From Sorangiineae bacterium NIC37A_2 (GTDB lineage: Bacteria; Myxococcota_A; Polyangia; Polyangiales; Polyangiaceae): a stretch of 33,083 nt of DNA. A program made the position numbers and the translations under genes. Positions 1 through 33,083 of the stretch are shown here, one piece after another (position 1 is the first letter of the stretch; every line of letters begins with the position of its first letter). The notes beneath the pieces were generated by a model, which worked only from the letters and a program-made list of their open reading frames with translations, ran no database searches and had not been told where the DNA came from. The DNA is taken from the NCBI GenBank assembly GCA_002085155.1, contig NASX01000025.1:38058-71140 (forward strand), given 5' to 3'.

Positions 1-1055
1 GAAAGGCCGAACCCGCGGGGATTTTCGTCGACGAAAGCCGAAACACTCGTCGCTCGCACGTTGTTGAGCGGTCGCCAGATGTGTTCGCCCTTCCCTGTCC
101 AGAGCGCGAGACCGTCGGAGTCGTGTACCTCGGGACGCCAATCGGGCACCTCGCCGTCCTTCGATTTTTCCGAGAACCAATACATGGACGTGAGCGGAGC
201 GACGCCAAGTCTCTTCACGTCGGAGCGCAAGAAAAGCGTCTGCGAGACGTCCATCGTCACCCCCGCTCCTCGCTGCATCACAAACCGAGTCACCCCGACG
301 ACACTCGGCCCATCGAACAAGCCGTAGACCACGACGGGATCCTTTTCACTCTTGGGTTCTTCGAGGTAGATGTGAGTGAACGTCGGGAACTCTTCAGGTT
401 GGTCGACAGCCACGTCGACCGCGATCGCCCGCGCGGAGAGGCCATATTGGTAAAGCTCGCCGATCGCTCGAAAATATGTCGCGCCTAAGAACGCCACCCA
501 GTCGTTCTTCTGCCAGGGGAGCTTCTCTTGGTCGCCGAGACGTGATTCCTGGAAGCGGAAGCCAGCAAAGCCGCTGCCCGGCGGGAGCTTCCGAGCCGGA
601 CTATCCTCGGGCATCTCGAAATACGACTCGTCGTACTCAATCTCGCGCGCGACCGAGCGTCCCTCTGAAAGGCTCACCACGTGCATCCTGACAGGGATCC
701 GGAAGAACGTTCCCAAATGGAAGAAGGTGACGGGGTACTGTCCCGGCCCGTCCGCGAAGAGAGCGTAGTCGGTCTTGTACTTGAGCTGACCGTGCGCGTC
801 GTAGTCGATCTGTTCGAGGATCTCGGCCGGAGCCTGGGGAGGCGCAACGTAGGGCTGCCGGGCGAGCTCTTCCGCACGCTGAACGAGCCCGGTGAAGGAG
901 AAGGCTTCTTTGGCTCCGAGCCGCAGCGGCTCCTTCTTCGGTTTCGCTTGCGTCTCGGCCGAGCTCGAAGAGGACTCGGGGCGGGCGGCTTCTTTGGGAG
1001 CGCCGGCGCAGGAGAAAAGAAGAAGCGAGGCGAAGAGGAGATTGGATCGCTGCAT
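1..1055 (-). CDS. opgG: Periplasmic glucan biosynthesis protein, OpgG/MdoG family (3' end outside window)
   Basis: The frame is open from an ATG at 1055 to the left edge, giving 351 residues without a stop; the family is usually about 500 aa, so roughly the last third is missing. The N-terminus (MQRSNLLFASLLLFSC) is a lipoprotein signal with lipobox LFSC at Cys16, followed by a Ser/Pro/Lys-rich spacer. Visible family signatures, in order: QYPVTFFHLGTFFRIPV, GFAGFRF, DWVAFLGATYFRAIGE, YGLSARAIAVD, EEFPTFTHIY, LGVAPLTSMYWF, DWRPEVHDSDGL, GEHIWRPLNN and NPRGFGL. These match the conserved core of E. coli MdoG closely. OpgG acts in the periplasm on the backbone or branching of osmoregulated periplasmic glucans, normally beside a membrane glucosyltransferase OpgH, which would lie off the left edge. 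A lipid anchor in place of the usual Sec signal is a small oddity. OpgD is the alternative paralogue name. Confidence 0.9.
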   Translation of the reverse strand, partial: MQRSNLLFASLLLFSCAGAPKEAARPESSSSSAETQAKPKKEPLRLGAKEAFSFTGLVQRAEELARQPYVAPPQAPAEILEQIDYDAHGQLKYKTDYALFADGPGQYPVTFFHLGTFFRIPVRMHVVSLSEGRSVAREIEYDESYFEMPEDSPARKLPPGSGFAGFRFQESRLGDQEKLPWQKNDWVAFLGATYFRAIGELYQYGLSARAIAVDVAVDQPEEFPTFTHIYLEEPKSEKDPVVVYGLFDGPSVVGVTRFVMQRGAGVTMDVSQTLFLRSDVKRLGVAPLTSMYWFSEKSKDGEVPDWRPEVHDSDGLALWTGKGEHIWRPLNNVRATSVSAFVDENPRGFGL

Positions 1056-1178
1056 GGGTCTGGTCGTATCGGGTCGAAGAGGCCCGCGCCCGAGCATTCT
1101 CGAGAGCTGCCTCTTCCTCAAGGGAGATCTGAAATTTTCGGAGCAAATGCGCCCGAAGGCACGCCGCTGAGCGACCGA

Positions 1179-1763
1179 TCAGCGCCCAGTGTGCGCCTCC
1201 CAGAGTCCCTCATAATAAAGAACCACTCCGAAATCGTCTGTTTCAAGATGCGCTGAGAAGGGCTCGCCATCGATGCGCGCTTGATAGAGATAGAGGTGAG
1301 ACCCTTCGCGCTCATAGCTTTGTTCGAGGGCCTCGAGGTGGAGCTCGGGATAACGAAGCCACGCCGAGCGCAGCTCCGCCTTCTGGCCCACATCGAGATT
1401 GAGTCGACGGATCGCCAAAGTATTCGTGAAGGGCGTAAAGCCGAGATCGATGTCGAAGACGCCGTCGAACTCTGGCGCGGCGATGCCCTTGCGGCCGAAA
1501 TGCCCGAGCCCGTCCGCTTCGAGCCCGAGGAAAAATGGCTTATCGTCCTGTTCCCCCTCCACGCGGACAACGCGAGTACAGAACCGCTCATCGCACTCGA
1601 TCGAGTAGCGAAAGCGACTCACAACGCCGTCCTCTTCGAGCTCGAGAAATCCGCTCAGCCCATACCCGGAGTCAAACTTCTCGAGACGCGCCTGCTCGCG
1701 CCCAAGGCCATCGAGCCTTTGCCAACTGACCTCAAAGGGCTGAGGGAAAGGGGGGTAGCTCAT
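1179..1763 (-). CDS. Putative glycolipid-binding protein (DUF1089-like)
   Basis: A 194-residue soluble protein with no signal peptide or membrane span. The sequence follows the pattern of the putative glycolipid-binding family (formerly DUF1089, Pfam Glycolipid_bind): a central RYSIECDERF strand, LGLEADGLGHF, then the hallmark FDGVFDIDLGFTPFTNTLAIRRL (residues about 96-118), and a C-terminal VVLYYEGLWE. The length fits the family (about 180-200 aa). The biochemical role of the family is poorly known, and the name rests on structural similarity to lipoprotein-binding beta-barrel folds. The gene lies 33 nt downstream of the small gene at 1797-2105 and 123 nt upstream of opgG on the same strand, so the three could be co-transcribed. 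An AAGGG sits directly against the ATG, so the start is not firmly fixed. Confidence 0.82.
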   Translation of the reverse strand: MSYPPFPQPFEVSWQRLDGLGREQARLEKFDSGYGLSGFLELEEDGVVSRFRYSIECDERFCTRVVRVEGEQDDKPFFLGLEADGLGHFGRKGIAAPEFDGVFDIDLGFTPFTNTLAIRRLNLDVGQKAELRSAWLRYPELHLEALEQSYEREGSHLYLYQARIDGEPFSAHLETDDFGVVLYYEGLWEAHTGR

Positions 1764-1796
1764 CCCTTGACCGTAACGGAAAAGCCCTCGCGAGGG

Positions 1797-2105
1797 TCAA
1801 ACATCTTCGAGCGCCTCGTCGGGCCCACGACCAGCCCCAGGCCGTCCCGCCGTCTCGAGCCACTGGGAGAAGCGCTTGTGAAGGTCTCGGCGGAGCGTCT
1901 CGCGCACCGTGTCGTCATCCAGCTTGTGCAGCGCCCGGTCGAGCTCGCTCTCGAAGTCCTCAGAGACAAGGTGGGGGTTCGCATTTAACCACGAGACCCA
2001 CGCCTCGAGGGCCTCCTCCCGCTCCCGAAGGGACATCGTCCCCAGGTCTGCGAGCGGAGGCAGGTGCGGATTGAGCTGGGCGGAAGTCTCTTCTGCGGTG
2101 GTCAC
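1797..2105 (-). CDS. Small hypothetical protein
   Basis: A 102-residue frame starting at a GTG (2105), preceded by an AGGG at about 4 nt. The product is acidic and probably alpha-helical (MSLREREEALEAWVSWLNAN, then ESELDRALHKLDDDTVRETLRRDL), with no Cys, no signal peptide and a Gly/Pro-rich tail. I do not recognise a family. Support for its being real comes from position: same strand and only 33 nt ahead of the glycolipid-binding-type gene, in a region otherwise without a gene. The 234 nt upstream (2106-2339) separate it from the beta-barrel gene and hold no feature I can name. It could be a spurious frame in GC-rich DNA. Confidence 0.5.
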   Translation of the reverse strand: MTTAEETSAQLNPHLPPLADLGTMSLREREEALEAWVSWLNANPHLVSEDFESELDRALHKLDDDTVRETLRRDLHKRFSQWLETAGRPGAGRGPDEALEDV

Positions 2106-2339
2106 GCCCTGAGTGCTGCAAATCTCAGGCCGAATCCACCCTCAGCTCGCGCGGCCTCCAGCGAAAACCCAATCCTCACGAAAAAACGCCTCTCGACGCG
2201 GCAGCCACGAGTCACTGGCCCTCGGGCTCCGCGCTGTATCGCCCACCTGGGGCATCTTTGCGCATTTCGTCCGTTTCGGGCTGTGCCGCAGTTTGCGTTG
2301 CCTGGCCGCACCCTGCGCTCTCGGCACGTGATCTCGCCC

Positions 2340-2960
2340 TTAGAGCCCGAACGAGACTCCGAGGGAGAAGTAGGGATAGCCGATCCGGAAGGTGAGCGCC
2401 GTGGACTGAGAAAAGTGGTAGCGGCCGCCCAGCTGAATGACAGGAAAAGCTCCCGCGGTCCCCGAGCCGTCAAACTCGTGATGTTGGTAATAGATTCCGA
2501 TGCCGGGCTCCACGAAGGCGCTCCAGGCAGGATCGAAGAAGAAGTTCCACTGGAAAACAACTGGAACGAGCACCTGGAACGCAGGCCCGGGCGCTCCTCG
2601 GACCCGCACGCAGATCCGCTCGCGGCCAGCACCTCGGTACTCTTCGCAGTCACCAGCGAAGGCGCCCCCACCCGAGTAGCGCATCAGGTCGATGCCGAAG
2701 CCGATGGCCGCCGAATCGTTCACGCCATCGATCAGCCCCCGCTCGGCTACGGGGATGCTGAAGCGGACGCCAGCGCCCAAGCTCGACCCGCCAAAATAGC
2801 CGGGCATCGGGAACCCCAAGGCCAAATGGGGTTCGAGCTCGAGGGAATACTTCGGGTGGTCGCCGTCGCGCTGGATGATCGACTCGGCCGACGCCCCCTC
2901 TGCCCAGAGGGAGCTCAAAAGGGCCAGGGACAGGACCGAAATAGCTCTTCTGCCCATCAT
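2340..2960 (-). CDS. Outer-membrane beta-barrel protein, translationally coupled to the Cys-rich lipoprotein
   Basis: A 206-residue exported protein. The N-terminus (MMGRRAISVLSLALLSSLWA, then EGASA) is a Sec signal with likely cleavage after ASA. The mature part alternates short amphipathic strands (YSLELEPHLALGF, LGAGVRFSIPV, SAAIGFGIDLMRY, FQVLVPVVFQWNFFF, SAFVEPGIGIYYQ, VIQLGGRYHF, LTFRIGYPYFSLGVSFGL) and ends on a hydrophobic strand, as expected for a small 8-stranded OmpA/OmpW-like barrel. Start choice: the ATG at 2960 overlaps the stop of the upstream gene (ATGA, 4 nt) and has GGAGAG about 3 nt before it; an ATG at 2972 is possible but would hide the ribosome site. Function is unknown. 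The overlap with the cysteine-rich lipoprotein gene suggests joint translation and possibly a surface complex. Confidence 0.8.
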   Translation of the reverse strand: MMGRRAISVLSLALLSSLWAEGASAESIIQRDGDHPKYSLELEPHLALGFPMPGYFGGSSLGAGVRFSIPVAERGLIDGVNDSAAIGFGIDLMRYSGGGAFAGDCEEYRGAGRERICVRVRGAPGPAFQVLVPVVFQWNFFFDPAWSAFVEPGIGIYYQHHEFDGSGTAGAFPVIQLGGRYHFSQSTALTFRIGYPYFSLGVSFGL

Positions 2961-3559
2961 TTCTCTCCGCATCGATAGGTCCCGGAGCCAAGATCCCGCT
3001 GCGCCTGCCCCCCTTCGCAGGTCAGGCGACAGTCGCCGACCGCGTTGCAGGTGAGCTCGACTTCACAGGGACCGTCACAAGAAACATAACAGCGGCTCAC
3101 GTCCGAGCAGGACACCTCACACTCCCCCTCGCATTCGATCTCGCAGAGCGCCACGTGGTCACAGGCGAGCTTGCTCCGGTCGCCGGCGCGGGCGAAACAG
3201 TCGCTCACGTCTCGGCATTCGAAGTCACACTCTTCGCCACATTCCGAAGCGCACGAGGGCAGGTGGTGGCAGGTGATTTGGCTCTTGTCGCGACTAAAGC
3301 TCGAACAGTGGTTCGAGTCGTGACAATCGAACTCGCAGTCATCCCCACATACGACCCCGCATGACTGGCTCGTATGTGAACAGCTCACGTCACAACGGTC
3401 GTAGGGGCAAGAGATGACGCAGTCGCGACGCCCGTGGCAGTCGCAGCGTCCATCTTCATCACAGTGGTAATCCGCCTGACAGGCCAGGGCAAAAATCGCC
3501 ACCGAAATCAGCGCAGCTGGGCGGAGGACTCGAAGGAACGTCGATAGCGAGCGTGACAA
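2957..3559 (-). CDS. Cysteine-rich repeat lipoprotein, unknown function
   Basis: A 200-residue lipoprotein: a basic N-terminus, hydrophobic core and FALAC give a probable lipidated Cys27. The mature protein carries 30 further cysteines in about 170 residues, arranged in imperfect repeats of roughly 35 residues of the form C-x3-C-x2-C-x3-C-x5-C followed by a basic/polar turn and another Cys (compare CGVVCGDDCEFDCHDSNHC, CASECGEECDFECRDVSDC and CEIECEGECEVSCSDVSRC). The spacing suggests a stack of disulfide- or metal-linked coils. No named family is recognised. The start is a TTG at 3559, the only plausible initiator before the signal sequence because an in-frame stop lies just upstream; GAGGG directly precedes it, which is tighter than usual. 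The stop overlaps the beta-barrel gene start by 4 nt. A perfect inverted repeat lies 10 nt upstream. Confidence 0.78.
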   Translation of the reverse strand: MSRSLSTFLRVLRPAALISVAIFALACQADYHCDEDGRCDCHGRRDCVISCPYDRCDVSCSHTSQSCGVVCGDDCEFDCHDSNHCSSFSRDKSQITCHHLPSCASECGEECDFECRDVSDCFARAGDRSKLACDHVALCEIECEGECEVSCSDVSRCYVSCDGPCEVELTCNAVGDCRLTCEGGQAQRDLGSGTYRCGEK

Positions 3560-3568
3560 CCCTCGTCT

Positions 3569-3588
3569 GTTAGAGGGACGGCTCTAAC
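3569..3588. promoter_or_regulatory. Inverted repeat GTTAGAG-N6-CTCTAAC upstream of the Cys-rich lipoprotein gene
   Basis: Perfect 7-bp arms with a 6-nt centre, sitting 10 nt upstream of the TTG start at 3559. The position fits an operator or a leader hairpin over the ribosome-binding area. The factor is unknown and function is inferred from symmetry and place only. Confidence 0.4.
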
Positions 3589-3988
3589 GCGTCAAGATGC
3601 CCTTTGTCGCCCTATGCACTTGAACTCCCTGCCCTGATTGCATTCGTCAGTCCCCGTGCGCGACGCAGGCAAGCGAAAGAGGCGGTGAGTTTCCGAAGAC
3701 TCATGTCTCCGTGATCCGCCCGCCGCTCCATGTCATGCAACCTTTGCGGGGGCTCCCGAGCTAGACGCCATTTCTGCGCCGAAAAGGCCCTCCGTTCTCC
3801 AGGTGCCCCCGCCAGACGCGCACCGATCCGAGCAGGCCAAACTCCGCCTCACTCACGATTTCGTCACGATTCTCCGTCGAGGCAACACTCAAGCTCCCGG
3901 GGATATCACCGTGGTACGGCTCTTGCGACACACCCATGTGCCTCGCTCCGAACCAACCATCCGCTTGAAATCCTCAGCCCTTATCAAA
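3589..3988. other. Intergenic region between the divergent Cys-rich lipoprotein and cytochrome peroxidase genes
   Basis: About 400 nt without a convincing gene. A GTG-initiated extension of the peroxidase frame covers 3803-3988, but its product is basic and lacks family character, and it would bury the signal peptide, so I treat it as non-coding. The region should hold the promoters of both divergent genes. I cannot assign -35/-10 elements with confidence. Confidence 0.5.
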
Positions 3989-5263
3989 ATGAGAGAACCC
4001 ACCCTCCTTGGGCGCACAGCAGCGCGAGCAGCTCTTCCCTGGTTCACCGCTCTCATCGCCGCGGCTCAGCTCGGCTGCGAGGGAGCGAACGGAGGCGCGC
4101 CACCAAGCAAGGCCGAGCTCGGAGAGCTCCTCTTTCACGATCCGAATCTGTCGAAAGAGCGCACCCAATCTTGCGCCACCTGCCACGCGCCCGAAGCCGT
4201 CTTCACCGACCCAAGGCCTCTCGAAGGGGGAATCGCCGCGGCGTCCATCGGCGATGACGGCCAGTCCCTCGGGGATCGAAACGCGCCGAGCGCCATGTAC
4301 GCGGCCTTCATTCCTCCGCTCTCCCGAGGATCCCGCGCGAGGTTCCACACCGACCCTGAGATCTCCCTGTATGAAGGCTACCTCGGAGGAGTGTTCCTCG
4401 ATGGACGAGCTCGAGATCTTGCGGAGCAGGCGGGAGGTCCGCCGCTGAATCCGGTCGAAATGGGCATGCCGAGCGAAGAAGCGGTCGTGGCGAGGCTCCT
4501 CGAGGACGCAGAGTATCCTTCGATGTTTCGCGCGCTCTACGGCGAGGGAGTCTTCGACGACGCAAAGGTGGCCTACGCGGCGATGTCGGATGCCATCGCG
4601 GCTTTCGAGCGAACGGAAGCGTTCTCGCCCTTCGATTCCCGATACGACCGGTCGCTCCTGTCCAAGAGCGATCCCGCGCACTACGAATACCCTGAAGGCT
4701 CCCCCGCGGCCCGCGGCAGGGACCTGTTCTTCTCCACCGAGGCGACGAGCTGTTCCGCGTGCCACCTGATGCACCAAAGCGACGGACCCGATCGGGCACG
4801 GGAGCTTTTCTCGAGCTACGAGTACCACAATCTGGGGCTGCCGGAGAATCAGACCCTCAGGCGCCTCAACGGCGCAAAGACCGACCTAGGCCTCGGCGGG
4901 GTGCTCGATGATCCGACCCAGAACGGCAAATTCCGCGTGGGAACCCTGCGCAACGTCGCGCTCACCGGACCCTATATGCATAACGGCGTCTTCCAGAATC
5001 TCTCGACCGTCATCCTTTTCTACGAACATGCAAAGAAGCGGGCGCGAGGAGAATCCGACGCGTCACAGAACCCGGAGACCGGCGAGAGTTGGGCCGAACC
5101 TGAAGTGGATGAAAACTTGAGTACGGCCGAGCTGAGCCGCGGCAGCGAAGATCTGTCCCGGGCGGAGAACCTGCTCGCGCTCGAATGTTTCCTGGTTTCG
5201 TTGACGGACGCCCGCTACGAATCAGCTCTGCCACCGTCCCTCGTGGCACGCTGTGGCTTGTGA
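3989..5263 (+). CDS. Di-heme cytochrome c peroxidase / MauG-family protein
   Basis: From the ATG at 3989 the product is 424 aa. The N-terminus is a signal peptide (MREPTLLGRTAARAALPWFT, then ALIAAAQLGC), with Cys possibly lipidated although the lipobox is imperfect. Two haem c attachment motifs are present, CATCH (62-66) and CSACH (255-259), with the family signature GPYMHNG around Met330 near the second haem. GELLFHDPNLS and RNAPSAMYAAF are typical of the family. Such enzymes sit in the periplasm and reduce H2O2 with electrons from small cytochromes, or act MauG-like on other substrates. The acidic Glu/Ser-rich stretch near residues 350-385 is an insertion relative to classical CcpA. An upstream GTG at 3803 is rejected because it would bury the signal peptide. 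No strong Shine-Dalgarno is seen at 3989. The gene ends 29 nt before modA but is probably functionally separate. Confidence 0.88.
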   Translation: MREPTLLGRTAARAALPWFTALIAAAQLGCEGANGGAPPSKAELGELLFHDPNLSKERTQSCATCHAPEAVFTDPRPLEGGIAAASIGDDGQSLGDRNAPSAMYAAFIPPLSRGSRARFHTDPEISLYEGYLGGVFLDGRARDLAEQAGGPPLNPVEMGMPSEEAVVARLLEDAEYPSMFRALYGEGVFDDAKVAYAAMSDAIAAFERTEAFSPFDSRYDRSLLSKSDPAHYEYPEGSPAARGRDLFFSTEATSCSACHLMHQSDGPDRARELFSSYEYHNLGLPENQTLRRLNGAKTDLGLGGVLDDPTQNGKFRVGTLRNVALTGPYMHNGVFQNLSTVILFYEHAKKRARGESDASQNPETGESWAEPEVDENLSTAELSRGSEDLSRAENLLALECFLVSLTDARYESALPPSLVARCGL

Positions 5264-5292
5264 GGGCCTCACTCGAGTAGTGTGGGGGCAAG

Positions 5293-6111
5293 GTGGCCCC
5301 CTTTCTGAGCGTCCAAGAGTCTGCGGCGAGCGCCGTCGCATGCGCGCTCGGATCGCTGCTTTGGGTCAGCGCCTGTGACCTCTCTCCGCGTTCGAGCTCG
5401 ATCGAACCCGTTCGAGTCGCCGCCGCCTCCGACTTGAGCTTTGCCTTCGAGCAGCTCGGACGCGACTTTCGAGCCGAGACAGGCCAGAGCGTCACCTTCA
5501 GCTTTGCTTCGACGGGCGTGCTCGCGCGGCAGCTGCAGGCGGGCGCTCCCTTTGACGTCTTCGCTGCGGCGCACGTCTCTTTCGTCCGAGACGTTGTCCA
5601 GGCCGGCGCTTGTGACGCGGCGACCCAGGTCAACTACGCAAGAGGCCGTCTCGCTCTTTGGACCCGAGCAGGCACGGCTGCGCCCCCTCGAGCTCTCCGC
5701 GATCTGACCGACGCGCGTTACCGAAAAATCGCCATCGCAAACCCTGACCACGCCCCCTACGGGCGCGCCGCTCGACAGGCCCTCGAACGCCTCGGCCTCT
5801 ATGAAGAGCTCCGCCCAAAGCTCGTCTTTGGAGAGAATGTCCGCCAGGCCTTTCAGCTCGCAGAAAGCGGGAACGTCGACGCCGCCATCATCGCCCTCAG
5901 CCACGTCGCAACGGACCGAGACAATCCTTGGCTCGAAGTACCCGAGGAGCTGTTCCCCTCCTTCGAGCAGGCGCTTGTGGTCTGTAGCCGCGGCAAAAAT
6001 CGGGACGGGGGCCTCGCCTTCGCGCGCTTCGTGGACTCCCCACGGGGACGCGCGGCCTTGCGGGAGTTCGGCCTCCTTCCCCCAGAAAAAAGGACCCCGA
6101 GCTCGCCATGA
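5293..6111 (+). CDS. modA: Molybdate ABC transporter, substrate-binding lipoprotein
   Basis: A 272-aa protein from a GTG at 5293, preceded by a G-rich TGGGGG at about 6 nt. The signal sequence ends in lipobox VSAC (Cys28), so the binding protein is lipid-anchored rather than free. ModA-type features follow: VRVAAASDLSFAFEQL at the mature N-terminus, TFSFASTGVLARQLQAGAPFDVFAAA (a Ser/Thr oxyanion-binding loop), IAIANPDHAPYGRAA, KLVFGENVRQAFQLAESGNVDAAIIALS and a C-terminal FARFVDSPRGRAALREFG. It captures molybdate (perhaps tungstate) in the periplasm and delivers it to ModB. Its stop overlaps the modB start by 4 nt (ATGA), so the genes are translationally coupled. Confidence 0.9.
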   Translation: MAPFLSVQESAASAVACALGSLLWVSACDLSPRSSSIEPVRVAAASDLSFAFEQLGRDFRAETGQSVTFSFASTGVLARQLQAGAPFDVFAAAHVSFVRDVVQAGACDAATQVNYARGRLALWTRAGTAAPPRALRDLTDARYRKIAIANPDHAPYGRAARQALERLGLYEELRPKLVFGENVRQAFQLAESGNVDAAIIALSHVATDRDNPWLEVPEELFPSFEQALVVCSRGKNRDGGLAFARFVDSPRGRAALREFGLLPPEKRTPSSP

Positions 6112-6773
6112 CCTGGGATCCGCTGCTCCTCTCGCTCCAGGTGACCTCAGCGGCGACCGTCCTCGCGACCATCGTCGGAGTGGCGCTCGCCGGGCTCATG
6201 GTGCGCTCACGTTTCCCTGGACGCGATCTCCTCGAGACCTTGCTCACCGCGCCCATGGTGCTCCCGCCGACGGTGCTCGGTTATTATCTTCTCACAGCGC
6301 TCGGCCGAACCAGCATCCTGGGTCGCGCCTACGAGTCCGTTTTCTCGGAGCCTCTCGTCTTCACGCCGAGAGCCGCGGTCATCGCGGGCTTTTTGGCCGC
6401 GCTCCCCTTCGTCGTGAAGACCACCCGAGCCGCTATGGAGGAGGTCGATCCCCGTCTCACCGCGGCCGCGGCTACCCTCGGCGCCCCTCCCTTCCGCGTC
6501 TTTGTCACGATCGTGCTTCCTTTGAGCCGGAGCGGCATTGTCGCGGGCGTGACCCTCGGGTTCGCGCGCTCTCTCGGCGATTTCGGGGTCACCCTGATGA
6601 TCGCGGGGAACATCCCTGGTCTCACTCAGACCGCCTCCCTCGCCATCTACGACGCTGTCCAAGCCAATCGCGAAGCAGAGGCGGCGGGTCTGGTCACGGT
6701 CTTGTCCGCCTTCGCCGTCGCGGCTCTCTACGCCGGGACCAAGCTCGCCCAGAGGAAACCCCATGCCTTCTGA
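6108..6773 (+). CDS. modB: Molybdate ABC transporter, permease
   Basis: A 221-aa integral membrane protein with five to six hydrophobic segments (for example VTSAATVLATIVGVALAGLM, VIAGFLAALPFVV and the last near LVTVLSAFAVAALYA). ModB family marks include TAPMVLPPTVLGYYLL, the EAA-type coupling loop AAATLGAPPFRVFVTIVLPLSRSGIVAG and FARSLGDFGVTLMIAGNIPG with TQTASLAIYD. The length matches ModB (about 225 aa). It forms the inner-membrane channel for molybdate with ModA and ModC. It overlaps modA by 4 nt and modC by 11 nt, a compact operon arrangement. Confidence 0.93.
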   Translation: MTWDPLLLSLQVTSAATVLATIVGVALAGLMVRSRFPGRDLLETLLTAPMVLPPTVLGYYLLTALGRTSILGRAYESVFSEPLVFTPRAAVIAGFLAALPFVVKTTRAAMEEVDPRLTAAAATLGAPPFRVFVTIVLPLSRSGIVAGVTLGFARSLGDFGVTLMIAGNIPGLTQTASLAIYDAVQANREAEAAGLVTVLSAFAVAALYAGTKLAQRKPHAF

Positions 6774-7443
6774 GCCTCGTCTGTCAGCTCGGCTCTTCGT
6801 CGAAGGCCCCGAGGCCGGACGACCACGCCTCGATGTCCTGTTCGAAGGAGACGGCGGCGTCACCGCGCTCATGGGTCCTTCGGGAGCAGGAAAGACGACC
6901 CTGCTCACCTGCCTCGCCGGCCTCCTCAGGCCCGCTCGCGGCAGGATCGCCCTCAGCGGAGAGGTCCTCTTCGACAGCGAAGCGTCCATCTTCCGTCCTC
7001 CCGAGGAGCGCCGCGTGGCGCTCGTTTTCCAGTCTTTGGCCCTCTTTCCCCACCTCTCCGTTTGGGAAAACGTGGCCTACGGGGTGCCTCGAAGAAAGAA
7101 GAGCGAGCGCAAAGAGGTCGCCTTGTCTTGGCTCGAACGGACCAGCGCACTTCACCTCGCCCATCGCCGCGCCACCGCGCTCTCCGGCGGCGAAGCGCAA
7201 CGGGTCGCCATCGCGCGCGCCCTCGCGTCCGAGCCGCGCCTGGTCCTGCTCGACGAACCCTTCTCCGCGCTCCACCACGAGCTCCGCGTTGAGCTCGGCG
7301 CGATGCTCCGCGAGCTGCTCGCGGCGAGTCAACTGCCCGCGATCCTCGTCACCCATGACGCAGCCGACGTCGCGCGCCTCGCCTCTCGCCTCGTCACCTT
7401 GGACGCAGGACGCATCACCCAGGACCGTTCGGTCTCACCCTGA
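6763..7443 (+). CDS. modC: Molybdate ABC transporter, ATP-binding subunit (short form)
   Basis: A 226-aa ABC ATPase: Walker A GPSGAGKT (38-45), Q-loop Gln90, signature LSGGE (140-144), Walker B LVLLDEP with Asp164-Glu165, and switch His198. Context right behind modAB identifies it as ModC. Classical ModC is about 350 aa with a C-terminal molybdate-binding MOP/TOBE domain; here the protein stops about 25 residues after the H-loop, so the regulatory domain is absent. The D-loop reads SALHHE rather than the usual SALD, an unusual change at a conserved position. It powers molybdate import at the cytoplasmic face. The gene overlaps modB by 11 nt and is followed by a convergent gene. Confidence 0.88.
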   Translation: MPSEPRLSARLFVEGPEAGRPRLDVLFEGDGGVTALMGPSGAGKTTLLTCLAGLLRPARGRIALSGEVLFDSEASIFRPPEERRVALVFQSLALFPHLSVWENVAYGVPRRKKSERKEVALSWLERTSALHLAHRRATALSGGEAQRVAIARALASEPRLVLLDEPFSALHHELRVELGAMLRELLAASQLPAILVTHDAADVARLASRLVTLDAGRITQDRSVSP

Positions 7444-7475
7444 TCGACCCGAGCGACTCTCTCGAGCGGTCCGCG

Positions 7476-7500
7476 AGCGGCTCTCAAGCGGCTCTCAAGC
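7476..7500. repeat. Short direct repeat, 11-bp unit
   Basis: The unit AGCGGCTCTCA occurs at 7476 and 7487, with a partial third copy (AGCGG) at 7498, between the convergent modC and CopD-like genes. It does not form a clear hairpin. It is probably slippage in the non-coding gap. Confidence 0.45.
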
Positions 7501-7534
7501 GGCCCACTGAGTGCGCTCCGGCTCGCCGCCGTCC

Positions 7535-8038
7535 TTATGGCATACCGCGCACAATCGCGACTCCCAGAGCCACCAGGATCAGCGCAAATACCACGTTGAT
7601 CCGGCCCAGCAAAGAGGCGCGCTTGCGCGCGAGAGCGGCTTCGGGAGAGCTCGGATCTCGCGCGATCTGATCGGTGGCGCGGGGGCCCAGGATGAAGTCG
7701 TGCAAGATGCTCACGAGGAGCACCAGCAAAAAGACCGACAACTTCAAGAGGACCAGGTGGCCAAAGGGTGACGTCAGCCACTTGATGCTCACGAAATCAG
7801 CGAGGCGCACCCCGCGCATCCAGAGGTTGAACGTCCCGGTAACGACGAGGATCCCAAAACACCACCAGCCGACCCGTCGAAAGCGGAGCCCCGTCTCCCG
7901 AAGGAATGTGGCTCCGCTCGCCCTTCCTCCCGCGCGCATCCAAGGCACGACCACGAGCACCAGGAAGAACATTCCTCCGATCCAGATCGTAGCAGCGAGG
8001 ATGTGAAGCCAAACGGAGAGCAGATAGAGTGTGTGCAT
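7535..8038 (-). CDS. CopD-like four-span membrane protein
   Basis: A 167-aa protein with about four membrane spans: LYLLSVWLHILAATIWIGGM at the N-terminus, VGWWCFGILVVTGTFNLWM, HLVLLKLSVFLLVLLVSILH, and VVFALILVALGVAIVRG at the C-terminus. The first-helix pattern WLHILAATIWIGGM, with its His, resembles the CopD/DUF-type membrane domain (Pfam CopD), where helix histidines can bind copper or haem. The gene is 35 nt downstream of ytfE on the same strand, with AGGTGA 4 nt before the ATG, so it should be expressed from the sigma-54 promoter at 8791-8807. Its role in NO or metal stress is inferred from context; copper transport is not shown. Confidence 0.75.
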   Translation of the reverse strand: MHTLYLLSVWLHILAATIWIGGMFFLVLVVVPWMRAGGRASGATFLRETGLRFRRVGWWCFGILVVTGTFNLWMRGVRLADFVSIKWLTSPFGHLVLLKLSVFLLVLLVSILHDFILGPRATDQIARDPSSPEAALARKRASLLGRINVVFALILVALGVAIVRGMP

Positions 8039-8073
8039 GGCTCACCTGGGGCGGGTCTCGAGCTCGGATGCTT

Positions 8074-8736
8074 TCAGGAGCCGAGCGCGCGAGGAAAGAG
8101 GATGTTGTTTTCGAGGTGGATGTGCTCCATGAGCTCGGACTCGAGCTTTTGTAGGCTGCCGTAGAGGGCGCGCCAAGTCGCACAAGCCTCCCGCGGGGGA
8201 CGATAATCCGTACACAGCTCGCGCAGCGCCCTCAGGGTCTCGCCGTGATCGTCATGCTCCTGCATGAGCACACGCACGGGCATGTGCATGCTGGACGTGG
8301 GACCTCGGCTCACGATGGCAGGAAAAAGGATCTGTTCCTCTTTGGCCATGTGGTGACGAAGCTCCCGATCGAGCACCGCCAGCTGATCGGCGAGTCCATG
8401 GGGGCAGCTCTCTTTATTGCCGTGCACTCGCTCGACGCGCGCAGCCGCGTCGATGAGGGCCGGCAGAGTGGAGCGGTGAGCGTCGTGGTAGTGAAAGACA
8501 ATGTAGTCGATGAGCTCGGGGAGCGGCCTTTGGTCCCAGCGAACCGGAACACTCGGCGCCTCCTCGGCGAAAATCTCCGCGATGACATGTTCGGGGTTCA
8601 GCCCTGCCTTCTGGCAAGCGTCCTCGAGCTTCTGTCGACCACCGCAGCAGAAGTCGAGGCGATAGCGGAGGAAAACGCGAGTGGAGGCGGGGTGGGTAGC
8701 GGCGACGTCGCCCAGGGTTTGTTCGGTGCTGATCAT
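8074..8736 (-). CDS. ytfE: Iron-sulfur cluster repair di-iron protein (YtfE/RIC/ScdA family)
   Basis: A 220-aa product from the ATG at 8736. That start is preferred over the ATG at 8742 because AGGAG (8747-8743) lies 6 nt before the former and abuts the latter. The N-terminal ScdA_N domain has the pattern TLGDVAATHPASTRVFLRY and the conserved CCGG with Cys30-Cys31. The C-terminal hemerythrin-like four-helix domain supplies di-iron ligands in FHYHDAHR, LRHHMAKEEQILFPA, LMQEHDDHGE and LMEHIHLENNILFP. The length equals the family norm (about 220). The protein restores Fe-S clusters damaged by NO or oxidants in the cytoplasm. It is divergent from norR, with a sigma-54 promoter in between, which makes NO-dependent control very likely. 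The CopD-like gene follows in the same transcription unit. Confidence 0.93.
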   Translation of the reverse strand: MISTEQTLGDVAATHPASTRVFLRYRLDFCCGGRQKLEDACQKAGLNPEHVIAEIFAEEAPSVPVRWDQRPLPELIDYIVFHYHDAHRSTLPALIDAAARVERVHGNKESCPHGLADQLAVLDRELRHHMAKEEQILFPAIVSRGPTSSMHMPVRVLMQEHDDHGETLRALRELCTDYRPPREACATWRALYGSLQKLESELMEHIHLENNILFPRALGS

Positions 8737-8790
8737 GGTCATCTCCTTTTCGGCATCTCCTCTTTCAGAGGGTCCTTGCCTCTCCCTGAG

Positions 8791-8807
8791 AGCAGGCGGC
8801 GTGCCAG
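8791..8807 (-). promoter_or_regulatory. Sigma-54 (-24/-12) promoter of ytfE
   Basis: On the minus strand the sequence reads CTGGCACGCCGCCTGCT, matching the consensus TGGCACG-N4-TTGCW at all but one fixed position, with correct GG-to-GC spacing. It would start transcription near 8780, giving a leader of about 44 nt before the ytfE ATG. The adjacent divergent gene encodes a sigma-54 activator, which strengthens the call. Confidence 0.8.
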
Positions 8808-8845
8808 GGATTCCTTGAACGATTTTCAGCTCTTCGCGGCGCCAA

Positions 8846-8906
8846 GGTTATGCTGCCCATAACCGCACTAGTTGCGATTCCGATAACGTGTTATCCTCTA
8901 CATAAC
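8846..8906. promoter_or_regulatory. Cluster of inverted repeats, candidate NorR-type enhancer sites
   Basis: Two dyads have the same form GTTAT-N7-ATAAC, at 8847-8863 (extended to GGTTAT/ATAACC) and 8890-8906. Between them the overlapping palindrome GATAACGTGTTATC lies at 8882-8895. Dyad centres are 43 bp apart, about four helical turns, and lie roughly 75 and 118 bp upstream of the predicted ytfE start site, normal for a sigma-54 activator. The motif differs from the GT-N7-AC core described for proteobacterial NorR, so assignment to NorR is inferred from context. Confidence 0.6.
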
Positions 8907-9030
8907 CCGTTTTCACAGGACCGCCCTCCTCCGCAGGACGCGCGTTTCTATAGGACACCGGCCTCCACAAAAAAGGCGCTGAGCGCCCCCAAAAGCCGTC
9001 CCCCCGGATCCCATCCCCACCCCAAGACCC

Positions 9031-10605
9031 ATGGATGCGCCGCTCCTCTCCATCGCCCTCGACCTGAGCCAAGCCCTCGCCAGCGAGGACCGACTGGCAC
9101 GACTGCTCGACGCTGTCCGGAGGGCGATCCCCTGCGACGCTGCTGCGGTGCTCGAGCTGGTCGGCGATGAGCTCGTCCCTCTTGCGACCCACGGACTCGT
9201 CCCCGAGGTCCTCGGACGCCGCTTCCCCCGCTCGGAGCATCCGAGGTTTGACGTCGTTGTGGCTCGGGGTGTCCCGGTGCTCTTCTCCGCGGACAGCCCT
9301 CTCCCCGATCCTTACGACGGCCTCTTGCTCAAGAACCCAAACGCGACCTGCGACGTTCACGCCTGTCTCGCCTGCCCGCTCATCGAGAACCAAAAGGTCA
9401 TCGGTGTGCTCACCGCGGACTCCCTCGATCCGGGAGCGTTCGATGGGCTCGATGAAGGTTCCCTTCGCATGCTCGGTGCTCTCGCCGGCGCCACCCTCCG
9501 CACGATGCGCCTGATCGACGCCCTCGAAGCTGCCTCCCGTCACCACGAGCAGGTCGCGCGCACGGTTCAGCGAGAAGCCCACGCCTCGAGCGGTGGCAGC
9601 CAAATCATCGGCACCAGCGAGCCCATGAAGCGGGTGCTCGAAGAGATCGATCTCGTCGCCCCGACTGATTTTCCGACGCTCATCACCGGTGAGACGGGGG
9701 TCGGTAAGGAGCTCGTCGCGCGCGCCATCCATCAGCGCGGTCGGCGCGCCGACGCCCCTCTCATCCGCGTCAACTGCGCCGCGCTCCCGGAGACCATCGT
9801 CGAAAGCGAGCTCTTTGGTCATCTGCGCGGCGCCTTCACAGGCGCCGTGAACGATCGCGCCGGGAAGTTTGAGATCGCCCATGGCGGCACGTTGTTTCTT
9901 GACGAGATCGGAGAGCTCCCCCTCTCGGTCCAGCCGAAGTTGCTGCGAGTCCTGCAGGAGGGCGAGATTCAGCGCGTCGGCTCGGACAAAGTGATCCGAG
10001 TCGATGTGCGGGTCCTCACAGCCACCAACCGTGACCTCACCGCCGAGGTGCGCGCGGGGCGCTTCCGCGCCGATCTGCTCCACCGCCTGAATATGTATCC
10101 GATCCACGTCCCCGCGCTCCGCGAGCGTCGCTCCGATATCCCGCTTCTGGCCGGGTATTTCCTCGACTCCTATCGGCGACGCCTCGGGCTCGGTCCTGTT
10201 CGGCTCAACGAGCGAGCGCGCCTCGCCCTCATGGAGGCGGACTGGCCCGGAAACGTGCGCGAGCTCGACCATGTCCTCGGTCGAGCGGTGCTCCGCGCCG
10301 GGTCCAAGGTGAAGCGGGGGGCTCCGATCCTGATGGGCCCTGAGCACTTCGATCTTTCTTCCCCTTCGGAGCCGCCCCAGCGAACCGACGGACCTCTGCC
10401 CGAGCCACTGAGCATTCCGTTAGGAACGATGACCTTGGCGGAGGCCGTCGACGAGACCAAGCGCCTCTTGATCCTGCGCGCCGTCGAAGAGAGTGGCGGG
10501 AACTGGGCCGCGGCTGCGCGCGCCCTGGGCATGGCCCGCGGCAACCTTCACCACATGGCAACTCGGCTCGGGCTCCGCGGCGATCCGAGCGCGTCGTCCC
10601 ACTGA
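9031..10605 (+). CDS. norR: NO-responsive sigma-54-dependent regulator, NorR type
   Basis: A 524-aa protein in three parts: an N-terminal GAF domain (about 5-165), a central AAA+ domain (about 195-425) and a C-terminal Fis-type helix-turn-helix (about 475-515, with [27 protein letters not shown]). The AAA+ part shows Walker A GETGVGKE (220-227), the sigma-54 contact loop GAFTGA (267-272) and [10 protein letters not shown] as Walker B. The N-terminal layout ([33 protein letters not shown]) resembles E. coli NorR, whose GAF domain holds a mononuclear non-haem iron that binds NO. Divergence from ytfE, with a sigma-54 promoter and repeats between, supports this function. A GAF/sigma-54 regulator with another ligand is the alternative. 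No good Shine-Dalgarno is seen; the ATG at 9031 was chosen from the domain start. Confidence 0.88.
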
Positions 10606-10702
10606 GCCATTGAACCTTGTTCGACCGCACCCTCGGCGATCCTCTTCGCACGACGAAGCTAGGCCCCGGGCGCCCCGCTCTCCGCGTAACAAAAGGCCGC
10701 TT

Positions 10703-10735
10703 TGTCCCCAAAAACCCGGGGAAAGCCCGGGGACA
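10703..10735 (+). terminator. Hairpin downstream of norR, terminator-like
   Basis: TGTCCCC (10703-10709) pairs perfectly with GGGGACA (10729-10735), with a GC-rich interior that can pair further. It is followed by the T-rich TTGTCGTTTCTT. It lies about 100 nt after norR and 39 nt before the next gene, so it could end norR transcription or act as a leader element. Confidence 0.45.
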
Positions 10736-10773
10736 TTGTCGTTTCTTCGTGTAGGGTGCGGGGCGTTACGAAC

Positions 10774-13137
10774 ATGAAGAGCCTTCGGTTTCTTCCGTCC
10801 TTCGGCGCGCGGACTCCCCTGTCCCGTCATCTCGCGGTTCTCTGCGCTGCGACGTTCATCACGCTCCTGATGACTTGGCCTCTCGCCAAGGACGCGGGCG
10901 TCGTCGTGCTCCGGGCCATCTATTACTGGGACGCCTACACAAACGCGATGATCATGGGCAGCCGGATCGACGCAGCGCTCGGGATTGGTCCCCTTGGCTT
11001 CTACGACGATTACTACTTCGCGCCCCTGCCCCGGTCCATCGTCTTCAACGAGAACCACTTCGGGCTCTCGCTCCTTTTTGCGCCCTTTTACCTGCTCACA
11101 AGCAAGCCCATCTGGGCCTACAACTTGACGCTGCTCTGCTCTCTCGCGCTCGCCGTGTACTTCATGTACCTGCTCGTGCGACACCTGACAGGAAGCGGCG
11201 CCGCGGGGCTCCTGTCGGGCGTGATGTACGCCTTCAGCCCCTACGTCTTCTTTGAGCTCGGGCGCATTCAGCTGAGCGCGGTCCAGTGGATCCCGGCGAT
11301 CTTCTACTTCTTGCATCGAGCGATTGAGAAGCAGCGACCGAGGGACGCCCTAGCTTTCTGGGTGTGTATCCTGCTCCAGATCGGGACCTGTCTCTATTAC
11401 ACGATGTTTCTGATCCCGCTGCTCGCTGTGGCGGGAGCGCTCCTTCTCTTCCGGCATCGTCCCGGGCGCCCCTTCTACCTCTGGTTCGGAGCGGGCGCGG
11501 TCACCACGGGCACGCTCGGGCTGCTCATCGTCTATCCCTACTTCGCCGAACGACATTCCTTCGCGCTCGAGCGGAGCATCGCCTACGCTTCGGCCAACGA
11601 CGGTAAGCTGAGCTTCTTCGCGAACGTTCACCCGACGAATCGCACGCTCACCGCGATGCACCATCTGGCCGACGGTCCCCACGACGAGATCGCCTTCCCT
11701 GGGTTCACCGCGACAGCGCTCGTCCTCTCTGCCCTCTTCGTTCCCCTGTTTGTGGGCCTGGGAAAGCTCCCGAAGGAGCGCCTCCGCTCAGGGCTTTTGG
11801 CCTGGGTTCTCACGCTCGTCGCGACCGTGGCCGTCACCCTCGCGAACCACAGCATGCTGCCGGGGGTCATCACCTTCATCGCCGCGGCAGTGGTCATCGC
11901 ACGCCGCAATTTGCCCCATCCCTTCCGCGGCCGCCGCGGCCTCTATCTGGCCGTCTTCCTGATCGGGCTCACCATGTTCCTCGGGCTCCACCCCTTCGAC
12001 TGGAATGGAGCTCCGGTCCGCGGCCTCTACTACTATTTCCATACCTACTTCCCCGGCTTCAACGGAATTCGCAAGGTCGGTCGCCAGGCCATCATGACGA
12101 CCTTCGTACTCTGCGTGCTCGCCGGCATGGGCGGCGCCTGGCTCCTCTCCCGCCTGCGGGGGCCCGGGGCGCAGCGCGTCGTCACAGCGATCCTGCTCCT
12201 CGGAGTTGGCTACGAACTTCGCTCTTTCCCGCATCCTGTCGAGCGCGTCTGGGCCGCGGAAGGCTCTCCGCCCGCTCTCGACTTCGTCGCGACTCTCCCG
12301 AAGGACGATTTGATCGCCTTTGCTCCTCAGGACACGGGCCGGAGAGTATTCCAGAGCGACGCCGGCATGGCGCTCCATAACTACCTCGCCCTCTATCACA
12401 AACACCGCTTCGTCAACGGACAGTCCAGCTGGCAGCCACCCGTCACCGAGCTCGCCCGCCGCTCGCTCGATCGTCTCCCGAGCGAGAGCGCCCGGCGCAC
12501 TCTGCTCGCCATCGGGACGAAGCGCCTCGTGATCTTCGGCGAAGACCTCAGGCGGGGTCAGGAGAACCTCAAACAAGAGCTGCTCGCTCGACCTGACCGG
12601 TATCAACTCGCCTTCGAACACGGCTCCCATAGCGTCTTCACGCTGCTCGAACGGGACCAGAAGGTGCTCGACTTGTTGCCGATGCCCGAGCTCCCCTCCG
12701 GCGTTCGCCTCATTGACCAAACCCGTCTCAAGGCTACGGCAAACCTTCGTCCTGAGGCAGCAGCACAAGCGCTCGACGGCCGCATGGAAACCTATTGGAC
12801 AGGCCGCCGCTACCAGGAAAGAGGCCAGTACTTCGAGGTCCAGCTCGACCGCCCGGAACCTATCGTGGCCCTCGAGATCGAAGCGCCCGCCAGGGTCACC
12901 GACGTTCCCGTGTCTTTCCAGCTCACGGCCTTCCACGGCGACGAAGACCACGGCGTCATCGCCGAGCAGCCGGAGCTCCGCTACTACGAAGCTCAGATCT
13001 TCAAGCCGAAGACCTTCGTGTTCCGGATCGTCCTGCCGAAACCCGTCACCGCCGATCGCCTTCGCCTCTCAGTGCTCGAAGGAGTCCCTGGCTCCTACTA
13101 TTCGATCCACGAACTCAGACTTTACGCCGCCCCTTGA
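10774..13137 (+). CDS. Multi-span membrane protein, GT-C/YfhO-like, with C-terminal jelly-roll domain
   Basis: A 787-aa protein starting at the ATG (10774) that opens MKSLRFLPSFGARTPLSRHL; an upstream in-frame start at 10702 lies in the hairpin region and is less likely. About ten to twelve membrane spans fill residues 20-480. An extracytoplasmic loop after the first helix contains YYWDAYTNAMIMGSRID and FNENHFGLSLLFAPFYLLTS, a layout typical of GT-C lipid-linked-sugar glycosyltransferases and YfhO-like proteins. The last ~130 residues (from about 660: QALDGRMETYWTGRR, YFEVQLDRPEPIVALEIEAP, YYSIHELRLYA) look like an F5/8-type C (discoidin) carbohydrate-binding fold. It probably transfers sugars to a cell-envelope polymer or lipid outside the inner membrane. 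The exact substrate is not predictable and the catalytic acid was not located. Confidence 0.7.
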   Translation: MKSLRFLPSFGARTPLSRHLAVLCAATFITLLMTWPLAKDAGVVVLRAIYYWDAYTNAMIMGSRIDAALGIGPLGFYDDYYFAPLPRSIVFNENHFGLSLLFAPFYLLTSKPIWAYNLTLLCSLALAVYFMYLLVRHLTGSGAAGLLSGVMYAFSPYVFFELGRIQLSAVQWIPAIFYFLHRAIEKQRPRDALAFWVCILLQIGTCLYYTMFLIPLLAVAGALLLFRHRPGRPFYLWFGAGAVTTGTLGLLIVYPYFAERHSFALERSIAYASANDGKLSFFANVHPTNRTLTAMHHLADGPHDEIAFPGFTATALVLSALFVPLFVGLGKLPKERLRSGLLAWVLTLVATVAVTLANHSMLPGVITFIAAAVVIARRNLPHPFRGRRGLYLAVFLIGLTMFLGLHPFDWNGAPVRGLYYYFHTYFPGFNGIRKVGRQAIMTTFVLCVLAGMGGAWLLSRLRGPGAQRVVTAILLLGVGYELRSFPHPVERVWAAEGSPPALDFVATLPKDDLIAFAPQDTGRRVFQSDAGMALHNYLALYHKHRFVNGQSSWQPPVTELARRSLDRLPSESARRTLLAIGTKRLVIFGEDLRRGQENLKQELLARPDRYQLAFEHGSHSVFTLLERDQKVLDLLPMPELPSGVRLIDQTRLKATANLRPEAAAQALDGRMETYWTGRRYQERGQYFEVQLDRPEPIVALEIEAPARVTDVPVSFQLTAFHGDEDHGVIAEQPELRYYEAQIFKPKTFVFRIVLPKPVTADRLRLSVLEGVPGSYYSIHELRLYAAP

Positions 13138-13160
13138 GCCTTGCTCCTCGACGCGCGAGC

Positions 13161-13189
13161 CCGGGGCCCTCGGAGGGAAGGGGCCCCGG
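13161..13189. terminator. GC-rich hairpin between convergent genes
   Basis: CCGGGGCCC (13161-13169) and GGGCCCCGG (13181-13189) form a perfect 9-bp stem with an 11-nt loop. It lies 24 nt after the plus-strand stop and about 105 nt after the minus-strand stop, so it could end transcription from both sides. No T-run follows it. Confidence 0.5.
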
Positions 13190-13293
13190 CCCATCACACC
13201 GAGCTGAGTCCGGCCGAGCCTTCACCTGAACTCACCGCCGATCGCTGTCGCTCTTTCACTCGAAGTGAGAACGCGGCTGCCTCCCCTCGCGCC

Positions 13294-14853
13294 TCACTTG
13301 CTCACAAGAGCGAGATTGTCCCGGACGCGCTGCACGTCAGCGTCGGAGACATCGAGCCCGCTCTCGGCTCGCCGGAGCACCTCCTGCCAGGCCTCGCGCG
13401 CCGTCACCCGATCGCCGATCCAGGACGTCGCCACCCCGAGCTCATCGAGCAGACGCCAGCTGTAAATGCTCTCGAGCACCGCCAGATGATCATTTTGCGG
13501 TCGTTTGGTCTCCACACCAGCCTTCGCAAACAGGGCCGCCATCGCGTAGTTCTTCCGCTTCCGGAAGTAGCAGGTCAGCTCGTAGAGCGGTTCCGCTCGG
13601 GACGGGCGCAGCATGAAAGCGGAGAGCAACTCGCTCAGGACCACCGGTTCCGGAGACTCGAGGCGCATGGCGAGCCGACCTGCCTCGAGCTGCGCAACGA
13701 AGCGCTCTTCGGCGTCGCCCCCTTCCATGGCCGCGCGCTTCTTATAGGCTGCATGCGCAGGTTCGAGCTCGCCCGCTTGTTTACTCGTCTCCGCGAGCAG
13801 GAACACGTCGTGAGCCTCCTTGGCGAGCGCGGGCAGACTCCCGAGATCGATGCCGAGTCCGACGGCGAGTTGCCTCGCGGCGAGCTCCCGGAAAAAGACA
13901 TTTTTATAGGAAGGTCCCGGAGTCTGATTCACGTCGATGACCACGAACTCGTTCTTCGAGGGGCGGATGACGTCAAGCTCCGCGTAGTGGAAGCCGAAGG
14001 CGGAGCGGCACTCTTCGAGCGTCGCTCGGCGTGCATCCCAGGCTTCGCCGTCACTATCGTAAGCGCAGTCGATCGAGCGCCCCTTCCACTCGTAGCCGGT
14101 CTCCGAGAGACGCTTCAGATCGCCAGACATTCGGCGCTCGTCGCGCACGTAGTAGGAGAGCGAGGTCGCGCTCTTGATGAAAAATTCGTTCGATGCGCGG
14201 TGATTGACCGTCAAATCGTCGAACACGACGATCCAGCGCTCGAGCTGATGCATGCCTGAGCTGTCGCTCCCAAAGTAGCGGAGCAGCTTGTGCATCACGA
14301 GGCCCTTCCGGTCCTCCTCGCTCGTGCGACCACGCCAGGCGTCGAGTTCGTCCTGTGTCTCAAGGCGAAGGACGGTTTCCGGATGATTGTAGTTGTCGTC
14401 CTTTTTGACGACACAGGGCGCCGACTCCGTCTCGAGGGGGACACTCGATGTCCGGGCCACCTCCTTCTTCGAGATATCCCGAACCGGGTTCAGGAGCACA
14501 CCATCGGGCTTCAGGAAACGCTCACGCAGCTCCGCGAGGAATTCCTCGGTGACGACTCCGCCGTGATCGAGGTTCAAATGGCAGATCACGGAATCGAAAT
14601 GCTCGCCGACTGAAACTTCGCTGAGCTGCGCCCGCTCGTAGACAGGGACCTCTCCCGGAAGACGGAGAGTGCTTGTGCGGATGATGCGCTGCTGGAAGAC
14701 CCGCTCGTAGACCTCGCAGGCGTACGTCAGGAGGCTTCCGAAGGCGTAGCGCTGAAAGTCCCGCGCCTCGATCGTCCGAAGTTCACCGCCCGTTCCGGGA
14801 TCATTGTGAACGACGAGCATTCTGTGGGGCAAAGACTCAGGCATGCCGCGCAT
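13294..14853 (-). CDS. ATP-grasp-like protein with C-terminal TPR-like region
   Basis: A 519-aa cytosolic protein without signal or membrane spans. The N-terminal ~110 residues (MLVVHNDPGTGGELRTIEAR, and FDSVICHLNLDHGG) look like a pre-ATP-grasp alpha/beta domain. The middle resembles an ATP-grasp core: the nucleotide-binding Lys may lie in CVVKKDDNYNHP (about 145-156), and the catalytic end is ELDVIRP then FVVIDVNQTPGPSY (about 325), the Asp-x-Asn metal site with a Pro-rich closing loop. After residue ~350 the protein becomes helical with TPR-like pairs (RAEPLYELTCYFRKRKNYAM, AALFAKAGVETKRP), a layout also seen trailing glycosyltransferases. It may ligate a carboxylate to an amine or thiol, or recognise a peptide. 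Substrate is unknown. Divergent from the AlkC-like gene. Confidence 0.65.
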   Translation of the reverse strand: MRGMPESLPHRMLVVHNDPGTGGELRTIEARDFQRYAFGSLLTYACEVYERVFQQRIIRTSTLRLPGEVPVYERAQLSEVSVGEHFDSVICHLNLDHGGVVTEEFLAELRERFLKPDGVLLNPVRDISKKEVARTSSVPLETESAPCVVKKDDNYNHPETVLRLETQDELDAWRGRTSEEDRKGLVMHKLLRYFGSDSSGMHQLERWIVVFDDLTVNHRASNEFFIKSATSLSYYVRDERRMSGDLKRLSETGYEWKGRSIDCAYDSDGEAWDARRATLEECRSAFGFHYAELDVIRPSKNEFVVIDVNQTPGPSYKNVFFRELAARQLAVGLGIDLGSLPALAKEAHDVFLLAETSKQAGELEPAHAAYKKRAAMEGGDAEERFVAQLEAGRLAMRLESPEPVVLSELLSAFMLRPSRAEPLYELTCYFRKRKNYAMAALFAKAGVETKRPQNDHLAVLESIYSWRLLDELGVATSWIGDRVTAREAWQEVLRRAESGLDVSDADVQRVRDNLALVSK

Positions 14854-15014
14854 GAAATCACATTTTCCGGGAGCGAGCGAACGCAGAAAAATGCCCGTTT
14901 CTTAGGCTGGATGACCCCGCTCTCCGGGCTCTCTAGCTCGGTCATTGTCTGGCCTTGCCGCAGGCCCTGCCGCCTCATATGGAGCTCTCCTCCCCTCTGA
15001 ACGTTCGGGACACG

Positions 15015-16133
15015 ATGGCCGAGCAACTCAAACACTTCTTCTCACCCGCTCTGGTGCGGCGCTTGGCCTCGGACCTCGAGCGAGCCGAGCCTTCCTTCCC
15101 AACTTCCAAGTTCGTTCGCCAGGCGACCCGCGGGCTCGAAGAACTCGAGCTCATGGACCGCGCAAGGCACATCTGCCGCGCCCTCCGGGACCACCTTCCC
15201 GAGGACTACCCGACCGCTCTCGCTATCCTGCTCCGCTCCTTAGGCCCCGAACACGGCCAAGACGAGCTCCTCGGCGGCGGCATGGGTCCTTTCTTCTACC
15301 TGCCCCACACGATGTTCGTGGCCGAATACGGCCTCGAGCACTTTGACCTCTCTCTCGAGGCGCAACACGAGCTCACCCGTCGCTTTACCGCCGAATTCAG
15401 CATCCGCCCGTACATCGAGGAAGATCCGGAGCGGACGCTGCGTAAACTCAAGATTTGGGCCAAGGATAAGAATCCCCATGTGCGGCGCCTGGTCTCCGAA
15501 GGCACGCGGCTCCGCTTGCCCTGGGGCGCGCGCGTTCGCTGGCTGACGGAAAACCCCGAGCGAGTGCTCGCCTTGCTCGAGCCGCTGAAGAGCGATCCCG
15601 CGTCCCTCGTCCGGCGCAGCGTCGCCAATCACCTGAACGACCTCAGCAAGGACTACCCTGAGCTCACCCTCCAGACCTGCGAGAGATGGCTCCAAGGGGC
15701 CTCTGTCGAAACCCAAGCGCTCGTTCGACATGCGCTCCGCTCTCTGGTCAAAAAAGGTCACCGCGGCGCCCTTGAGCTGCTCGGCGTCGGAGCCAGGCCG
15801 AAGCTCGAGGTCCGCGCTGTCGAGCTCTCCGCAAAAACTGCGCGCATCGGCGAGACGGTTCGCTTCTCCTTCGAGCTCAAGAGTTCAGCTCGCCAGAGTC
15901 AGGAGCTCGCCGTCGACTACGCCGTACATTTCGTGAAGGCGAGCGGCGCAACCAGCCCCAAGGTCTTCAAGCTGAAGCGACTCACGCTCGCGGCCGGATC
16001 CAGCGCGACTCTGAGCGGCCGAATCGCTCTTTCGCAAATGACCACGAGGAAACACTACCCGGGCCTCCACCGCGTCGAGCTCCTCGTCAACGGCGTCACC
16101 TTCCCCCTCGCCGAGTTCAAGCTGCGCGCCTAA
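15015..16133 (+). CDS. DNA alkylation repair glycosylase, AlkC-like, with Ig-like tail
   Basis: The chosen start at 15015 gives MAEQLKHFFSPALVRRLA, matching the usual first helix of AlkC/AlkD-type proteins; earlier starts at 14979 (ATG) and 14955 (TTG) would add a Pro-rich leader, and none has a clear ribosome site. The product is 372 aa. Residues ~1-265 form HEAT-like helical repeats (for example PHVRRLVSEGTRLRLPW, SLVRRSVANHLNDLSKDYPE and QALVRHALRSLVKKGH), the pattern of non-base-flipping glycosylases that excise N3- and N7-alkylated purines. Residues ~275-372 form a beta-rich domain (ETVRFSFELKSSARQSQELAVD, KHYPGLHRVELLVNG), like the immunoglobulin-like extension seen in Pseudomonas AlkC. 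The protein probably repairs cytosolic DNA methylation damage. Confidence 0.82.
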   Translation: MAEQLKHFFSPALVRRLASDLERAEPSFPTSKFVRQATRGLEELELMDRARHICRALRDHLPEDYPTALAILLRSLGPEHGQDELLGGGMGPFFYLPHTMFVAEYGLEHFDLSLEAQHELTRRFTAEFSIRPYIEEDPERTLRKLKIWAKDKNPHVRRLVSEGTRLRLPWGARVRWLTENPERVLALLEPLKSDPASLVRRSVANHLNDLSKDYPELTLQTCERWLQGASVETQALVRHALRSLVKKGHRGALELLGVGARPKLEVRAVELSAKTARIGETVRFSFELKSSARQSQELAVDYAVHFVKASGATSPKVFKLKRLTLAAGSSATLSGRIALSQMTTRKHYPGLHRVELLVNGVTFPLAEFKLRA

Positions 16134-16175
16134 AGCGCCCGGGGGCAGCACCAAGAAGGACGCTCTGAGCCCTCG

Positions 16176-16202
16176 GGGGCACGTTCTGCCCCGTTTATGG
16201 GG
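16176..16202 (+). promoter_or_regulatory. Two mutually exclusive hairpins between alkC-like and P-type ATPase genes
   Basis: GGGGCA-CGTTC-TGCCCC (16176-16192) and CCCC-GTTTAT-GGGG (16189-16202) share the CCCC segment, so only one can form at a time. The first could terminate the upstream gene (weak GTTTA tail). The second could be an anti-terminator in the ATPase leader. Function is inferred. Confidence 0.35.
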
Positions 16203-16260
16203 AGGTGCCCTGTGCTTATTGCGCCCGCTTCATTTTTGAGATGCGCTCCCAGAACCCTCG

Positions 16261-16280
16261 CTTGGGGAGGTCTCCCCAAG
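16261..16280. promoter_or_regulatory. 20-bp dyad just upstream of the P-type ATPase start
   Basis: CTTGGGGAGGTCTCCCCAAG has perfect 9-bp arms around a GT centre and ends 11 nt before the ATG at 16292. With a 2-nt centre it suits a dimeric DNA-binding regulator (for example a metal sensor) better than an RNA hairpin. The left arm also holds the only Shine-Dalgarno-like GGGGAGG in the leader. Confidence 0.5.
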
Positions 16281-16291
16281 TGCCCGAATCC

Positions 16292-19000
16292 ATGTCGACG
16301 ACACAAACTCCTTGGCACTCCCTCAGCGCCGAAAAGACCCTCGACACCGTCCAGTCGTCGGCGAGCGGTCTCTCCTCTTCTGAGGCCGAAAAGCGCCTGG
16401 AGCGAGACGGGCCAAACGCCCTCTCCGAAGGACGCGGCGTCTCCTGGGTTCGAAAGCTCCTCGAACAGTTCATTGAACCGCTCGTCGTCGTGCTGCTCGG
16501 CGCGGCTGGACTCTCGGTCTTCTTGGGAGATTACGTCGACGCCGGCGTCATTTTCGCGGTGGTCCTTTTGAACGGCCTCATCGGCTTCTTCCAGGAGTAC
16601 CGCGCCGAACAATCCATCGCTGCCTTGTCGAAGGCGATCCTGACAGAGGCGACGGTCCTTCGGGACGACCAGCTCCAGCGCATCCCGAGCGAACGGCTCG
16701 TCGTGGGAGATATCGTCGCTCTGCAGTCGGGAGACACGGTGCCTGCCGATCTCAGGCTGCTCGAGGTCCGCGATCTGAAGGTCGAAGAAGCAGGCCTCAC
16801 CGGAGAGTCGGTGCCGTCGGCGAAGAACGAAGCAGTTCTGCCCGCGGACACGGGCATCGGCGATCGGGAGAACATGGCTTTTGCAGGCTCTTCCGTGACC
16901 TACGGGGTGGCCCGAGGCGTCGTCGTCGCGGTCGGTGACACGACGGAGATGGGCAGGATCGCCGACCTCATGGCCTCAACCAAGGCCCTCGAGACCCCCC
17001 TCACCCGCCGCATCGCGCAGCTCTCTCGCCTCCTGGTCTGGGTCATCCTCGGGCTCGCGGGAGCGCTCCTCATCGTTCAATGGCTGCGAGGCATCTCGCC
17101 CGTCGAGACCTTCAACACGGCGATCGCTCTCGCCGTTGGGGCCATTCCGGAAGGACTTCCCGCCGCGGTCACGATCGTGCTCGCGGTCGGCGTCTCTTCC
17201 ATGGCGAAGCGGGGCGCGCTCATCCGAAGGCTGCCCGCGGTCGAAACCCTCGGGAGCACGACGGTCATCTGCTCCGACAAGACGGGCACTTTGACCGAGA
17301 ACCAGATGACCGTCACGACCATCACCGCAGGCGGTGAGACGTTCCATCTCACAGGTGTTGGTTTTTCGGCGAAAGGTGAGCTCCTCCGCGAAGATCAGAG
17401 CAAGGTCACCCCGGACGTCTCGGCAGCGCTCTTCGAGGCGCTCACCTGCGGCGCCCTCTGTAACGACACACGTCTCGTCGAAACTGACGAAGGCCACAAG
17501 GTCGAAGGAGATCCGACGGAGGCCGCGCTCACAGTGGCCGCCGGAAAAGCCGGCCTCGGCGCCCAAAAACTCGCGGACCGGCCCCGCCGGGACGCGCTGC
17601 CCTTCGAGTCCGCTCACATGTACATGGGCTCGCTCCATCAGACTCCTGGGGACGCCGTCCTCTATGTGAAAGGTTCGACGGACACCCTGCTCGGCCGATG
17701 TGTCGACCGTCTCTCCGCCGGCGGCGCTTCCGAGCCCTTGGACGTGGCCGCGGTGCAGCGCGACGTTCATGACATGGCGAGCCGAGGGCTACGTGTCCTC
17801 GCGATGGCGCGGCGCACGATGCCGGCGGATAGGACGACCCTCAGCCACGACGACGTGCGCGATCTGACCTTCCTCGGCCTCGTGGGCATGATCGATCCGC
17901 CCCGCGAAGAGGCGAAGCGCGCAGTCCTTGCCTGTCTCCAAGCAGGCATCATGGTCAAGATGATCACCGGCGACCATGCCATCACGGCCGCCGCCATCGC
18001 CATGGAACTCGGGCTTGAAGGTGAGCGCACCGAAGACGGTCGCCTCCGCGCCCTCACCGGCGCTGAGCTCGCGACGCGGAGCGAAGAAGAACTCGCCGAA
18101 GTCGCCAATAGCGCCTCGGTGTTCGCGCGCGTCGCTCCGGAACAGAAGCTCTCCTTGGTCCGCGCGCTTCAGTCCCGGGGCCACGTCGTCGCCATGACCG
18201 GTGACGGCGTGAACGACGCGCCCGCTCTCAAACAGGCGGACATCGGCGTCGCCATGGGCAAAAACGGAACCGATGTCGCGCGCTCCGCCTCCTCGATGAT
18301 CCTGACCGACGATAACTTCGCGACCATTGCCGCGGCAGTCGAAGAAGGCCGCGGCATCTACGACAATCTCGTGAAGTTCATCGCCTGGACCTTGCCGACG
18401 AACGGCGGCGAGGGGCTTGTGCTCCTCGCCGCGGTGGTGTTCGGGACGACATTGCCGGTGCTCCCGGTGCAGCTGCTCTGGGTCAACCTCGCCACAGCAC
18501 TACTCGGAACGGCCTTGATCTTCGAGCCGCGCGAACCTGGGCTCATGCAGCGCGCGCCCCGGCCCGCCCACGCGCCCATCTTGGACGGCGCGCTCGCCGT
18601 CCGCACAGCGCTCGTCTCCCTCGCGGTCGGAGGCGCAGCTTTTGGCTGCTTTTGGTGGGCCAAGTCCACAGGTGCTTCGGTGGAGGCGAGCCGCACCATC
18701 GCCTTGAACACGATCGTGGTGGTCGAAGTCGGCTACCTCTTCGCTTGCCGCAGTTTGACCTTCACTTCGAACACGATCGGCTTCTTCACGAACAAGAGCG
18801 TGTGGCTCGGAGCCATCGCCATGTTCCTGCTCCAGCTCGGCATGACCTACATCCCGCTCATGAACAGCCTCTTCCACACCGCTCCGATCGAGCCCTGGTG
18901 GTGGGCCACCATGACGGCCATCGGCTTCGCCGTCTTCCTTTTGGCAGAGCTCAAGAAGGCGCTGCTCAAGCCCGAGCCTGTGACCATCAAGACGCGCTGA
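16292..19000 (+). CDS. P2-type cation-transporting ATPase (CtpF/PacL-like)
   Basis: A 902-aa pump from the ATG at 16292. The actuator motif is TGES (170-173), the phosphorylated Asp329 lies in DKTGTLTENQMTV, the hinge is TGDGVNDAPAL (636 on), and helix 4 carries AIPEGLPAAVT. The N-terminal LDTVQSSASGLSSSEAEKRL is the cation-ATPase N domain. By alignment to SERCA in my head, the helix 4 Glu (309) and helix 5 Asn/Glu (768/771, in TNGGE) are kept, while helix 6 reads VNLATALLG, so the Ca2+ ligand Asp800 is replaced by Ala. This resembles the mycobacterial CtpF/cyanobacterial subgroup, and the ion (Ca2+, Na+ or Mn2+) is open. The earlier start at 16205 is rejected because the extra residues look non-native and cross the dyad. 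It is convergent with another P-type ATPase, 35 nt away. Confidence 0.9.
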   Translation: MSTTQTPWHSLSAEKTLDTVQSSASGLSSSEAEKRLERDGPNALSEGRGVSWVRKLLEQFIEPLVVVLLGAAGLSVFLGDYVDAGVIFAVVLLNGLIGFFQEYRAEQSIAALSKAILTEATVLRDDQLQRIPSERLVVGDIVALQSGDTVPADLRLLEVRDLKVEEAGLTGESVPSAKNEAVLPADTGIGDRENMAFAGSSVTYGVARGVVVAVGDTTEMGRIADLMASTKALETPLTRRIAQLSRLLVWVILGLAGALLIVQWLRGISPVETFNTAIALAVGAIPEGLPAAVTIVLAVGVSSMAKRGALIRRLPAVETLGSTTVICSDKTGTLTENQMTVTTITAGGETFHLTGVGFSAKGELLREDQSKVTPDVSAALFEALTCGALCNDTRLVETDEGHKVEGDPTEAALTVAAGKAGLGAQKLADRPRRDALPFESAHMYMGSLHQTPGDAVLYVKGSTDTLLGRCVDRLSAGGASEPLDVAAVQRDVHDMASRGLRVLAMARRTMPADRTTLSHDDVRDLTFLGLVGMIDPPREEAKRAVLACLQAGIMVKMITGDHAITAAAIAMELGLEGERTEDGRLRALTGAELATRSEEELAEVANSASVFARVAPEQKLSLVRALQSRGHVVAMTGDGVNDAPALKQADIGVAMGKNGTDVARSASSMILTDDNFATIAAAVEEGRGIYDNLVKFIAWTLPTNGGEGLVLLAAVVFGTTLPVLPVQLLWVNLATALLGTALIFEPREPGLMQRAPRPAHAPILDGALAVRTALVSLAVGGAAFGCFWWAKSTGASVEASRTIALNTIVVVEVGYLFACRSLTFTSNTIGFFTNKSVWLGAIAMFLLQLGMTYIPLMNSLFHTAPIEPWWWATMTAIGFAVFLLAELKKALLKPEPVTIKTR

Positions 19001-19035
19001 TCCACCGACCTCTGAGCCCGCGCGCCACGCTCGGG

Positions 19036-21612
19036 TCAGCCTGCTCTGCTGTGCGCGCGTCCGCGTCGAACGGCCTTGATTAGCTCGAACCAGCCGACGC
19101 TCAAAAAGGCGGCCAGGGTCGCCGCGAGGAAATCTCCGAACGCCAAGGGAGCGAAGTGAAACAGGCTTCGGGCCGCCGGCACGAGGAGCACGATCCCGAG
19201 CAGAGTCAGACTCGCGATCATGACCCAGCGCAGCGCCGGGTTCCGTGCCTTGAGACTCGACCAGGCCGAGCTCGTCCAAGAACGGTTGATGAAGATGAGC
19301 GCGAGCGATCCGAGCACCAAGGTCGCAAACGAGAGGCCCCGCGCCGCATCCACCGGATACCGCTCGAGCGCGAGCCAGAGGACGAGAAGGCTCGCAGCCA
19401 AGACACCGACCCCCTGAAGCACCGAAATCGCAACGGTGTCCCAGCCGAAGAGATGTTCATCGCGACGCCGGGGTGGACGCCTCATTACGTCCCCCTCTTC
19501 GGGCTCCGCCTCAAACACGAGGGAGCAGGTCGGATCGATGATGAGCTCGAGGAACACGATGTGGGCCGGGAAAAGGAGCAGAGGCCAGCTCGGAATGAAC
19601 ACAGGCAGCATCGAGAGGCCAATGATCGGCACGTGCACGGCCAAGATGAACGCGATGGCCTTCTTGATGTTGTCGTAAATGCGACGACCGAGCCGAATCG
19701 CGTGAGCGATCGACGCGAAGTCGTCGGTCAGAAGGACGAGGGAGGCCGCTTCCCGAGCGACATCGGTACCCCGCTGGCCCATGGCGATACCGATGTGGGC
19801 GCTCTTGAGCGCCGGGGCATCGTTCACTCCGTCGCCCGTCATCGCGACAATCTCTCCAGCAGCCTTGAGAGCGTTCACGATGCGCAGCTTCTGTTCCGGA
19901 ACAACCCGAGCGAAGACCCGCACCGAGCGCACCTCTCGAACGAACGCCTCATCGCTCATGCGATCGATCTCTGCGCCCGTCATGATCCGTTCGATGGGCC
20001 CGATGCCCGCGCGCTCCGCGACGGTGCGCGCCGTTTTGGGGTAGTCGCCGGTGATCATGACGACCCGAAGGCCCGCGGCGGCGCACTCCTGGACCGCATC
20101 GCGTACGCCCTCACGCAACGGATCTTCGAGCGCCAAGAGCCCGAGGAACTCGAGAGGAAGGTCTCGCTGGCTCTCGCCGAGCGCATCCGGACGCGTCCGC
20201 CCCCGGGCCACACCGAGCACCCGCAGCCCCCTCTCCGCAAGCTCTTCCGTAGCGTGAATCAGCTCTTGTCTTTTGGCGCCCGCGACGCCACAGAGCTCTA
20301 AGATCGCCTCGGGAGCGCCCTTCGTCGCGATGAAGAGCTCATCACTCACCGTGGTCTGATAGACCTGGGTCACGGCGAGCAGCTCGCGAGTGAGCGGGTA
20401 CTCTCGATAAAGGGGCCACTCGAGCTTTCCTGTCGGAGCGAGAGCCGGGAGCGCCGCCAACTGGATCGCCTTCTCCATCGGATCGAAAGGCTCGCGGCGG
20501 CTCGCGAAGAAGGCCGACTCGAGGACAATCTGGGCCTCTTCGCTGAGCGCGTCTCCCTCCCCGAGCGACGTGACGACTCCGCCCGTGACCACCTTCCTGA
20601 CGGTCATCCGGTTCTCCGTCAGGGTCCCCGTTTTATCGACGCAGAGCACATTCGCTGCCCCCAGCGTCTCGATCGCAGCCGTACGCCGCGTGAGCACCTG
20701 GCTCTTCGAGATGCGATAGGCGCCGAAGGCGAGAAAAACGGTCAGAACAACGGGAAACTCCTCCGGCAGGATGGCCATGGCGAGCGCGATGCCCCCGAGC
20801 AGCCCTTGCTTCCATTCATGAGCGCCCCCGCCGCGGGTGAGCGCGTAGGTGACTACGACAAGAGCACAAGCGACAGCACCCGCGATCGCAAAGATCCGCA
20901 CCAGGCGACGGGTCTCTTTTTGGAGCTGGGTCGCTTCGGGCTTCACCTGCCGCAGCACGTCGCCGATATTGCCGAGGGCTGAGCGAGTCCCGACGGCGAC
21001 CACCTCCGCAATCCCCTGGCCCCCGGTCACGAGCGTTCCGGAGAAGACCGACGAGAGGTCATCGCCCCCTGGCTTTTCGAGGTCCTTTCGTGTCGCGCTC
21101 GCCTGTTTGCGCACGGGAACCGACTCTCCCGTCAGCAGCGATTCGTCGACGACGAGATGTTCACTCCGGCGCATCACGCCGTCCGCTGGCACACGGTCTC
21201 CTTCGGACAAGACCACAAGATCGCCGCGCACCACCTCGGTTCCCGCGATGCGCCGCGCCTCCCCCTCTCGAATGACAAGGGCCTGAGGGCCAGAAAGTTC
21301 TCGGAGCGCCTCAATGGCTCGCTCGGTGCGACGCTCTTGGAAGATCGTGATGGCCATGATGACCAAGACGAAAAAGAGCAGCATCAAGGCGTCCCGGGTT
21401 TCGCCCATCATCAGGTAGAGAGAACCTGCCGCGAGCAGCATCAAGAACATCGGCTCCCGCAGCACCTCGAGGACAATCGCAAACCATCCGCGAGGCTCGT
21501 CCATCGCAAGCGCGTTCGGGCCGTCCGTGCGGAGCCGAAGCTCAGCTTCGCTCTCGGAGAGTCCCGAAAGGTCCGCGCCCACCGAGACGTGCTTATCAGC
21601 GGTCGGGTTCAT
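19036..21612 (-). CDS. P2-type cation-transporting ATPase, PEEFPV subgroup
   Basis: An 858-aa pump if started at the ATG at 21612, MNPTADKHVSVGADLSGLSE. A longer frame reaches a TTG at 21804, but that would overlap the divergent ldhA start and adds a Glu/Ala-rich leader without family character. Motifs: LLTGES in the actuator, Asp326 in DKTGTLTENRMTV, and MTGDGVNDAPALKSAHIGIAMG. Helix 4 reads ILPEEFPVVLTVFLAFG in place of PEGLP, and helix 6 FLELIIDPTCSLVFEAEPEE places acidic residues at the positions of SERCA Asn796 and Asp800. The subgroup is widespread in bacteria with uncertain ion. It sits in the inner membrane. The different ion-site residues relative to the neighbour at 16292-19000 suggest that the two pumps handle different cations. 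Confidence 0.88.
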   Translation of the reverse strand: MNPTADKHVSVGADLSGLSESEAELRLRTDGPNALAMDEPRGWFAIVLEVLREPMFLMLLAAGSLYLMMGETRDALMLLFFVLVIMAITIFQERRTERAIEALRELSGPQALVIREGEARRIAGTEVVRGDLVVLSEGDRVPADGVMRRSEHLVVDESLLTGESVPVRKQASATRKDLEKPGGDDLSSVFSGTLVTGGQGIAEVVAVGTRSALGNIGDVLRQVKPEATQLQKETRRLVRIFAIAGAVACALVVVTYALTRGGGAHEWKQGLLGGIALAMAILPEEFPVVLTVFLAFGAYRISKSQVLTRRTAAIETLGAANVLCVDKTGTLTENRMTVRKVVTGGVVTSLGEGDALSEEAQIVLESAFFASRREPFDPMEKAIQLAALPALAPTGKLEWPLYREYPLTRELLAVTQVYQTTVSDELFIATKGAPEAILELCGVAGAKRQELIHATEELAERGLRVLGVARGRTRPDALGESQRDLPLEFLGLLALEDPLREGVRDAVQECAAAGLRVVMITGDYPKTARTVAERAGIGPIERIMTGAEIDRMSDEAFVREVRSVRVFARVVPEQKLRIVNALKAAGEIVAMTGDGVNDAPALKSAHIGIAMGQRGTDVAREAASLVLLTDDFASIAHAIRLGRRIYDNIKKAIAFILAVHVPIIGLSMLPVFIPSWPLLLFPAHIVFLELIIDPTCSLVFEAEPEEGDVMRRPPRRRDEHLFGWDTVAISVLQGVGVLAASLLVLWLALERYPVDAARGLSFATLVLGSLALIFINRSWTSSAWSSLKARNPALRWVMIASLTLLGIVLLVPAARSLFHFAPLAFGDFLAATLAAFLSVGWFELIKAVRRGRAHSRAG

Positions 21613-21778
21613 CTTGATGTCACTCACCGGAAACGAATTCCCACTTCTAGCATCTATCGTCCCCGCTTTCGCTTCCGAACCCTCGACTTCGCCCGCTTGC
21701 GCTTCACTCTGCCTCTGAACATACTCCGCCGGTGTCACAGGGCGCCATCGGCGCTCGAATCGGAGAGGAGCATCGCGC

Positions 21779-22792
21779 GTGAAGATCGCTGTTTTCAGCA
21801 CCAAACCTTACGATCGCCACGCGCTCGAACAGGCCAACCGCGAGCACGGCCACGAGCTCACCTTCTTCGAGTCCCGCTTGACCCCGGCCACCGCTGCGCT
21901 CGCTCGGGGGTTCGACGCGATCTGTCCCTTCGTGAACGATGACCTCTCCGAGCCCGTCATCGACCTGCTCGCCGACGCGGGAGTGCGCCTTTTGACCCTG
22001 CGCTCCGCCGGCTATAACCATGTCGATCTGCGCGCGGCGGCCCGCCGCGGGCTCACCGTCGCGCACGTCCCCGCCTATTCGCCGCACGCGGTGGCCGAGC
22101 ACGCGATGGGCATGATCTTGACCCTGAATCGCAAGTTCCATCGCGCCTACGCGCGGGTGCGCGAGGGGAACTTCGCGCTCGAAGGGCTGCTCGGCTTCGA
22201 CATCTACCGAAAGACGATGGGCGTCGTCGGCACTGGCCAAATCGGAGCCGCTTTCTGTCAGATCGCGCTCGGTTTCGGCTGCCGTGTGCTCGCCTACGAT
22301 CTTTATCCGAACTCCGCGCTCCAGGCGGCGGGCGTCGAGTACGCAGATCTCAACGCCGTCCTCTCTCGCACCGACATCATCGCCCTCCACGTCCCCCTCA
22401 CGCCCCAAACAAGGCACATGATCGACGCCGAGAGCATCGCGCGCATGAAGCCCGGCGTGATGCTCATCAACACGAGCCGCGGAGCCCTCGTGGATACACC
22501 TGCGGTCATCGCAGGGCTAAAAAGCGGCCAAATCGGGGCCCTTGGTCTCGACGTTTACGAAGAAGAAGCGGACCTCTTCTTCGAAGATCTCTCGAGCACC
22601 GTCATCCAGGACGACGTCTTTGCGCGCCTCCTGACCTTCCCCAACGTGCTCGTCACCGGTCATCAAGGCTTCTTCACCAAAGAAGCTCTCGAGCGCATCG
22701 CAGGCACGACGCTCACGAACGCCACGGCCTACCTGACGGGGAGCGACCAGATCCAGAAAGTCCCCCTCGAACGAATCCAGTTCGAAGAGTGA
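21779..22792 (+). CDS. ldhA: D-lactate dehydrogenase, fermentative LdhA type
   Basis: A 337-aa NAD-dependent 2-hydroxyacid dehydrogenase beginning at a GTG (21779) with a good CGGAGAGGAG ribosome site 8 nt upstream. The N-terminus [20 protein letters not shown] parallels E. coli LdhA. The NAD fold has GTGQIG (151-156), and the catalytic residues are Arg234 (in NTSRGALVD), Glu263 (in DVYEEE) and His295 (in GHQGFFT). [20 protein letters not shown] is diagnostic of the LdhA branch rather than formate or glycerate dehydrogenases. It reduces pyruvate to D-lactate in the cytoplasm, recycling NADH when respiration is limited. Its stop (TGA at 22790) lies within the following gene's possible GTG start, so ldhA heads a three-gene coupled unit. 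Confidence 0.93.
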
Positions 22793-22839
22793 GCTTGTGG
22801 CGCTTTCGCAAGGAACCTGACAAGATTTCACTTCTTGTC

Positions 22840-23448
22840 ATGCCAGAGGCTCAGAATCACGAAAATGGTCGCTGCCGCATTGTTCTCACCGGCGGCCCTG
22901 GAGGCGGCAAGACGACAGCCGCCGATCTCTTCCGCCGCGAAATTGGAGAAAAGGTCGTCGTAGTTCCCGAAGCGGCCACCCTTCTCTTTTCTGGAGGCTT
23001 CCCTCGCTCGGACGAGATCCACGCGCGTCGCTCGGCGCAGCGCGCGATCTTTCATGTTCAGAAGAACCTCGAAGACGTCCAGTCCGCCCTCTACCCCGAC
23101 CGAGTCCTGCTCTGTGATCGCGGAACGGTCGACGGTGCCGCCTATTGGCCCGACGCGGAAACTTCCTTTTACGACGCGGTCCAGAGCACCGAAGAGGCCG
23201 AGCTTGCTCGCTACGACGCTGTGATCTTTTTCGAAAGCGCGGCCGTCGGAGGGATCTCCATCGAAGGCGGGAACCCGACGCGCATCGAATCCAACGCAAA
23301 AGCCCTCGAGCTCGATCGACGGCTGCGCAAGATTTGGTCTCGCCACCCGCGCTTCGCCGTCGTTCCGCACAATCCCTCCTTCGTGAAGAAGATCATGTTC
23401 GGCCTGGCGACGCTCGAGAGCATCGTCTCACAGATCAGGAGCTCTTGA
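22840..23448 (+). CDS. P-loop ATPase, AAA_28-like
   Basis: A product of about 202 aa from the ATG at 22840; an alternative GTG at 22789 overlaps the ldhA stop (GTGA) and would add 17 residues with atypical codons. The P-loop GGPGGGKT (18-25) is near the N-terminus, followed by VVVPEAATLLFSGGFPR, the Walker-B-like RVLLCDRGTVDGAAYWP, DAVIFFESAA and a lid region with RIESNAKALELDRRLRKIW. This matches the AAA_28/NadR-like nucleotide kinase group, related to eukaryotic Ttd14. The real substrate is unknown: it may phosphorylate a small molecule or act as an NTP switch. Its stop overlaps the next gene's start by one base (TGATG), and AGGAG for that gene lies inside its 3' end, so expression is coupled to ldhA and the beta-CASP gene. 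Confidence 0.8.
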   Translation: MPEAQNHENGRCRIVLTGGPGGGKTTAADLFRREIGEKVVVVPEAATLLFSGGFPRSDEIHARRSAQRAIFHVQKNLEDVQSALYPDRVLLCDRGTVDGAAYWPDAETSFYDAVQSTEEAELARYDAVIFFESAAVGGISIEGGNPTRIESNAKALELDRRLRKIWSRHPRFAVVPHNPSFVKKIMFGLATLESIVSQIRSS

Positions 23449-24839
23449 TGCGGCTTCGTTTCCTCGGTGCGGCGGAAGAAGTCACCGGCTCCCTCCTCCT
23501 CGTCGAGGTCGAGAGCGGCAGCATCATCGTCGATTGCGGCATGTTCCAAGGCCGCCGCCAAGAGTCCCGACTGCGCAACGCAAAGCTCCCCCGCGCCGCG
23601 ATCGAGGCTGATGCTGCGATCCTCACCCACAGCCACATCGACCACTCCGGCAGCATGCCGACGCTGGTCAAATCCGGCTTTCAGGGGTCTATCTACACGA
23701 CGCTGGCGACAGCGAACCTCTGTTCGTACATGCTGCGCGACTCCGCGCGCATCCAAGCGGCCGACGCCGCTTACCTGAACCGAAAGTACGGCCGCGATCC
23801 CGATTGGGTACCGATCACCCCGACCTACGATGAAGTCGACGTCCTCCACGCGCTCGATCGCTTCGTCGCTCTCTCCTACCGCCGCCCCTTCGAGCCTCTG
23901 CCCGGAGTCACAGCGCAGCTCCTGAACGCCGGGCACATCCTCGGCTCGGCCCAGGTGGTGCTCGACGTGCATGAGCACGGAAAAACCAAACGCATCCTCA
24001 TCTCCGGGGACCTCGGACGCAAGGGTTTGCCTATATTGCGCGACCCCGAAACTCCTCCTCATCCTGTCGACGCCCTCGTCCTCGAGAGCACCTACGGAGA
24101 CCGCGTCCACGGCCCAGTCGAGAGCATGCAGACGGAGATCGAACGCGTCGTCCGCGCGACTGTCGCCCGCGGCGGCAAGATCATCGTGCCTGCCTTTGCC
24201 GTCGGCCGCACGCAGGAGCTCTTGTTCGTGCTCCACGGCCTCTTGCGCGCCGGGCGTATCTCCGAGCTGCCGATCTATATCGACTCCCCCCTCGCCATCA
24301 ACGTGACCGAGGTGTTTCGCATGCACCCCGAGTGTTTCGACGAAGAGACGCGAAGCTTCTTCGACGAACACGGGGATGTCTTCTCCTTCGAGGGAGTCCG
24401 CTACACGAGGACGGCCGCGGAATCGATGGAGATCAATCGCCAGGAGGGCCCCGCCATCATCATCGCTGCTTCCGGCATGGCGGAGGCGGGCCGCGTCCTT
24501 CACCACCTCCGAAACCACGTCGAAGACGAGCGCAACACCATCCTGATCGTCGGCTTCATGGCCGAGCACACGCTCGGGCGCCGCTTGGTCGAACGGCGCC
24601 AACGGGTGAAAATCTGGGGCGTCGAGCGGGAGCTCCGCGCTCAGGTCGAAGTCCTCAGCGCTTTCAGCGCCCACGCCGACCGTAACGATCTGATTGCCTA
24701 CGCGCGCGCGGCGCTGCCGAAGAAGATCTTCCTCGTCCACGGGGAACCCGATCAACAAGTTCCCCTGAAAGAGGCGCTCCAAACGCGCCGATGTCACGTC
24801 GAGATCCCAAAGCGCGGCGCGGTCGTCGAGCTGGATTAG
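23448..24839 (+). CDS. Metallo-beta-lactamase fold / beta-CASP RNase-like protein
   Basis: A 463-aa protein from the ATG at 23448 with AGGAG 6 nt upstream. The open frame extends further upstream but there reads through the previous gene in another phase. The opening MRLRFLGAAEEVTGSLLLVE and DCGMFQG are the family start, followed by the zinc motif HSHIDH (61-66), GHILGSAQ, ISGDLGR, LVLESTYGDR (motif A), PAFAVGRTQELLFVL, IIAASGMAEAGRVLHHL (beta-CASP cap), SAFSAHADRNDL (motif B) and IFLVHGEPDQ (motif C). This is the bacterial RNA-specificity-domain family related to CPSF73 and Thermus TTHA0252, usually an endo- or 5' exoribonuclease. It likely takes part in RNA turnover. It ends 7 nt before the convergent lipoprotein gene. 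Confidence 0.9.
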   Translation: MRLRFLGAAEEVTGSLLLVEVESGSIIVDCGMFQGRRQESRLRNAKLPRAAIEADAAILTHSHIDHSGSMPTLVKSGFQGSIYTTLATANLCSYMLRDSARIQAADAAYLNRKYGRDPDWVPITPTYDEVDVLHALDRFVALSYRRPFEPLPGVTAQLLNAGHILGSAQVVLDVHEHGKTKRILISGDLGRKGLPILRDPETPPHPVDALVLESTYGDRVHGPVESMQTEIERVVRATVARGGKIIVPAFAVGRTQELLFVLHGLLRAGRISELPIYIDSPLAINVTEVFRMHPECFDEETRSFFDEHGDVFSFEGVRYTRTAAESMEINRQEGPAIIIAASGMAEAGRVLHHLRNHVEDERNTILIVGFMAEHTLGRRLVERRQRVKIWGVERELRAQVEVLSAFSAHADRNDLIAYARAALPKKIFLVHGEPDQQVPLKEALQTRRCHVEIPKRGAVVELD

Positions 24840-24846
24840 CTGATCC

Positions 24847-26388
24847 TCAAGGCTCTTCGGGAAGAAATGCCTCAGGCGAAACCATGGGTGCGCCTCGCAA
24901 GGTCACAGTTGTGTTCTCGGTGGCCGTCTTTCGGAAGAAGATAGGTGCGCTCAGCTCAACCGCTCCTGTGCTTCCCGAGAATGTCGTCTCCTTCGCGAAA
25001 GCTGTGTCGAGAGTGAGCGCCTCCGGATCGTTACAGTCTGCGCCGTTCACCCCGGTGAGCCAAAGAACGAAAGATGGAGCGCGAGTCGCGTCGCCATCGT
25101 GCAGATCGAAACAGGCAGTCGTCCCGCTCCGGATCGATGAAGCGCCTTCCGCGTACGTCACAGCGTTCCCCGCGTAGTTCGCCGAGATGGAAGCGGTCGC
25201 CGGATCCGTCTGACCGCCGTAGAAGAGTGCGCGGAACTGGCCGGCAGCGACGGCTGGGGAGGCCACCGTCGGTGCTTCGGCGAACCCGAAGACCAGCTGC
25301 GTCGTGCCGTGCATCGGTGACAGGAGATCCTCGATCTTGACGTGACGAACTGGTCCTTCAAAGGCGCAGGCGACGTCGACGAACGACCCGCTGATTGTGA
25401 CCTCTTGGGAGCATTCAAGGGGCAAGAAGGCGCTCAAGTCGAGGGCGCTCGCATCGAACACCGTGACCGTGGCGTCGCCGCCCGGCTGCCGAAAGAAGAC
25501 CTGAGAGTCCAAGATCGAGGACACCTCTGCTCCTCCCCAATAGACCTCCCGGGCCCAGGCACTCTCAAGCGTCAATGTGTCCCAATCTCCGCAGTCTGCT
25601 CCCTTCTCGCCGTCCCGCCAGAGCACAACATGAGGCGGAAGGGTCTCGGAGCCTGGATGGAGATCGAGGCAAACCGCGGAACTTTGGTGTAAGAAGTCCG
25701 CTGCCGAGGACAGAGTGCTCTCTTCATCGCCGGCGTAGACAACGAGCTGCGGGTTCGGGCTTCCGCCGGGACCTCCGCCATAAAACAGCACACGAAGTTG
25801 TCCTTCGTCGGTGGCGGGCTGCGAGCTCTCCGGCGCCGAGGAGAAACCGAATAGGAGCTGACTCGAGCCGTGGAATGAGCTCGCGACAAGTCCTTCGATT
25901 CGGACGTGGCGCACTGATCCCGCGACCGGGCACGGGATGGCGAAAGCAGAAGTCGCTGCGACCTTGGCGGTGCATGTGTGGTTCGTGATGGCAGGCGCGC
26001 CACCGGATCCTTCCCCTCCACTCGCCGCAGCCCCACCGGACGGGGCCGCTCCCCCGAGACCCCCACTTCCCCCGGCGGGCGTCTCTCCCTTGGACCCACC
26101 GCTGCTCCCCCCGCCGCTCAGGACGCCCCCGGATCCCGGGTCCAGCTCACCTCCCATTCCCTCGCCCCCCGTGCCCCGGCCGGACTTGCCTCCCGTGCCT
26201 CGCGCGGTTCCCCCCGCTCCGCTGCCGTTTTTGCGCCCACCGCCCGCACCCACGTTTCCGCCAGAGGCTTCACTCGTGTCGTCCCCTCCAGCATCGGCCC
26301 CAGCATTATCGCAAGCGCCTGTCATTATCAACGAGAGAACGCTCGTCATCAGCGCGAGGTGACGGTTGGAAAGTGCAAGTGTTTTCAT
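24847..26388 (-). CDS. Tandem-duplicated lipoprotein with Gly-rich linker, unknown family
   Basis: A 513-aa lipoprotein from the ATG at 26388, with GAAGGA 6 nt upstream; a TTG 15 nt earlier is unlikely. The signal ends MTGAC with probable lipidated Cys26. Residues ~27-135 are a low-complexity Gly/Ser/Ala linker. Then two homologous domains of about 185 residues each follow: RHVRIEGL...HGSSQLLFGFSSAPE...GQLRVLFYGG (from ~159) and RHVKIEDLL...HGTTQLVFGFAEAP...GQFRALFYGG (from ~347). Each contains a later motif of the form VCLDLHPGSETLPPHVVLW or ACFDLHDGDATRAPSFVLW, then GADC and FFR. Paired cysteines suggest disulfides and a beta-rich fold. I do not recognise a family. It is divergent from the TonB receptor, sharing the Fur-box-like region, so a surface role in iron/haem capture is a reasonable inference. 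Confidence 0.78.
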   Translation of the reverse strand: MKTLALSNRHLALMTSVLSLIMTGACDNAGADAGGDDTSEASGGNVGAGGGRKNGSGAGGTARGTGGKSGRGTGGEGMGGELDPGSGGVLSGGGSSGGSKGETPAGGSGGLGGAAPSGGAAASGGEGSGGAPAITNHTCTAKVAATSAFAIPCPVAGSVRHVRIEGLVASSFHGSSQLLFGFSSAPESSQPATDEGQLRVLFYGGGPGGSPNPQLVVYAGDEESTLSSAADFLHQSSAVCLDLHPGSETLPPHVVLWRDGEKGADCGDWDTLTLESAWAREVYWGGAEVSSILDSQVFFRQPGGDATVTVFDASALDLSAFLPLECSQEVTISGSFVDVACAFEGPVRHVKIEDLLSPMHGTTQLVFGFAEAPTVASPAVAAGQFRALFYGGQTDPATASISANYAGNAVTYAEGASSIRSGTTACFDLHDGDATRAPSFVLWLTGVNGADCNDPEALTLDTAFAKETTFSGSTGAVELSAPIFFRKTATENTTVTLRGAPMVSPEAFLPEEP

Positions 26389-26440
26389 GATTTTCCTTCG
26401 CAAGGTTTGTGCTCGTTGTCGTTGCCGTTTGCTCTTTTTT

Positions 26441-26459
26441 GATAATGCCTTTCATTACC
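26441..26459. promoter_or_regulatory. Fur-box-like operator between the divergent lipoprotein and TonB receptor genes
   Basis: GATAATGCCTTTCATTACC matches the classical 19-bp Fur consensus at 14 of 19 positions and contains the dyad TAATG-N5-CATTA. It lies in an unusually AT-rich stretch of this GC-rich region, 47 nt before the receptor ATG and 53 nt before the divergent lipoprotein ATG. GATAAT could also serve as a -10 element with TTGTCG about 19 nt upstream. Iron repression of both directions is inferred. Confidence 0.55.
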
Positions 26460-26505
26460 TATTGCAATTAGAATCACCCTAGGTATTTCAGCGGGGCCTC
26501 ATCCC

Positions 26506-28542
26506 ATGCGCAGCTTGCCCCTTGTCCTCGCGAACTCGCTCCTGCTGTACGCAGGATCTGCTCCGGCGGCGGCCGGGCCAGAAGCGACCATGGAGGCTTC
26601 TGCCGGACGAGACGGCTCCTCGTCAGAAGGCGCGGACGACGCGCCCTCTCCCAGCGTTCCCCTTGACGCTCCGTCTCTCCCAGCAGAGGGCGACGCGAGC
26701 GCCTCAGAACCTCCCGCGGTCGACGTCGTGGTCACCGGATCCCGGACTCACGAATCGCGCAAGTCGAGCGTCATGGCGACACAGGTCATCGGGAGCGCCG
26801 AGATGCGCCAAACCGGCGCGACCACCCTCGATGGTGTTCTCGAGGCGCAACCCGGGCTCCAGATCGAGCGCACCTTCCGCGGCAGTGAGCTCTGGTTTCG
26901 CGGTCTCGATCCTGAATACACGCTGATCCTCGTCGATGGCCAGAGAGTCCCTGGACGAGTCGGCGGGGCTGTCGATCTCGGTCGCTATTCCTTGGAGGCG
27001 GTGGAGCGCGTCGAGATCGTACGCGGCCCGTCATCAGCTCTTTATGGGTCTGACGCGATCGGAGGTGTGGTCAATCTCATCACTCGCGAGAGTCACCACG
27101 AGCTCGAAGCCGAGGCGGAAGGGCGGATTTTCACCCAGGATGCGCTCGCTTTCTCCGGCCGCGTTTCCGGACGCCCGGCGGAAGCTCTCGGCATTTCGCT
27201 CAGCGCGGGGCACCAGCGCCGCGCCCCCTTTCGGCGCGATCCAGACTCGACCGCGACCACGGGAAGCGGGCTCCGCCTCGACACCGCCGGCGCAACACTC
27301 ACGGTGGGCCGCGTGAACCAAGGACGCGTCCGACTGAGCGCCGACTATTCGCGCACCCGACTCGACGGTGTCGACGAAGGAGCGGGGCGCGCCATCTTCG
27401 ATCGAACCCAGCTCCAAGAGCAGGCGACGCTCAGGGCCTCCTACGACAAGCGCTCTCAGACGCTCAGCCTGCAGAGCGGTGCTTCGTACTCCCAGTTTCG
27501 GGAACAGTACCTCACCGATCAAAGAGGGAGCGTCGCCCTCGACAGTTATCAAGACAACCGCGAACACCAGGGCCTCCTGCACACGGTCGTCAGCTCGACC
27601 TGGGACCGGAGCCACCGCACCACAGTCGGCGGCGAAATTCTTGGGCAAATCCTCGATTCCCAGCGTCTCCGCAGCCGCGGCACGCGCACCCGCTACTCTG
27701 CCTTTGCGGAGCATCGCGTCGCTTTGTACGCCGAAGACCGAGAGCTCATCGCCGTCGTGCTCGGCGCTCGCGCCGACATCGATTCGCAGTTCGGCTCCCA
27801 GCTCTCCCCCAAGCTCGCGTTCAAGTGGGACCCCTGGGACTTTCTCACCGTGCGTGCCGGCTATGGGCGAGGTTTTCGCGCCCCTTCGTTCCAGGAGCTC
27901 TTGCTTCGCTTCGAGAACGCAGCTGTGGGCTACGTCGTCTCCGGGAATCCAGACCTTCGCGCGGAATCCTCCCACAGCGTCGATCTCGGAATGGAATACC
28001 GACCGCACCGCGACTGGCTCGCTTCGGTGACCCTCTTCCGAAACGACCTCTCCGATATGATCACAACCGAGCTGGCGGGGACGTCCTCGGACTCGGGGAC
28101 GCTCTTCTCCTACCAAAACGCCGCAAACGCGCGCACCCAGGGCATCGAGTCCCAAGTGAATTGGGCTCCGAGCTCGTTCTTTCGTAGCAGCGTCGGCTAC
28201 ACGTTGACCGAGACCTGGAATAGCGAGCTCGAGCGTCCTCTCACAGGTCGCCCTCTCCATCGCTTCTTCGCCCGCTCGTCCGTCGTTGTCCCTGGCATCG
28301 AGCTCGACCTGAGCGGGCGCGCCACCTTGTCCCTCGAGCGGAAGTTTTACGAAGAGCTCGCGGACGGAAGCACTCACACCATCACCGCAGAGCCATTGCT
28401 CCAGATTGATCTCCGCATGAGCCGCGCGTTCAGCGACGAGTTTGAGCTGTTCGCCGGTGTGAACAACGTCGCCGAGGCGGGAGACGCATACGCCGCCCTT
28501 TTGCCCCGCCAGTTCTACGTCGGCCTCCGAGGCAGCTACTGA
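26506..28542 (+). CDS. TonB-dependent outer-membrane receptor, probable haem/iron uptake
   Basis: A 678-aa receptor. The signal peptide is MRSLPLVLANSLLLYAGSAPA (cleavage near AAA); an Ala/Ser/Glu-rich spacer follows, then a TonB-box-like VDVVVTGSR (72-80). The plug domain is clear: MRQTGATTLDGVLEAQPGL, LWFRGLDPEYTLILVDGQRVPG, RVEIVRGPSSALYGSDAIGG and VVNLITR. The barrel follows, with FKWDPWDFLTVRAGYGRGFR, APSFQELLLRF and the C-terminal QFYVGLRGSY ending in Tyr. The length is typical of BtuB/CirA/HmuR-sized receptors. It imports a ligand across the outer membrane using TonB-ExbBD energy. The ligand is most likely haem because the next gene encodes a double HmuY-like lipoprotein 21 nt downstream, with an iron-type operator upstream. 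Vitamin B12 or a siderophore are alternatives. Confidence 0.9.
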   Translation: MRSLPLVLANSLLLYAGSAPAAAGPEATMEASAGRDGSSSEGADDAPSPSVPLDAPSLPAEGDASASEPPAVDVVVTGSRTHESRKSSVMATQVIGSAEMRQTGATTLDGVLEAQPGLQIERTFRGSELWFRGLDPEYTLILVDGQRVPGRVGGAVDLGRYSLEAVERVEIVRGPSSALYGSDAIGGVVNLITRESHHELEAEAEGRIFTQDALAFSGRVSGRPAEALGISLSAGHQRRAPFRRDPDSTATTGSGLRLDTAGATLTVGRVNQGRVRLSADYSRTRLDGVDEGAGRAIFDRTQLQEQATLRASYDKRSQTLSLQSGASYSQFREQYLTDQRGSVALDSYQDNREHQGLLHTVVSSTWDRSHRTTVGGEILGQILDSQRLRSRGTRTRYSAFAEHRVALYAEDRELIAVVLGARADIDSQFGSQLSPKLAFKWDPWDFLTVRAGYGRGFRAPSFQELLLRFENAAVGYVVSGNPDLRAESSHSVDLGMEYRPHRDWLASVTLFRNDLSDMITTELAGTSSDSGTLFSYQNAANARTQGIESQVNWAPSSFFRSSVGYTLTETWNSELERPLTGRPLHRFFARSSVVVPGIELDLSGRATLSLERKFYEELADGSTHTITAEPLLQIDLRMSRAFSDEFELFAGVNNVAEAGDAYAALLPRQFYVGLRGSY

Positions 28543-28563
28543 CCCCTTCCCAAGGAACCTCCC

Positions 28564-29844
28564 ATGCGCTCTCTCCTTGCCCCTCTCCTCTTCTCCATGC
28601 TGTCCGCGAGCTGCGCCGAACGGCTCGTCGCCACCAACAACGGAACCGAAAGCGCGGGCGGCGGGGCGAACGGTGGCCCGGTTCAAGGCCCCGCGCTCCC
28701 AAGAAAAAGCGGCAACTTCGAGCACGAAGTGCTTGAGGACGGATCCGTCCGGACCCGCGTCGACGCCACCGATACGGAGGCCTGGCAACGGCTCGATCTC
28801 GACACAGGCAGCGCGGATGACTCCGCCTGGGACCTTCAGTTTCGTCGGTTCTACGTGCTGTCAAACGGAGGGGTTACGGGAAAAGGAGGCGTCCGCTCGC
28901 TGAAACTTACGGACGCCCAGTTCGAAGAGGTCGTCGCTGTTCCGGAGGGCGCCCAGTTTCGCGTCGACACTGAGGACGCCGAGGACGAGGGGGACGTGTT
29001 CGACAGCGTCTTCAACGACGGGCTCGACGACTGGTACGACTACGCTCTCGCTCACCACACGCTGACCTCGCGCGGCTACGTCTACATTGTTCGCTCGACG
29101 GAGCGCCGCTACTTCAAGCTTACCCTCGAAGATTACTACGACGACGTGGGCACGTCGGGGATCGTGACATTTCGCTGGGCTCGCCTCGACAGTCCCGACG
29201 AGCCGGCGGACGAATCGCCTGACGACGAGGAAGGACCGCCGGAAGGCGACGCGCCGGAAGGGAATACGCCGGACGATGAGCCTCCGGCCGAAGAGCAGCC
29301 GCCCGACGAAGAGCCACCCGCTGAGGAGCCGATCGACGAAGAGCCGTCGGACGACGACCGGCCTGGCGACGAGCCCGGCGACCTGGTTCGATACTCGGTC
29401 GACGCAACGAGCTACGAGCTCATGACCTACGTGTCCCTCGAGCACGGCGTGCTCCCACCGGACGCAGAGAGCGCAAGCCTCGCCTGGGATCTTGCTTTCC
29501 TCCGCTACAACCTCTTCACGAACAGCGGGACAAGCGGGCCTGGCCAAGGAGGAGCCAAGCTCGACGACTCCGGTCTTCCTTACGAAGAACTCATGAGCGT
29601 GAGTCCCGATGGTTTTGTAGCCGACGAGGTTCTTCCCGCGGACGGAGCTCCCGGTTCCGTCGAAGGAACCAAGAACTCCGTGCTCCAAGACTGGTACGAC
29701 TACCAAGGCCTCGGCGCGCTCACCCCCAAGGCGCAAACGTTCGTCATCCGCACCGCCACCGGAACCTATGGAAAGCTCCGCATTTGGCGCTACGCGAGCG
29801 GCGTCTTCGAAATCTCCTTCCTCCCTGTCTCGGTCGAGAACTGA
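28564..29844 (+). CDS. Tandem HmuY-domain lipoprotein, haem-binding (hemophore-like)
   Basis: A 426-aa lipoprotein with an AAGGA ribosome site about 7 nt upstream. The signal is MRSLLAPLLFSMLSASC with lipidated Cys17 likely. Two HmuY-like domains are visible: domain 1 (~45-208) with WDLQFRRFYVLSNGGVTGKG, GLDDWYDYALAHHTLTSRGY and DDVGTSGIVTFRWARLD, and domain 2 (~274-426) with WDLAFLRYNLFTNSGTSGPG, VLQDWYDYQGLG and TGTYGKLRIWRYASGVFEIS. They are joined by an acidic, Pro-rich linker (209-273) rich in DEPPAEE units. In Porphyromonas HmuY, single-domain surface lipoproteins bind haem and pass it to receptor HmuR. Haem ligand histidines cannot be assigned here by eye. The operon with the TonB receptor upstream and the kelch lipoprotein 23 nt downstream supports a haem-scavenging role. 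Confidence 0.88.
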   Translation: MRSLLAPLLFSMLSASCAERLVATNNGTESAGGGANGGPVQGPALPRKSGNFEHEVLEDGSVRTRVDATDTEAWQRLDLDTGSADDSAWDLQFRRFYVLSNGGVTGKGGVRSLKLTDAQFEEVVAVPEGAQFRVDTEDAEDEGDVFDSVFNDGLDDWYDYALAHHTLTSRGYVYIVRSTERRYFKLTLEDYYDDVGTSGIVTFRWARLDSPDEPADESPDDEEGPPEGDAPEGNTPDDEPPAEEQPPDEEPPAEEPIDEEPSDDDRPGDEPGDLVRYSVDATSYELMTYVSLEHGVLPPDAESASLAWDLAFLRYNLFTNSGTSGPGQGGAKLDDSGLPYEELMSVSPDGFVADEVLPADGAPGSVEGTKNSVLQDWYDYQGLGALTPKAQTFVIRTATGTYGKLRIWRYASGVFEISFLPVSVEN

Positions 29845-29867
29845 TCCTCATGCCCCAAGGAAATCTG

Positions 29868-31910
29868 ATGAAACGCTTCCCCTCCCTCTCCTCTCCGCTC
29901 CTCGGCTACGCCGCATTGCTGCTCGCTGCGTGTTCGGCACAAACGCCCCCTCCTGCCTCGAGCCCCGCCCCGAAGGCTGCCTCGGAGCCGGAGCAGACTT
30001 CGGTCGTTCACGACGAAAGCGCAAAGTCTGAACCCCGAGTGCTCGTCGCTGACAAAGTGCGCACGTCGGGGGCGCTCTTGCCTCCCTTGCCCGTCGCGGT
30101 GACGAGCTTCGGCGCCGCCGCCGCGAGTGACGCGCTCTACGTGGTCGGCGGCTACTCGGGAACTCCCCACGCCTACTCTCGCGAAGGACAGTCGAAGGCG
30201 GTCCTCGAGTATCGCAGCGGCGAGGCGGGCTGGCAGAAAATCGCGGAGCTGCCCGAGGGCCTCCAGGGCCTCGCGAGCGTCCTTTTTGGTCGTGAGCTCT
30301 GCTCTTTCGGGGGGAGCCACGCGGAGAACGCAGCGTCAGAGGCGACGATCATGAAGTCGAGGGCCCGGGCCCTCTGTCTCGACCTGGACAAAAAGACTTG
30401 GCGCGAGCTGCCAGACCTTCCCGCGCCTCGTTCGTCCCACGCCGCCGCCCTCATTGGCAGTACCGTATACGTCACGGGTGGTTGGAGCCTCTCGGGTCGC
30501 CCGGACAGCGGCGTCTTCACTTCCGAGCTCGCGCTGCTTGACCTCTCCTCAAAGACGCCGACCTGGAAGGCGCTCCCGGCTCCTTTCCAAAGGCGCGCCC
30601 TCGCCGTCGCAGGAGTAGGACAGAACCTCGTGGTCGTCGGCGGTATGTCCGAAGAGGGGCGACCGACCGCCAAGACGGACGTTTACGATGCGCGCTCGGG
30701 ACAATGGTCCAGCGCCCCGGACTTTCCTGGCGACGCCTTCGGAATCGCCGCCTCTAGCCTCGGTGATCGCGTGTACGCCTCCGGCCGTGAAGGAATCCTT
30801 TATTCCTATCGTCCGGGAGACAAAGAGTGGATCCGAGTACGTACGCTCGCCTACGGTCGATTCTTCCACCAGCTCGTTCCCCAGGGCGGAGAGCTCGTCG
30901 CCCTGGGAGGGATCGGCGGCATGCACACCCGCGGCCGGACACGGGTCATCGAGAAGATTCCGCTCAGCGGCCTCTCCTACGGTCAGCTCACCGTCGAGTC
31001 ACCGATGAGCGCGAAGAACCGCCAAGGATACTTCGTGAGCGGCGAGGAAGTTTATCTCTTCGGCGGGAACCGAAGCCTGGAACAACACGACTTCGAGCGC
31101 GAACACTTCACGAGTGAAGGTTGGTCCTTCGATCTCGCTACGCTGACCTTTACGGAAGCCGCGCCTTTCCCCTACCGCCGCCAGAGCATGCAGACGATCG
31201 CGACAGAAGGAGGCGGGCTTGCGCTCGGGGGCTTCGGACACGAACCCCTCACGAGCCCGGAGAGCCAGGCCGTCTCCCACCCCGAGGTGTTTCGCTTCTA
31301 CGCAGAAGAGGGCCGGTGGTCAGAGGATGGCGCGTTCCCGCGCGGGCGGACCCAGTTCGGCGTAGCTCAGAACGAACGCGGTTTGTTCGTGCTCGGCGGC
31401 CTGAACTACGACCCGAGTCGCAAGAACGCTTTCGAGCACGATCGCTCGATCTGGCGCCGCGCTCCCTCGAGCGCGACCTTCGAGACCTTGGAGGTGACAT
31501 TGCCCGGTCCGCGGCGCGCCTTCGCTGGCGCGCAGATCGCCGACAAGTACTACATGGTCGGGGGCATGAAGGAGAACTTCGAGCTCGCGCCTGATTGCCA
31601 GATCTTCGACCTCCAGACGGAGACGTTCGAGAGTATGCCCTGTCCGGCCGCTCGTCTCTCCGGCGATCTGATCCCTGCCGGCGGAAAGCTCTATCTCCTC
31701 GGCGGTTCGGTGAAGCGAGGCGACGCTCTCACCGAAAGCGACGAGGTCGAGGTCTTCGATCCCGCGAAGAAAACCTGGTCAAAGCTCCCCTTTCAGCTCC
31801 CACTCCCCGTGCGACACCTCCGAGCTTTCCCCTACCGCGACCAGATCTTGCTCCTCACGACCCACTCACCACAAAGTGAGCTGACGATGGCGCTCCTCTC
31901 GCCCCAATGA
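29868..31910 (+). CDS. Kelch/beta-propeller lipoprotein
   Basis: A 680-aa lipoprotein from the ATG at 29868 with AAGGA 7 nt upstream; the longer frame starting at 29784 runs inside the previous gene. The signal is MKRFPSLSSPLLGYAALLLA then AC, with Cys22. After an Ala/Pro/Ser-rich spacer come about twelve kelch-type blades with the double-Gly mark: YVVGGYSG, CSFGGSH, VYVTGGWS, LVVVGGMS, VYASGREG, LVALGGIGG, VYLFGGNR, LALGGFGH, FVLGGLNY, YYMVGGMK, YLLGGSVK and a last degenerate QILLLTTH. That is enough for two six-bladed propellers. Kelch propellers bind ligands or partners; there is no visible enzyme motif. As third gene of the TonB/HmuY operon, it may present or dock the haem-carrying partner at the surface, which is inference. 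A strong hairpin follows the stop. Confidence 0.8.
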   Translation: MKRFPSLSSPLLGYAALLLAACSAQTPPPASSPAPKAASEPEQTSVVHDESAKSEPRVLVADKVRTSGALLPPLPVAVTSFGAAAASDALYVVGGYSGTPHAYSREGQSKAVLEYRSGEAGWQKIAELPEGLQGLASVLFGRELCSFGGSHAENAASEATIMKSRARALCLDLDKKTWRELPDLPAPRSSHAAALIGSTVYVTGGWSLSGRPDSGVFTSELALLDLSSKTPTWKALPAPFQRRALAVAGVGQNLVVVGGMSEEGRPTAKTDVYDARSGQWSSAPDFPGDAFGIAASSLGDRVYASGREGILYSYRPGDKEWIRVRTLAYGRFFHQLVPQGGELVALGGIGGMHTRGRTRVIEKIPLSGLSYGQLTVESPMSAKNRQGYFVSGEEVYLFGGNRSLEQHDFEREHFTSEGWSFDLATLTFTEAAPFPYRRQSMQTIATEGGGLALGGFGHEPLTSPESQAVSHPEVFRFYAEEGRWSEDGAFPRGRTQFGVAQNERGLFVLGGLNYDPSRKNAFEHDRSIWRRAPSSATFETLEVTLPGPRRAFAGAQIADKYYMVGGMKENFELAPDCQIFDLQTETFESMPCPAARLSGDLIPAGGKLYLLGGSVKRGDALTESDEVEVFDPAKKTWSKLPFQLPLPVRHLRAFPYRDQILLLTTHSPQSELTMALLSPQ

Positions 31911-31927
31911 ACTCGCTCTGCGCTCGA

Positions 31928-31954
31928 AGGCGCTCGCCCCATGGGCGAGCGCCT
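31928..31954 (+). terminator. Strong hairpin terminating the TonB/HmuY/kelch operon
   Basis: AGGCGCTCGCCC (31928-31939) pairs perfectly over 12 bp with GGGCGAGCGCCT (31943-31954), with a CAT loop. It starts 18 nt after the kelch stop. There is no T-run, as often in GC-rich genomes. The rest of 31955-32140 shows no gene or other feature I can support. Confidence 0.7.
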
Positions 31955-32140
31955 CCTGAGGCTATCTCCCGGGCACCTGTTTGCTGCTGACAGCGCACTT
32001 CACTCGGCAAGGAATAGGTCGCGGAGCAGTCCAGCTCAGGCTCCTCGCTTTGGACCACAACTGCTCGTGAGGAGAAGAGAAGTAAGGAGAACCGCGCGCG
32101 GGCCCACAAAGCCGCGCCTCCTTGGCTCGCGCGATTGTTC

Positions 32141-32821
32141 TTACATCTGATAACACGCCCGCAGAGCGTCGCAGGCGGGGATGCCGGTGATGTCCGGCGG
32201 GGGACTGACGGTGTAAGCCTGAGCTTCCGAGTAGGCCATAGAACATCCGGGCACCGTCTCTGGAACCGGGACCGCAGCGACGCAGGACTTGTATTCACCG
32301 ACTGTAGCCGCGCAGCGCACAGTGGTGAGCAGGCCGAAGGCCTGGCACTCGAGATCGATCGTTCCATTGTCGCGAGACGCGATGCACGCGCCCCGCAGTC
32401 GCTCACACTCCGCAGCATAGTCCACCTCGGCGCCTTCCCGTGCCGTGAGCATCGCTCGAGCATCGCAGCGCTGATAGAGCATCTCTTCCGTCACGTCCGA
32501 AAGGCAGAGCGCCGCCGCCTCCTCCTGCGTCAGCTCGTCGAGCGTTCGGTCGTCGCCCGGAGGAGGAACCGACGACGCGTCCCCGCTCGCAGGCCCTTGG
32601 CTCCCTCCGCCGCTCCCCCCGGGATCCCCGCCGCCTCCACTGGCAGTCCCTGCGCCTCCGCTTGCTTCGGGATCGCCAGCGCCACCGCTCCCTGACGAGT
32701 CTCCGCCTCCCTCATTTCCCTCAGCCTGGCCACAGGACGCCTGAGTCAGCGCGCACCCGAGGCCCAAACAGAGAGTGAGGAGAGTGTGACGAGGGAGCGA
32801 GGGAAGACGAGGCGACGGCAT
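32141..32821 (-). CDS. Gly/Ser-rich lipoprotein with Cys-rich C-terminal domain, unknown function
   Basis: A 226-aa product from the ATG at 32821, with AGGA about 10 nt upstream. The N-terminus MPSPRLPSLPRHTLLTLCLG, then LGCALTQASC, looks like a lipoprotein signal, though the residues before the Cys (QAS) are a poor lipobox. Residues ~31-90 form a Gly/Ser/Asp-rich spacer (GGGDSSGSGGAG). The C-terminal ~130 residues are helical and hold ten cysteines (for example LCLSDVTEEMLYQRC, ECERLRGAC, CDALRACYQM) at spacings that suggest disulfide-linked helices. This style of small exported protein is common in Polyangia. No family function is recognised. It is convergent with the kelch operon and followed on its left by the 230-nt gap. 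Confidence 0.7.
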   Translation of the reverse strand: MPSPRLPSLPRHTLLTLCLGLGCALTQASCGQAEGNEGGGDSSGSGGAGDPEASGGAGTASGGGGDPGGSGGGSQGPASGDASSVPPPGDDRTLDELTQEEAAALCLSDVTEEMLYQRCDARAMLTAREGAEVDYAAECERLRGACIASRDNGTIDLECQAFGLLTTVRCAATVGEYKSCVAAVPVPETVPGCSMAYSEAQAYTVSPPPDITGIPACDALRACYQM

Positions 32822-32955
32822 CGGCCGGCCATCCTAGTTGCGCCTCGCGAAAGGGAACAAGTCCTCTCTCGTTTCGGAAGAGGCATCACATAGTCATATC
32901 TTAAGAATCGAGGGTCCGCGAGGTTCGACGAGAAGTCGCTCACCCCTCAAATCGC

Positions 32956-33083
32956 TCAGCCTTTGCGCCCACCGGCCCCACGTCCGAGCGCCCCGAGCCC
33001 TCCGAGCCCTCCGAGCCCTCCGAGCCCTCCGAGCCCTCCGAGCCCTCCGAGCCCTCCGAGCCCTCCGAGCGCCCCGAGCCCTC
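32956..33083 (-). CDS. Possible 3' end of a minus-strand gene entering from the right edge
   Basis: The minus strand is open from the right edge to a TGA at 32956-32958, encoding GLG repeats and then ALGRGAGGRKG. A second minus frame is open to a TGA at 32940-32942, encoding EGS repeats and then DVGPVGAKAERFEG, with higher GC at third positions. I cannot decide between them from 128 bases. Plus-strand frames lack a start codon before the repeats. A partial gene with a Gly-rich repetitive tail is likely, but the frame and product are uncertain. Confidence 0.3.
   Translation of the reverse strand, partial: GLGALGGLGGLGGLGGLGGLGGLGGLGGLGALGRGAGGRKG
32983..33081. repeat. 9-bp tandem repeat array (TCCGAGCCC)n
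   Basis: Seven perfect consecutive copies of TCCGAGCCC (33001-33063) are flanked on both sides by an 18-bp variant, TCCGAGCGCCCCGAGCCC (32983-33000 and 33064-33081), giving 11 units of 9 bp. The array reaches the window edge. The period is a multiple of three, so copy-number change would keep a reading frame. Confidence 0.9.

Follow-up and report, generated by a model that had tools for sequence, protein, structure and literature searches.

A candidate Hmu-type island for iron-regulated haem acquisition, with additional lipoproteins, in a Sorangiineae bacterium

The stretch of DNA analysed here, a window of 33,083 nt from a Sorangiineae bacterium, harbours at positions 24847-31954 a group of four genes that we understand, with roughly three chances in four of being right, as an Hmu-type island of the outer membrane, regulated by iron, that acquires haem with the help of an enlarged set of lipoproteins. 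An HmuR-like TonB-dependent receptor (26506..28542, forward strand, 678 aa, plug and barrel) is followed on the same strand by an HmuY lipoprotein (28564..29844, 426 aa), with an acidic, proline-rich linker between its two HmuY domains, and by a lipoprotein of 680 aa that matches Kelch Pfam models (29868..31910). A divergent lipoprotein (24847..26388, reverse strand, 513 aa) carries a signal, a Gly/Ser-rich linker and two copies of a domain of about 185 aa. A candidate lipobox cysteine is present in all three lipoproteins, namely Cys26 in the signal of the divergent one, Cys17 in HmuY and Cys22 in the kelch protein. Both the gene set and its positions agree with the preliminary description, which had proposed a haem or iron acquisition island; its reading frame for the divergent lipoprotein also stands, while the 518-aa start that it had chosen, a TTG, gives way to the ATG at 26388 and hence to 513 aa. 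The internal duplications that it had perceived in the accessory lipoproteins are real (E=3e-39 for the domains of the divergent protein, E=1e-13 for the HmuY domains, E=4e-10 for the two kelch halves aligned to each other).

Control by iron is suggested by the promoter region that the divergent genes share. An inverted repeat resembling a Fur box, GATAATGCCTTTCATTACC, lies there at 26441-26459; it is the best Fur-like match of the window, one mismatch away from GATAATG-N5-CATTATC, when chance would provide 0.26 matches with at most three mismatches in the whole window. The AT-richness noticed earlier around this box holds as well: the intergenic region is 56% AT across 117 bp, and equally AT-rich stretches make up 0.15% of the window. 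A promoter scan of these 117 bp found nothing. Fur-like boxes with 15/19 matching positions also lie between the gene of the unknown domain and that of the receptor in two other genomes (L146 and L147). Of 53 regions upstream of receptors, some of them from loci that share one genome, 33 contain a box of at least 13/19, against about 6% of random stretches. At the far end of the operon, the kelch gene is followed, as had been proposed, by a G+C-rich 12-bp hairpin (31928..31954, forward strand, arms 31928-31939 and 31943-31954; z = -3.05), with no T-run.

The receptor matches PF07715 (plug) and PF00593 (barrel), and its best NCBIfam model is TIGR01785, TonB-hemin, with 173 bits, below the cut-off of 316.85; the B12-receptor model TIGR01779 comes close to the same score. 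Among receptors of solved structure, the colicin I receptors, which import catecholate siderophores, come closest to it in sequence, and this, like the low TonB-hemin score, speaks against haem. Haem receptors carry a ligand histidine between the FRAP and NPDL motifs; in our alignment of relatives, no histidine is found in this interval, either here or in those receptors that are linked to genes of haem transport, and Tyr476 is invariant there. In a tree that included HemS-linked receptors, the kelch-linked ones make three supported groups round an unresolved core, so that the cassette may have arisen once or more than once.

The HmuY lipoprotein scores 100.9 bits with PF14064 for a cut-off of 27, each domain lying above it, and a profile of the domains finds Porphyromonas gingivalis HmuY (3h8t, E=6e-24). 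Its two domains are 28% identical; domain 1 (28777..29178) keeps a conserved putative haem ligand, His165, where domain 2 (29410..29799) has a glycine. The axial ligands of haem are His134 and His166 in P. gingivalis HmuY, and Met145 and Met172 in its Bacteroides homologue Bvu, the role of Met172 being supported by mutagenesis. It is with Met172 that His165 aligns, and this histidine occurs in 28/28 domains of loci linked to haem transport as well as in 32 of the 36 domains of kelch-linked loci. The loop bearing the first ligand (His134 or Met145) is inserted with respect to the profile of the myxobacterial domains, with no conserved candidate seen, and only one of the two axial ligands has a candidate here. 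Since domain 2 has lost the putative ligand, two equivalent haem sites in the protein are unlikely. Nor is the duplication the special feature that the preliminary description had made of it, because HmuY proteins have from one to four domains across the phylum, and one, two or three within this genus. In the literature, we found nothing relevant on HmuY together with Myxococcota or kelch.

The kelch lipoprotein was modelled with a pLDDT of 94.0. In the model, residues 87-368 (30126..30971, forward strand) make a first six-bladed propeller, matching the Keap1 kelch domain 1x2j with Z 34.6 and 1.6 Å over 258 aa, and four histidines of the protein (His101, His334, His407 and His524) are invariant in 17 relatives. 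A second repeat set fills the other half (residues 369-680; 30972..31907, forward strand) and is probably a second six-bladed propeller; as the first half occupies the fold matches of the kelch protein, this second propeller is deduced from the strands of the model and from sequence profile matches to solved kelch propellers. The protein thus looks like 2 x 6 blades, in line with the twelve blades and two propellers envisaged earlier.

The divergent lipoprotein matched no Pfam model, DUF4465 (the BtuH-type domain) among them, and no NCBIfam model, and a PDB sequence search with the protein and its profile returned nothing relevant. Copy 1 of its domain (25423..25974) and copy 2 (24850..25422), both on the reverse strand, are 38% identical across 186 aa, scoring 120 bits against at most 18.5 in 50 shuffles. 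The AlphaFold2 model of copy 1 (pLDDT 90.6, pTM 0.89) matches the carbohydrate-binding domain of ERGIC-53 (VIA Z 10.7, 3.3 Å over 150 aa); Foldseek gave no match for it at E<=0.001. The domain, which has conserved cysteines, is accordingly predicted to be a concanavalin-A-like or galectin-like jelly-roll sandwich of the lectin/glucanase type, a statement about fold that does not imply a lectin function. One could nevertheless picture this protein as a separate adhesin or lectin, sharing only a promoter with a haem or iron unit made of receptor, HmuY and kelch protein: its fold, its location on the opposite strand and its presence in just 6 of 379 Myxococcota genomes, which suggests that it is dispensable, would all fit. 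Yet four of these six genes adjoin the cassette and the other two sit at contig ends, none having been found off-cassette in the 379 genomes, contig ends excepted; in one genome, G169, the gene lies downstream of the cassette on the same strand. Beyond Myxococcota, where the search covered plasmid records, relatives exist on p74 of Leptospira biflexa and pE30-1 of L. kobayashii (HMM E=1e-21 to 5e-26), and there they stand directly upstream of HmuY and TonB receptor genes, on the same strand as HmuY, and divergent from genes for a haemin ABC transporter and HemS; on L. biflexa p74 the latter genes are hemSTUV (PMC4863578). We hold a separate lectin to be very improbable.

The kelch family, for its part, adjoins HmuY in 15 of the 16 genomes that possess it; it occurs without the receptor in Planctomycetota and in one myxobacterial genome, and gave no match in plasmid records. 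Cultured species that bear the cassette include Plesiocystis pacifica, Enhygromyxa salina and Paraliomyxa miuraensis. The neighbours are thus conserved together, where the preliminary description would have counted their dispersal against its reading, and this co-occurrence, along with the haem-locus context in Leptospira, supports a haem or iron acquisition island. The kelch and the jelly-roll lipoprotein are members of families found repeatedly next to haem receptors of related bacteria, the second also in Leptospira, a distant spirochaete; both are new, in that we found no description of them in the literature; this recurrence makes them testable new parts of haem uptake.

The genes of inner-membrane transport speak both for haem and against it. 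In about ten other Myxococcota loci, a receptor-HmuY pair of the same family is accompanied by an ABC ATPase, a FecCD permease and a Peripla_BP_2 protein, many of these loci also having HemS, and the ATPase taken as representative scores above the cut-off of the "heme ABC transporter ATP-binding" model. Kelch-type genomes apparently have no haem-type inner-membrane importer: HemS is absent from them, save in G260, where it sits at a different HmuY locus, and with few exceptions they have just one FecCD permease. The present genome (a draft, 98% complete) was searched for HemS and FecCD proteins: neither HemS nor an inner-membrane haem transporter was found, and its single FecCD permease belongs to a cobalamin-riboswitch operon. 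An imelysin-DHOR-imelysin set, an iron-uptake set (PMC3143127), lies near the cassette in 6 of 16 genomes. An iron island devoted to another ligand, with a ferric siderophore or other metallophore bound by diverged HmuY domains and taken up by a Cir-like receptor, would accommodate the missing HemS, the colicin I receptor likeness and this nearness to clusters tied to the import of iron, not haem. It is improbable all the same: siderophore import, too, should depend on a FecCD permease, and the only one found is that of the cobalamin operon. Moreover, the residues conserved in receptors and HmuY domains linked to haem-transport genes recur in those of kelch loci, and the jelly-roll domain occurs in Leptospira haem loci.

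An unlikely but more far-reaching proposal keeps haem and does without the importer, the kelch-type cassette being a haem-iron system of its own and the jelly-roll proteins a new haem- or haemoprotein-binding family of Myxococcota and Leptospira. Haem would enter the periplasm through the receptor and be stripped of its iron there, with the participation of the kelch protein and, in relatives, of the imelysin/di-haem oxidoreductase set, the metal travelling onward as free iron.

We have, finally, rejected an island for cobamide (B12) uptake similar to BtuB-BtuG-BtuH, which we regard as extremely improbable. Its cast of receptor, propeller lipoprotein and further ligand-binding lipoprotein is similar (PMC10404256), here with a jelly roll, and the TIGR01779 score of the receptor goes the same way; but an Rfam search of the window had no match, so that it lacks a cobalamin riboswitch, and the genome has on C78 a separate receptor operon headed by such a riboswitch, with a BtuC-like permease. 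The model of the kelch protein has 2 x 6 blades against the 7 of BtuG, and the HmuY and HemS context points to haem.

We may therefore return to the Hmu-type island and picture how it would operate. Under iron starvation, Fur would leave both divergent promoters, as the Fur-like box suggests. The lipoproteins, presumably on the outer membrane, would capture haem or haemoproteins, for example from lysed prey, and hand haem to the HmuR-like receptor, import being driven by TonB energy. Domain 1 of HmuY would be the most likely carrier, via His165, domain 2 probably serving in docking, or in binding the ring without an iron ligand. By analogy with the BtuG lid and with BtuH, the double propeller and the two-jelly-roll protein may serve the receptor as partners in capture or in docking. 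Haem as the ligand in this organism, the surface location, the order of hand-over and the capping are what we infer, and a multivalent surface relay of haem to the receptor is a coherent hypothesis.

To our knowledge, work on haem uptake through HmuY has been confined almost entirely to Bacteroidota, mostly to species of the mouth and gut, and the present evidence places an enlarged version, accompanied by two lipoprotein families, in myxobacteria. As in the HmuY-HmuR system of P. gingivalis (hmuYRSTUV), the TonB-dependent receptor gene adjoins that of an HmuY-fold lipoprotein matching 3h8t; here, in contrast, there are two HmuY domains and additional kelch and jelly-roll lipoproteins, no hmuSTUV-type genes adjoin, no HemS or haem-type FecCD importer was found in the genome, and the putative ligand histidine stands at the methionine site of the Bacteroides homologue, not at His166. 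The haemin locus of L. biflexa p74 likewise brings together the jelly-roll domain (LBF_RS18525, annotated as hypothetical), HmuY and a receptor of the same family; it differs by its single-domain copies, the lack of a kelch gene nearby and an adjoining haemin importer with HemS. As this saprophytic spirochaete is genetically tractable, the role of the domain can be tested directly in its haem locus. The imelysin-DHOR iron operons of Pseudomonas aeruginosa (PA4370-4373) resemble genes that adjoin some kelch cassettes, but not this one; kelch or TonB partners of these operons are not mentioned in PMC3143127. In its outline, the island is also akin to the BtuB-BtuG-BtuH system of Bacteroides, where a receptor works with a surface propeller and further ligand-binding lipoproteins (PMC10404256, PMC8941943), although BtuG is one seven-bladed propeller, the ligand is B12 and HmuY is absent. 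This parallel of receptor, propeller and ligand-binding lipoproteins suggests a general design for the lipoprotein-assisted uptake of tetrapyrroles.

The gene content, predicted folds and genomic context shown for the island at 24847-31954 are best read as a system of haem capture at the outer membrane under Fur control, where we infer haem to be the ligand. The source is a draft genome of a Myxococcota lineage (5.0 Mb, 98% complete), and all the elements that the preliminary description had assembled into a haem or iron island with duplicated surface lipoproteins were found in place: a 513-residue lipoprotein (24847-26388, minus strand), divergent from a cassette, on the plus strand, of a TonB receptor (26506-28542), an HmuY lipoprotein (28564-29844) and a 680-residue kelch lipoprotein (29868-31910), with a hairpin of 12-bp arms closing the operon. 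The proposed duplications were also borne out. The divergent lipoprotein contains two copies of a domain of about 185 residues (38% identity, E=3e-39; 120 bits against 18.5 for the best shuffled sequence), the HmuY protein carries a pair of PF14064 domains, and the halves of the kelch protein are related to each other (E=4e-10).

The domain duplicated in the divergent lipoprotein is predicted with high confidence to be a concanavalin/galectin-like jelly roll (pLDDT 90.6, pTM 0.89, from an alignment of seven sequences). Its cysteines are mostly conserved and the model resembles ERGIC-53 (Z 10.7, 3.3 Å over 150 residues, 9% identity); Foldseek gave no match at E<=0.001, and the domain hit nothing in Pfam or NCBIfam. 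The kelch protein (pLDDT 94.0, pTM 0.90) forms in its model a six-bladed propeller over residues 87-368, close to Keap1 (Z 34.6, 1.6 Å over 258 residues), its other half holding more kelch repeats. Four histidines are invariant among 17 kelch relatives, and because three of them persist in relatives devoid of a receptor, the kelch protein may be active in its own right.

It had been proposed that these neighbours belong together, and they do recur together across genomes, contrary to the first condition named as refuting the idea. HmuY is present in 93 of the 284 Myxococcota genomes sampled, each protein holding one to four copies. Kelch relatives (E<=1e-60) were found in 16 of 379 genomes, 15 of which have both an HmuY gene and a receptor in the fetched neighbourhood, G220 having neither near its kelch gene. 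The jelly-roll domain, found in six of the 379, adjoins the cassette in four (divergently in three, and downstream on the cassette's own strand in the fourth) and stands at a contig end in the other two. Across 84,980 species genomes, scanning gave 21 strong kelch relatives: 16 have HmuY alongside, one (L157) is truncated by a contig end, and the other four, of which three carry a Planctomycetota label, lack both HmuY and receptor alongside. The named bearers include Enhygromyxa salina, Plesiocystis pacifica and Paraliomyxa miuraensis. Small genes with an RIWQV(D/E)C motif in common are immediate neighbours of receptor-less kelch relatives (L163:3625-4092, L166:9315-9911) and perhaps a conserved partner of that kelch branch. 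In genome G223 (L058:11964-14470) another lipoprotein of HmuY type, divergent in sequence, accompanies a putative metalloprotease of the MXAN_6640 family, above the NF045524 cut-off, and the pairing recurs at seven further loci; in several genomes an HmuY gene of this second type separates the receptor pair from kelch. The pairing recalls the gingipain-HmuY partnership.

The strongest evidence for a haem context comes from outside the phylum. The jelly-roll lipoprotein matched plasmid records of Leptospira (tblastn), where unannotated lipoprotein-like genes, one in L. biflexa p74 (L200:9863-10570) and two in tandem in L. kobayashii pE30-1 (L199:8545-9276, 9438-10247), lie directly upstream of annotated HmuY family and TonB-dependent receptor genes. 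They diverge from genes annotated for a haemin ABC transporter and hemin degradation; the transporter genes of p74 are known as hemSTUV (PMC4863578). An HMM built on the myxobacterial domain finds these relatives (E=5e-26 to 1e-21), and both Leptospira receptors fit the myxobacterial receptor profile (E<1e-180). Within Myxococcota, about ten other receptor-HmuY pairs of the same families adjoin a periplasmic binding protein, a FecCD permease and an ABC ATPase, many also with HemS. A representative ATPase scores above the cut-off that NCBIfam sets for heme ABC transporter ATP-binding proteins, and HemS/ChuX is the identity of the fourth gene. As for regulation, the region between the jelly-roll gene and the receptor, described beforehand as AT-rich and Fur-box-like, ranks among the most AT-rich stretches of the window and carries its top Fur-like match (26441-26459). 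A box of 15/19 occupies this interval in both other genomes with the divergent arrangement and, at a threshold of at least 13/19 matches, boxes precede 33 of 53 receptors (some from the same genome), against about 6% of random stretches.

At the residue level, a histidine eight positions past the conserved tryptophan of the WYDY motif occurs in 28/28 HmuY domains of haem-transport-linked loci and 32/36 of kelch-linked loci; in the window it is His165 in domain 1, with glycine at that site in domain 2. Profile alignment sets the histidine against a methionine of 3u22 (Bvu), 27 residues past Met127 of the chain, the same spacing as from Met145 to Met172, both backed as Bvu haem ligands by mutagenesis (PMC7956564). 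The second methionine of Bvu-type proteins is three sites away from the second HmuY histidine, and P. levii carries a histidine close to it (PMC6200708). For the first axial ligand no clear counterpart is seen; in some HmuY proteins, binding is to the porphyrin ring with no coordination of iron (PMC12106395). The receptor has a clear plug and barrel; its best NCBIfam model is TonB-hemin, at a score far below cut-off. An ENPxxGYxVxGNPDL-like segment, with Tyr476 invariant and no histidine, is common to receptors of kelch-linked and haem-transport-linked loci, and in the receptor tree the kelch-linked receptors form three groups, placed around a core of unresolved branching.

The route by which iron would then cross the inner membrane does not fit as simply. 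HemS is absent from the kelch-type genomes tested, except G260, where it sits at a different HmuY locus. FecCD permeases above family cut-off number one in 11 of 12 such genomes and two in G178; the single one of the present genome lies on contig C78 (L186:1115-11303), in an operon with a cobalamin riboswitch at its head and with a TonB receptor, a 450-residue protein matching no NCBIfam model, an ABC ATPase and an apparent methionine synthase. Since ferrochelatase is found in 11/12 kelch-type genomes, haem would be taken up for its iron and not to make good an auxotrophy. Imelysin-DHOR clusters near 6/16 cassettes hint at an iron route; three imelysin-DHOR-imelysin clusters lie directly downstream of kelch (L041:12359-17487, L101:12375-16308, L157:2538-7747), two continuing with an HTTM/gamma-carboxylase-like gene (the order at L157 is imelysin-DHOR-imelysin-HTTM). 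The imelysin of this genome lies elsewhere, away from the cassette.

The window further encodes a di-haem cytochrome c peroxidase of the CCP/MauG family (3989-5263, PF03150), two P-type cation ATPases placed tail to tail (16241-19000, plus; 19036-21627, minus) and, convergent with the island, a Gly/Ser-rich lipoprotein-like protein (32141-32821) with no Pfam or NCBIfam match above cut-off. A hemerythrin/ScdA_N protein (8074-8742) is probably involved in iron-sulphur cluster repair.

Haem uptake by HmuY and a receptor is already known, and HmuY homologues have been noted beyond Bacteroidota; in the HmuY literature we found no paper connecting it with kelch proteins or with Myxococcota. In the arrangement that we propose, Fur would control haem capture at the outer membrane and HmuY domain 1 would hand haem over to the receptor, while the propeller and jelly-roll lipoproteins, presumably exposed at the surface, could serve as capture or docking partners, by analogy with BtuG and BtuH, which have this role for B12 (PMC10404256, PMC8941943).
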